Under the pieces are notes generated by a model. It saw only the letters and a list, made by a program, of their open reading frames with translations, did no database searches and was not told the origin of the DNA. The position numbers and the translations under genes were made by a program. From contig SWDI01000004.1 of NCBI GenBank assembly GCA_005116955.1, positions 118,731 through 169,150 on the forward strand: a DNA stretch of 50,420 bases, in the 5' to 3' direction. Every line of letters starts with the position of its first letter. Positions within the stretch are counted from its first letter, which is position 1. Origin of the DNA: Nitrospira sp. Its GTDB lineage: Bacteria; Nitrospirota; Nitrospiria; Nitrospirales; Nitrospiraceae. Positions 1-50,420 of this stretch are shown here, piece by piece.

Positions 1-370
1 TCCTGTGAATAGGCCTCCATCCCGTCTCCTCCTCAACGTAGACTGTGAGGAGATTCTACTGGCTGTATGCACTTAAATCAAAACTGCTCTAGCAAAGACG
101 ACGTAGAGATAGTTGACGACGTTGGGATTGCTCCAGCTCTTGCAAGCGCCGTTGTCGCATGCGTGCTCAGGAGCGGCAATCCGCTGGGAAACGATGGCAA
201 GCTCGATATCACCTACAAGCGTCTTGGGAACGATGCGTACAGACATAGCTGCCTCTGCGATATCTAACAGCCCCGAGGATCAGCGGTGGCACAACTATGC
301 TTAGGCTGATCCGCACAACCACACAACACGCGGCAAGAGATCGCACGCCAGGCGCCACTTAAGGAAGGGG
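1..370. other. Region without a confident gene
   Basis: I see no convincing gene here. On the minus strand a 57-codon frame (about 246 to 73, ATG start, TAA stop) reads as fairly protein-like and contains two cysteines four residues apart (CDNGAC). On the plus strand a 66-codon frame covers nearly the same bases. Neither has a clear ribosome binding site or a recognisable domain, so both may be chance or remnants of a broken gene. Confidence 0.4.
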
Positions 371-1213
371 TTACACTGTCCAACCAACCGGAGCCACCTC
401 TATGAGAGCTTCTTTTATGAGAGCTCCATCTCGAATACTTTCTTCAACGGAAAAGTCCCTCGGAAATGCCTGGAACTTGAAGTCCATTGTATAGCCTTCG
501 GACTCTTGGATGAATTCCTTCAGTCCCTTCGTGATTTCCTTCTCAAGCCATTCAAATTGGCAGCCATCGTAATATGCACAAGGGGCAAGGACAACCAAAT
601 GAATCGTCTTTGCTTGAAGTAACGGCTGTTTAGTGCCGTCGTATCTCAATTCTTCGAGGTGCCGCCTAGAGAAAATATAGAGAACACCGTAGAGAAGCAC
701 CTCGATCGCCGCATAAACGGGATGGCCGCTCTTCCTGTCCACTTTGAGTTCGATAAATTCCACAGTGTCGTAGCGATTCTGACCTGGGCGCACATGAACG
801 AGATCGATAGCACGATGCTTGTCACACTTGTGATCCCATAGTCCAGATGCAGTCGGCACATGGTTCGTCCAATTCTCGGCATCCGGCCACATCTTTTGGT
901 TGATGTTGACCACCGCGCGTTGAAGTTGAATCTCCAAGCTCGGATTCTTCTTCGCTATACTTCTCTTTGGCTGGAAGCGCCAATTTTTGTCTGAGGGTGG
1001 CTCCTCGCGCGGTCGCGCTTTCCAATTCTTTTTAATCTGGTCGTCAACCTTTTCCAGAAGTTCGTCAGCAAAGTTCTTGAGGGGAACGCGATGGAGCTGA
1101 TCACATGCCTCCTTGTGGCGATAATGTGGCGACGTTTTACCGATCGATGTGACTCCGAGTATCGCATCGATAATTCCGGTCACACCTTTCAGAATCCCAT
1201 TCTGCATAATCAC
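371..1213 (-). CDS. Putative PD-(D/E)XK-type nuclease, unknown function
   Basis: This 280-residue soluble protein is not a family I recognise by name. The middle carries an Asp at about 137 (AIDLV), then after a short hairpin an E-L-K triplet at 155-157 (FIELKVD), then a helix. That order matches the D-(E/D)XK core of PD-(D/E)XK nucleases. Glu96 (SLEIQLQ) could supply the usual N-terminal acidic residue. The first 30 residues are weakly hydrophobic but not a clear signal peptide. The gene starts only 18 bp after the stop of the metallo-beta-lactamase gene on the same strand, so the two are probably co-transcribed and may act on the same nucleic acid. The nuclease assignment rests on motif spacing alone and is inference. 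Confidence 0.55.
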   Translation of the reverse strand: MIMQNGILKGVTGIIDAILGVTSIGKTSPHYRHKEACDQLHRVPLKNFADELLEKVDDQIKKNWKARPREEPPSDKNWRFQPKRSIAKKNPSLEIQLQRAVVNINQKMWPDAENWTNHVPTASGLWDHKCDKHRAIDLVHVRPGQNRYDTVEFIELKVDRKSGHPVYAAIEVLLYGVLYIFSRRHLEELRYDGTKQPLLQAKTIHLVVLAPCAYYDGCQFEWLEKEITKGLKEFIQESEGYTMDFKFQAFPRDFSVEESIRDGALIKEALIEVAPVGWTV

Positions 1214-1231
1214 CTTCCTTCTAGAGCCAAC

Positions 1232-2476
1232 CTAACTGACCTCCCACCACTTGCCGTCTTCTTTCTGTTCGACCCGATTAAAGAACTCTCTGAATCGCTT
1301 GGTCTCGAAGGAGTGAATCGGCACAAGCATCTTAGGGTTTATCGCTTGAGCGAATGCTTGTAAATCCGTTAAGGAGGCATGGCCGGAGGTATGGCACTGA
1401 GTCAGGGGAATGTGATGGTGCTCCAGCCATTCGAGAAACGGATGCTGTTCTTTTCGCTTGAGATAGCCAGGCCATAACGAATAGATCACGTGCGCCCCCT
1501 TGAGGCATGCCGCCTTTTCCAAGTCTCGGCTCATCGACGGGCGAAACAGCATGACCGACCGAGATGCCTGCTCTGCCAGTTGCTCAGGATAGATGCGAGC
1601 GGCCTTGTAGCATTCAGCCAATGAGAATAGCTTCGCTTTGATGATCTGGCGTTTTTGTGACTGCGGAAGGAAGACCTTGATGCCGTCCCAAATGGCTTGT
1701 GGAAGTTTGGGATTTCCGGTGGCGCGAAGGATCTCAGCCGTGTACATATCGATCACCAACTGCCGACCGCTTTTCTTACAGGCTTTGAACATCGTGACAA
1801 ACCGATCGATGTTCTGAGCCGAGGCCCAGACCAAGACCATGCCTGGGGTTTGCCGTATCTGCTCAAGGAAGCATGCTTCAAGTTCTCGTTCGGCAAGAAA
1901 TTGCTTGGCAACACTGACACGTCCGATGGTGGTGCCTTCCATAAGCAGAACATCAATATCTTCCGGCGGATTCTTTAGAATCTGTTGAAAGATCCTTGCC
2001 TTCCGTCCATGCCCACGTAGATCTCCCGAATAGAAGACCCGCTGTCCGTCCGCTTCAATAAGCAGAGAATAGCCGTCGTAAGCTGAATGATCATTCAGGA
2101 AAGGCGTGAGCGTAAAAGGCTCGATCGAAAGCGGGACTCGATGTTCCAGATGGCGAACTCGCTGAAACGCGACGCCGGCTGGAGTAAACAAGCTTGCTGC
2201 TTTGAGGATTCGTTCGGCAGCGGCCCCCATAACCATTGGCGTGTCAGGTAAGAGATACTTCGCCAAACCATAGTGATCCTGATGCGGGTGTGAGATGACG
2301 ACCGCCAGTAACGATGGCTCGTGGTCACGAAACCCTTTCACATCGGGCAAACTGACCTTGGAGTCTTCGGCCTCCAACGGAAGACCAACATCCAAGACGA
2401 TGCGCTTGCCTGCAGATTCGATCTCAATGCAGGTGCCACCGACCTCCTGAGTTCCTCTATGAATGCATACCCGCAT
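1232..2476 (-). CDS. Beta-CASP metallo-beta-lactamase hydrolase (RNase J-like)
   Basis: This 414-residue protein has a metallo-beta-lactamase fold with the HxHxDH zinc signature (SHPHQDHYGL, near residue 63), a later His (NDHSAYDGY) and a metal Asp (YSGDLRGHG). A beta-CASP insertion follows. The C-terminal motifs HTSGHAS and VPIHSF match the B and C motifs of RNase J and related RNA/DNA processing enzymes. It lacks the extra C-terminal domain of full RNase J (about 550 residues), so it belongs to the shorter RNase J-like group. The likely reaction is metal-dependent phosphodiester cleavage, but the substrate is unknown. It is first in a probable two-gene unit with the putative PD-(D/E)XK protein. 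Confidence 0.85.
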   Translation of the reverse strand: MRVCIHRGTQEVGGTCIEIESAGKRIVLDVGLPLEAEDSKVSLPDVKGFRDHEPSLLAVVISHPHQDHYGLAKYLLPDTPMVMGAAAERILKAASLFTPAGVAFQRVRHLEHRVPLSIEPFTLTPFLNDHSAYDGYSLLIEADGQRVFYSGDLRGHGRKARIFQQILKNPPEDIDVLLMEGTTIGRVSVAKQFLAERELEACFLEQIRQTPGMVLVWASAQNIDRFVTMFKACKKSGRQLVIDMYTAEILRATGNPKLPQAIWDGIKVFLPQSQKRQIIKAKLFSLAECYKAARIYPEQLAEQASRSVMLFRPSMSRDLEKAACLKGAHVIYSLWPGYLKRKEQHPFLEWLEHHHIPLTQCHTSGHASLTDLQAFAQAINPKMLVPIHSFETKRFREFFNRVEQKEDGKWWEVS

Positions 2477-2790
2477 GACAGGACTGAGGTTACCATTGAG
2501 GATAAAGAAAGCTACTCTTAGCTATCTTTCGCCCCAAACTGGTTGAAGCACCGATAGGCTCATGCGAAGTTGGTGTCTGACATGTCGGCACATTCGCCGA
2601 TTCGTCGGGGCATAGCGACTAACAGGATTGAACTGGCTCTCAGCCGAAACCCGTTTACTTGGCTCCAATGGGTTACTGCGCACGTACCGGTTGGGGGAAT
2701 TAAAATCTTGTGATTGCGGAGGGGCTGAGGATCTTGTTTTGTGCCTAACTCTTTTTGGCAGAATTCACGACCGGAGTACTATGATATTTG
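2477..2790. other. Intergenic region, possible decayed sequence
   Basis: No gene is supported in these 314 bp. The minus strand stays open for about 50 codons around 2530-2680 without a recognisable product, which may be a decayed remnant. The right boundary coincides exactly with the base next to the stop codon of the ribE fragment. Confidence 0.4.
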
Positions 2791-2954
2791 ATTAAATCAG
2801 CCCGCGTTTCTGCAGATAGTCTGTATCGATGCTGATGGTGGGTTTCGGAAGTTGGCCACGCTCTTGGAGCAGGCGCTCGACGTACTTGCCGATGAGATCC
2901 GACTCAAGATTGACGGGATCATTCACCTGCTTGAGTCCAAGCGTCGTCACTTTT
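2791..2954 (-). pseudogene. Detached 3' end of riboflavin synthase gene
   Basis: This stretch encodes the last ~53 residues of riboflavin synthase, including the natural stop (ending DYLQKRGLI), but has no upstream part. It parallels the 3' end of the intact ribE at 7856 in the same orientation. By eye about 20 of 160 bases differ, yet only two residues differ (I to T and T to P). Nearly all changes are therefore synonymous, so this fragment was part of a working ribE until recently. It directly abuts the HigA stop codon region. It is best read as the displaced end of a ribE gene, left when foreign DNA inserted or recombined at ribE. It is not expected to make a functional protein. Confidence 0.85.
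2791..2954. repeat. Direct repeat copy A (ribE 3' end), attachment-like
   Basis: This is the left member of a ~160-bp direct repeat; the right member is 7855-8018. Both begin with ATTAAATCAGCCC, one base outside the ribE stop codon. Identity is about 88% by eye. The repeats flank about 4.9 kb that carries toxin-antitoxin and envelope genes, as expected for an element that entered at the 3' end of ribE and supplied its own gene end. Confidence 0.75.
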
Positions 2955-2966
2955 GGACATGCGCTC

Positions 2967-3269
2967 TCAGGCAACATGCTGCTGGATATGCCTCTCGATT
3001 TCTGGCCCAATCGTACGCTTGGCCACTCGCAGATCAAACTCCCCCTGGAGTCCGATCCAGAGATCCGACGACGTCCCCAAATACTGACTGAGCCGAAGCG
3101 CCGTATCGGCTGTGATGGCGCGCTTTCCATTGACGATCGCGCTAATCCTGCCTGGCGACACATGGATCTCGCGGGCAAGCCGATTGATGCTGATGTCCAT
3201 TGGCTTCATGAACTCTTCGAACAAAATTTCCCCCGGATGTATCGGCTTCAGCAACCGTTTGCGCGCCAT
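2967..3269 (-). CDS. higA: HigA-family antitoxin (HTH_3)
   Basis: This is a 100-residue XRE-type antitoxin of the HigA/VapI addiction-module family. It opens with the typical HPGEIL motif, then a helix-turn-helix (INRLAREIHVSPGRISAIVNG, residues about 30-52), then the conserved helix LRLSQYLGTSSDLWIGLQ. ATG 3269 is chosen over an upstream TTG because it follows a GGTG and fits the family length. HigA normally binds HigB toxin and represses the operon. Here no complete higB lies upstream. Only a short frame ending YEVDYH-stop (3278-3313) resembles the usual HigB C-terminus, so the antitoxin appears orphaned. Its stop is about 12 bp from the ribE fragment. Confidence 0.85.
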   Translation of the reverse strand: MARKRLLKPIHPGEILFEEFMKPMDISINRLAREIHVSPGRISAIVNGKRAITADTALRLSQYLGTSSDLWIGLQGEFDLRVAKRTIGPEIERHIQQHVA

Positions 3270-3277
3270 AGTGCACC

Positions 3278-3313
3278 TCAATGGTAGTCCACTTCATATT
3301 TGGCTGCCACTTC
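3278..3313 (-). pseudogene. Possible HigB toxin C-terminal remnant
   Basis: Between mazF and higA an 11-codon frame reads E-V-A-A-K-Y-E-V-D-Y-H-stop. HigB toxins commonly end in a similar VDYH sequence just before higA. The match is very short and could be chance. If real, it shows that higB was deleted when the mazEF unit was joined to higA. Confidence 0.3.
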
Positions 3314-3318
3314 TCAAT

Positions 3319-3675
3319 TCAGTTGCGATCCAGGTCGAGGTCGAGGACTTCGACAACAGCCTCGTGAATCCGCTTCATGAGTGTGGCTGAGAGTTTGGTC
3401 AAGGGGCCTTCGACTAAACGGCGATTGTCGATCGCGCGGAGTTGATCGATCAGTAGATCGGAGGTGCGGCGAAGACGGCCGGCTGCAGGGACACGAATGC
3501 GCAAAGGCTCAGCACCCTCAACCAGCACCGTCGTCAACGGAACGATGAGCGTGGACGGGTGTTGCGCGTCAAGCAAGGCTTGGGCCTGAACGATCAGAAC
3601 CGGTCGTGTTTAGCCCGGCTCGGTCCCCCGTTTGGGATTGAGATCAGCCAGCCATACTTCTCCTCGATTAAGCAT
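3319..3675 (-). pseudogene. MazF/PemK-type toxin gene with in-frame stop at codon 22
   Basis: Read from ATG 3675, the frame begins MLNRGEVWLADLNPKRGTEPG, the signature start of MazF-type endoribonuclease toxins. It then meets TAA (3612-3610) exactly where the family has Lys of the GKTRPV motif; a single A-to-T change of AAA explains this. After the stop the same frame continues TRPVLIVQAQALLDAQ and runs to 3319. The total is 118 codons, normal for MazF. The start overlaps the antitoxin stop by 8 bp, as in a coupled antitoxin-toxin pair. The toxin is therefore probably inactive unless the stop is read through or is a sequencing error. The C-terminal part alone (from ATG 3576) would lack the first catalytic strand. 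Confidence 0.85.
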
Positions 3676-3904
3676 CGGGAGACTGTTCGACGGCGGCAAA
3701 CTCACGATTGACGCGCAGGCTTTCCTTTCGAACTTTCTTCGAGGCTTCGGCTAAACGACGCGCCCGGAGTATGGCTTGTGTCTGTCGATTCATGCGCTCA
3801 ATCGCTCGGCGAATATATGCGGCTCTGGATAGGTGAAGGGTATCCGCGCAACGGCGGCTGGCTTCCAAAACGTCTTCTGGCAGTTTTAGCGAGATAGCTC
3901 CCAT
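3668..3904 (-). CDS. Ribbon-helix-helix antitoxin, partner of MazF-like toxin
   Basis: This 78-residue protein starts with a strand (AISLKLPEDV) followed by two helices (LEASRRCADTLHLSRAAY). That matches a CopG/Arc-type ribbon-helix-helix DNA-binding fold. The rest is a charged helical tail that would wrap the toxin. The toxin ATG lies inside its last codons, which supports an antitoxin role in a two-gene unit. RHH antitoxins bind their own promoter as dimers, so autoregulation is likely. The cognate toxin is broken by a stop codon, leaving the antitoxin intact. Confidence 0.75.
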   Translation of the reverse strand: MGAISLKLPEDVLEASRRCADTLHLSRAAYIRRAIERMNRQTQAILRARRLAEASKKVRKESLRVNREFAAVEQSPDA

Positions 3905-4388
3905 TGAGTCCTCTCTGAATATCTAATTGTGATATGCGCATAGGATATCTCATGCACAGCGTAACATGGAAATACAACAACGGGAGTCGTGATGTTCTGG
4001 GGCCTGTTCTAAAAAAACTCTCGAATATGACGGCACATGATCGCGCTCGCCTTGGCAAGGGTCTGCCGGTTGGGTTCAAAAATACGAGGGCATTCAAAAC
4101 TCAGCATGGCGCATATTTTTCCGTCTTCCTTCATCGAAATCCCCTTGCGTAACCCGAAGACGGACGAGCTCTTCGATGGAGTCTATGACGGCCAACAACG
4201 TGGAGAACTGGTTGTCGGGAAGGTAAGTGACCCCCTATTTTTCTATTGAGTTTCGTTGGTTGCTTAGCGGGCAAGTTTCCAGCCTTGGCCCCTTTGAACA
4301 TCTGGTCGACGAGTGTGACGGGTGACAGTTGCAGGCACCGTTCATTCGTGTTACGGTTCCCCCGCTAGAGAGCCTCGCTGAGGATCGC
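3905..4388. other. Intergenic region with decayed frames
   Basis: No complete gene is supported here. On the minus strand, short protein-like stretches appear in different frames, for example AVIDSIEELVRLR near 4190-4150 and CPRIFEPNRQTLAKA near 4080-4040. This suggests a small gene broken by frameshifts. The right part should hold the promoter for the plus-strand membrane protein at 4389. Confidence 0.4.
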
Positions 4389-4886
4389 ATGAAGCGATGC
4401 GTACCGATCTATAAGGCTTCTCTTTTGTTCGCCGGCATAGCCGGATTATTGTTGCTGTCCGGCCTGATTTACTACCTCGCTTTTCGCACCGCTCTCGCAG
4501 TTCCTCTCGATCGTCTCCATCTGAGACCTCTTGCGTTGGGGGACAGCGTCAACGGGAGCTCATTTCTGGGGTCGTTGCCAAGCCTCATTCACGTCACGGC
4601 ATTCGGCCTTCTCACGTGCTCACTCCTCCGCCCGAGTCTTCTCTCCGCTTTTGTCGCGGGCGCCGCATGGGCTAGTCTCAACGTGCTCTGGGAGCTCTCC
4701 TGCCGCGATAATCAAGCATGGCTTCGCTTCAGCAGCGAGCTGATCGGCCTCGACAGCGTGCCGACTTGCACCTACGACGGCGGAGACATCGTGGTCTCGG
4801 TCACCGGTGTCGCGTTAGCAACATACATCGCATCTCTCGTGCTGAAGTCCATTCTGTCCTCGACCATAAAGGAGCAGCCAACATGA
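4389..4886 (+). CDS. Membrane protein with about four helices, VanZ-like topology
   Basis: Reading from ATG 4389, which has GAGGATCGC in front, gives 165 residues; an upstream ATG at 4329 has no good ribosome site. Hydrophobic segments lie at about 10-34, 62-85, 86-108 and 133-155. The third contains W-A-S-L-N-V-L-W-E, resembling the conserved Trp/Glu pattern of VanZ-like small membrane proteins. The function is unknown. Its TGA overlaps the ATG of the next gene (ATGA), so the lipoprotein and this protein are translationally coupled. The similarity to VanZ is an impression only. Confidence 0.65.
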   Translation: MKRCVPIYKASLLFAGIAGLLLLSGLIYYLAFRTALAVPLDRLHLRPLALGDSVNGSSFLGSLPSLIHVTAFGLLTCSLLRPSLLSAFVAGAAWASLNVLWELSCRDNQAWLRFSSELIGLDSVPTCTYDGGDIVVSVTGVALATYIASLVLKSILSSTIKEQPT

Positions 4887-5974
4887 TGATTGGACGGCTC
4901 GCACAAGCTCTTGCTCTTTGCGGCGTTGCCGCGCTCGGGATCTTCTCGGTCACCGCGTGTAACCCGACACCTCGACCCAACACCCCCCCGCCCGCCCCAA
5001 TCCTGCTATCGCTTGAAATACCGAATGACACCTTTGGGAATGGATTCAGCGGCGTCACGCCGGCCATTCGCGCGGCGGGGACAACGCCAGCGAACTACTT
5101 CGTCCTGCCTCTCCTCCCAACGACTGCTCCCATTGTGCGGGTGGTCCTCGCGTTGCCGACGAACAGCGTGCTGTCCATGACGGCCACCGATGCAAGCACT
5201 GGGCAGACCGTGACCCTCCCCATCATTTCACCCCCCGGTCCCAGCAGCCCCGGGCCAACGACAGGATATTTCTATCTGCATAGCATCACATCGAATAGCT
5301 CGCTTTTTTACATCCGCTATCCAAACACGTTCCAGGGATCCAGATCGATTCGCACCATGATCACGGCTACGGTAGGCGGAGTCGCGAGCGCGCCGCTTAC
5401 CTTTGATATGAGCTTCCGCGGCTCGACGCTCACCGTTTCCATCGCGACCGAGAACAACGATGGAAGGGTCACGAGCAACCCGCCGGGAATCGACTGCCCC
5501 GGTGTCTGCACCGCCGTTTTCCTTAACACGACCAGCGTCCTTCTGGGACAGTCGGTCACGCACAACCAGACCCAGTTCATGGGATGGACGGGCAGTTGCA
5601 TCGGGAGCGGCAACTCGTGCACTGTGCCATTACTACTGCCGGGGCCCGCAATCATTCCGATGAACCCTGCGGTCACCGCCAATTTCCGCATTCATACGAA
5701 CACCGCCATCCCATCGGCGATGACCTGTCCGGCCCCACCAATGTTGCCGAATAAGCAATGGGTCACGCAGCCAAACTGTGGAAATTCCCAATTTGCGATA
5801 CTGCAGTGCGACAGCATCGGCTACTTCTGCTGCGGGGCCCAGGGAGGGACACCATCGCCTCGTTGCAACGGGCAGAACCTCACGGCGGTAACCTGTTCGA
5901 CGAGTCAGCTGTTCGGTGGGCCGGTGACCCACGAGCTGATCCAGCCCGGTGGCTGCTATGTCACGGTCCCGTGA
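4883..5974 (+). CDS. Cys-rich lipoprotein with an InlB-like B-repeat domain
   Basis: The start is set at ATG 4883, which overlaps the upstream stop and gives a perfect lipoprotein signal (hydrophobic LALCGVAALGIFSV, then TAC as lipobox Cys). A Pro-rich linker (PTPRPNTPPPAP) follows, then a beta-rich domain. Around residues 190-260 a segment with CPGVC, FMGWTGSC and NSCTVPL followed by VTANF matches the divergent InlB B-repeat seen in bacterial surface proteins. The C-terminal 90 residues hold eight or more cysteines (CDSIGYFCCGAQ), probably disulfide-bonded. It is likely an outer-membrane or surface lipoprotein. Its stop lies 88 bp before the RCC1 protein, suggesting a shared surface function. 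Confidence 0.75.
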   Translation: MMIGRLAQALALCGVAALGIFSVTACNPTPRPNTPPPAPILLSLEIPNDTFGNGFSGVTPAIRAAGTTPANYFVLPLLPTTAPIVRVVLALPTNSVLSMTATDASTGQTVTLPIISPPGPSSPGPTTGYFYLHSITSNSSLFYIRYPNTFQGSRSIRTMITATVGGVASAPLTFDMSFRGSTLTVSIATENNDGRVTSNPPGIDCPGVCTAVFLNTTSVLLGQSVTHNQTQFMGWTGSCIGSGNSCTVPLLLPGPAIIPMNPAVTANFRIHTNTAIPSAMTCPAPPMLPNKQWVTQPNCGNSQFAILQCDSIGYFCCGAQGGTPSPRCNGQNLTAVTCSTSQLFGGPVTHELIQPGGCYVTVP

Positions 5975-6062
5975 ATCGCTATTCTCGCAGCAGTGCTGCG
6001 GATCGCACGAGATTATATTCGACTTGAGTCGTACGCGGACTCCAAAAGAGCGGGAGGTGGGC

Positions 6063-7736
6063 ATGGCGGAAACCAAAGGTGGGAAATTCGAGATCCGAGT
6101 CACTGACATCGAGGACCCGCTTCCGGATGCAACCTTCGGGAGTATCGGTCGCTACGTGGAAGTCGCTTTCCCGGACCAGGGCGACGAACCCGTTGTCCCC
6201 CAACGGCTCACGCTCCGCTTCGACGAGAGGCAGGCCAACCACATCGATCCTTGGACTCTGACGCTGTTCCGGGTCGATCTCAAGTCGCGCACCTTCACAC
6301 CGGTCGAGAGCTCCCGTGTCAATGTAGAGAATCGCCAGGTAGCGGCCTGGGTCACCCAGCCGGGCACGTACGGGCTGATCGGACTTCCCAAGCACAAGGC
6401 CATCATCGAGACCCTCCGACTATTCGACCGCTTCAGCCCACAGCTCCTTGAGGAACGGGAGCGCGGCGAGCACGGATTGCATGACCGGATCTGCGGGCTG
6501 ATTCTCTGTACCGACCCGAACCCGTGGGGCGACGATCCAATTGGTCCGGGAAATCTCTGCACGAAGTGTCTCGGCCTGGACATCTCGTTCGACCGGCTGC
6601 CCGAACGATACCTGCTGGAACACCATATAAAAATCCCTAAAGTCTTCCAGGTCGTTGAGGAAACCGAAGAACCTGCAGTCGCGCCATCATTGCTCGCATG
6701 GGGTTGGAACAACTGGGGAGATCTCGGAGATGGCTCCAAGGTGAGGCGAAACACACCTGTATGGGTCGCGCCGAATCTGAAGGCCAAGAAGATCCTTGGC
6801 GGCGGGCTCGGAGACTGGGGCCTCTGGACCCTCGCACTCAGCACCGACGGCACCGTCTGGTCGTGGGGTCACAATGTCGCGGGCCAGTTGGGTAATGGTG
6901 GTTTGGCCGCTAGTTCGATCCCGGTCCGCGTTGGCTCCCTCGCTAACATCGTTGACATCGCCGCTGGTACTGATCATGGGCTCGCTGTCGGTTCGGATGG
7001 AAGCGTCTGGAGATGGGGATGGCCGGAGTCGTTCGTCTCCTTCACGCCTGACACGTTACCGGTGCGGATTGTTGGTCTCAGCGATATCGTTGCGATCTCA
7101 GCTGGACACCGCTTCAACCTTGCGCTTCGGAACGACGGGAGGGTCTTTGCCTGGGGCGACAACTCCCTCGGACAACTCGGAGACGGGTCAGGAGTGTTCC
7201 GGGCAAACCCGGTGCAGGTACCCATGCTGACGGCAGTTCGCTCGATCGCCAGCGGATCGGCATCATCGTTCGCGATCAAGTCCAACGGCTCAGTGGTGGC
7301 GTGGGGAGCGGGAGGAACCCTCGGCGATGGCACGACCGTCAACCGACTGTCACCGGTGCCGATTCTTGGTCTGAACAACATCGAGCAGATCAGCGGCAGT
7401 TATAACGGCCTCGCGCGAACCACTGCCGGTGAGGTGTGGTTCTGGGGAACCAGTTTCTATGGAGAGAGTGGCGACGGAACGGGAGGCGGTGTCCACCTTA
7501 GCCCTGTGCAGGTCCCCGGTCTCCAGATGATCACGGGCATAGCAGTCGGGGGATCGCACAACCTCGCGTTCCAGAGCAATGGCACGGTGTGGGCCTGGGG
7601 CAGCGGTATCGTTGGGGAAATCGGCATCGAGCCCGTGTACATCCAAACCACTCCGATCACGGTGCCCCTACCAGGAGGTCGACGGGCCGCGCTCATCGGA
7701 GCAGGCTGGCGATCGAGCTTTGCGATCATCGCGTAG
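6063..7736 (+). CDS. RCC1-repeat beta-propeller protein
   Basis: ATG 6063 is chosen because GGGAGGTGG precedes it; the frame is open further upstream but has no ribosome site. The protein has about 557 residues. The first ~200 form a beta-rich domain ending in a Cys-containing stretch (CGLILC, CTKCLGLD). From about residue 205 there are six to seven RCC1 units of the form AWGWNNWGDLGDG, WSWGHNVAGQLGNG and AWGDNSLGQLGDG, which fold as a seven-bladed propeller. No signal peptide is visible. RCC1-like proteins in bacteria are often surface or adhesion proteins, but no activity can be assigned. The neighbouring lipoprotein and the flanking ribE repeats suggest joint acquisition. Confidence 0.85.
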   Translation: MAETKGGKFEIRVTDIEDPLPDATFGSIGRYVEVAFPDQGDEPVVPQRLTLRFDERQANHIDPWTLTLFRVDLKSRTFTPVESSRVNVENRQVAAWVTQPGTYGLIGLPKHKAIIETLRLFDRFSPQLLEERERGEHGLHDRICGLILCTDPNPWGDDPIGPGNLCTKCLGLDISFDRLPERYLLEHHIKIPKVFQVVEETEEPAVAPSLLAWGWNNWGDLGDGSKVRRNTPVWVAPNLKAKKILGGGLGDWGLWTLALSTDGTVWSWGHNVAGQLGNGGLAASSIPVRVGSLANIVDIAAGTDHGLAVGSDGSVWRWGWPESFVSFTPDTLPVRIVGLSDIVAISAGHRFNLALRNDGRVFAWGDNSLGQLGDGSGVFRANPVQVPMLTAVRSIASGSASSFAIKSNGSVVAWGAGGTLGDGTTVNRLSPVPILGLNNIEQISGSYNGLARTTAGEVWFWGTSFYGESGDGTGGGVHLSPVQVPGLQMITGIAVGGSHNLAFQSNGTVWAWGSGIVGEIGIEPVYIQTTPITVPLPGGRRAALIGAGWRSSFAIIA

Positions 7737-7854
7737 CAACATCTGGCTCCGCCACCCCGAAAGTACTGTCATCGACAGACCGGAACACCACACGAGGCCA
7801 TTGATCACGGTCAGGTCTATTAGACGACTACGGTCTCGCCCAGTATCGCTACAA

Positions 7855-8018
7855 ATTAAATCAGCCCCCGTTTCTGCAGATAATCTGTATCGATGCTAAT
7901 GGTGGGTTTCGGAAGTTGGCCACGCTCTTGGAGTAGACGCTCGACGTACTTGCCGATGAGGTCGGATTCAAGGTTGACAGTGTCGTTGACCTGTTTGAGC
8001 CCAAGTATCGTCACCTTC
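7855..8018. repeat. Direct repeat copy B (3' end of intact ribE)
   Basis: This is the right member of the ~160-bp direct repeat with 2791-2954. It is the functional 3' end of ribE. If the segment 2955-7854 entered by integration, this copy may have been brought by the element, because it differs from copy A mainly at synonymous sites. Confidence 0.75.
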
Positions 8019-8509
8019 GCCGTGTGCGGAATGATGGCGACGCTGAACCCGTGCTCAGTCATCGCATTGATCGTGAGGCTGATGCCATCGACGGTAATGG
8101 AGCCCTTTGCGACACAATAGCGCAGAATCTCTGGAGGCGCTCCGATAGTGAACACGATGGCATTGCTGTCCTGCTGCCGGCTGCGAATGACACCCACGCC
8201 ATCCACATGACCGGCCACCAGATGCCCGCCGATGCGTTCGTTGAGCTTCATGGCCCGTTCTAGATTGACCGGCATTCCCACGGCAAATCCTCCGAGGGTC
8301 GACACCGAGAGTGTTTCAGGCGAGACCTCTACGGAAAAATCGCGCTCGCTTCTCGATACGACCGTGAGACAGATTCCATTCACGCTCACGCTGTCACCGA
8401 TCTTCAGGTCGTCCATCACGATCGAAGCCAGAATCGTAAGCCTGGCTCCCGCAAGCGTTTTTCTGAGGACAGTCACGGCGCCCATTTCTTCAATGATTCC
8501 AGAGAACAT
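7856..8509 (-). CDS. ribE: Riboflavin synthase, alpha chain
   Basis: This enzyme dismutates two molecules of 6,7-dimethyl-8-ribityllumazine to riboflavin. It is 217 residues, the usual length, and starts with the family signature MFSGIIEEMGAV. It consists of two similar lumazine-binding barrels. The first contains SVNGICLTV and the second contains GHLVAGHVDGVG and SITVDGISLTI. It follows the MFS gene on the same strand with a gap of about 100 bp and lies downstream of ribD, so flavin genes cluster here. Its 3' end is duplicated at 2791, suggesting that the end of this gene was replaced during an insertion. The reading frame is intact. Confidence 0.95.
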   Translation of the reverse strand: MFSGIIEEMGAVTVLRKTLAGARLTILASIVMDDLKIGDSVSVNGICLTVVSRSERDFSVEVSPETLSVSTLGGFAVGMPVNLERAMKLNERIGGHLVAGHVDGVGVIRSRQQDSNAIVFTIGAPPEILRYCVAKGSITVDGISLTINAMTEHGFSVAIIPHTAKVTILGLKQVNDTVNLESDLIGKYVERLLQERGQLPKPTISIDTDYLQKRGLI

Positions 8510-8606
8510 ACAAAAGCCCTCGGATGATGGCCGCCGGTCATGAACCGTACGTCAATGACTCCAGCGACCGAACAAGTTTTCGCGGTCCCATTATAGCGAC
8601 TTCGTC

Positions 8607-9776
8607 CTAATTCTTCCTCATGGCCAACCAGAACACAACAGCTGCGGCAAGCTGCATACCGGCAATGACCATAAAGGCCCCTCCATAACTCATTCGCGCG
8701 ATCAGCAATCCAGCCAACAGCGGTCCGCTTGCATGCCCGATATCCATGATTGTCCCTTGCATCCCCATACCAGCCCCCAGCCTCTTAAACTCGGAACTGT
8801 CCGCCACAAGCGCTGAGGAGGACGAGGAGACGACCGCTTCACCAAAGCCGAATCCAGCGGACAGCAGGAGCAAGACGGGAAACATCGACACATACGGAAT
8901 ATAGACAAAGGTTCCGGCGCAAATAAGTAGGCCAAGGATAATCAGCGGCTGACGACCGACTCGATCTGAAATCCGTCCCATAATCGGCTTGGAAAAGAAC
9001 GACGTGCCGGCTTGGACAGAAAACAACAGACCGACTTCACCAGGGTTCAATCCCGCTGAGACTCCGTACAGCGGCAAAAATGCCATCAAGGCTCCGTTCG
9101 CGATCATCTTGGCGGCATCGGTGATGCTGGTGATCAACACTTTCTGATTTTGGGCGACGGAGGCAAACCCCTTCCACATTTCGGACAGCACCACCGCCGT
9201 CCCCTGTTCCTTCCTCTGCGGTACTGCGACGTCGAGATGAAGGCTATAGAACAACACCATGCCGATGCAGCCAAAGATGCCGGCTGTGACAAACGCTGCG
9301 TCGAATCCTGCCGCATGGATGAGGTACCCGCCGATAAATGGACCCAAGAGAGAGCCGGACTGCGTACAAGCCGTATAGGTCCCGAGCGCCGCGCCACGCC
9401 GTTCCCGATAGAGTTCCGCCACGGTAGCCAAGGCGCTTGGAGCGAAGATGGCCGTCGCCAACCCGTGCAGAAACCGTAACGCTGTCAGCGCATCCAAATC
9501 CGTAATGAAGGGATAGAGAAACGGCGGCAGCCCGAACGCCACCACGCCGATCCGGAGCATAAAGCGCCTTCCGTAGATATCGGAGAGCGCGCCGGAAGGC
9601 AGCTTCAGCAAGACGCCTGTTAAGGTTGACACGGATACGATCAGACCGATCCGTTCCGGACTCGCACCGAGCGATTCGGCGAACAAGGAAAGCACGGGCA
9701 TCCGCACCATATTGTAGCTGATGAAGCAAAAGATGCCGACCGTGCAAATCAGCACGAAACTGCGGGATGTCGTCAT
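8607..9776 (-). CDS. Major facilitator superfamily transporter
   Basis: This 389-residue inner-membrane protein has about 12 hydrophobic helices. The loop between helices 2 and 3 carries the MFS motif A (GALSDIYGRRFMLR), and a second copy occurs after helix 8 (GRISDRVGRQPL). This is the pattern of drug/proton antiporter-like MFS permeases. The substrate cannot be told from sequence. Its start overlaps the stop of the upstream 271-residue gene by 4 nt, so it is the last gene of a coupled chain that starts with ppdK. Confidence 0.9.
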   Translation of the reverse strand: MTTSRSFVLICTVGIFCFISYNMVRMPVLSLFAESLGASPERIGLIVSVSTLTGVLLKLPSGALSDIYGRRFMLRIGVVAFGLPPFLYPFITDLDALTALRFLHGLATAIFAPSALATVAELYRERRGAALGTYTACTQSGSLLGPFIGGYLIHAAGFDAAFVTAGIFGCIGMVLFYSLHLDVAVPQRKEQGTAVVLSEMWKGFASVAQNQKVLITSITDAAKMIANGALMAFLPLYGVSAGLNPGEVGLLFSVQAGTSFFSKPIMGRISDRVGRQPLIILGLLICAGTFVYIPYVSMFPVLLLLSAGFGFGEAVVSSSSSALVADSSEFKRLGAGMGMQGTIMDIGHASGPLLAGLLIARMSYGGAFMVIAGMQLAAAVVFWLAMRKN

Positions 9777-10588
9777 GGGAAGGATCTGTTGTGTGGAAGC
9801 ACCTTATCACTGTCTGGGTCAGTGCTCAGCGCATTTTTCAGGAAGGCCACCTGCGCTTCAGGTAACGACGGTGGCTTCGCTGCTTCAGATAACACCCGCT
9901 GAGGATCTTGCCTCATCGCAATACCCAATCGATTGACAGTCTCTACTCCCCGTTGCAATCGGCTTGTAACAATCTTGTCGACCAGTGGATGGAGAAGAGA
10001 CACCATCCCGGCGAGGAACCAATTATCCAATTTGGTGTAGGCAACCAAGGTACTGTCCGTCGCTTCATTCCCGCTCGCATCTCGCATCACACTGATCCTG
10101 AGAAAGACGACCGCTTTTCCCGTCACATGAGGAAGCAACCGGCTTTCATGAGTGCCCTCAAGAAAGTAGATACGGGACGCGGGATCTTCGTACACCAGCT
10201 CAACAATTCCTTTCGTCCCATCGCCGTCATCGCCCCAGAATCGGCCCGGGCCTCGTGACTCTGACTGGTACCGGCCGAGATTGAGTCGCCGGATCAACGC
10301 AGCGGTAAATGGAGGGTGATCCAGGAGATGCTGATACATCGATTCAGATAAGGCGGCTCGGATAGGCCCTATGTTGCTCTCCGTCGTATGGCCCTGAACA
10401 ATGGGTTGCAGCCTACAGGTCCAGGCCGGATCCACTCGTTCAACAGGAAATACCAGCCCAGCATGATCACGCAATAAGGAACACGATTCGGTCCTCCCCT
10501 GCTCAGGAGAGAGGAAGAGTCCCACTCCGAGTCCAGCGATGACTATTCCAATGATATGTCGTTGTGTGACCCGCCAAGCTGAGCTCAT
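9773..10588 (-). CDS. Conserved-looking exported protein of unknown function
   Basis: This 271-residue protein has an N-terminal hydrophobic segment (HIIGIVIAGLGVGLFLS) ending near a possible cleavage site before EQGRTES. It is therefore periplasmic or membrane-anchored. I do not recognise a family. The middle part has alternating strands (KAVVFLRISVMRD, STLVAYTKLDNW) and a later amphipathic helix (MVSLLHPLVDKIVTSRL), an arrangement reminiscent of lipid-binding START/SRPBCC-like proteins, but this is speculative. It has 4-nt overlaps with both neighbours (the esterase upstream and the MFS transporter downstream), so it is co-translated with them. Confidence 0.7.
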   Translation of the reverse strand: MSSAWRVTQRHIIGIVIAGLGVGLFLSPEQGRTESCSLLRDHAGLVFPVERVDPAWTCRLQPIVQGHTTESNIGPIRAALSESMYQHLLDHPPFTAALIRRLNLGRYQSESRGPGRFWGDDGDGTKGIVELVYEDPASRIYFLEGTHESRLLPHVTGKAVVFLRISVMRDASGNEATDSTLVAYTKLDNWFLAGMVSLLHPLVDKIVTSRLQRGVETVNRLGIAMRQDPQRVLSEAAKPPSLPEAQVAFLKNALSTDPDSDKVLPHNRSFP

Positions 10589-11874
10589 GGGGTGAGCGTT
10601 TCAACGGCTATGGTGAGACTGACAGGAAAAAGCTGTTGGGGATCCTGTCGTAGCCTGGCCTGCCGTAGCAACGTTTCAACCAACGGCGACACAATGCCAC
10701 TGAATGAGAGACGCCCATTGGTGACGACCGTGAGCGGCTTGGAGAAGTCGATGAGTTGCTCGTTCAAGAACAGGCTATACCGTTGGACCCGATCAGCAGT
10801 GACCTCAATCCGATTGGTTCCTACGATCGATGCGTCTACCTTGGCATATTCCCGACGCCTAATTCGTTCATCTCGCTTGTCGACCAAGTCCTGCGAGAAC
10901 GCTGCAATTGGGTCGGTCGAGTCGATCCGAATCCAGGTGAACGATTGAAAGTGGCTACCGTCACGCACGACGGTCAGCCGTGTAGGTAACGACTCGCGGC
11001 GCTGGCTGTTGAACCAGTCGATCAGATCGGGCAGCTCTTCTTTCGGGAAATAGTGACCTCCTGCGATGGGATGCTCACGCTCATGTTCGCGGTACACATG
11101 CGAATAGCCAAGTGTCTCCAACTCTCGGACGATCGAGCGGCTCAGATCCACCGGCATCACCTGATCTTTGGCTCCATGAATGACATACACAGGCGTATTG
11201 CGAAGATTCCCTAAGAACGGCAGTAACACATCATCCAATCCGCTGGCCATTGGCGCAAGGCCGGCAAACAATGGCGCATGATGCATCCCGATCAGCCACG
11301 CTCCGATCCCTCCGTTCGACATGCCCGTGAGAAAGATCCGATTCGGATCAATATGGTACTGCCGTCGGACTTCCCGGATCGTTTCCAAGACCAACTCCTC
11401 GGCATGCCTGGTAAACCACGCGCCAGACGGATAGGTGGGGCAGGCCAATAGATAGCCCTCGCCCAACCTCGCTCGCCACCGCTCCAAATACTCTGCACCA
11501 GTAAAACCGTATCCATGCAGACAGACAATGAGGGCATAGCTCTTGGAAGTCTGATACGACGCGGGGATGAACAAAGACAACGGGTAGGTTCGCCCACGAA
11601 CGATGATCTGTTCATGAGGAAGAATCTCGACGGGTTGACGCAGGTACGCTCCATCCCCCCCTATGATCTCAGAAACCACTTCGACTGAAGCCTTTTCATC
11701 AGCCAGAATAGCCTGTAAGAGACGCTCAGCTTCGTTCGCCTCACCCGTATCGAGAAATCGATGGACGAGTGAATCAAGACTCTCGCTCGGTTGAACCGAC
11801 GATTCTGCAAAGCCGAGCGCGGCACTGCCTGCCAAGAACACCGGCAGGATGATACTCCATAGCCAGAGGATCAC
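10585..11874 (-). CDS. Exported alpha/beta-hydrolase (esterase-like)
   Basis: This 429-residue protein has a signal peptide (LWSIILPVFLAGSAALGFAES) and an alpha/beta-hydrolase domain. The oxyanion region is CLHGYGF, the nucleophile Ser186 sits in GMSNG, Asp237 is in HGAKDQ and His274 is in AGGHYF, giving a complete catalytic triad. The order resembles polyhydroxybutyrate depolymerase/feruloyl esterase-like secreted hydrolases. A C-terminal ~120-residue beta-rich domain follows. It probably cleaves an ester or peptide in the periplasm; the substrate is unknown. It is coupled by 4-nt overlaps to ribD upstream and to the unknown exported protein downstream. Confidence 0.85.
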   Translation of the reverse strand: MILWLWSIILPVFLAGSAALGFAESSVQPSESLDSLVHRFLDTGEANEAERLLQAILADEKASVEVVSEIIGGDGAYLRQPVEILPHEQIIVRGRTYPLSLFIPASYQTSKSYALIVCLHGYGFTGAEYLERWRARLGEGYLLACPTYPSGAWFTRHAEELVLETIREVRRQYHIDPNRIFLTGMSNGGIGAWLIGMHHAPLFAGLAPMASGLDDVLLPFLGNLRNTPVYVIHGAKDQVMPVDLSRSIVRELETLGYSHVYREHEREHPIAGGHYFPKEELPDLIDWFNSQRRESLPTRLTVVRDGSHFQSFTWIRIDSTDPIAAFSQDLVDKRDERIRRREYAKVDASIVGTNRIEVTADRVQRYSLFLNEQLIDFSKPLTVVTNGRLSFSGIVSPLVETLLRQARLRQDPQQLFPVSLTIAVETLTP

Positions 11875-12989
11875 AAATCTCCTTCCACCACAACATCATG
11901 ACCGACGAACCTGGTCACGACATTCCGTAACGCGATCGCACCGGCAAGTCGTGCTGGACTCGCTCCCCCGATCACCCCCTTGGCATTTTGCCCGCCAAGC
12001 AGGAGTGGTGCCATATAGAGGCGAACGTGATCGACCAGCTTGGCCTTCAGCATCGCCGCATTGACCTCGCTCCCCCCCTCCACGAGGAGGGACGTAATGC
12101 CGCGCCGACCAAGCTCCCTGAGCAGAGGGGATAATGAAACCAGGCCCTGCAGAGCAGGTACCGTGAGAATCTCTATGCCTTTCTTTTGCAGCGCCGATCG
12201 TCGAGCTGCTGGAGCTGCAGCCGTTGTGACAATGATCGTCTTGGCCTCATCCTGTTGCGCTAGGACCTGTGCCTTGAACGGAGTTCGCAGGCGACTGTCT
12301 ACGATAATGCGAAGAGGCTGCTGCAGTGCTAGTTTTTCGAGTCGCGGTCCCGTTCTAGCGGTCAGAGACGGATCGTCAGCCAAAACTGTTCCGATTCCAA
12401 CCAACACCGCATCTGCGCGACGGCGAAGTTGATGCGCTTCCCGACGGGACGCCGTACTTGTAATCCACTGCGACTCCCCTGTTGCCGTGGCCAGTTTTCC
12501 ATCAAGCGTCATCCCCGCCTTGAGCGTCACATAGGGACGGCCTGCTTTTATCCAATGGCAGTAGGCTTTATTGAGTTCCTCCGCCTCTCTCTGAGCAATC
12601 CCAATCGTGACCGAGAGTCCAGCCCGCCGAAGCGCGGCAGCTCCTTTTCCCTTTACGGAGGGATTCGGATCCTGCATCGCAATCACCACACGGCGGACAC
12701 CTGAGCGAAGAATTTCAGGGACACAAGGCGGAGTCCGCTTCTTGAGATGACAACAGGGCTCAAGCGTGAGGTAGAGTGTCGCCCCTTTGGCGCGGCTTCC
12801 TGCCTGCTGAAGTGCGAGAATTTCTGCGTGCGGAGTTCCGGGTCGAAGGTGAAACCCCTGCCCGACGATTCGACCTTGACGAACCACAACGGCTCCAACC
12901 ATCGGATTCGGGCTTGTCGTTCCCTGGCCCTTCGCCGCAAGACGAAGCGCCAAGGTCATATAGTGGAGGTCTCGTGTGCGGTCTGTCAC
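11871..12989 (-). CDS. ribD: Bifunctional riboflavin biosynthesis protein RibD
   Basis: RibD carries out two successive steps of riboflavin synthesis, deamination then reduction of the pyrimidine intermediate. The N-terminal deaminase half shows the zinc site HAEIL and PCCHLKKRTPPC (two Cys ligands). The C-terminal reductase half has the NADPH-binding pattern, with DSRLRTP and LLVEGGSEVNAAML. The length of 372 residues is normal. Its ATG overlaps the ppdK stop by 4 nt and its stop overlaps the esterase start by 4 nt, so expression is tied to ppdK. ribE lies three genes downstream. Confidence 0.95.
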   Translation of the reverse strand: MTDRTRDLHYMTLALRLAAKGQGTTSPNPMVGAVVVRQGRIVGQGFHLRPGTPHAEILALQQAGSRAKGATLYLTLEPCCHLKKRTPPCVPEILRSGVRRVVIAMQDPNPSVKGKGAAALRRAGLSVTIGIAQREAEELNKAYCHWIKAGRPYVTLKAGMTLDGKLATATGESQWITSTASRREAHQLRRRADAVLVGIGTVLADDPSLTARTGPRLEKLALQQPLRIIVDSRLRTPFKAQVLAQQDEAKTIIVTTAAAPAARRSALQKKGIEILTVPALQGLVSLSPLLRELGRRGITSLLVEGGSEVNAAMLKAKLVDHVRLYMAPLLLGGQNAKGVIGGASPARLAGAIALRNVVTRFVGHDVVVEGDL

Positions 12990-15820
12990 CGTTTCTTGCG
13001 GCTGCCTGAAGGCCTCTTGGGCGCCGGCTTGGTCCGCTTCACAGGCTTAGATACCTTCGCGGATTTCACCGTCTTGACACGCGCCGTCGCGGCTTTCTTG
13101 GGTGCTGCTGGCGGCCTGGCATCTGCTTCAGTAATTGCCGCCTGTGCCGCCGCCAGCCGCGCAATAGCCACACGGTAGGGCGAACAACTCACATAGTCCA
13201 ACCCGAGCTGATGGCAAAACTCGACGGACCGTGGATCGCCGCCGTGTTCGCCGCAGATGCCGAGCTTGATTCCCGGCCGTGAGGTCCGCCCGCCTGCGAT
13301 GGCCGTCTTCATCAACGACCCCACCCCTTCCCGGTCAAGCGTGGCGAACGGATCCGCATCCATGATCTTCACCGTTCGATAGTGATCGATAAACTTTGCG
13401 GCGTCATCGCGTGAAAATCCGAAGGTCGTCTGAGTCAGGTCGTTCGTCCCGAACGAGAAGAACTCGGCCTCTTCGGCAATCCGTTCGGCGGTCACGGCGG
13501 CGCGCGGCAATTCGATCATCGTCCCGACAAGATACGAGAGTTTCACGTTGTAGCGCTTCATGGTCTCTTGCGCGACTTCGCGGATGAGATCCTTCTGCGA
13601 CTTCATTTCCGCCACCATGCCCACCAGCGGAATCATGATCTCCGGAACGATCTTCTTGCCTTCCTTCGCCAACTCGCAGGCCGCCTCGATAATTGCCCGC
13701 GCCTGCATCCGCGTGATCTCGGGCATCGTAATGCCCAGTCGGCACCCGCGCAGCCCCAGCATCGGATTGAATTCATGCAACTCTTCGACACGCGCCAGCA
13801 AACGACGCTGCTCTTCCAGCTTGGCGCCGTCCTCGCCGGTCAACTCAAGCTGAGCGATCTCCACCATCAACTCTTCACGCTTCGGCAAAAACTCATGCAA
13901 CGGCGGATCGAGCAGGCGAATGGTGACCGGAAACCCCTCCATCTCACGATACAGTCCGATGAAATCCTGCTTCTGCAGCGGCAGCAACTGCTCCAAATAC
14001 TTTTCCCGATCCTCTTTCGTCCTGGCCAGAATCATCTTCTGCATGATCGGAATACGGTCTTCGGCAAAGAACATATGTTCCGTGCGGCAGAGCCCAATGC
14101 CTTCGGCGCCGAACCCTCGGGCAATCTTGGCCTGATCCGGCACATCGGCATTCGCCCGCACCTTCATCGTCCGCACACTGTCCGCCCAGGAGAGGATGGT
14201 GGAGAAGAGCTGATATTTTTGCGACTTCTTTGCATCCAGCTTCCCCTGCACGACCTGAATGATCTCGGATTCCATGACGGGAATGTCGCCGTCATACACA
14301 TTCCCGGTCGACCCATTCACGGAGAGATAGTCGCCTTCCCGAAACACTTTCGACCCGATCCGCACCGATTGGGCATCGATGACTTCGACCGCTTCGCACC
14401 CGGCCACGCACACTTTGCCCATCTGTCGCGCCACCACCGCCGCATGGGACGTCATGCCGCCTCGCGCCGTCACAAACCCAGACGCGGCGTTCATGCCATG
14501 AATATCATCGGGGCTGGTTTCATCACGAACCAGGACCACCCGCTGCCCCGCCGCCTTCATTTCGACGGCGCGATCCGGCGTCAAGGCGATCTTTCCAGCC
14601 GCCGCTCCAGGTCCGGCCGGCAATCCCTTGCCCAATGGGGTTGAACCCGCTTCAGATTGGGTATCGAAGATCGGATAGAGATACTGCGCGAGCTGATCCG
14701 GGCCAACCCGCTGCACCGCCTCGCGCTTGGTGATCAAGCCTTCATTGACCATTTCAACGGCAATGCGCACGGCAGAAATGCCGGTGCGTTTCCCAACCCG
14801 CGTCTGCAACATATAGAGCGTGCCCTCCTGGATCGTAAACTCCAGGTCGAGCATGTCGCGATAATGTTTTTCCAATCGCTTGTAGGTGTGTTCAAGCTCT
14901 TTATAGGCGGGAGGCACGGTTCGGCCCAACTCCGTGACCGGCAGCGGCGTCCGAATTCCAGCGACCACGTCCTCGCCTTGCGCGTTCATCAAACACTCAC
15001 CGAAAAACTTCCGCTCACCCGTATTGGGGTCGCGCGTAAACGCCACCCCGGTGCCGCTGGTGTCGCCCATGTTCCCGAACACCATGGCCACGACGTTGAT
15101 CGCCGTCCCCCAGTGATCCGGGATCCCGTTCAGCCGGCGATAGGTGATTGCGCGTGCGCCATTCCAGGATAAAAACACCGCGTCGATCGCCAGCTTCAAC
15201 TGCTCATTCGGATCATCAGGGAAGGCATTGCCCGTTTCTTCCTTGACCAACGATTTGAACCGTTCCACGAGATCGCGCAGTGCGCGCGCATCAAGCTGCG
15301 TCTCGTGCTTCACGCCCATTTCTTCTTTCTTAAGATTTAGAATCGCTTCGAAGTGTTCGCGTGGCACACCCATCACGATACTGCCGAACATCGCCACAAA
15401 TCGCCGATAGCTATCCTGAGCGAACCGGTCATTTCTGGTCTTGACTGCTAACCCTTCGACTGTCTTCGTGGTGAGACCAACGTTCAGGACCGTGTCCATC
15501 ATGCCTGGCATCGAGGCACGAGCCCCGGATCGGACCGAAACCAGCAGCGGCCGTTCAGGATTCCCAAACCCCATTCCCATTGAGCGCTCGACACGTTTGA
15601 GCGCCTGCAAGGTGGCGTCCCACATGCCGGGTGGATACTTCTTGCCGATTTTGTAATATTCAATGCAGGCTTCTGTCGAAATCGTAAACCCGGGTGGGAC
15701 GGAGATCCCCAAATTGGTCATCTCGGCCAATCCCGCGCCCTTCCCCCCCAGCAGCTCCTTCATGTTCGAGGTACCCTCGGCCTTGCCATCGCCGAAATAG
15801 TAGACGTATTTTTTTGCCAC
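12986..15820 (-). CDS. ppdK: Pyruvate, phosphate dikinase with a basic C-terminal tail
   Basis: PPDK interconverts pyruvate, ATP and Pi with PEP, AMP and PPi. Start GTG 15820 is chosen because GGAGAAG lies just upstream and the protein then begins VAKKYVYYFGDG, the normal family start. The upstream-extended frame overlaps the next gene. Domains in order: ATP-grasp (GGKGAGLAEM, SVRSGARASMPGMMDT), phosphohistidine domain with GGMTSHAAVVAR (the catalytic His), and PEP-binding TIM barrel (GLCRTEHMFF, ending CSPYRVAIARLAAAQAA). Beyond the usual end there is an extra ~48-residue Lys/Arg/Ala/Pro tail with 17 basic residues, unusual for PPDK. In a reductive-TCA organism PPDK would feed PEP synthesis. 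Confidence 0.95.
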   Translation of the reverse strand: MAKKYVYYFGDGKAEGTSNMKELLGGKGAGLAEMTNLGISVPPGFTISTEACIEYYKIGKKYPPGMWDATLQALKRVERSMGMGFGNPERPLLVSVRSGARASMPGMMDTVLNVGLTTKTVEGLAVKTRNDRFAQDSYRRFVAMFGSIVMGVPREHFEAILNLKKEEMGVKHETQLDARALRDLVERFKSLVKEETGNAFPDDPNEQLKLAIDAVFLSWNGARAITYRRLNGIPDHWGTAINVVAMVFGNMGDTSGTGVAFTRDPNTGERKFFGECLMNAQGEDVVAGIRTPLPVTELGRTVPPAYKELEHTYKRLEKHYRDMLDLEFTIQEGTLYMLQTRVGKRTGISAVRIAVEMVNEGLITKREAVQRVGPDQLAQYLYPIFDTQSEAGSTPLGKGLPAGPGAAAGKIALTPDRAVEMKAAGQRVVLVRDETSPDDIHGMNAASGFVTARGGMTSHAAVVARQMGKVCVAGCEAVEVIDAQSVRIGSKVFREGDYLSVNGSTGNVYDGDIPVMESEIIQVVQGKLDAKKSQKYQLFSTILSWADSVRTMKVRANADVPDQAKIARGFGAEGIGLCRTEHMFFAEDRIPIMQKMILARTKEDREKYLEQLLPLQKQDFIGLYREMEGFPVTIRLLDPPLHEFLPKREELMVEIAQLELTGEDGAKLEEQRRLLARVEELHEFNPMLGLRGCRLGITMPEITRMQARAIIEAACELAKEGKKIVPEIMIPLVGMVAEMKSQKDLIREVAQETMKRYNVKLSYLVGTMIELPRAAVTAERIAEEAEFFSFGTNDLTQTTFGFSRDDAAKFIDHYRTVKIMDADPFATLDREGVGSLMKTAIAGGRTSRPGIKLGICGEHGGDPRSVEFCHQLGLDYVSCSPYRVAIARLAAAQAAITEADARPPAAPKKAATARVKTVKSAKVSKPVKRTKPAPKRPSGSRKKR

Positions 15821-15849
15821 GTGACTTCTCCTTCTCGGAAGAATGCGTA

Positions 15850-16341
15850 TCAATGAGCAGGCGATGCACGACGGCCGTCGGTTGATTCCAGACGGAGCCG
15901 ATAGCGGTTCACCAAGAACCACTTCGCCCATACGCCACCGATGATAACAGCGGCGACAAACAGCATCAGCATCAATAACCGGTAGTCAGCTTGAATACCT
16001 TGATCGACGTAGTATTGGCCGTCAAGCCCCTTCTTGAGCTTCGTGTCGGGCTGAAGATAATGGGTCGTTCCACTCGGGTCGGAGAGATTCAGCCATTCCG
16101 AACAGAGTCGAACGGGTTCATTCGCTCCAGGCAATGATTGCCACGTGATTCGAAGACACACGTCCTGCTTCGCCTTGAAGAAATCTGGGGTCTTCACCAA
16201 GTCGTCCAGATTAATGCCGCTGAGCGCGAACCCGCCGAGAAGAATGGCATTGCAGAGCACCATCAGGACCAGCGAGACGGCAAGAGAAAATCGTCGGATC
16301 TTGTCCGCCCGACGGCACTCGTCCGTCATCGGCTGATCCAT
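15850..16341 (-). CDS. Small membrane protein, two helices, unknown function
   Basis: This 163-residue protein has a hydrophobic helix at about 20-42 (LAVSLVLMVLCNAILLGGFAL) and another near the C-terminus (LLMLMLFVAAVIIGGVWAKWFL). The ~70-residue loop between them carries two cysteines and would be periplasmic. I do not recognise a family. It lies between glyS and ppdK on the same strand, 29 bp before the ppdK start, and could be co-transcribed with either. Confidence 0.65.
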   Translation of the reverse strand: MDQPMTDECRRADKIRRFSLAVSLVLMVLCNAILLGGFALSGINLDDLVKTPDFFKAKQDVCLRITWQSLPGANEPVRLCSEWLNLSDPSGTTHYLQPDTKLKKGLDGQYYVDQGIQADYRLLMLMLFVAAVIIGGVWAKWFLVNRYRLRLESTDGRRASPAH

Positions 16342-16403
16342 GACTACTCCAGGTTTTTCAGACCCTCGCTACCAGGCTGTTGAAAAAGACCCCCCGATTC
16401 GAC

Positions 16404-18581
16404 CTACCGCCCTTGTACCACAACCTGGGAAAAGTCGGCGAACGACATGAACAACTCATCGACCTCTTTGAGCAATGTCAGCCGATTGCTGCGGATCGCC
16501 TGATCGTCTGCGTTGACCATCACAGCTTCGAAAAATGCATCAATGACTGGCCTCAGCCCTACCAAGGCATTCAATGCCTCGTGATAGTCACCCATCGACA
16601 GGGCGAACCCCATCTTCGCTCCTTCTTCGTCGACTGCCTGGTGAAGCGCCGATTCTGATGGATGCTGAAACTTCGTTACGTCGACCGGCTGGCGTTCCCA
16701 CTGCTCCTTTTCCACCAACCGATGCGCCCGCTTGAAACCGACGATCAACGGATCGAACTCCGGCTTTCTCGTCACGGCTTCAAGGGCCTGCATCTTCTGC
16801 ACAAGATCCCCAAGATCCACCGACGTATCATAGGCTGACTTCAACACCGAGTCGATGACGTCGTCGCGCAGACCCATCACGATCCGGACATAGTGCCGAA
16901 CTCGCTCAAAGACAAACTCCGTGATTTGCCGGAGACCTTCCCGTTCGAATCCTGGCACGTTCTTGAATCCGCCCTCCGACACATGATTCATGGCCTGATT
17001 GATGTATGTCCCCAGATTGACTCGAAGTTTCCCTTCAAGGAGGATCCGCACCATCGCGGTCGCATGCCGCCGCAACGCAAACGGATCTTCCGAGCCAGTC
17101 GGCACCATGCCGACATGGAAAAACGCAACGATGGTATCGAGGCGGTCAGCCAAAGACAGGACCTGCCCCGCCACCGTTTTGGGCAACTCCCCTTCAATCG
17201 CGCGAGGAAGATACTGTTCTCGAACCGCCTGGCTCACGGCCTCCGATTCGCCGTCATACTTCGCATACTCGCCCCCCATCACACCCTGCAGCTCTGGGAA
17301 CTCACCCACAATCCCGGTCAGAAGATCGGCTTTTGCGAGCGATGCCGCACGGATGCAGGTCTGACGAAGTTCTTCGTCCTCTGGGGATAGATGGGTCGCA
17401 AGCGCTTCCGCGAGTTTCTTGATCCGCTCCTGCTTCTGCGCCATCGTGCCGAGCTTGTGGTGAAAGGTGACCCCCGTAAGTTTCCGCCCCCGTTCCTCCA
17501 GCTTCATCTTCCGGTCTTCGTCGAAAAAGAACTTCGCATCCGCTAACCGCGCCGCCAGCACCCGCTCGTTCCCCGTCCGAATGAGCGCCATGTTTTTGGG
17601 TCCATTGTTGGCAATCGCAATAAAATGCGGCGCCAGTTTGCCAGACTTCTTATCCCTGACCGAGAAAAACCCCTGGTGCTCTTTCATCGACGTGATGAGA
17701 ATTTCAGAAGGAACCGCCAAATACTCCGGTTTGAAGCTGCCAAGAACGGCACAGGGCCACTCCGTGGTGTACACCGCTTGATCGAGCAATGCATCATCCG
17801 CATTCAATGCAACACCAGCCTTGACACAGAGCCGGTCGATTTGTTGCTGAATCACCGTTCGGCGGCGTTCGGGATCAAGCGTCACCCCTAGCTTTTCAAG
17901 ACTCTTGCTGTAGGTTTTGAAATCCCTCACGGTGATGGGCTTTTTGCCACCCCTCACGCGATGACCGGACGTCCGATTCCCGGCATGGATCCCGGCGATC
18001 TGTACCGGCACGACCTTGCCCCCAAATAGCGCCATGATCCATCGTACGGGCCTGGCGAAGCGTACGCCTGTTTCGTTCCACTTCATGGCCTTCGGAAAAG
18101 ACAGCGTTTCGAAAAGGTGAGGCAGCAATTCCGGAAGAAGGGTTGCGGTCTTGCGTCCGGTATCGCGCTTGACCGCGAACAGATACTCGCCCTTCGGCGT
18201 GCTCCGTATCTCCAGACCTTCGACCGGTACACCTTGTCCAGCGGCAAATCCCATTGCCGCTTTTGTGGGTTGGCCAGCCTGGTCGAATGCCACCATTTTT
18301 GATGGTCCCATCGTTTCTTTGACCACCGCAGCTTGGTGCGCAAGCAACTCGTCTACGATCACGACAAGCCGCCGAGGCGTCCCATAGGTCTTGATGGACC
18401 CGCACGACAACCGGGCCTCCTGAAAGAGGCGGGTCGCTGATTCTCGAAGAGCCGTCAGGGCCAGCGCAACAAATTCAAATGGCAGCTCTTCCATGCCGAT
18501 TTCGAATAACAGCTCGGCGGTAGGTTTGGAGCGACGAGGTTTTTGTTGACGGGATTTCTTTTTCACGAGCGGGCGCTTCAT
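16404..18581 (-). CDS. glyS: Glycine--tRNA ligase beta subunit
   Basis: This is the beta subunit of the alpha2-beta2 glycyl-tRNA synthetase, which binds tRNA-Gly and supports charging. ATG 18581 is chosen because it overlaps the glyQ stop by 4 nt; the longer frame runs back into glyQ. The family start [12 protein letters not shown] is preceded by an extra ~24-residue basic stretch ([19 protein letters not shown]). Other family motifs are [16 protein letters not shown] and [11 protein letters not shown]; the DALR-type anticodon-binding end closes the protein. Length is about 725 residues, slightly above the norm because of the N-terminal extension. It is translationally coupled to glyQ. Confidence 0.95.
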
Positions 18582-19471
18582 CGATGTGCAACCTGCGTCT
18601 TCATCAGTGGATGCCCCATCGCGGCTCGCTCGTCGCGATAGCGCTCGGCACATTGCCTGGCCAGTGCCCGCACCCGCGCGATGTACCCCGTTCGTTCAGC
18701 CACACTGATCGCCCCACGGGCATCGAGGAGGTTGAACAGATGGGATGATTTGATGCAGAAATCATAGGCCGGCAGCGTCAAACGCCTGTCGGTCCGCGCG
18801 AGCAATCGCTTACATTCCGCTTCGTTCGCCTGGAAGCCCTGCATGAGCATCGTGACGTCCGCTTCCTCGAAATTGTAGCGCGACCCCTGCACCTCGGTCT
18901 CGTGATGAATGTCTCGATACGACACCTGGTCGGTCCAAGCCAGATCAAAGACGTTGTCTACTCCCTGTAGATACATCGCGATGCGTTCCGTCCCGTAGGT
19001 GATTTCGCCCGTGATCGGGCTGAGTTCAATCCCACCAATTTCCTGAAAGTACGTAAACTGGGTGATCTCCATCCCATCCAATCTCACTTCCCATCCAAGT
19101 CCCCACGCCCCCAGCGTCGGGGACTCCCAATCGTCTTGGATGAAGCGAATGTCATGCTCCTTAGGATTGATCCCCAGCCGGGCCAGACTCTCCAGATACA
19201 ACTCTTGAATATTGTCGGGTGAAGGCTTCAGCACGACTTGGTACTGATAATAGTGCTGAAGACGGTTGGGGTTTTCGCCATAGCGGCCATCCGTCGGACG
19301 TCGGCAAGGCTGCACATAGGCCGCCCGCCATGGCTCCGGTCCGAGTGAGCGCAGAAACGTGGCCGGATGAAAGGTGCCGGCGCCCATTTCCATGTCATAG
19401 GGTTGATGAATCACACAGCCGTGATCGGCCCAGAAGCGATGGAGGGTCAGAATAAGTTCTTGGAACGTCAC
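18578..19471 (-). CDS. glyQ: Glycine--tRNA ligase alpha subunit
   Basis: This is the catalytic alpha subunit of the bacterial tetrameric glycyl-tRNA synthetase. At 297 residues it has the standard length. It begins [19 protein letters not shown] and shows the family motifs [37 protein letters not shown] and [19 protein letters not shown]. It is first in the minus-strand block, so its promoter should lie in 19472-19803. The stop overlaps the glyS start. Confidence 0.97.
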
Positions 19472-19803
19472 AGAGCCTACAGTCTGGTCAGGAGAGATGA
19501 TTAGCTGCTTCCTCTGAAAGTAGCAAAGCTAGCAAGATTGCTTTTCCTCTGTCAAGAAATGACGTCTCCTCGAAAACGACGACACCGAAAAGCAGAGGAG
19601 GCTGGCGGCAGCGGATCGATGAAGCGGTCGATTCACCGAAGAGCGGATTATCCGCACTCCTGCAATCATGCCACCTTGATTGCAGGTGAACACTACAAGT
19701 TATCTCGGAATGGGGGGCGTCATCCTCACTGATATGTCCAATCCTGCAACCAGCAAGAGGCTGCGTCACCCTTTAACTTGTTGCGCTAATGATACCGCCT
19801 AAC
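19472..19803. other. Intergenic region upstream of glyQ
   Basis: No gene is supported. The region should carry the glyQ promoter and marks the border between the housekeeping block and the accessory island. It contains a strong hairpin at 19659-19686. A 93-codon minus-strand frame (19769-19488) looks like chance. Confidence 0.5.
19659..19686. promoter_or_regulatory. Perfect 10-bp inverted repeat
   Basis: CCTGCAATCA and TGATTGCAGG pair perfectly around an 8-nt loop. No T-tract follows on either strand, so it is more likely an operator or mRNA leader structure than an intrinsic terminator. It lies about 190 bp upstream of glyQ and 118 bp beyond the stop of the unknown gene at 19804. Confidence 0.45.
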
Positions 19804-20364
19804 TTATTTCAACCGTGACAAAATCAACTCAGCCACTCTACCTTCAACTTCGATGAAGGTTTCATCGCGAGGAGCACGCGTGTAGGGTTGAAAACGCACA
19901 GAAAAGACAATATTTTCCTTACGAACGAACAGCGCAGAAGACTCATAAGTCTCATCCCCTAGCCCTTCTATGAGCATCACCTTTTCGTCGTGAATGGGTT
20001 CTGCTACGACGTGCAACCACTCTTTAGCCTTACTGATAGAGTTCTCTGACCAAAAAGTGACGACAATCATCATGACGTTTCTTTGAATTCCGGTGTCCAG
20101 TTTCCGTACTGGTGGAGCAATCCATGAACACAGCGTCGAATCGAGGAGTTTTTTGCTTTTGCCAGCATCACCTTTTGGATCATCTCGGAAACTCGCCCCA
20201 AGCTTGTGGTTAATGTCAGATACACTAATCAAGCTGCATGGATCACGAGGCAGTAAAAGCGTGGCTAATACGGCTTCTTCCATTACGAGACTGTACACAA
20301 CAATCCAGACAAGCAATGCATAAGGTTTGGTGAAATACTGTTGTAATAATCTCATAGAATTCAT
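19804..20364 (-). CDS. Exported or anchored protein of unknown function
   Basis: This 186-residue protein has an N-terminal hydrophobic segment (YALLVWIVVYSLVMEEAVLATLLL). The rest is a soluble domain starting PCSLISVSDINHKLGASF and containing CSW about 45 residues later. This PCS-(x)n-hydrophobic-LG-(x)n-C pattern resembles small secreted lipoprotein-like domains such as DUF3558, with a possible disulfide, but the match is an impression. It lies on the minus strand within the AT-richer accessory island. Confidence 0.6.
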   Translation of the reverse strand: MNSMRLLQQYFTKPYALLVWIVVYSLVMEEAVLATLLLPRDPCSLISVSDINHKLGASFRDDPKGDAGKSKKLLDSTLCSWIAPPVRKLDTGIQRNVMMIVVTFWSENSISKAKEWLHVVAEPIHDEKVMLIEGLGDETYESSALFVRKENIVFSVRFQPYTRAPRDETFIEVEGRVAELILSRLK

Positions 20365-20458
20365 CCCCCCGTTTCAGCTCCAGCAGCGCCACCATTTCCC
20401 GATGGCCTTCCCAGCTGCCACGCGGAGCGAGGGAACCCAAAAAACGGCAACTCAGTTA

Positions 20459-21169
20459 TCACCGGAGTAGGAGTTGCACGATTTGAGCCAAGATAACTAC
20501 TAGGCTTACACCTCCAAGTGCAACTGCTACTTTTGCTAAGACTACCCAAACAAAAGAGCCGATGTATTTATTGGCAGCACGCCATGCTCCTAGTAACACC
20601 AGTGTTTGATACGCTGTGTACATGAGCAATATGATAGCAAGCAAGCCGATTGACGGAATAAGCCTCATGGCGAGGCCTACCACAAGTCCAACCAACACAC
20701 CGTAAATCCAGTAAGTCCTAGCTAAGCCGAATTCTCCAGTCACTAGCCTGCCAAAGAAGCCCCAAAGAAAAATGAGACCGGTGCCTACCCCTAGAATCCA
20801 CCAAAAAGAAAAGCCCGATAAAATATCAAAGGCTGACAATGAAGGTTCTGAAGAAAGACCTTCAGGAATAACCTTCAAGGTTCTAAGATTATCAACCGCC
20901 GATTGATCAATATATTCACCCTGGTTGTCGCTTTCTTGTCCAACACCAATGGCGTATCCTTTGGTTTCTATGTACAACCCAAACACATACAAAAAATGGG
21001 TTTTTTGTGTGCCATATCCAAAATACGCGTCTTCGAGTCCTGGAATTTCAACAGATTGAATCTTATGCAGTTCTTCGATAGTTCCCCATGGAATCGGAAT
21101 CTTGACTTTTGCTTCCACATTACTCGAAATACCAAAGAGTAGAATCAAAACAATGACCAATGCCTTCAT
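20459..21169 (-). CDS. Signal-peptide membrane protein of unknown function
   Basis: This 236-residue protein has a signal peptide (KALVIVLILLFGISSNVEA), a ~90-residue extracytoplasmic domain, and a C-terminal half with four to five hydrophobic helices (FWWILGVGTGLIFLWGFF, YGVLVGLVVGLAMRLI, LLAIILLMYTAYQTLVLL, VALGGVSLVVILAQIV). No family is recognised. GC content is visibly lower than in the housekeeping block, in line with acquisition. It lies in the same direction as the neighbouring island genes. Confidence 0.65.
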   Translation of the reverse strand: MKALVIVLILLFGISSNVEAKVKIPIPWGTIEELHKIQSVEIPGLEDAYFGYGTQKTHFLYVFGLYIETKGYAIGVGQESDNQGEYIDQSAVDNLRTLKVIPEGLSSEPSLSAFDILSGFSFWWILGVGTGLIFLWGFFGRLVTGEFGLARTYWIYGVLVGLVVGLAMRLIPSIGLLAIILLMYTAYQTLVLLGAWRAANKYIGSFVWVVLAKVAVALGGVSLVVILAQIVQLLLR

Positions 21170-21296
21170 GGCTCGTCATCCTTTCTTGCCTTCGCTAGCA
21201 AACGTAGAAGTCCATCATGATATATCCTTGTCCAGTTTCTGGGGGATCACTTTCTTAAAGTAGAATCATTTGGCAGATATTCTGGATGGAGAGGAT

Positions 21297-21698
21297 CTAA
21301 GGTTTGTCTTTGAGTCGCTTTTCAATCGCTTCGAGGCGAAGAAGAATTTTCCCTATAACCACATCAAGAGATTCTAACCTCTGGGAAATGCCAGCTTTCT
21401 CTGCTTCGTGTAGCTTCTCGAAACGATTGAGCATAATTTTGTTCTCTTCTTGTCTCGCCTGGAGCTGAACCTGTTCCAATTGTCCTCGCACCTGGGACAG
21501 TTCCTGTTCGCGCAAAAAGCTTTCGATTTTTGAAATTTCCTTGTCCTGGTGGTCCTGAGATCTACTCAGTGTGGACATTTTGGACCTGACCTCCTGCAAG
21601 TCTGACTGCTTTCCGACACATCCGCACAGAGTTACGACACAAAGTAGCGGGAGAAACCATACTGAACGGACAATTATTCTTTCTGAACACCCACTCAT
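21297..21698 (-). CDS. Coiled-coil lipoprotein, copy 1 (intact)
   Basis: From ATG 21698 this is a 133-residue lipoprotein. The signal segment (VWFLPLLCVVTLCGC) ends in a lipobox Cys. A continuous charged helix follows, with heptad-like spacing (MSTLSRSQDHQDKEISKIESFL, then HEAEKAGISQRLESLDVVIG), so it probably forms a coiled coil at the membrane. The frame is open to GTG 21740, but the bases 21740-21750 copy the end of the kinase gene at 22760. ATG 21698 is therefore the likelier start. A near-copy with a frameshift lies at 22325-22740. Confidence 0.75.
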   Translation of the reverse strand: MSGCSERIIVRSVWFLPLLCVVTLCGCVGKQSDLQEVRSKMSTLSRSQDHQDKEISKIESFLREQELSQVRGQLEQVQLQARQEENKIMLNRFEKLHEAEKAGISQRLESLDVVIGKILLRLEAIEKRLKDKP

Positions 21699-21752
21699 TG
21701 GTAATCCATTTCCGTAGTCATTGCGTACGCACTTGTTCACCTTTGTGGCGCC
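21297..21752. repeat. Duplicated ~450-bp unit, copy 1
   Basis: This segment parallels 22325-22793. It contains the last ~10 codons of the kinase gene (reading RHKGEQVRTQ-stop here against RRKGEEARTY-stop in the original) followed by the lipoprotein gene. The distal ~70 bases of both copies are identical. The duplication boundary therefore lies within the kinase 3' end. Confidence 0.8.
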
Positions 21753-21793
21753 ATACTCACACCCGCATTACTAGAAGGAGGTTTGAAGAGCGA

Positions 21794-22168
21794 TCAAATA
21801 TCCGAGAAGCTTTTTAGTTCCTGAAAGATCCCCTCTATGGGTGAAACCTGACCACAGTGTGCACAGGTGACATAGATTTGTTCTCCAAGCTCCGTACGCT
21901 TCTGAACCGCACTTCCTTGGCAGTTCAAGGCTTGACAGGGGCCGCACTTGAAAACCCCCTGGTTCCTACAGGACGGACAGCCTCCATAGTGGGTGTCGAA
22001 CTGGATGTTGCCGATCGCTTCCTCCCCGAAACCTCGTGTAGCCTGAAGTGTGGAAAGCCGGATCGTCCTTCCGGCTAGCCATCCATTGTCACTTTTCCGG
22101 AACTCGATTCCGAAGTCATGATTGTGCAGTGAGCACTTGGCTTTTACCATGCGGCTTGGTCCTTGCAT
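21794..22168 (-). CDS. Double zinc-ribbon protein (TerY-C-like)
   Basis: This 124-residue soluble protein has a hydrophobic/charged first half and a second half rich in paired cysteines: GGCPSC, FKCGPC, then NCQG, and finally VTCAHCG. These make one or two treble-clef or rubredoxin-type zinc sites. Similar zinc domains (TerY-C) are known at the end of TerY-type VWA proteins. The VWA protein of this island lacks one, so this gene may supply it separately. It sits between the two lipoprotein copies on the same strand, suggesting it was part of the duplicated or rearranged module. Confidence 0.6.
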   Translation of the reverse strand: MQGPSRMVKAKCSLHNHDFGIEFRKSDNGWLAGRTIRLSTLQATRGFGEEAIGNIQFDTHYGGCPSCRNQGVFKCGPCQALNCQGSAVQKRTELGEQIYVTCAHCGQVSPIEGIFQELKSFSDI

Positions 22169-22324
22169 CTGCTCGTTGTCCTCCCCTGAATCAAGCTACC
22201 TCGGTGATCGTTGTTATCGAATGTATGCCCAGGCCTTGGGAAATCATGTTGCAGCAGCCACTAGATTGCGGATTCGCACCAAGTGGTAGACGTCGGCCAT
22301 TGGGAAGCCTTCCGGACCGGACAC

Positions 22325-22740
22325 CTATGTTTTGTCTTTGAGTCGCTTTTCAATCGCTTCGAGGCGAAGAAGAATTTTCCCTATAACCACATCAAGAGAT
22401 CTAACCTCTGGGAAATGCCAGCTTTCTCTGCTTCGTGTAGCTTCTCGAATCGATTGAGTATAAGTTTGATCTCTTCTTGTCTCATGTAGAGATCTCCCGC
22501 CTGATGCTGAATGTATTCCAATCGCATTCGCACCTGGGGCAGTTCCTGTTCGCGCAAAAAACTTTCCATTTTGGAAATTTTCTTGTCCTGCGCGTCCATA
22601 TATTTACTCAACGTGTAAATCTGGTGCTGGGCCTCCTTCAAGTCTGACTGCTTTGCGACACATCCGCACAGAGTTGCGACACAAAGCAGGTGGAGAAGCC
22701 ATGCTGAACGGCTAGTTATTTTTTCTGAACGCCCACTCAT
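22325..22740 (-). pseudogene. Coiled-coil lipoprotein, copy 2 (3' frameshift)
   Basis: This is the paralogue of the 21297-21698 gene, sharing the lipoprotein signal (LLHLLCVATLCGC) and coiled-coil part (MESFLREQELPQVRMRLEY). Near 22400 one T is missing compared with copy 1 (AGAGATCTAACC against AGAGATTCTAACC). The frame therefore ends early with RLDLLMWL-stop at 22381 instead of continuing through the conserved tail. Restoring that base would extend it to TAG at 22325-22327, ending LKDKT. The truncated product keeps the anchor and most of the helix. It lies directly after the kinase stop. Confidence 0.8.
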
Positions 22741-22759
22741 TGGCAATCCATTTCGGTAG

Positions 22760-24799
22760 TCAGTACGTACGCGCTTCTTCACCTTTACGACGGGCTGCCT
22801 CTCGAACCGAGGGTTCTTCGTTTAAGGCTTGTCGTCGAGCCTCATTCATAGCCTCTCGTGCCCGTTCCTCCTGACCAAGTCTGGGTTCGTCAGTAAATTC
22901 TCCTTCTACTGCCCCATTCTTACGTAAGATCTCAACCACGTCTCGATGCCCGTTCTTGGCGGCGACAACAAGCGGAGACCAGCCAAACTGATCTGTCTGG
23001 TTCACTGCCGCACCCTTCGCCAAGAGCGCCTCGACCACATCCCGATGCCCCATCTCGGCAGCGAAATAGAGCGGAGACCTGCCTTTCCAAGACGTCTGAT
23101 TCACCGCCGCGCCCTTCGCCACAAGCAGCTCGACCACCTCCCGATGCCCGTGCATGGCAGCGAGAACGAGCGGAGACGAGCCCTTCGGATCTGTCTGGAC
23201 CGCTGCCGCACCCTTTGCCACGAGCAGCTCAACCACTTCTCTATGCCCGTTCTTGGCGGCGAGAAGGAGCGGAGACCAGCCATTCTGATCCGTCTGATTC
23301 ACCGCCGCGCCCTTCTCCAAAAGCAGCTTCACGACATCCAGCTCTCCCTTTGCAGCAAACTTGCGTAGGTCTGACGCATTCTTCTCGCGGGCAAGCTCAG
23401 CGCGTTTGTCTGCATCCAATTTCAACCCCGAAAAGTGTTGGGATCGCACAGGGTTTTGGGGAACCTGAGAGGCACCCGCTTGCTCAGGCGCAACAGGTTC
23501 GACTATCGCCCGCTGGTCTGTCTTCTTCTGTACGATAGCCGGAGATGGAGACGAGCTCGAGCGCTTTTCCTCCTGGGCGCTTGCGGAGCTCGGTTGTGAC
23601 ACAGCAGTGTTCTGACGGTCATCAGGCCCTTCCATGAACAATGACAAAGTAAAGAGAGCGACACCTATTGAAATTGCAGTACTGATATATTGCCTTTGTG
23701 CATTCCACACTTTCTCCCAATATCCAAGCGCAGTAGGTTGTGCTCGTGGAGCGCTTATCTGCGCGGTGTTGCAGAAGTGGCAAGGTTTGGAGAAATGGTC
23801 CAGCTGAGCGTTGTGCGGGCAACGGCGAACTTTCTGAGCTACTGTTTCCCAATGGGCTCTCCAGTCCTCGGCGCTGGGTCTGTCATGCGCGGGGCCTAGG
23901 AAGGCCCGGCGAAAGAGCAGGAGGGTATCCTCTTCCAACAGATGTGTCTGATCTCCCGTAGGCTCTAATCCCCGCCGTGTTGGATCAATAGAGAACAAGT
24001 TCTCCTTAATTCGCTCACTGACCCCAGTAGGTTCATGAGAGGAATGACGGTGCTTTCCCGCGGTAGGAAGATTTCCATTATTGAAGAGCTGGAACAGTAG
24101 GACCGCGAGTCCGAATCTCACTTGTCTATCGTCGAGGAGATCGCAAGCGAAGTCAGATGGACTCTTCGGATCTCGGAATTCCGAGGCAACAGCATCGGGA
24201 TGGGCGGCTTCGGCAGGAATGATCTGCGTGCCGCTACGAATCGCGAATCCGTCGCAGTCAAGGAGTGTGATCCATCCGTCGTTCTTGTGAAGCCGGAAGT
24301 TATCTGGGTTGAAATCTACTACCAAGTGACCGGCCTTGCGAACGTAGCTGATCACACTACACAGGTTTCTTGCTACGTATGTACGAAAAGTCCAATCATT
24401 GCGGAGCCCTTGCCTCGCGCGACTGCGTTCAGTCGTCAGGCTGTATATAGAAATGGTGTTGTGATAATCGACGGTTCTCATGGAGAACCCGATGATCTGG
24501 TCGTGCTCATCGAGGAGAAGCCGTTGCGGCCAGGCGATCTGCACGATGCTCGTCCCGTTGTGCTGAATAATCTGATGCGCTGGAGGTGCTGCAAGCATCG
24601 CCTGCACCTTGGGGGGAAGCTGGAGAACCCGCGCTTTCTCCTTAGAGGTCACATTTTTGTAGGCTTTTACAACTTCGACTCCACTCTGCAGCTGAAAAAC
24701 TTCCCCGATACTCCCTGAGTCCAGATAGGTGCCTGTAAGGGTTTCGACCGATCCATTCCCGTTCTTCAACCGGAATCGTTTTGTGCTAGCCTTAGCCAT
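22760..24799 (-). CDS. Divergent Ser/Thr kinase fused to zinc cluster, TM and ankyrin repeats
   Basis: This 679-residue protein runs from ATG 24799, which overlaps the PP2C stop by 8 nt. The kinase domain comes first: Gly loop GSIGEV (about 29-34), Lys45 in VVKAYK, catalytic loop VVDFNPDN (Asp162, Asn167) and a DFG-like DCDG (181-184). The usual HRD is replaced by V-D-F-N, as in TerY-associated kinases. A Cys/His cluster (CPHNAQLDHFSKPCHFC, about 345-362) follows, then one TM helix (STAISIGVALFTLSLFM). A charged linker and about five ankyrin units (NGWSPLLLAAKNGHREVVEL and similar, ~470-630) complete it. The kinase part would be cytosolic; the ankyrins may lie across the membrane or be a binding platform. 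It is the third gene of a VWA-PP2C-kinase unit. Confidence 0.85.
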   Translation of the reverse strand: MAKASTKRFRLKNGNGSVETLTGTYLDSGSIGEVFQLQSGVEVVKAYKNVTSKEKARVLQLPPKVQAMLAAPPAHQIIQHNGTSIVQIAWPQRLLLDEHDQIIGFSMRTVDYHNTISIYSLTTERSRARQGLRNDWTFRTYVARNLCSVISYVRKAGHLVVDFNPDNFRLHKNDGWITLLDCDGFAIRSGTQIIPAEAAHPDAVASEFRDPKSPSDFACDLLDDRQVRFGLAVLLFQLFNNGNLPTAGKHRHSSHEPTGVSERIKENLFSIDPTRRGLEPTGDQTHLLEEDTLLLFRRAFLGPAHDRPSAEDWRAHWETVAQKVRRCPHNAQLDHFSKPCHFCNTAQISAPRAQPTALGYWEKVWNAQRQYISTAISIGVALFTLSLFMEGPDDRQNTAVSQPSSASAQEEKRSSSSPSPAIVQKKTDQRAIVEPVAPEQAGASQVPQNPVRSQHFSGLKLDADKRAELAREKNASDLRKFAAKGELDVVKLLLEKGAAVNQTDQNGWSPLLLAAKNGHREVVELLVAKGAAAVQTDPKGSSPLVLAAMHGHREVVELLVAKGAAVNQTSWKGRSPLYFAAEMGHRDVVEALLAKGAAVNQTDQFGWSPLVVAAKNGHRDVVEILRKNGAVEGEFTDEPRLGQEERAREAMNEARRQALNEEPSVREAARRKGEEARTY

Positions 24800-25574
24800 T
24801 GCGCGTTGCCCATAGTAGCGTGCAGTCATCGCCACTGGTTTTTCTAACCGTGGGTTGATTCAGTAACTCTGCTAGCGCCTCTTCCCCAGCTTGACCAGGA
24901 TGCGCATGGAGAAAGTTGAGAATCGGTTCATAGAAGCGAGGTTTGGGTTGCGCGTCGGGGCCAACCGCAAACGGAGAGAATCCATCTGTCATCAACAGGA
25001 TGGACGAGACCACCGAGGCTTTCGAAATGACCACGTTCTCTCGCCAATTCGAATCGGTCAAAAAGGAAGTGATGTTGGCAAACTCACTTGGTGTGCCATG
25101 CGAAACAGCGCGGACCTTAGCTGGTGATGCGCCGTCAAAAGCGATTGCCAGTCCATCACCTAGATGAAAGAAGACACCGCCTTGGCCATACAGCACCGCG
25201 CCCACGATGGTCGCAGAATAGTCATGTAACTTCTCGCCATGCGACGCCGCTGCGTCTGCGAGTGCTTGGCGTCCTTCGGACATTGCGGTCATGATTGCGT
25301 TAGGCACCGATGTGCCAAAACCATCGGTCGCGATCCGATCCACAATTGTCTGAGCGGCAAGGTGTGCTCCCTCACCTCCTCGCGAAGCACTACCTGCACC
25401 ATCGGCCACTACAGCGATGCAGCATAACCCCTCAGACCAACAGCAAAACGCGTCCTGACAGGCCGACTCTCGTTTCTCGTGCGATGCGCCTCGCACCGCA
25501 CTCGCACAAACTCTCCAATGGTTTGCGGCAAACGACTGGTTCGCCGGGCCTAAGGCTGCGATGCGAAACGACAT
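24792..25574 (-). CDS. PP2C-family protein phosphatase
   Basis: This 260-residue phosphatase carries the PP2C motifs in order: RGASHEKRESACQDAF (metal Asp41), VVADGAGSASRGGEGA (Asp58), DYSATIVGAVL, FFHLGDG, LLMTDGFS and SGDDCTLLWA. It should remove phosphate from Ser/Thr using Mn/Mg and would oppose the downstream kinase, whose ATG lies inside its final codons. It starts 9 bp after the VWA stop. This PP2C-kinase-VWA set is the arrangement known as the TerY-P triad. Confidence 0.9.
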   Translation of the reverse strand: MSFRIAALGPANQSFAANHWRVCASAVRGASHEKRESACQDAFCCWSEGLCCIAVVADGAGSASRGGEGAHLAAQTIVDRIATDGFGTSVPNAIMTAMSEGRQALADAAASHGEKLHDYSATIVGAVLYGQGGVFFHLGDGLAIAFDGASPAKVRAVSHGTPSEFANITSFLTDSNWRENVVISKASVVSSILLMTDGFSPFAVGPDAQPKPRFYEPILNFLHAHPGQAGEEALAELLNQPTVRKTSGDDCTLLWATRNG

Positions 25575-25583
25575 GAACGTGGC

Positions 25584-26267
25584 CTAGTTGAGCTCGATCT
25601 CTAAGGTGGTGGCCGGAGGGGCCGCGATCTGGAGAGTCTTCTGCCCGTCAGATGAGCGGGCAATATTCATCAAAGTGCCCAGTAGCCATTCCTTAAGGAG
25701 TTCTACAATATCATGTTCTTTGATCGAATAGACTGTCCCCTTTGTTCCGAAATGCGAGAGCACCCGGTTGTCAGCCGGTGGAATTCCAAATACAAAGGAC
25801 GTCAAACGCTTCTCGGCGATCATTCTCTGAACGATATCCGCCGCCCCTTGCCAATCGTCTGTTGGCGCTCCATCGCTCATTAGTACTATCCAGGGCCTAG
25901 TGTACGGAATGCCGGCCGCCTTCAATTCTTGTACTTGAAGCTCGAGCTCTCCTATGGCTGCGGTGACGGCATCTCCCATGGGCGTGTTTCCAACGGCAAC
26001 TAATTTGGGCATGGTGACCTTGTCTAATGATTGCCTCTGTATAGGAGCGTCCACTCGGCCACCAAATGTAACAAGAGTCAGCAAAACACTATCGGCGAGT
26101 CGGTCCTCCTTCTTTGCCGCGTCAATAAAATCCGCCAACCCTTTGTTGAGCAGTTCAATCCGGTTATTCTCTTGCATTGAACCTGATGTATCCAGCACAA
26201 GGATGATTGGTGTCCGCTTGACCGCATCGGTTAATTCTGCATCAATCGCTGGCCTGAGGTCATTCAT
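25584..26267 (-). CDS. TerY-like von Willebrand factor A domain protein
   Basis: This 227-residue protein is essentially one VWA domain. The metal-binding MIDAS residues are complete: DTSGS at 26-30, Thr95 in GNTPMGDA and Asp132 in MSDGAPTDD. The closing strand region is TSFVFGIPPADNRVLSHF. TerY proteins have this form; here the usual C-terminal zinc domain is absent. ATG 26267 is preceded by AGGAGTAGGA, a strong ribosome site. VWA proteins typically act as scaffolds, so it may bring kinase and phosphatase to a target. It is the first gene of the triad and follows two basic proteins. Confidence 0.88.
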   Translation of the reverse strand: MNDLRPAIDAELTDAVKRTPIILVLDTSGSMQENNRIELLNKGLADFIDAAKKEDRLADSVLLTLVTFGGRVDAPIQRQSLDKVTMPKLVAVGNTPMGDAVTAAIGELELQVQELKAAGIPYTRPWIVLMSDGAPTDDWQGAADIVQRMIAEKRLTSFVFGIPPADNRVLSHFGTKGTVYSIKEHDIVELLKEWLLGTLMNIARSSDGQKTLQIAAPPATTLEIELN

Positions 26268-26335
26268 TGAATTCCTACTCCTTTCCTACTCCATTCGCCT
26301 GATGGTTCTGGTACTCGGTCAGTGAAGTTGATCCA

Positions 26336-26731
26336 TTATCTCCGAGTTGGCTGACGCACGACGTGTTGCTGTTGTTTTTGCGTTTGGCTCGGAGCTTGCG
26401 TGCTTCTTGGCGCAGTCGTCGTTGCTTGGACTGCCTGTCGCTTCCGATCGAGAATCGCCTGGTCACGCGCCTGCTTGTCCTTGGCAAGGACTTCGGCGCG
26501 GACTTTGTTCCCCTTGGCAATCCGAGCCTCTTCTTGCCGTCTGATTTCTAGATCGCGTTGTTTCTGTTGCTCTGCACGCAGGGTGGCTGGGATTTGCTTG
26601 AACTGTATCTCGGCCCGTGCCTTGGTCAGACGTGGCTTGACCTGGCGTTCCCAGACCTTACCTGTGGCGGTCGTGAGCGATTGTCCTACGACCTGCGCGC
26701 CTACGTTCCCGAGGAAGTCCGTCGGCTTCAC
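26336..26731 (-). CDS. Basic, charged helical protein, unknown function
   Basis: The GTG at 26731 is chosen as start because AGGAAG lies 7 nt upstream and it follows the preceding stop by one base; ATG 26788 would overlap the upstream gene by 56 nt. The protein has about 131 residues. It has a short N-terminal part, a long highly charged helix (RAEQQKQRDLEIRRQEEARIAK region) and a Gln/Thr/Pro-rich tail (STQAPSQTQKQQQ). No catalytic motif is seen. Its position directly before the VWA gene suggests a role as substrate, adaptor or nucleic-acid binder for the triad. Confidence 0.6.
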   Translation of the reverse strand: MKPTDFLGNVGAQVVGQSLTTATGKVWERQVKPRLTKARAEIQFKQIPATLRAEQQKQRDLEIRRQEEARIAKGNKVRAEVLAKDKQARDQAILDRKRQAVQATTTAPRSTQAPSQTQKQQQHVVRQPTRR

Positions 26732-26732
26732 T

Positions 26733-27128
26733 TCAGGGCTTCCTGGCAGCGCGGTTAAAGGTGGGAGTGATGGATGGCGTATTGGCAAGGCCTCGCTTCA
26801 TGGTTTGAGTGCGAGCGGCCTGCTTGGTTTTCGTTTGGTTGACTGCAGCGCGCACGGCCTGGCGTTTCTTTTGCTCGACCAGCGACATATTCTGTGCAGG
26901 CTTGGTGGCGCGCGGGCCAGGTGGATTAAGGACCAGTTGAGGAGCTAGTTTGTGCTTGTTCACGGGCCTAGCTGCGGCTGCATTAAACGCTGGTTTGACT
27001 TTTGGAGCGGCTAGCGCGGCCGCGTTGAAAGACTTAGAGAGCGTAGGTTTTCCAAGGGACGGGCTCCGATTTCCCTGGGCAGATTTCCGTAGCTCTAGAG
27101 CGCGAGCGACTGGATCTTTCTTCTGCAT
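26733..27128 (-). CDS. Very basic low-complexity protein, unknown function
   Basis: This 131-residue protein is rich in Ala, Lys, Arg, Pro and Asn (FNAAALAAPKVKPAFNAAAA) with almost no acidic residues. It is probably disordered and may bind nucleic acid or membranes. No domain is recognised. ATG 27128 is preceded by GGAGGTTCC, a good ribosome site. It is the first gene of the minus-strand unit that runs into the VWA, PP2C and kinase genes and shares a 224-bp divergent promoter region with the coupling ATPase. Confidence 0.65.
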   Translation of the reverse strand: MQKKDPVARALELRKSAQGNRSPSLGKPTLSKSFNAAALAAPKVKPAFNAAAARPVNKHKLAPQLVLNPPGPRATKPAQNMSLVEQKKRQAVRAAVNQTKTKQAARTQTMKRGLANTPSITPTFNRAARKP

Positions 27129-27251
27129 AATACTGGAACCTCCTCCCTAATAGGACCAATCAATCCCAATTCTGACCTGTTAAAAGCGATGGGGAGCCAC
27201 TATACAGAATCTCTCATCTCCTTTTCCAGAAGCATCTCAGGCCTGCTCGCC

Positions 27252-27267
27252 CCCTACTTTAGTAGGG
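27252..27267. promoter_or_regulatory. Perfect palindrome in divergent promoter region
   Basis: CCCTACT-TT-AGTAGGG is a perfect 7+7 inverted repeat midway between the divergent basic-protein gene (27128) and the coupling ATPase (27353). Such a site is a natural candidate operator coordinating both directions. It has no following T-tract, so it is not a typical terminator. Confidence 0.5.
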
Positions 27268-27352
27268 AGGGCAAGGGCGATGCCGTCCTTGTATATAGTG
27301 GGCACTCCCAATATTGATAACTCATCAGTGACAAGCGAAAGGCACTGCGCTT

Positions 27353-29053
27353 ATGCAGCACGGAGTATTTTCACGTCTGATTACGAACCGTTTATTGGTC
27401 TATGCCAGAATCAAACAACTCCTCATCGCGTCGGTGATTCTTGGTCTAGCGTGGCTTGTAATTGATTGGGATACGTGGGAATTACAGGCCCGTGTGGTTA
27501 TAACGGGTTGTATTTTATTGAGTGGACTGGCGGGACTTATCTGGGGAGAGATTGAACGTGTCAGAAGGACCCATGGGTTCCGACTCTTCCCGCCTGGCAC
27601 AGGAACCTTGGGATCTCGACAGGCAAAAGCAAATGAACGGTTGGCGTCGATGTGGGAGCTCTGGACGTGGCGCTGGAAAAAGCCAGCCTGGAAAGGGGCG
27701 ATTCGTTATGGACGTGTCCTTCCTGAGCACAGGTTCTTTGGATTTCCCCCCAACCTCAGAGTTGCGGGTCCGCCTGGTGATCCAAGGCATGTCATTACCA
27801 TTGCCGGTGCTCGCAGCGGAAAAGGGAGGGCCATGCTCGTTCCCAATCTGCTGCTCTACGAAGGGTCCACGATCGTTGTGGATCCGAAGGGCCAATTGGC
27901 AGCCATTACGGCTCATGTGCGCGGAAACGGCTCTGCGCGTGTGCGCAAATTCCTGGGGCAGGATATCTTCATCGTTGACCCAGAGAATATAGTTACGTCT
28001 CACCCTGTGAAGGCATCCTTCAATCCGCTGTCCATAATCGACGAACACGATCGAGAGTCCGTTCGGTACGCCAAGATTATTGCGGAGACGTTGGTTCCCC
28101 CAACAAGCAGCTCGGATGCCAATGCCGAATTTTTTGTAAAGCAGGCGCGGGCATTGTTGGAAGCCGCGATCCTCCATGTGGCGACCTTCGAACCAGAGGC
28201 TTCACGCCATTTACCGCAGGTCCGAAAGCTGCTTATGCAGGGAAGTGATTTCGATCTCCATATTATCGAGGATGAATTCGCACTTGCTGGTTTGCCGGCA
28301 CCTGTCGATAATCCGATTGACGCCTTTATTTATATGATGTCCAGAAACCCAGCATTTGGTGGGGAAATCCAAGGCGTGGCCAATCGTCTCCTGGCCGCAC
28401 AATCTTCACAGCGAACCGATATTCTCGGTGAGGTTGGGAATGCTATCAGCTTTATCGGCACGCCCGGGATTCAAGAATTTCTTGATGGGTCTGCAGGGCC
28501 GATGTTCAGTTTTCAGCAGCTGCGTGACAAAGCCACAACCATTTACATTTGCATGAGCAACACCGCGCTGCAGCGGCAGGAACGCAACTTATTGCGGATG
28601 TTGGTTGAGCTGGCAGCGGTTACGCTTGAGCGGACGCCCAAACGCAAAGACGATTGGCCAGTTCTGATTCTGATGGACGAGTTTTATTCACTTGGATATT
28701 TGAAATCGATCGATGTCGGCATTGGTGCCTTTGCGGGGTATGGAATCCTACTCTGGCCAGTTGTGCAGTCTGTCACCCAACTGAAGGAGCACTACCCAAA
28801 GACCTGGGAGAATCTTTTGGCCAATTGTCGAGCACAGCAGTATTTCGGTCAATTAGACCCTGAGACTCACAAACATCTTTCGGATCGTTTAGCAGGATTG
28901 TACTCACCCGTTGAACTCGCATCTAATATTTTTGCCATGGAGGATCGCCGCCAAGTCGTCACGTTTGCCGACCGGCCCACCTCGATGCTGGAATTGACCT
29001 ACTATGACGAGATCTTCCCCTCCAGCCATTACGATGTAGACCCCTATCTGTAG
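27353..29053 (+). CDS. VirD4/TraG-like coupling ATPase
   Basis: This 566-residue protein matches type IV coupling proteins. Two N-terminal membrane helices (LLIASVILGLAWLVI, VVITGCILLSGLAGLI) are followed by a RecA-like ATPase. Its Walker A is GARSGKGR (152-159), with MLVPNLLLYEG and IVVDPKGQ after it as in VirD4/TraG, and its Walker B is VLILMDEF (437-444). The family uses ATP to pass DNA or protein substrates through the inner membrane. No relaxase or VirB-type genes are visible nearby, so conjugation is unlikely to be its only job. It is transcribed divergently from the triad and shares its intergenic control region. Confidence 0.88.
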   Translation: MQHGVFSRLITNRLLVYARIKQLLIASVILGLAWLVIDWDTWELQARVVITGCILLSGLAGLIWGEIERVRRTHGFRLFPPGTGTLGSRQAKANERLASMWELWTWRWKKPAWKGAIRYGRVLPEHRFFGFPPNLRVAGPPGDPRHVITIAGARSGKGRAMLVPNLLLYEGSTIVVDPKGQLAAITAHVRGNGSARVRKFLGQDIFIVDPENIVTSHPVKASFNPLSIIDEHDRESVRYAKIIAETLVPPTSSSDANAEFFVKQARALLEAAILHVATFEPEASRHLPQVRKLLMQGSDFDLHIIEDEFALAGLPAPVDNPIDAFIYMMSRNPAFGGEIQGVANRLLAAQSSQRTDILGEVGNAISFIGTPGIQEFLDGSAGPMFSFQQLRDKATTIYICMSNTALQRQERNLLRMLVELAAVTLERTPKRKDDWPVLILMDEFYSLGYLKSIDVGIGAFAGYGILLWPVVQSVTQLKEHYPKTWENLLANCRAQQYFGQLDPETHKHLSDRLAGLYSPVELASNIFAMEDRRQVVTFADRPTSMLELTYYDEIFPSSHYDVDPYL

Positions 29054-29248
29054 CAGCAGAAAGCAGATGCGATCTCTCATGACGAAGACGGGCAAGACTT
29101 GCAATGAAAAGCTTCAAAGGGTCGTAAGGAGGAGTAATCTCCTGCTGAATAATCAAGCCAATAAGGGCCACTGCCGATCCTAGTGATTCACTGTCCGAAT
29201 CCGTAGCCGTGGATCTGAGCGGATAACGAAAGCGCTTATCCTCGAGAT

Positions 29249-29898
29249 CTACCGGTTCACCATTAGCTCGAACATATGTGTGGACGAGTCCGACACCGCT
29301 CTCACCTGGCGACCGTCGACACTGAAATCGACAGTCCACCTTGTCTCTCGATCGCCAGGCAGGGCCTGTTCACCTGCAACGCCACCCATCTCAAGATTGT
29401 AGATTCGGACAAAGTTCCCATAGCGATACTCGCCGTCAAGTGGATCCTTGTTGCCTCTGATGCTTCCAGCGATGGCCAGAAGTTTCACTTCGGTGAGAGC
29501 GCGAAGCCGGACCATTGCCAAGCAACGTCCGCGAATTCCGCCTTGGCGACGATCTGACGTGCATGCGTATTGAACAAACAGAGGCCGTAGTTCGTCAGGT
29601 AGAGCAAGTAGGCGTCGTTATCGAGCAATTTGAACGCCCGAATGGTGCTATCCCAATTCCCATCGAATCCGGAGGATTTCACCACTCTGAACTTTTCGCC
29701 TCGCGAGAACATGAACGTTCCCGTCGTATCAACAAGCGAGACCCCAGGGGCGTCAATACCGCGTAAGACCGCGCCAAATGTCTTATGCGTGATCCAAAAA
29801 CAGTTGCCAGCGTAAACGCACTTGGTTGTATAGCCTAGCGACCCTGCGCCATCGAGTAGGAAGCCTACTGTGGTCCAATCTCGCCTCAGCATACTCAC
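29249..29898 (-). pseudogene. Propeller-like protein gene broken by a frameshift
   Basis: Two overlapping minus-strand frames, 29898-29485 and 29521-29249, read as one protein if a single base is restored near 29488. The first ends FALSPK-stop while the second continues KLLAIAGS, as in a WD40/YVTN-type blade (F-x-L-S-P-x-x-K-L-L-A). Strand-rich pieces such as DNDAYLLYLTNYGLCLFN and VDFSVDGRQVRAVSDS support a propeller or similar beta fold. Further protein-like sequence continues in a third frame to about 29090, so a second frameshift is possible. It follows the DUF1566-like gene by 29 bp. A sequencing error cannot be excluded. Confidence 0.65.
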
Positions 29899-29927
29899 GA
29901 ATTAGTAAGGGATGGATCACCGACTTG

Positions 29928-30545
29928 TTAGACGGTTCTAACCAGCATGATTGGAAGACGTGTTTTGACCTCCGTGTCCCATATCCACCTATCGGCGTTC
30001 GCTGCCCACGCGCAATTGTGTATTGATCTGAGAAACGGAACCCACCAGGTGTGCAGGAGAGTTTCATGGCGCTCGGTGGCGGTCCAATGGTATTGATCGT
30101 AGCCAAGCTGCATCACGGTACTCCTTTTCCCAAGACCAGAATCTCGAAGTCCCAATAGCGTGTACCATTCAGCGAGGGTGGGAAGGCGCCAGTCATCGTA
30201 GCCAGCAAATACCACATGACAAGTACCCCGTGTATACCCAAAATTCATCCCTGTCGAGCGGAACTGCTCTGCCGAAAGACCGATGGTACCGCTTTCTGTA
30301 AGCCCAACTCGCACTCCGCAACCGAACTGTTGCTTGGCTTCTACCCACGAATAAAGGGAGGGCGAACCTAAGAACTCACGCCCATTCCACCGCATTCCCC
30401 ACGGAGCCTGGATCCACATAAGACCAGCTTCCGCGCAAATGGCCGTTCCATTTCCCGTAACAGCCCAAGAAACCTTGCGTGGACCAATGAAGTGGCCCGT
30501 GTCTTCCGATCCTGTAGGAAGCTTCCACTCGAGGACAACGTTCAT
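29928..30545 (-). CDS. DUF1566-like (Lcl C-terminal type) protein
   Basis: This 205-residue protein has an aromatic- and glycine-rich domain with the elements GLMWIQAPWG, SWVEAKQQ, DDWRLPTLAEWYTLL and HWTATER. The sequence W-R-L-P-T-x-x-E-(W/L) followed later by a Trp-Thr-Ala-Thr-Glu element is characteristic of DUF1566/Lcl C-terminal domains, which are related to formylglycine-enzyme-like folds. No signal peptide is evident. GGGAGAGCGAGGAG precedes the ATG. The role is unknown; such domains often occur in surface or phage-tail-like proteins. It lies just upstream of the frameshifted propeller gene. Confidence 0.75.
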   Translation of the reverse strand: MNVVLEWKLPTGSEDTGHFIGPRKVSWAVTGNGTAICAEAGLMWIQAPWGMRWNGREFLGSPSLYSWVEAKQQFGCGVRVGLTESGTIGLSAEQFRSTGMNFGYTRGTCHVVFAGYDDWRLPTLAEWYTLLGLRDSGLGKRSTVMQLGYDQYHWTATERHETLLHTWWVPFLRSIHNCAWAANADRWIWDTEVKTRLPIMLVRTV

Positions 30546-30702
30546 CTTTTTGCTCCTCGCTCTCCCTTACTAGAAATTGCAGGGCTATGTTTCACGTCGA
30601 CGAACTGGATGGCGTGGCCATCAAGCTATCGGGCGAGACCGAATAGGACGAAGCCTGTATCGGCGGATCGCAAAGACCGTCGCTGTCCCGACCAATATAG
30701 GC

Positions 30703-31209
30703 TCAAAGATTCTTGATGCGCTGAAGAATTCGAACAAAATCATGGCCGTGTATCAGTTCTCTGCTTTGTGAGTCTAGCCTAAATCCCAGTATTAGCCTTC
30801 CCACCATACCTCTGTCTTTTCCGAGATAGTAGCGAAGGTCGTTTACAGCTTCCGGATATCCACAATGTTGCTGGTTTCTGTGATTGAAAACAAGGAATAG
30901 TGGGCCGTCTTCATAAAAGAGCGCAATGGTCACTTTGTCACCATCTTGAATACCGATATCTGTTTTTAGGTCGACTCTGGTCACCGAAAATATATCCTCG
31001 AATGCATCGTTCGTCTCGGAACGTCCTTTTTGGAAAATGAATCTTGCACCACCATCTGCCAACCCATGATTCGCACGATATGTTCCTGTTTTAATGAATA
31101 TGGGCACATGCTCACCAGCGAGACAACATGCTTCATGTAATGGACATGCTTCCATGACGGCGTATTCCAAGACACGGGTTACCTTATCGGCAGACCCAAG
31201 GTATCGCAT
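30703..31209 (-). CDS. Hypothetical protein, island gene
   Basis: This 168-residue soluble protein is not recognised. GGAGTG lies directly before ATG 31209, a usable ribosome site. Two closely spaced cysteine groups (ACPLHEACC) near residue 25 could bind a metal or form a disulfide. The middle shows alternating strands (PLFLVFNH, VTIALFYED). It lies on the minus strand between the DUF1566-like gene and the small envelope protein, probably in the same transcript. Confidence 0.6.
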   Translation of the reverse strand: MRYLGSADKVTRVLEYAVMEACPLHEACCLAGEHVPIFIKTGTYRANHGLADGGARFIFQKGRSETNDAFEDIFSVTRVDLKTDIGIQDGDKVTIALFYEDGPLFLVFNHRNQQHCGYPEAVNDLRYYLGKDRGMVGRLILGFRLDSQSRELIHGHDFVRILQRIKNL

Positions 31210-31250
31210 TCACTCCGATTGACAACATGGTAGTGCTATCGTGTGGTCGT

Positions 31251-31778
31251 TCAGTCGGCGCTTCGGGTTTCTTGTATGCGAATCATTCGTGCATCGAGAT
31301 CATCCGACAACTTCTCCAAGGCCGCGACTTGGGCATTCATGATCAGGGCAAATACTCTTTTGTATTTATCCATGGCTTCCGCCTTGGTGCGTACCCCCTC
31401 CAGGAAAGTGGCTGAATCGCCAGCAAACTCTTTTCCGGCAAAGTACCATTCATCCTGCTGTTCTTTGGTGAACCACATGCGGAGCAATAAATAGGTCTCG
31501 CGAAACCACCGCGCTTCGTCTTCATCATCATACTTCCCTTCGTCTTCATCATCATTTGGCGCAGCGAGATTCATCACGCTCTGTACTAGCCGGAGTCCTT
31601 TCGCGCACTGGGTAGCCAACTGAGCCTTCGCCTCGAAGAACTCGGCACGCGTGGTCAGGGTTGCCAAGGTTTGGGGACTCGGCAGGACGGCATTTACGGG
31701 GGAATGCTCTTGCGCGGAGGCAATCCCAGCCGAAGAAAGACTAAAAGCGAGGATCATCAGGTACCGTACGAGCACCAT
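31251..31778 (-). CDS. Exported helical protein, paralogue family A
   Basis: From ATG 31778 this is a 175-residue protein with a signal peptide (YLMILAFSLSSAGIASAQE). The mature part is helical and acidic in the middle (NDDEDEGKYDDEDEARWF). Its order of elements parallels the C-terminal half of the protein at 32494: AKGLRLVQSVM against AEGLRLSQKVI, and AQVAALEKLSDDL against VQVATLEKFSRNL. The N-terminal part also resembles the truncated gene at 33323 (SPQTLATLTTR against SPQTMATLTTR). No function is known. It lies 41 bp after the upstream hypothetical gene, facing away from the next gene. Confidence 0.7.
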   Translation of the reverse strand: MVLVRYLMILAFSLSSAGIASAQEHSPVNAVLPSPQTLATLTTRAEFFEAKAQLATQCAKGLRLVQSVMNLAAPNDDEDEGKYDDEDEARWFRETYLLLRMWFTKEQQDEWYFAGKEFAGDSATFLEGVRTKAEAMDKYKRVFALIMNAQVAALEKLSDDLDARMIRIQETRSAD

Positions 31779-31891
31779 TCCCAATACCTACTTTGGGTTC
31801 ACGAACCAGCCCTCTATATCACGAACCCCTAATCAATGGCGAGTTGGTTGATTCGAGAAGCTTTGTAGAGACCAAGACCGCCTTACACGGT

Positions 31892-32287
31892 CTAGTCGAA
31901 GAGAGCGCGCGATCTGTGCACTGTCATACACTGGATCGAGGTCAATCCAAGGTCGAGTTCACGGGGCGGATAAACTTCGTCATAAATTTTCTCTATGGTT
32001 TTCTCGCAAACTGACTTACCTGTGTTAATCGTGCGCCCACTGATTGGGCCAAGAAGCAGGAAGAGAGCACTCAAATGATCGTGAGATATTTCGAAAACCT
32101 GCTCTTGGCCATGCAGGATGTCGCCGACTTCTTTCGCCATTTCCGGCATTACGCCAGAATAAATATCAACATGGCTAATTCTTTCGGCTGCACCAAGACT
32201 CAACGCGGCAAGATCACCCCGCTTATCATCGGGCATCTCTAGAACAATATTGTCACCGACCCTTCCGTGAAATCGCATTGATAACAC
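31892..32287 (-). CDS. Hypothetical protein with unclear start
   Basis: From ATG 32287 this is a 131-residue protein of unknown function. The in-frame sequence upstream to about 32395 is also protein-like (RVGVTIIDCRRIGNKESLPLV) but has no ATG, GTG or TTG. An ATG at 32413 lies in a neighbouring frame and would join by a one-base shift. The gene may therefore be longer and frameshifted. The region ISHDHLSALFLLLGPISG is the most conserved-looking part. It is on the minus strand. Confidence 0.5.
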   Translation of the reverse strand: MLSMRFHGRVGDNIVLEMPDDKRGDLAALSLGAAERISHVDIYSGVMPEMAKEVGDILHGQEQVFEISHDHLSALFLLLGPISGRTINTGKSVCEKTIEKIYDEVYPPRELDLGLTSIQCMTVHRSRALFD

Positions 32288-32493
32288 CAGAGGTAGCGAT
32301 TCTTTATTGCCGATGCGTCGACAGTCAATGATTGTAACTCCAACACGGCGCTTCTCAACACGGCACCTTTCGGCCCTGATATACCTAGTTCACCCTCGTG
32401 AGTCTAATCATGGTAGGTTGACCATCCAGTTTGTAATGGTGACACATGGTTCAGACCTACGGTCTATCTGACCAATAAAGGAGGCACGTGAGC

Positions 32494-33318
32494 ATGAATC
32501 CTGACTGGGTATCGGTGGTGGGAGTCTTCTTTGGCGAGATTTTGAAGCACTGGATGTTCTTCCTAGGGGCTGTCGTTCTGATAATTTCGCTCCTCTCGTT
32601 TGAAACGATGGTGCTCCGGCGCAAGGCTTCCCGAACAGGATATGTTGTAATCCTCGCTTCATGTCTTCTCTTTATGAGTTTTGCGGTCTGGCAAGATCAA
32701 CATCATCAAATTCGAGACGATTTGAACAGGCTTCAAGCTTCCGACACTGAAAAAGACAGGTTATCTGGCCAAGTCGATAAGCTTTCGAAGTTCGTTGAAC
32801 AACAGGATAGGCTGCTGACCGACAAATCTAATGCCCTGGTATCTATTGAAGCGCAATATCAGACGGCGCAACGCGCCTTGGCCGTGGAGAAGGAGAAATA
32901 CCGATCTACTTATGCAAGGGCCCGGTTGGCATCCCTTCGCGCAGAAGGTCTACGTCTCTCACAGAAGGTCATTGCCAATCCCAACGAACCAATGCCAGAT
33001 TGGGAATTCGATGCCTGGTCGCAAGCGACCGAGAGAACTTTGTATACGCTGTTCCATCGAGAGCAGATTCAGGATTTCAACGCCGCTCGAAAGGCTGCGC
33101 TCACTTATATGAGAAATTATTACGACGACTACCTGGCTCGCTCCGGGGGAGTTTTGATGGAGGAGGAGTTTAAGGAATTTCAGAGCAGGCTGATCGCTCT
33201 ATACATTTCAGTTCAGGTTGCGACGCTGGAAAAGTTTTCGAGAAATCTCAACTCAGGACCATTAAAAAACGATAAATCAATTATTTATTGGCAAGAGCTC
33301 ATCACACAAAATCGCTGA
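32494..33318 (+). CDS. Membrane-anchored coiled-coil protein, paralogue family A
   Basis: ATG 32494 is chosen because AAAGGAGG lies 9 nt upstream; GTG 32488 is too close to that site. The 274-residue protein has two N-terminal membrane helices (WMFFLGAVVLIISLLSF, VVILASCLLFMSFAVW), then a long coiled coil (LSGQVDKLSKFVEQQDRLL to about residue 140). A helical C-terminal domain like that of the exported protein at 31251 follows (AEGLRLSQKVI, VQVATLEKFS). It would place this domain on a stalk at the membrane. The partner and function are unknown. Confidence 0.7.
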   Translation: MNPDWVSVVGVFFGEILKHWMFFLGAVVLIISLLSFETMVLRRKASRTGYVVILASCLLFMSFAVWQDQHHQIRDDLNRLQASDTEKDRLSGQVDKLSKFVEQQDRLLTDKSNALVSIEAQYQTAQRALAVEKEKYRSTYARARLASLRAEGLRLSQKVIANPNEPMPDWEFDAWSQATERTLYTLFHREQIQDFNAARKAALTYMRNYYDDYLARSGGVLMEEEFKEFQSRLIALYISVQVATLEKFSRNLNSGPLKNDKSIIYWQELITQNR

Positions 33319-33322
33319 AGAT

Positions 33323-33532
33323 CTAACGGTGCGGACAACCTGGCCGAAAACCTTTCGCACACTGCGTTGCTAAATGAGCCTTCGTCTGGAACAACTCGAC
33401 ACGTGTTGTCAGGGTCGCCATGGTTTGGGGGCTCGGCGGGTCGGTGTGTATGGGTGGATGATCCTGCGCGGATGCAATCTCGACCAAAGAAACACCGAGA
33501 GTCAGGAATATCGCGTACCGTTTGAGCATCAT
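33323..33532 (-). pseudogene. Truncated paralogue of the exported family A protein
   Basis: The first ~57 residues parallel the protein at 31251: signal peptide (RYAIFLTLGVSLVEIASAQ), then DPPSPQTMATLTTRVELFQTKA and LATQCAKGF. Then it stops with RPGCPHR instead of entering the long helical domain. It is convergent with the gene at 32494 and ends 5 bp beyond that gene, suggesting deletion during rearrangement. Confidence 0.7.
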
Positions 33533-33757
33533 CTATCAACACCTAGAGCATGCGGTCCACGAACCAGTACTCTATATCATGAACGCGTAATCAAAGAGAG
33601 TTGGTGGGTTTTGAGCTCTGAGGAGATTAAGGCCGCCTCACCCAGTCGGCAGATCCCTGCGCATGAACGTGTGCGTATCTTAATGGAATGGACCCGTTCC
33701 TAATTTGTTCCGATCTCAGAAGAGCTCAAGCTGACATCGGGGACAGCAGCACAACCC

Positions 33758-36175
33758 TTATTGCAATTTTGCCACCGTCACCCCATCTCCGCCCTCGGCC
33801 TTGTCACCTGGGCGAAACTCGGCTACATAGGGCGACTCCTTGAGGTATTCCCGCAAGACAGACTTGAGTCGACCAGTGCCGTGGCCGTGAATGACGCGGA
33901 GGAACGGCGCCCCGTCTAAAGTCGCCCGATCCAAAGCCGTCACAACCCGATCAAGTGCCTCATCCGCCGCTTGGCCCCGCACATCCACCACGGTCTGTTC
34001 ATCAAGCCCCAGTCCATTGCTCGTCGAGACTCGACGATAACCTGAAGCCAATGAGACTGGTTGGGCTGTCACAGGATGCGGCTCACGCGGGATGCCAATA
34101 AGGTTTGACACGCTGGCCAAAACTTCACCCTCCCCGACTTTCACGCGGACTCGCTTTTTCCCTTGTGGCGTTTCCAATAGGCTTCCGGTCATCCCTAAAC
34201 CGGCGATCTCCACGCTATCCCCGACATCCAGCTGTTCAAGGGGAATCGGCGTACTGGCCGGCGTAAGCTCCTGCCTGGTTTTCGTCTCCAACTCATGCAA
34301 CCGCTGTTTCGTCTCCTTGGCCTTGATGAGTTTCTGCTCACGCTTCAAGGAATCGACAGTGGCCTGGACCTCGGCCCGTGCCCGCTGAAATTGTTCGCCC
34401 AGTTTCTTCTTAAGACCCCGTTGAGCCTCCTGCTCGGCTTCTTCCAGTTGCGCTCGAAGCGCCTGTGCCTCCCGAGCCGCTTGTTCTGCTTCGTGCCTAG
34501 CTCGCTGAGTCTTCTCAGCATCATCGGCCAATTGGCGTTGCTTGCGCTGCAAATCAGCCATCAATTCATCAAGCCGGTGGTCCTCATGATGTAACCGCCG
34601 CCGCGCATCGTTGAGAATGCTTTGATCCATACCCAGACGACCGGCAATCTCCAAGGCCGATGACCCGCCAGGAATCCCGATAAACAATCGATAGGTCGGC
34701 GCCAATCGTTCCACGTCGAACTCCACACTGGCATTCATAAAACCGGAGGTCGTCTGCGCCAGCTCTTTGAGTGCGCCATAATGCGTCGTCACCACCACCT
34801 TCATGTTCAGCTCAGCCAAGCGGCACAGCAGCGCCTCGGCCAACGCCGCGCCTTCTTGCGGATCGGTGGAGGTCACAGGCTCGTCCAGGAGAACCAGCGA
34901 GCGCGGCGTGGAACGTTCGCTCAACATCGGTTGGGTGGCGCTCTCGGAGAGGAGTCGGATCATACTTGTCATATGGGCGGAATAGCTGGACAGATCGCGG
35001 GTCAGATCCTGCGCATCACCGATATCGGCATAGAGATGGGTAAACAGTGCCATCTCCGATTCCGGAGCGCAGGGGAGATGCAGTCCGGCCCTCACCATGA
35101 GGGCGAACAGCCCGACAATTTTGAGTGTGACAGTCTTTCCTCCCGTGTTCGGGCCGGAAATCACCAGGATACGGACCGTCTCATCCATCAGAATATCGTT
35201 CGCGACGACCTGATCTTTGGCGATGAGCAACAGCGGGTGCCGCGCCTGCGTGAGCATCACACGCCCATCCTCATTCAAGCCGACGGGGTGACACTTTAGC
35301 CGACGACTCATCTCGGCCTTTGCGCGAATGACATCACAGTCAGCCAATACTGCTATCCCTTGGCCGATATCTCCCACTCTTGAGGCCACGAGAGCGGTGA
35401 GCTCCCGTAAGATACGCTGGACCTCCCGTTCAATCTCCAAATCCGCCACTTTGATGGAATTATTCAGCTCAACCAACTCCCGCGGCTCCAGAAAGACGGT
35501 GGCTCCGCTGGACGACACATCGTGGACGATCCCAGGAATTCTTCCCCGCATGTCCGCCTTCACCGGCACGACATAACGCCCCTCTCGCTGGGCGAAATAC
35601 GACTCTTGCAGCACATCCTCATAGCGCTTGGAGTGGAGCATCTGCTCAAGCTGCTGCCGCATCTCCTGCTTCAACCCCTGAGCCTGATGAGTCAGACGCC
35701 GTAGCTCCGGCGTAGCCGTATCTTTCATGGAACCGTCCGACTGGATCGCCCCCTCGATGGCCCTCAGGACGCCCTTCAATGTTTTTGTGACATGCAGCGG
35801 CTCCAAAACCTGCGCGAGAGCCTGCAGTTTGCCTGGATGAGTCTCAGCGTATCGCTCGACGTCTGCCATCAGAGCCAGCACCACTGCACAGTCTCGCAAC
35901 TCGACGGCCTCAAGCGCTCCTCCCTTTCCGGATCGGATCAGTTGCTCACGAATATCGGGGAAGGTGAGCGCCGGCATCGGATCACTCCCTTCCAGCAAGC
36001 TCACCATCTCGGTCGTTTCTTGTTGACGCAGGCACACCACGGCGAGATCGTTCGATAAGGCAAGCGACCGGCATTGAGCCACTCCCATTACCGATTGTGC
36101 ATGCTGTGCAAGGAATTCAAGGACACGAGCCCACTCCAACACCTCCATCGCATGATCTGATAATGATGTATTCAT
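33758..36175 (-). CDS. mutS2: Endonuclease MutS2
   Basis: MutS2 is an 805-residue ATPase with an Smr nuclease domain; in other bacteria it affects recombination and ribosome collisions. The MutS ATPase core shows Walker A GPNTGGKT followed by VTLK, then SSYSAHMTSMIRLL and the Walker B region LVLLDEPVTSTDPQEG, then VVVTTHYGALKELA. A long charged coiled coil (QRKQRQLADDAEKTQRARHE region) follows. The C-terminal Smr domain starts VDVRGQAADEAL and contains IHGHGTGRLKSVLR. Length and order are normal for the family. It is divergent from gap, with about 220 bp between. Confidence 0.95.
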   Translation of the reverse strand: MNTSLSDHAMEVLEWARVLEFLAQHAQSVMGVAQCRSLALSNDLAVVCLRQQETTEMVSLLEGSDPMPALTFPDIREQLIRSGKGGALEAVELRDCAVVLALMADVERYAETHPGKLQALAQVLEPLHVTKTLKGVLRAIEGAIQSDGSMKDTATPELRRLTHQAQGLKQEMRQQLEQMLHSKRYEDVLQESYFAQREGRYVVPVKADMRGRIPGIVHDVSSSGATVFLEPRELVELNNSIKVADLEIEREVQRILRELTALVASRVGDIGQGIAVLADCDVIRAKAEMSRRLKCHPVGLNEDGRVMLTQARHPLLLIAKDQVVANDILMDETVRILVISGPNTGGKTVTLKIVGLFALMVRAGLHLPCAPESEMALFTHLYADIGDAQDLTRDLSSYSAHMTSMIRLLSESATQPMLSERSTPRSLVLLDEPVTSTDPQEGAALAEALLCRLAELNMKVVVTTHYGALKELAQTTSGFMNASVEFDVERLAPTYRLFIGIPGGSSALEIAGRLGMDQSILNDARRRLHHEDHRLDELMADLQRKQRQLADDAEKTQRARHEAEQAAREAQALRAQLEEAEQEAQRGLKKKLGEQFQRARAEVQATVDSLKREQKLIKAKETKQRLHELETKTRQELTPASTPIPLEQLDVGDSVEIAGLGMTGSLLETPQGKKRVRVKVGEGEVLASVSNLIGIPREPHPVTAQPVSLASGYRRVSTSNGLGLDEQTVVDVRGQAADEALDRVVTALDRATLDGAPFLRVIHGHGTGRLKSVLREYLKESPYVAEFRPGDKAEGGDGVTVAKLQ

Positions 36176-36303
36176 GTCGAAATGGGCGTTACACCAGACT
36201 GACGGTCAAACTCTAGCCAAGATCTCGATCGACAGGCAAGATGGGCGAGGCTCGGAACCCACGGAATCGGTCTCCCCTTTCCACTGAGTCCTCGTCTCAA
36301 ACC

Positions 36304-36333
36304 TTGACAAGAAGGAGAAGGCATCGATACTAT
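36304..36333 (+). promoter_or_regulatory. Sigma-70-like promoter for gap
   Basis: TTGACA (36304-36309) and TACTAT (36328-36333) are separated by 18 bp; an alternative -10, GATACT, gives 16 bp. It lies 64 bp before the gap ATG, which has GAGGATT in front. This is the likely start of the gap-pgk-tpiA-secG transcript. Confidence 0.6.
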
Positions 36334-36366
36334 CATTTGTCTCGACGAAACACCTGGTTATACTGA

Positions 36367-37410
<1,044 letters not shown>

Positions 37411-37501
37411 ATGCGGCACCAGAGATGATGGGGCGGGCTTCACACCAATCCGCCTCTTTAGCCAATGTATTCGTTCACAGCACCTACGGGAGGAACGCCT
37501 C

Positions 37502-38701
37502 ATGAACTTGCACAAGAAGACAATCGACGATGTGCAACTTCGTGGTAAGCGCGTCATCATCCGCGCCGATTTTAACGTGCCGCTCGATGAATCGCTCCAA
37601 ATTACTGATGACACCCGCATTCGCTCGACCCTGCCAACCATCAATCGCGTCGTCGATGAAGGTGCCAAAGTCATTCTTTGCTCTCACCTCGGTCGACCGA
37701 AGGCTGCCTTTGAGCCTAAATACAGCCTCGCCCCTATCGCAAAACGGCTAGGGCGACTACTCGGGAAAGAGGTGGTCTTCGCTCCAGACTGTATCGGCCC
37801 GGCCGTCGAGAAGCTAGTCGCCAAGATGAAAGCCGGAGATGTCCTCTTGCTGGAAAATCTTCGTTTTCATGCCGGGGAGGAAAAAAACGACGACACCTTC
37901 GCCAAAGCCCTGGCCTCGCTGGGTGATGTCTTCATCAATGACGCATTCGGAGCAGCACACCGGGCCCACGCATCGACAGTTGGGATCACAAAGTACATTA
38001 AAGATGCGGCAGCAGGCGCGCTACTCAAGAAGGAAATTGAATATCTCGAAGGCGCCGTCGCCAATCCCGTGCGCCCGTTTGCCGCGATTCTGGGAGGCGC
38101 CAAGGTGTCTGGGAAAATCGGCGTCATTGAGAATCTCGGGAAGAAGGTCGATAAGGTCATTATCGGCGGCGGCATGGCGTTTACGTTCTTGAAGGCCAAA
38201 GGCATGGAGATCGGCAATTCCCTCTGCGAAATGGACATGTTGGATTTTGCCCGAGGGATCGAAGACCATGCCCTCTCACGCGGGGTCAAATTTTATCTCC
38301 CCGTGGACTGTGTGGTCGCCGCCAGCCGAGAGGTGGGCGCTGAAACAAAAATCGTCCCCGTGCAGGAAATTCCCAAAGGATGGTATGCACTCGATATTGG
38401 CCCAGCTTCCGTAAAACTGTTCAATGAAGCGGTCCAAAATGCAAAAACCATTCTGTGGAACGGACCCATGGGTGTGTTTGAAATCGACGCCTACGCCCGA
38501 GGCACGATGGCGATGGCTCACGCCATCGCTGATGCCTATGCGCTCACGATCGTCGGCGGCGGCGAGACGGCTCTGGCCGTTCACCGGTCCGGCGAATCCG
38601 AGAACATGTCGTTCATCTCGACCGGAGGTGGCGCGGCGCTGGAATTGCTAGAAGGCAAAATCCTTCCAGGTCTCGCGGCGCTGCCTGATCGTCCGAGCTA
38701 A
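37502..38701 (+). CDS. pgk: Phosphoglycerate kinase
   Basis: This transfers phosphate between 1,3-bisphosphoglycerate and ADP. ATG 37502 is chosen because GGAGGAACG lies just before it and the protein begins MNLHKKTIDDVQLRGKRV; the frame open further upstream overlaps the end of gap. It has 399 residues. Motifs are RADFNVPLD, SHLGRPK, the PGK signature (DVFINDAFGAAHRAHAST), ILGGAKVSGKIGVI, NGPMGVFE and GGGETA. Confidence 0.98.
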   Translation: MNLHKKTIDDVQLRGKRVIIRADFNVPLDESLQITDDTRIRSTLPTINRVVDEGAKVILCSHLGRPKAAFEPKYSLAPIAKRLGRLLGKEVVFAPDCIGPAVEKLVAKMKAGDVLLLENLRFHAGEEKNDDTFAKALASLGDVFINDAFGAAHRAHASTVGITKYIKDAAAGALLKKEIEYLEGAVANPVRPFAAILGGAKVSGKIGVIENLGKKVDKVIIGGGMAFTFLKAKGMEIGNSLCEMDMLDFARGIEDHALSRGVKFYLPVDCVVAASREVGAETKIVPVQEIPKGWYALDIGPASVKLFNEAVQNAKTILWNGPMGVFEIDAYARGTMAMAHAIADAYALTIVGGGETALAVHRSGESENMSFISTGGGAALELLEGKILPGLAALPDRPS

Positions 38702-38741
38702 TCAATAATCCTCAGAAAGTAACAAAGATCCGAGAATCACT

Positions 38742-39524
38742 GTGCGTACTATCCTGATCGTCGGCAATTGGAAGATGAACAAGACCGCGTCTGAAGCGAC
38801 CGTCTTCATCCGCGACCTGCTCGCTCGTGTTCCTGCTCAGCCTGCAAACCTTGAGCTCGTCGTGGCCCCCCCGTTTACTGCGCTGGAATCAGTCCGCCTG
38901 GCGTTGGGTGCCTCGTCTCCGATTCAACTTGGAGCGCAGGATCTGTTCTGGGAGGATCACGGTGCCTACACCGGAGAAGTCTCCGCACCGATGCTGAAGG
39001 ACCTCGGTTGTCGCTATGTCATTGTTGGGCATTCAGAGCGGCGAACGCTCTTTGGCGAACAGGGAGACCTGATCCAGAAGAAAATTCGAGCGGCGCTCAA
39101 CCACGGGTTGCGCCCCATCCTCTGTATCGGTGAAACACTTGCACAACGAGACAACGGCACGACCGACCACGTACTGACACAGCAAGTGCACGACGGTCTG
39201 TCCGGTCTTGCCACGGAGGCGTTGGCCACTATCACCGTCGCATATGAACCGGTCTGGGCCATCGGTACGGGAAAGTCGGCGACGGTTGAGCAAGCCATTG
39301 CCGCCCACCGAACGATTCGGCAAGTCCTTGCCACCGTAGCCTCTGCCGCAGTTGCCGACTGCACGAGAATTCTCTATGGAGGAAGCGTCACGCCACACAA
39401 TATAGAATCGTTACTGGCCTCGGACCAGATCGACGGCGCACTTATCGGTGGCGCTTGTCTCCAAGTCGAGTCCTTTGCTACAATCGCGACGGTTGCGTCT
39501 GTCGCTCGATCAATCGGAGTCTGA
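38742..39524 (+). CDS. tpiA: Triosephosphate isomerase
   Basis: This interconverts dihydroxyacetone phosphate and glyceraldehyde 3-phosphate. It starts at GTG 38742 and reads MRTILIVGNWKMNKT. The electrophilic His is in VGHSERR, the catalytic Glu in AYEPVWAIGTGK, and the phosphate loop near LYGGSV and IGGACL. Length is 260 residues, as usual. It lies 40 bp after pgk. Confidence 0.97.
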   Translation: MRTILIVGNWKMNKTASEATVFIRDLLARVPAQPANLELVVAPPFTALESVRLALGASSPIQLGAQDLFWEDHGAYTGEVSAPMLKDLGCRYVIVGHSERRTLFGEQGDLIQKKIRAALNHGLRPILCIGETLAQRDNGTTDHVLTQQVHDGLSGLATEALATITVAYEPVWAIGTGKSATVEQAIAAHRTIRQVLATVASAAVADCTRILYGGSVTPHNIESLLASDQIDGALIGGACLQVESFATIATVASVARSIGV

Positions 39525-39530
39525 GATCTC

Positions 39531-39896
39531 ATGTTGTATACGTTGATTGTTATTGTCCATGTCTTTATCTGTTTCCTGATGATCGGGGCGATTCTTCTCC
39601 AATCGGGGAAGGGGGCTGAAATCGGGGCCGCGTTCGGAGGATCCAGTCAGACGGTGTTCGGCAGCCGTGGCCCGGCAAACTTTCTGAGCAAGCTGACAGT
39701 CGTTGTGGCGGCCGTGTTCATGGTGACATCGCTTAGCCTGGCGATTTTAGCCAAGCAACGAAACTTCTCTTCGACCGTCATCGACATGCAGCCCAAGAGC
39801 GAGCCCACAGCTCCCTCGGTTCCCCCGGCTGCCTCACCCGCTCAACCTTCAGGAGATTCGCATCCTTCTGGGGAAACTCCAGCGGCGGGCCACTGA
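39531..39896 (+). CDS. secG: Protein translocase subunit SecG
   Basis: SecG is a small subunit of the SecYEG protein export channel. The protein has two hydrophobic helices (LYTLIVIVHVFICFLMIGAILL and LTVVVAAVFMVTSLSLAILA) joined by the family loop LQSGKGAEIGAAFGGSSQTVFG. It ends in a Pro/Ser-rich tail of about 40 residues. It starts 6 bp after tpiA and closes this transcript; the next gene faces it. Confidence 0.95.
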   Translation: MLYTLIVIVHVFICFLMIGAILLQSGKGAEIGAAFGGSSQTVFGSRGPANFLSKLTVVVAAVFMVTSLSLAILAKQRNFSSTVIDMQPKSEPTAPSVPPAASPAQPSGDSHPSGETPAAGH

Positions 39897-39989
39897 CCTA
39901 TTCTTTGTCAGGGCGTCATTCGGCAATCGAGCGAGCCACCGGTTCAATTTGACTCGATTGACGGTTGATGCCTTTCGGCCTGCGAGGTG

Positions 39990-40904
39990 TCAGATACGAG
40001 TCAGCCAGGACTCGTGCGCGAGGTCTTCCCCACGCACGATTGAAAAGAAGGTGTCTTGGAGGGCACGTGTAATCCGTCCAGGGGTACCAGTTCCAATGCA
40101 CCGGTTGTCGATTTCTCGAACCGGGGTCAACTCCGCAGCAGTTCCCGTCACAAATACTTCGTCGGCAATATACATTTCATCGCGCGTAAATCGTTCCTCC
40201 ACCACGGCGATGTTCCGTTCTTGAGCCAATTGGATCACGGAGTTTCGCGTAATCCCTTCAAGCACCGACGTCAACGGCGTCGTCTTGAGCACGCCTCGTC
40301 GAACGATGAACACATTCTCCCCTGTTCCCTCGGCAACATACCCTTCCGGATCAAGAAGAATCGCCTCGTCATACCCATCGGCCTTCGCCTGCCGTTTGGC
40401 CATAATGGAGTTCACATAGTACCCGGATATTTTCCCCTTGGTCATAGACACATTCACATGGTGCCTCGTAAAGGATGAGATGCAGGCACGCATCCCATTG
40501 GCCAATGCATCATCCCCCAAATAGGCGCCCCACCTCCAGGCAGCAATACCCACCCGAATCGGATTCTCCCCTGGATGAATGCCCATCGCCCCATACCCAA
40601 TGTAGACCAACGGACGGATGTAACAGGCATCGAGACGATTGACACGAACGGTTTCAATGATGGCCTCGGTGATCTGCTTTTTGTCATACGGCATGGCCAT
40701 CATGCCGATATGGGCCGAATCAAAGAGCCGATCGACATGCTCCTGAAGCCGGAAGATTGCGGAGCCTGATTGTCCCTTGTAGCACCGAATACCTTCAAAC
40801 GCAGCAAGGCCATAGTGCAGCGAATGGGTGAGAATATGGACATTGGCTTCCTCCCACCCGACAAACTTCCCATCCATCCAGATCTTTTCGACCGGTTCCA
40901 ACAT
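39990..40904 (-). CDS. ilvE: Branched-chain amino acid aminotransferase
   Basis: This PLP enzyme transfers the amino group in valine, leucine and isoleucine synthesis. ATG 40904 is chosen (MLEPVEKIWMDGKFV); the frame extends 59 codons further without family sequence. Motifs: HSLHYGLAAFEGIRCY, KISGYYVNSIMAKRQA with the PLP Lys, EGTGENVFIV, and EVFVTGTAAELTPVREID. Length is 304 residues. It is convergent with secG. Confidence 0.95.
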   Translation of the reverse strand: MLEPVEKIWMDGKFVGWEEANVHILTHSLHYGLAAFEGIRCYKGQSGSAIFRLQEHVDRLFDSAHIGMMAMPYDKKQITEAIIETVRVNRLDACYIRPLVYIGYGAMGIHPGENPIRVGIAAWRWGAYLGDDALANGMRACISSFTRHHVNVSMTKGKISGYYVNSIMAKRQAKADGYDEAILLDPEGYVAEGTGENVFIVRRGVLKTTPLTSVLEGITRNSVIQLAQERNIAVVEERFTRDEMYIADEVFVTGTAAELTPVREIDNRCIGTGTPGRITRALQDTFFSIVRGEDLAHESWLTRI

Positions 40905-41046
40905 TGAAGGCGATCTCCAGCAAGCGATAGCACTACATTCCACCTGCGAAGGCGGGCGTGACGGACTATAGCGTGAGGTCACACGTGGGTCAAGCAAACA
41001 GGCCGGTGATTGACTCCGAAACCGACTCACCTGATGATGGAAACAC

Positions 41047-41391
41047 TTACGTGGAGGCGCAATAGGCACGCAGGCGGACACTCAGAAACGTTCCGACTCG
41101 CTCTTCTCCTTCAGGACTCATGGTCACGACCTTGCCACCGAACAACAGGCCTCGAACCCATCGAACAACGACACGTTGAATTTCGACCGGCTCATCTTTA
41201 TCGGGAAGGGTGAGCCGGACGACCAGTTCCATCCCAGGAGCGACTTGATGATCGCCCAAGACACGGAATCCATTACGACAGAGGTTTATTACCGTTCCTT
41301 TCCCGAGGAAATCTCCTCCCAGATAGTACACAACACAGCGAACCGGAATCCGATGATAGGTACGGATCACAAACTTGTTGATGTGAGACAT
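41047..41391 (-). CDS. PilZ-domain protein
   Basis: A small protein that probably binds cyclic di-GMP. It shows the PilZ pattern: an arginine-containing start (RTYHRIPVRC), strands with GTVINLCRNGFRV in place of the usual D/NxSxxG turn, and a closing beta barrel (VVVRWVRGLLFGGKVVTM). ATG 41391 (MSHINKFV) is suggested, giving 114 residues. The frame is open upstream to ATG 41463 and GTG 41475, which would add about 25 residues. It is on the minus strand, divergent from rplU. Confidence 0.7.
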   Translation of the reverse strand: MSHINKFVIRTYHRIPVRCVVYYLGGDFLGKGTVINLCRNGFRVLGDHQVAPGMELVVRLTLPDKDEPVEIQRVVVRWVRGLLFGGKVVTMSPEGEERVGTFLSVRLRAYCAST

Positions 41392-41546
41392 GATTTTGTT
41401 ACCATCCGATTTTGCATCATAGAAGTACCAGAAACGTGCCCTCGCAATGGTGGCGCTCAGCATACCTGTCGGCACGATCGCTCTCCTAGCCCTCTAAAGA
41501 GGGGCCCACGTGTGATCAACGACTCGCTTGTTGCTCCTGGTATGTC

Positions 41547-41575
41547 TTGACACCTCTCTCATCCCCATGTTAAAT
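41547..41575 (+). promoter_or_regulatory. Sigma-70-like promoter for rplU
   Basis: TTGACA (41547-41552) and TTAAAT (41570-41575) are separated by exactly 17 bp, 33 bp upstream of the rplU ATG. It is the likely promoter of the rplU-rpmA-obgE block. Confidence 0.6.
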
Positions 41576-41607
41576 GAACCGTTCTTCACGCTCGGAAAAG
41601 GAATAAT

Positions 41608-41922
41608 ATGTACGCGATTGTTGAAACAGGTGGAAAGCAATATCGAGTCGAGGCTGGGGCAACGGTTCAGGTCGAACGGCTGCCAGGAGACGTCGGGGCT
41701 GAGGTAGAACTCGGCCAGGTCCGTCTCGTGCATGGTGACGCTGGTATTCTACTTGGACAGCCTCTCATTAACGGGGCCAAGGTCACGGCTGAAATCGTGC
41801 AGCAAGGTCGAACCCGATCAATTACTGTTTTTAAGAAAAAGCGCCGCAAGGGCTATCGCCGCACCCGTGGACACCGACAAGGATTCACCAAGCTGTTGAT
41901 TACGAATATTGCAACGGCCTAA
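41608..41922 (+). CDS. rplU: 50S ribosomal protein L21
   Basis: L21 of 104 residues, beginning MYAIVETGGKQYRVE. The C-terminal basic part (FKKKRRKGYRRTRGHRQ) binds 23S rRNA. GGAATAAT precedes the ATG. It is followed by rpmA after 21 bp, as in most bacteria. Confidence 0.98.
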   Translation: MYAIVETGGKQYRVEAGATVQVERLPGDVGAEVELGQVRLVHGDAGILLGQPLINGAKVTAEIVQQGRTRSITVFKKKRRKGYRRTRGHRQGFTKLLITNIATA

Positions 41923-41943
41923 AGACACAAGAAGGACTTACCC

Positions 41944-42207
41944 ATGGCAACAAACAAAGGTGGCGGATCTTCACGTAACGGTCGTGACAGTAATCCTCAA
42001 TATTTGGGGGTCAAGGCCTATGGTGGTCAGACCGTAACAGCTGGCAGCATTATCGTCCGCCAACGCGGCACCAAATTTTTCCCTGGATTCAATGTGGACC
42101 TTGGAAGAGACCATACCCTATTCGCTACCATGAGCGGTGTGGTCAAGTTCGAAGGTGGACGCGGCAGACGAAAAGTCAGTGTATATCCTGTTCCGGCCAA
42201 GTCCTGA
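41944..42207 (+). CDS. rpmA: 50S ribosomal protein L27
   Basis: L27 of 87 residues. The start [16 protein letters not shown] is the family N-terminus, reaching the peptidyl transferase centre, and [19 protein letters not shown] follows. It lies between rplU and obgE in the usual order. Confidence 0.98.
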
Positions 42208-42325
42208 TTCGCTTTCCTGCCTCTTCCGTTACGATCACGCTGGCTAAATTCTCTCTCCATCTCTGCTCAGGGTCGGGTATACTTTCCTACTCGTCGTGAC
42301 CGAGCAGGCTACGGAACGTTGATAG

Positions 42326-43354
42326 ATGATGTTTGTCGATGAAGCACGCATCGCGGTACGAGCCGGTCGTGGCGGAAACGGCATCTGCAGTTTCCGCAGG
42401 GAGATGTTTGTTCCGCGTGGAGGCCCAGACGGCGGAGATGGAGGCACCGGTGGCGACATCGTCATGACGGCCTCTCATCGATTGACGACCCTGCTCGACC
42501 TCCGCTATCTCAACCACTATGAGGCTGAGAACGGGCGACACGGTGGAGCATCCAATTGCACCGGTCGTTCCGGAGAAGATCTCACCATCACGGTTCCAGT
42601 CGGCACCATTGTCTCCGATGACCAGACGAAAGAAACACTCGTGGATTTTGTCGAAGATGGCCAGACGGCTATCATCGCCCACGGAGGACGAGGCGGAAAA
42701 GGTAACAGCAACTTCGCGACCTCCGTCAATCGAGTGCCGACGAAGTGTACTCCTGGAACTCCTGGTGAAGAACGAACCTTGCAACTTGAGCTGAAACTGC
42801 TCGCCGATGTCGGACTGGTTGGTTTTCCCAACGCCGGCAAATCGACGCTCATTGCAGCCATCTCAGCGGCCCGGCCCAAGATTGCTGACTATCCCTTTAC
42901 GACGTTGATCCCCAATCTCGGCATTGTCCGGTTGGGATCCGACGGAAGTTTTGTCGTGGCCGATATTCCCGGCCTGATTGAAGGCGCCCACGAGGGAAAA
43001 GGCCTGGGCGTACAGTTTCTCCGCCACATCGAACGAACCGCGTTCTTGCTCCACTTGATCGATGTCTCAGAATGGGCCCCCGATGATCCCCTGGCCAGCT
43101 TTGAGACATTGCGGCGGGAACTTGCCGCCTATGACGGAGGGCTTACCACACGCCCTTTCGCCGTCGTGCCAACCAAGATCGATGTAATCGGCACAAGCGA
43201 ACGGCTGGCTCAGCTGCAGACCTATTGTCGCCTCAACGGCTATCCGTGCTTACCCATTTCCGCCGCCACGAATCAAGGGCTTACTGACTTAATCACCTAC
43301 CTCGGGAAACAGGTCGTGCGTGTACGGAAGACGCCATGCGAGACCAGCTCCTAG
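42326..43354 (+). CDS. obgE: GTPase Obg/CgtA
   Basis: An Obg GTPase that assists 50S ribosome assembly. The N-terminal Gly-rich fold contains FVDEARIAVRAGRGGNG. The GTPase domain shows G1 GFPNAGKST, G3 DIPGLIEGAHEGKGLG, G4 PTKID and G5 ISAAT. It is 342 residues and lacks the optional C-terminal OCT domain. Its end overlaps the proB start by 19 nt. Confidence 0.96.
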   Translation: MMFVDEARIAVRAGRGGNGICSFRREMFVPRGGPDGGDGGTGGDIVMTASHRLTTLLDLRYLNHYEAENGRHGGASNCTGRSGEDLTITVPVGTIVSDDQTKETLVDFVEDGQTAIIAHGGRGGKGNSNFATSVNRVPTKCTPGTPGEERTLQLELKLLADVGLVGFPNAGKSTLIAAISAARPKIADYPFTTLIPNLGIVRLGSDGSFVVADIPGLIEGAHEGKGLGVQFLRHIERTAFLLHLIDVSEWAPDDPLASFETLRRELAAYDGGLTTRPFAVVPTKIDVIGTSERLAQLQTYCRLNGYPCLPISAATNQGLTDLITYLGKQVVRVRKTPCETSS

Positions 43355-44457
43355 GACAAGCGAAGCGGATCGTCATCAAGATCGGCAGCAGCCTGATCGC
43401 GTCGCGTGCGGAAGGTCTGCACCCCCAACACATTGAGCGATTGGCTGATGACATCGCGATACTCCGAACAGCAGGTCGGGAAATCCTGGTGGTCTCTTCC
43501 GGTGCCATCATCTCCGGTATCCGAAAGTTGGAACTGAAGGAGTATCCCAAGAGCCTCCCGGTCAAGCAAGCGGCCGCGGCCGTGGGACAGAGCCGGCTCA
43601 TGTGGGCCTATGAAAAAGCGTTTGAACGTCTCGATATTCGCGTGGCGCAGATTCTGCTCACCCACCAAGATCTCGCTGATCGCCGCCGCTTTCTGAACGC
43701 CCGCCATACACTCGTGGCACTCATCGGTTTCGGCATTGTGCCCATCATCAATGAAAACGACACCGTCGCGGTCGATGAAATCAGGGTCGGTGACAACGAC
43801 ACGCTCGCGAGCGAAGTGGCTCACCTGGCCGATGCGGATTTACTGGTGATTCTCTCTGACGTCGACGGACTGTATACGGAAGATCCGCGCAAAAACCCGT
43901 CGGCCACATTGATTCCGCTGATTACGGAGATTACTCAAGATATCGAGCGCCTGGCAGGAGTATCCAGCACCTTTGAAGGAACCGGCGGAATGGCAACGAA
44001 GCTTCGAGCCGCCAAGAAGGTCGGCGAGTACGGAATTCCGACATTAGTGCTCAATGGCGAACGGGCCGGGCTCCTCCCAAGGGTCCTTAACGGAGGATCC
44101 GGTGGCAGTCTCTTTCTCGCCAAGGAGCGTCGGCTAACCAGTCGTAAACATTGGATCGCCTTTACGCTGCGCCCTCACGGCCAGATCCATCTCGACCAGG
44201 GGGCGGTAGATGCCTTGACCAAGCGAGGCAAAAGCCTCCTGGCATCCGGGATCCTCCAGGTGACGGGATCATTTGAAGCCGGCGATCCGGTCAGCTGCCT
44301 CGATACGGACGGAAAAGAATTCGCAAAAGGCCTGGTAAACGTGTCGTCCGACTTATTAGGTCAGATGAAAGGTCTCAAGACCACGGACATTCAGGCACAG
44401 TTTGGACCTCAAGAGTACGAGGAAGTTATTCACCGAGACAACCTAGTCATCCTCTAG
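43336..44457 (+). CDS. proB: Glutamate 5-kinase
   Basis: This catalyses the first step of proline synthesis, phosphorylating glutamate with ATP. It has 373 residues. Motifs are VIKIGSSLIA, VSSGAI, NENDTVAVDEIRVGDNDTL and DVDGLYTEDPR, with FEGTGGMATKLRAAK further on; a PUA domain ends the protein (LLASGILQVTGSFEAGD). It overlaps the end of obgE and is followed by nadD after 9 bp. Confidence 0.96.
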   Translation: MRDQLLGQAKRIVIKIGSSLIASRAEGLHPQHIERLADDIAILRTAGREILVVSSGAIISGIRKLELKEYPKSLPVKQAAAAVGQSRLMWAYEKAFERLDIRVAQILLTHQDLADRRRFLNARHTLVALIGFGIVPIINENDTVAVDEIRVGDNDTLASEVAHLADADLLVILSDVDGLYTEDPRKNPSATLIPLITEITQDIERLAGVSSTFEGTGGMATKLRAAKKVGEYGIPTLVLNGERAGLLPRVLNGGSGGSLFLAKERRLTSRKHWIAFTLRPHGQIHLDQGAVDALTKRGKSLLASGILQVTGSFEAGDPVSCLDTDGKEFAKGLVNVSSDLLGQMKGLKTTDIQAQFGPQEYEEVIHRDNLVIL

Positions 44458-44466
44458 TGCTGAGTC

Positions 44467-45237
44467 ATGAATTCTTCGAGCCCTGATCTTCGGCACCCAG
44501 CACTCAGCTCGCATCGCCCGCTCAGCGAGGCGAGCACCAAACACGTACCCCTCAAAGTGGGCCTGCTCGGTGGAAGCTTCAATCCTATTCATAATGGTCA
44601 CCTGACCATTGCTCGGCACGTCCATGAGAGCATGCAGCTCTCCCAAGTCCTTTTCATTCCAACCGGCGATCCGCCTCATAAGCGGGACGGCTCACTGGCT
44701 CCGGCGAATGTTCGGCTTGAAATGGTCCGGCTTGCGATCGCCGACAACCCGCTTTTCACCGTATCGGATATCGAGATACGGCGAACAGGAAAGTCCTACT
44801 CGATCGATACCATCCGGGCGCTACACCATCACTATGGCCCATCTACGGAGCTGTTCTTCATTATTGGACTCGACGCGTTTCTAGACTTCCCGACATGGAG
44901 AGAACCAACAGAGCTCTTACGGATCTGCCATGTCGTGGTCGTTCCCAGACCGGGGCAATCTTTTCAGGCATTGGCTGGAATGTCCCTGCTCCCCACACAC
45001 CATTCTAATGAACTGACAGGGCTAGACACCGGTGCCCTCAACAGACTAGACATCGCCAACACCTCTGATCCAGGAGTCACCTGCCTCGCCTTTCCACCCT
45101 GTGCCACCTCAGCCTCAGAGATTAGATGGAGAGTTCGGAACAAACTCCCCTTGGTAAATATGTTGCCCCCCCTAGTACAATCTTATATACTTCGGCATAG
45201 CCTTTATCAGGAGGAGAGCGATCACACGCGCATCTAA
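44467..45237 (+). CDS. nadD: Nicotinate-nucleotide adenylyltransferase
   Basis: It makes nicotinate adenine dinucleotide for NAD synthesis. The nucleotide-binding start is VGLLGGSFNPIHNGHLTIA; TGDPPHK follows, and TSASEIRWRVR near the end matches the SxTxxR region. The first ~28 residues precede the family fold, so the true start may lie downstream. The C-terminal codons carry the ribosome site (AGGAGGAG, 45209-45216) of rsfS. Confidence 0.93.
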   Translation: MNSSSPDLRHPALSSHRPLSEASTKHVPLKVGLLGGSFNPIHNGHLTIARHVHESMQLSQVLFIPTGDPPHKRDGSLAPANVRLEMVRLAIADNPLFTVSDIEIRRTGKSYSIDTIRALHHHYGPSTELFFIIGLDAFLDFPTWREPTELLRICHVVVVPRPGQSFQALAGMSLLPTHHSNELTGLDTGALNRLDIANTSDPGVTCLAFPPCATSASEIRWRVRNKLPLVNMLPPLVQSYILRHSLYQEESDHTRI

Positions 45238-45265
45238 GGCCACCGCCCTCGCTGTAGCAAGGGCA

Positions 45266-45640
45266 ATGCTCGACAAGAAGGCCCTTGATGTCCAAGTCCT
45301 CCATGTCGCCCCGCTGACGTCACTCGCTGATTATTTGGTCATTGGATCGGCTGAATCCGACCGGCAAACACGTGCAATCGCTGACTCTATCGCTGATGTC
45401 CTCGCACGCGTGGGTGAACGGCCACTGAGTCTTGAAGGCACCACATCGGGCCAGTGGGTACTGATCGATTTTGGCGATGTCGTCGCCCATGTGTTCAGAC
45501 AAGACACGCGCTCACATTATGCCCTTGAGCGTCTATGGAGCGATGCACAGCAGATTCCCGTTCCGGGTGAAGCGTCGGCTCCGATAGCCGCCGCACAGGG
45601 GCGGATAACCCAGAAGGCGACTTCACAGAAGATGGTCTAG
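45266..45640 (+). CDS. rsfS: Ribosome silencing factor RsfS
   Basis: RsfS binds L14 and blocks subunit joining in starvation. The body is clear: KKALDVQVLHVAPLTSLADYLVI, GTTSGQWVLIDFGDVVAHVF and YALERLWSD. Start choice is unclear. ATG 45266 lies inside the first conserved helix; the frame before it (ASKATALAVARA) looks like family sequence. After the last upstream stop (45173) there is no ATG, GTG or TTG. The best ribosome site, AGGAGG at 45209-45214, is 6 nt before an ATC at 45221. A non-standard start or an upstream base error is possible. Confidence 0.92.
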   Translation: MLDKKALDVQVLHVAPLTSLADYLVIGSAESDRQTRAIADSIADVLARVGERPLSLEGTTSGQWVLIDFGDVVAHVFRQDTRSHYALERLWSDAQQIPVPGEASAPIAAAQGRITQKATSQKMV

Positions 45641-45643
45641 GCC

Positions 45644-47044
45644 ATGTTCAAGCTGCTGATTACTATTTTCCTCATCAGCGCCGGCGTATTCATCTACAGC
45701 TATTTCCGCGAACTGAATCCAGGAACGATCCTCATTCATACCGCTCCTGGCGCGGAGTTCGAACTCAGCCCTGTCACGCTTGTCTTGATTTCCATGGCAT
45801 GTGGAGCCGTGATTGCGACCTTTGTCGTGGGGCTCCAGCAAACGGCGCACTTAATCCTGAATTGGCGAAGCAACCGCCTGGTGCGTCGAAAAGAGAAGGT
45901 CGACACCCTCCACCGAGACGGAACCCATGCGTTCATGTCAAAGCGCATCTTGGACGCCATCACGCTCTTGGAGAAGGCCCTGACGATCGACCCCAATCGA
46001 GTCGATTCTCTCCTGTGGCTGGGGAATATCTATCGATCAGAGCGGAACTTCCCTGAAGCGATCCGACTCCATCAACATGCGCAACGAGTGGACGATCGAA
46101 ACATCGAGGTGTTGTTGGAATTGGGCAAGGATCTGGAGGACGCCAAACGTTACGAGGAGGCGCTTCAGGCGCTTCAGCAAATCCTCAAGATCGAACCCGA
46201 CAACCTGACCGCGCTTATCCGGAAGCGGAATCTCAATATCCGTATGGAGCGGTGGAGCGACGCGCTTGAGATCCAACATCGTTTACTCAAAGCCAATCTT
46301 CCCGCCCCTGAGCAACAAGCCGAGGCCGCCCTGCTCGTCGGATGCATGTATGAAGTCGGACGGCAACTGCTTGAACGTGGGCATCCTGATAAAGCCCGGC
46401 GCTATTTCAGGGGCGCGATTAAGAAAGATCGTAGCTTCCTGCCTGCCTATATCGGAATCGGCGAAATTCTGATTCATGAAGGCAAAACGAAGGATGCCGT
46501 CGAAATCTTGAAAAAAGTCTACTCGCGGACCCGCAGCATGATCATCCTCCACCGACTGGAAGAGCTGTTTCTGGATCAAGGCGAGCCCAGCGAAATCATT
46601 CGGGTCTATCAGGAAGCCTTGCAGCAAGATCCACAGAATCCAGTCCTCCAATTCTATTTAGGCAAGCTCTATTATCGGCTGGAAATGGTGGATGAAGCGT
46701 TCGATCAGCTGTCGACAATCGAAGGGCCACAGGATCATCTCTTGGACTATCACAAGATCATGGCCAACCTGTACTTGCGGAAGCAGCATTTTGAAGAGGC
46801 CATTGTGGAATTGAAGAAGGCCCTCAGCTTCAAGAAGCGCGTGGTGGTGCCCTATATCTGCACCCAGTGCCAGCAGGAATCCGTCGAATGGTCTGGCCGC
46901 TGCCGCCGCTGCGCCAAGTGGAATACCCTCACCGCGCTCCCCTGGCTCGAAGCCGGCCAAACCGCCGCCAGCTCCGCCGGAGAGCCCTCCTCTGTGCCCT
47001 CCGTTCCCTACCAAGGCATTGCTTCTCCGTTTGAAACCGTGTAG
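45644..47044 (+). CDS. LapB/YciM-like TPR protein with zinc ribbon
   Basis: This 466-residue inner-membrane protein has two N-terminal hydrophobic helices (LLITIFLISAGVFIYSYF and VTLVLISMACGAVIATFVV), as in a LapA-like start. A TPR array of about eight units follows (AITLLEKALTIDPNRVDSLLWLG and so on). Near the end is a rubredoxin-type zinc ribbon (YICTQCQQESVEWSGRCRRC). This matches LapB, which in enterobacteria controls LPS synthesis via LpxC turnover. The Ala/Pro-rich tail is extra. It starts 3 bp after rsfS. Confidence 0.88.
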   Translation: MFKLLITIFLISAGVFIYSYFRELNPGTILIHTAPGAEFELSPVTLVLISMACGAVIATFVVGLQQTAHLILNWRSNRLVRRKEKVDTLHRDGTHAFMSKRILDAITLLEKALTIDPNRVDSLLWLGNIYRSERNFPEAIRLHQHAQRVDDRNIEVLLELGKDLEDAKRYEEALQALQQILKIEPDNLTALIRKRNLNIRMERWSDALEIQHRLLKANLPAPEQQAEAALLVGCMYEVGRQLLERGHPDKARRYFRGAIKKDRSFLPAYIGIGEILIHEGKTKDAVEILKKVYSRTRSMIILHRLEELFLDQGEPSEIIRVYQEALQQDPQNPVLQFYLGKLYYRLEMVDEAFDQLSTIEGPQDHLLDYHKIMANLYLRKQHFEEAIVELKKALSFKKRVVVPYICTQCQQESVEWSGRCRRCAKWNTLTALPWLEAGQTAASSAGEPSSVPSVPYQGIASPFETV

Positions 47045-47074
47045 GTTTCTCCCTCGTAAAACTCTAATTTTGCT

Positions 47075-47125
47075 GATCTGTTGATCTATTGAATGTCGTT
47101 CGAGCAATCGACAGATCGACAGATC
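47075..47125. promoter_or_regulatory. Long inverted repeat between lapB-like gene and bioB
   Basis: GATCTGTTGATC (47075-47086) pairs with GATCGACAGATC (47114-47125) over 12 bp with one G-U pair and a 27-nt loop. No T-tract follows. It lies 36 bp before the bioB ATG and could be a leader structure, an operator or a weak terminator. Confidence 0.5.
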
Positions 47126-47160
47126 ATTAGATGATTTTGTCGTTACCTTTTGAGGATCCC

Positions 47161-48153
47161 ATGAACTATTCGACCTTGGCTGACAAAGCTCTCAGTGACA
47201 ACCCTCTGACGAGAGACGAGTGCCGCTCCGTCTTGAATACGCCGGATGATGAGCTGCTTGCGCTCTTGCACGCAGCCTTTCAAGTCCGATCCAAATACTT
47301 TGGCCGTACCGTCCGGCTCCAAATGCTTCAGAATGCCAAGAGCGGAGCCTGCCTAGAAGACTGCCACTACTGTTCGCAGTCGTCCATCTCGACGGCGCCG
47401 ATTGAGCGGTACAACCTACTCCCGCAAAAGCAGATGATGGAAGGCGCTCGACAAGCCGCCGCCTCCAAAGCCCAGCGCTATTGCATCGTCATCAGCGGGC
47501 GTAGCCCGCTGGATCGGGAAATCGACGAAATTGCCGGGGCGGTCCGCTCAATTAAACAGGAAGTTCCGATTCAAATCTGCTGCTCACTCGGCCTGATGAG
47601 TGAATCCCAAGCCAAGCGGCTGAAAGCAGCCGGTGTCGATCGTGTGAATCACAATCTGAACACCAGCGAAGCCTTCCACGCCTCGATCTGCACGACCCAC
47701 ACCTTTCAAGACCGGCTGGCAACAATCAAGAACGCGCGCGCGGCGGGATTGGAAATTTGCTCCGGTGGTATCGTTGGCATGGGCGAAACGGACGAAGATT
47801 TGATCGATCTGGCAATGGCCCTGCGTGACGTCAAGCCGGACTCCATTCCCTTGAACATGCTCACCCCAGTCGCCGGCACCCCGTTGGAACAGGCCGACAA
47901 CCTCAGCCCACAACGCTGTTTAAAAGTACTGTGCCTCTTCCGGTTCCTCCACCCTCGTACAGAAATTCGCATCGCCGGAGGACGGGAACATAATCTGCGG
48001 AGCTTAGAGCCTCTCGCCCTCTATCCGGCCGACTCCGTCTTCGTGAATGGATACCTGACGACTCCAGGTGCACCGGCTCCCGAGGTCTGGGGCATGATCA
48101 AAGACTTGGGCTTCACCATCGAAGTGGATTATCAGCAGCCCGTCGCTGGCTGA
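47161..48153 (+). CDS. bioB: Biotin synthase
   Basis: A radical-SAM enzyme that inserts sulfur into dethiobiotin. The iron-sulfur Cys motif is CLEDCHYC and a further family segment is CSGGIVGMGET. ATG 47161 is preferred because TTTTGAGGATCCC precedes it; an in-frame ATG at 47131 has no such site. It has 330 residues, the usual size. No other biotin genes are adjacent in this window. Confidence 0.95.
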   Translation: MNYSTLADKALSDNPLTRDECRSVLNTPDDELLALLHAAFQVRSKYFGRTVRLQMLQNAKSGACLEDCHYCSQSSISTAPIERYNLLPQKQMMEGARQAAASKAQRYCIVISGRSPLDREIDEIAGAVRSIKQEVPIQICCSLGLMSESQAKRLKAAGVDRVNHNLNTSEAFHASICTTHTFQDRLATIKNARAAGLEICSGGIVGMGETDEDLIDLAMALRDVKPDSIPLNMLTPVAGTPLEQADNLSPQRCLKVLCLFRFLHPRTEIRIAGGREHNLRSLEPLALYPADSVFVNGYLTTPGAPAPEVWGMIKDLGFTIEVDYQQPVAG

Positions 48154-48870
48154 CCGTGGACGACCGACCGGTTCGATGAACGTCCATGAAGAAAACAACA
48201 CGAAAAAAAGAGACGAAAGCCTTTTCCGAGGCGGTCGACACGCATTCCGCCGAGAGCTAACGCTGCTCGAAAAACCGCCAAGATGTATGGGACGCACGTG
48301 CTGCGGGTAGTACCTGCAGGTGCCGCTTCGTAGCCACCGTCGCTGAGCTGGGGGCGTTACGCATCGAAATCTGTGCTATCTGGCCGGCTGGATGTGTGAA
48401 GTTTGACTCTCCGGAAATCCCCGTGCTACAAGGACCTTCGTTCACAACCGGCTATTGTATGAGCTGGTACCTCTCACGGATCCTAAAATGGCCTGAAGAC
48501 GATCCTTGGGAAGCTTTGCTATTCCGACAGTTTCAAAGCTGTTCAGTAGATCACCAAGCAGGAGCTGACCCAAATGGCATCGGTCAAGCACAAGCTGGTC
48601 TCATGAGCGGAAAAAGAGGCTCGGCAATAGCAAGCCGACAGTCAGTCTAGCCCCGCCTTTGCCAGCCAGAATGCCCACATCGGCTTGCTTGATGTCCATG
48701 AACAACTCCTGTGTGCCTCGCATGTTGAGGCTCCACAGACAGTCCATAAGAAGTTTCCATCCATGGATGCGTTGGCCACATGAAAATCCCGCAAAGAGTT
48801 TCTTCGGGATGTCCAAGAAACTGAGCCGTTCTCAACATGAGTTCCTATCACGGAACTGAAGGAGGACACC
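48154..48870. other. Long intergenic region with short, doubtful frames
   Basis: About 717 bp without a confident gene. A 24-codon frame (48186-48260, MKKTTRKKETKAFSEAV...) follows bioB and is basic; it could be a tiny gene or chance. Plus-strand 48396-48650 is open for 84 codons, and the opposite strand is open in parts, but neither has a recognised product. The region may contain the remains of a broken gene. Confidence 0.4.
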
Positions 48871-50289
48871 ATGTTCATGTTTCTACCATGTACTTTCATA
48901 TCCCTATTTGCGACTGTAACTTTTCTCACCGTGAGTATTGGACTCACCTCCCCCACTTTTGCGAAAGGCTTCGAGGTCTGGCTGGTGGATCAATCAAACT
49001 CAAATGGCAAAACCTTCGGCGGAACAATTTATATTTACGATGGCGATGACTTGGATGGGACAGCAGCTTCGTCAGCAACTCCCACCGACGTTCTTGATCT
49101 CTCCGGAGCAACCTCGACTTTATGCTTGGATAGCACCGGAGCCAATCCCGTCCGACCACATATGGTCTTTTTTAACTCGACTCATAGCCATGCGATCTTA
49201 TCCTTTGTCGCTAGTGGCCATGTCGTAATTTTCAATGCAAAAACTCGCGCACCCGTGACCTGCCTTCGCACGTCAGCCGGTGCTGGCGGCGCTCGTCAAG
49301 CGCACGCGGCGACTCCGGCACCAGATGATTCGTACATTCTCGTATCGAACCAGAATGGAAAATTGCTCGAACGTATCAACGCTAATTTTGGCACCAACAC
49401 GTTCACTCTGGATGCTCCGGCAACGATTAATCTTGCCACGTGTACAACTCCCAATGGATTTCCATGTCAGGATGCTGCACGGAGGCCCGACAACGCGCCG
49501 ATTGTCGCGGTGGTCGATTCGAGCAGCACTCTGGGATTCATCACCTTGCGTGGCGGAGGTTTGTTCGTGATTAATCCTAAGCTAACGCCGATGCAGATTA
49601 TTGCCGAGTACGATCGCAACACGGTGCGCGGTGCCGGTTTTGCTGGTGCCCAAGCTGCTGGGACGATGTATGTAAATTCGGGTGGTGGTTCGGTCCTAGA
49701 TCCGCAGAGGTTTGACGTGTATGCCTTTCCCCTCTCAGGCTACAGTGCGGCGAATCCTTCCAATATTCCGACACCTAAGCTCCTATATTCAGACGATACC
49801 GTAGTGCGGGATTCTCATGGATTGGTAGTCACGAAGCGCGAGCGCTTTCTCTGGGTGCTTGATCGCGAGCAGAACGTCGCGGAGGTCTTCAATACACGCA
49901 CAGGCGTGAATATTAGTACAATCGATTTGAACAAAGGTGGGCCAGCAGGACTGGCGCCTGATCTCGCCGGTCGGTCTCCAGCCGGGAATCGAGTCTTTGT
50001 CTCCCTTCGTGGTCCGAATCCCCTCAGCGGAGATCCGCATCTTTCTACAGGCAGCACACCCGGACTCGGCATCATCCAAGTGACTAAGAATGGGAAAAAC
50101 GGCAAGTTGAAAAGCGTCATTCCTATCCACAACATCGATGCTGATCGTATTGAGCGCGCGGACGCGCATGGCATTGGAATACGATTGAAAGAAACACCGC
50201 GATCCCAAGGGGTCGATATGCTCGATCCAGAAGAGGATGAAGATGAAGACAAGGAAGACAACAGGGATAAGCCGAGAATGGAAAAGTAG
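48871..50289 (+). CDS. Exported propeller-like protein, unknown function
   Basis: This 472-residue protein has a signal peptide (LFATVTFLTVSIGLTSPTFAKG), preceded by AAGGAGGACACC, a strong ribosome site. The mature part is beta-rich with repeated short strands: SHAILSFVASGHVVIFNA, DSYILVSNQNGKLL, RGGGLFVINPK and FLWVLDREQNVAEVFNTRTG. These look like blades of a seven-bladed YVTN-type propeller. The end is strongly acidic (PEEDEDEDKEDN). It is probably periplasmic or on the surface. No enzymatic motif is seen. Confidence 0.75.
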   Translation: MFMFLPCTFISLFATVTFLTVSIGLTSPTFAKGFEVWLVDQSNSNGKTFGGTIYIYDGDDLDGTAASSATPTDVLDLSGATSTLCLDSTGANPVRPHMVFFNSTHSHAILSFVASGHVVIFNAKTRAPVTCLRTSAGAGGARQAHAATPAPDDSYILVSNQNGKLLERINANFGTNTFTLDAPATINLATCTTPNGFPCQDAARRPDNAPIVAVVDSSSTLGFITLRGGGLFVINPKLTPMQIIAEYDRNTVRGAGFAGAQAAGTMYVNSGGGSVLDPQRFDVYAFPLSGYSAANPSNIPTPKLLYSDDTVVRDSHGLVVTKRERFLWVLDREQNVAEVFNTRTGVNISTIDLNKGGPAGLAPDLAGRSPAGNRVFVSLRGPNPLSGDPHLSTGSTPGLGIIQVTKNGKNGKLKSVIPIHNIDADRIERADAHGIGIRLKETPRSQGVDMLDPEEDEDEDKEDNRDKPRMEK

Positions 50290-50379
50290 AGACCGGCGGA
50301 TAAGAAATTGCAGGATGAAAAGGCACTAGTGGACTGTAACACTTAAATAGTTAGTATAATTGCGCCTATGGAGGGCGCG

Positions 50380-50420
50380 ATGAAACTGACTAACCGCGAA
50401 CGCATGGAACTGCAACGGCA
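50380..50420 (+). CDS. Start of a gene cut by the window edge, possible IS630-type transposase
   Basis: ATG 50380 opens MKLTNRERMELQRQ and runs off the window. GGAGGG precedes it. The upstream bases include TAGTTAGTATAAT, and the start resembles IS630-type transposases from memory, but 13 codons cannot prove it. If so, the IS left end would lie around 50320-50350. Confidence 0.4.
   Translation, partial: MKLTNRERMELQR

Follow-up and report, generated by a model that had tools for sequence, protein, structure and literature searches.

A VirD4/TraG-type coupling ATPase, two very basic proteins (bas1 and bas2) and a signalling triad of VWA protein, PP2C-type phosphatase and kinase travel as one block in Nitrospira, and the block has stayed intact despite a change of site. 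One copy lies in the window analysed here (the whole stretch of 50,420 nucleotides, positions 118731-169150 of contig 4 in a 3.65-Mb genome of 99.8% completeness), the other in a second genome of the same genus, G145. The earlier note had proposed that the triad controls the loading of substrates on the ATPase: the association of the genes stands, and we infer that the triad may control the ATPase. The reading that we favour, although tentatively, is that of a horizontally moving block in which a TerY-P-like triad has been joined by a stand-alone membrane motor of the VirD4 type, whose loading would be set by phosphorylation. The span 26336-29053 comprises three genes (bas2, bas1 and the ATPase), not one; all features are collected in table 1.

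Table 1. Position and character of the features of the block, in window coordinates
Feature	Position	Strand	Remarks
Block common to the window and G145, 10.8 kb	19773-30565		DNA similarity
Predicted envelope proteins of 186 aa and 236 aa, encoded downstream of the triad	19804-21169	-	G145 identity 94% and 89%
Pair of small, related lipoprotein-like genes	21297-21740, 22381-22782	-	both match one place in G145
Cysteine-rich gene, 124 aa, between the lipoprotein-like genes	21794-22168	-	unmatched in the part of G145 that was read
Triad kinase: kinase-like domain, zinc-ribbon-like Cys motif, membrane segment, ankyrin repeats	22760-24835	-	
PP2C-type phosphatase	24792-25574	-	PF13672, E 6.4e-38
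VWA protein, TerY-like	25584-26267	-	PF00092, E 2.4e-7; MIDAS-type residues seen in sequence
bas2, basic protein, 131 aa, pI 11.4	26336-26731	-	start corrected to GTG (probable)
bas1, basic protein, 131 aa, pI 12.0	26733-27128	-	27 K+R to 3 D+E
Divergent control region, 224 bp, with palindrome CCTACTTTAGTAGG at 27253-27266	27129-27352		conserved in G145
VirD4/TraG-type coupling ATPase, 566 aa	27353-29053	+	PF02534, E 7.8e-49
Short ORFs behind the ATPase	29249-30545	-	G145 matches of 55-91% identity by piece

Extent and Movement of the Block

Over the block, the DNA of the window and of G145 is 83-89% identical. The similarity consists of four pieces, with 21745-22331 left as a gap, and a further, weaker piece is found at 31251-31861. 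At the protein level the identities are 95% for PP2C, 93% for the ATPase, 91% for bas2, 84% for bas1, 79% for VWA and 78% for the kinase. The gene order ATPase-bas1-bas2-VWA-PP2C-kinase is constant in both copies; the other island genes differ. Chance adjacency in a single strain is ruled out, since the block recurs at this level of DNA identity, and at a different site, in a second genome. With two copies only, which share one ancestor, the adjacency that has been kept nevertheless counts as a single case. Of the accompanying genes, the two predicted envelope proteins have hydrophobic segments and no Pfam family, and a 205-aa protein among the short ORFs behind the ATPase has a weak Lcl_C match (E 2.7e-6) below the cut-off. 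Near the right end of the window copy, the genes at 31251-31784 and 32488-33318 both match one G145 gene (55% and 28% identity) located near the end of its insertion. The G145 insertion also has an FtsW/RodA-type gene, none of which was found in the window copy.

The two sites have different contexts. The window copy is located in the glyQ-mutS2 interval, which spans approximately 19560-33762, and in G145 the block is found amid flagellar genes, within the flagellar operon. In G256, which is closely related to the window genome, the glyQ-mutS2 interval measures about 0.7 kb; in G206, which is without the block, the flagellar parts found on either side of the insertion in G145 are separated by about 180 bp. 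In two further genomes (G149 and G202), glyQ and mutS2 are separated by about 14 kb of other genes, one of which, in G149, has a weak cytochrome c match. The interval is thus variable within the genus, so that the block-free state of G256 is not proven to be ancestral. Inspection of the junctions by eye gave no clear repeats at the island ends.

The divergence of the block genes provides additional information on the timing of this movement. Between the window and G145, dS ranges from 0.06 to 0.88 across 11 block genes. For core genes, the window genome was represented by G256, whose glyQ, mutS2 and GAPDH are at a dS of 0.19-0.36 from its own, and dS between G145 and G256 amounts to 1.4-2.2 for four flagellar genes, a fifth, FliG, giving no hit. 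The block genes are therefore far less diverged than core genes, which indicates horizontal movement, most likely after the two lineages split.

The Coupling ATPase

The 566-aa product is a genuine, intact VirD4/TraG-type ATPase, as supported by its Pfam matches, by conserved alignment columns and by its nearest predicted folds. Besides PF02534, both PF12696 and PF10412 are above the cut-off in the Pfam scan. When the protein is aligned with its 93% relative and with three plasmid coupling proteins, the stretches GARSGKGR and LILMDEF, which we take to be of the Walker A and Walker B type, respectively, fall in conserved columns, and further residues are shared. Two hydrophobic helices occupy approximately residues 14-32 and 46-64 at the N-terminus. 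What had been concluded from the letters alone, namely a VirD4/TraG-like ATPase with intact Walker motifs and N-terminal helices, is thus upheld. The ATPase is also under strong purifying selection: its dN/dS toward the G145 copy is 0.074, the lowest among the 11 block genes measured.

The AlphaFold2 model of the ATPase has a mean pLDDT of 72, with much of the ATPase core good and residues 70-142 poor. In a Foldseek search with this model, the top solved fold is Cag-beta (8dol; E 4.8e-16, TM-score by query of about 0.5), and TrwB is nearly as close. Cag-beta serves protein export. This raises the alternative that the ATPase is an export adaptor which, in the manner of Cag-beta, hands basic or envelope proteins to a resident secretion path. 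Such a role would agree with Cag-beta being the best solved-structure match by sequence as well as by fold, and with the several predicted exported or membrane proteins encoded in the block. By sequence, however, the match is a weak one (E 2.7e-6), the DNA coupling protein TrwB is nearly equal in fold, and no channel was found in searches for VirB4 (one model) and VirB10, so we regard an export adaptor as quite improbable.

The Control Region and the Basic Proteins

The ATPase gene and the two basic genes that lead into the triad diverge from a common control region, as the earlier note had described. Its palindrome, CCTACTTTAGTAGG, has one exact match within the window and is present in five of the 141 loci compared, all five of which cover the own-genome or the G145 copy of this region. 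Both basic proteins contain 15-16 Ser/Thr residues, and neither bas1 nor bas2 (in its longer form) has a Pfam family above the cut-off; the long form of bas2 also found no match in plasmids.

Judging from the substitution pattern, bas1 is clearly coding, with 15/7/43 substitutions over the three codon positions relative to G145 (dN/dS 0.15), and its three FNxAA repeats are conserved in both copies. The picture for bas2 is different in kind. The listed start is a TTG at 26788, but an alternative GTG at 26731 overlaps the bas1 stop, is preceded by AGGA and has an ATG at the equivalent position in G145; this GTG is probably the true start. We prefer such a coupled GTG/ATG start over a fusion of bas1 and bas2 by frameshift. 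Over 393 nt, the candidate coding gene bas2 has no indel and 20 substitutions relative to G145, distributed 8/5/7 by codon position with no third-position excess, and its dN/dS of 0.84 rests on a dS of only 0.06. This dS is unusually low next to those of the adjoining genes, which are near 0.6, and suggests a mosaic history or an overlapping constraint.

The Signalling Triad

A TerY-P triad consists, according to the available text of PMC11090510, of a TerY-like VWA protein, a PP2C and a kinase with a zinc ribbon. The window trio resembles it: the VWA, PP2C and kinase genes are adjacent in that order, an arrangement also seen at 71 of 75 related loci, and three Cys residues behind the kinase domain are invariant across seven triad kinases. 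Unlike in the other kinases of this alignment, the His of the Cys motif is displaced by two positions in the window and G145 copies. The window kinase further differs from that of the TerY-P triad in adding a membrane segment and ankyrin repeats, and the window triad has a VirD4-type ATPase as its divergent partner, plus the two basic proteins.

The kinase was identified by alignment with six other triad kinases, the Pfam scan giving ankyrin families and no kinase family. In PP2C, the residues DGAGSA, GDG and DD are invariant across the seven sequences aligned. Residues that we read as being of the catalytic type are present in both proteins, Asp/Asn in the kinase and Asp motifs in PP2C. The membrane segment of the kinase, at approximately residues 383-401, occurs in the window and G145 copies alike, and so kinase and ATPase are probably both located at the inner membrane.

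Distribution of the ATPase and of Triads

At E 1e-30, the ATPase was found in 2 of 295 genomes of the phylum, the window genome counted. At E 1e-20, three of 175 genomes of the family were positive (the window genome, G145 and G301), the block ATPase itself being present in two of the 175. A PP2C search of 59 relatives, G145 not among them, recovered the window genome and G306, a member of the same genus with a divergent TerY-P-like triad and no ATPase relative in the 20 kb read.

We also examined 75 triad loci obtained by one kinase pattern scan of genome contigs, which by record title are all from Proteobacteria apart from one MAG titled Lactobacillaceae. The conserved neighbourhood for which the earlier note had recommended a search did not emerge: no relative of the ATPase was found at any of these loci, some of which are short. 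VWA and PP2C are present at 71 of them, and at 65 of these 71 trio loci the sequence ahead of the VWA match extends for 2.8 kb or more, enough for an ATPase placed as in the window. When ORFs of at least 150 codons at the 75 loci and at five more were searched with a coupling-ATPase profile, a single match was obtained, on a Methylocystis plasmid, where it is annotated beside virB11 and virB10. Thus, the pairing of triad and ATPase is not general among triads, and a triad does not need the ATPase. Two sets that contain no known positive genome were also negative, a result that carries no weight by itself; they comprise 398 genomes of the phylum to which one triad carrier belongs (at E 1e-45) and 22 triad-bearing genomes, corresponding to 22 of the 75 loci (at E 1e-20). 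In viral contigs, the ATPase alone as query gave no confirmed relative; an alignment as query gave eight T4CPs of 26-31% identity, none of them with a triad by tblastn. No PADLOC system model fits the block: the kinase has matches in its ankyrin region and PP2C a weak one, and the ATPase, VWA, bas1 and the long form of bas2 have none. PHROGs yielded nothing informative.

These counts bear on an alternative in which an ordinary TerY-P triad operon and an ATPase gene unrelated to it are independent cargo units of the block, which have one intergenic region in common and move together without working together. That two units merely co-travel is nearly as likely as a single system. The ATPase lies on the strand opposite to that of the triad, which also speaks against the one-system reading; the two known copies are related, and the window and G145 islands differ in other genes as well. 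On the other hand, the ATPase and bas1 have diverged to a similar degree (dS 0.55 and 0.59, respectively) and are still adjacent after relocation. Furthermore, the basic genes are co-directional with the triad, yet they are no usual feature of triads. When raw ORFs of at least 60 aa are counted, the 2.5 kb in front of the VWA gene contain two or more of them at 66 of the 75 loci, and a bas-like pair (the nearest two ORFs co-directional, 100-200 aa long and with a pI of at least 11) was found at none of these 66.

Conjugation Genes and Mobility

The block ATPase is the one match of PF02534 in its own genome. A Pfam scan of 40 ORFs of the window detected no relaxase or channel family, in line with what had been noted for the window. 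The suggested check of the rest of the genome for relaxase and VirB-like parts gave the same outcome for two relaxase families, VirB4 and VirB10: the own genome has no match to PF03432 or to PF03135 (VirB4, one model), and neither it nor G145 or G306 has a match to PF03743 (VirB10) or to the relaxase family PF03389. Control genomes were matched by the same families (n = 14; PF03432 in 1, PF03135 in 1, PF03743 in 2 and PF03389 in 1). In the own genome these searches cover the assembly alone, and a helper plasmid could lie outside it.

A further alternative is that of a reduced mobilisable element in which the ATPase has been kept for transfer of the island through the channel of a helper plasmid, with the triad as cargo. 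The ATPase matched 355 plasmid records, and all four of the plasmids examined among its plasmid relatives (29-35% identity) also carry a relaxase or mobA gene. In addition, the G301 relative (35% identity, same genus) is located on a plasmid-like contig, contig 200, accompanied by a MobA/MobL relaxase and a ParA-type gene, and the block itself has been transferred between genomes. Against this, a coupling ATPase without a relaxase lacks a known DNA substrate; PF03432 is missing from the own genome, and PF03389 and VirB10 from both the own genome and G145. No integrase or transposase family was found among the island ORFs scanned. On balance, we consider a mobilisable element unlikely.

Comparison with Known Systems

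The ATPase resembles the VirD4/TraG/TrwB coupling proteins in its PF02534 match, motifs, N-terminal helices and fold, and differs from them in that no relaxase or T4SS gene was found for the families searched. One parallel among plasmids concerns the small plasmid p2 of Sphingobium sp. CAP-1, where a coupling ATPase of 34% identity occurs without annotated channel genes, the gene table being incomplete. On such small plasmids, however, a relaxase and MobC adjoin the coupling protein, and neither is present in the window block.

Triads with other partners are on record. In the available text of PMC11090510, TerY-P triads occur in CoCoNuT operons with EssC-like, SpoVK-like or HerA/VirB4-like ATPases, and the role of the triad is offered as a hypothesis. 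Type III-A CoCoNuTs are thus similar to the window block in combining a TerY-P triad with a further ATPase, which belongs to the FtsK/HerA superfamily in two of three variants. As presented there, the ATPases in question are EssC-like, SpoVK-like (AAA+) or EccE3-HerA/VirB4-like, whereas that of the window is VirD4/TraG-type; moreover, those operons are McrBC-type with duplicated VWA genes, whereas the window block has a single VWA gene. Among the block genes scanned, Pfam gave no McrB, McrC or nuclease family. Elsewhere, a paper on H. pylori ties the triad to type VII genes in its accessible portion, and the part of PMC7159879 at hand describes a kinase-PP2C-vWA trio in actinobacterial systems with TraG/VirD4 unmentioned. 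The block had been put forward as the best candidate for an undescribed system, a wording that is too strong, since the triad resembles the published TerY-P triad, and triads with pump ATPases, EssC-like or HerA/VirB4-like, are already in print (PMC11090510). A pairing with a VirD4-type ATPase was not found among the open-access papers searched.

A Possible Mechanism and Its Implications

We return to the favoured reading, that of a triad setting the loading of a stand-alone motor by phosphorylation. Its membrane segment would anchor the kinase in the inner membrane, the ankyrin repeats lying on the other side, and the output of the kinase would be set by the VWA protein and the phosphatase. 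Its target could be the ATPase or, more likely, bas1 and bas2. These proteins may have nucleic acid or the motor as their binding partner, perhaps by way of the FNxAA repeats of bas1, and would in this way gate loading. The motor, finally, would transport its substrate, DNA or protein, either along the inner membrane or across it, presumably in a stress or defence response and not in conjugation. A more specific version, which we hold to be doubtful, envisages a coupling ATPase that no longer serves conjugation and has come under a switch of kinase, phosphatase and VWA protein. It would then be a stand-alone, signal-controlled pump for DNA or protein at the inner membrane, with bas1 and bas2 as phospho-gated nucleic-acid adaptors, the whole forming a mobile stress or defence block.

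Should the link between triad and ATPase prove real, a coupling ATPase would be seen to work under phosphorylation control in the absence of a conjugation channel, and TerY-P triads would gain a concrete target that can be tested. The block is small and can be expressed whole.
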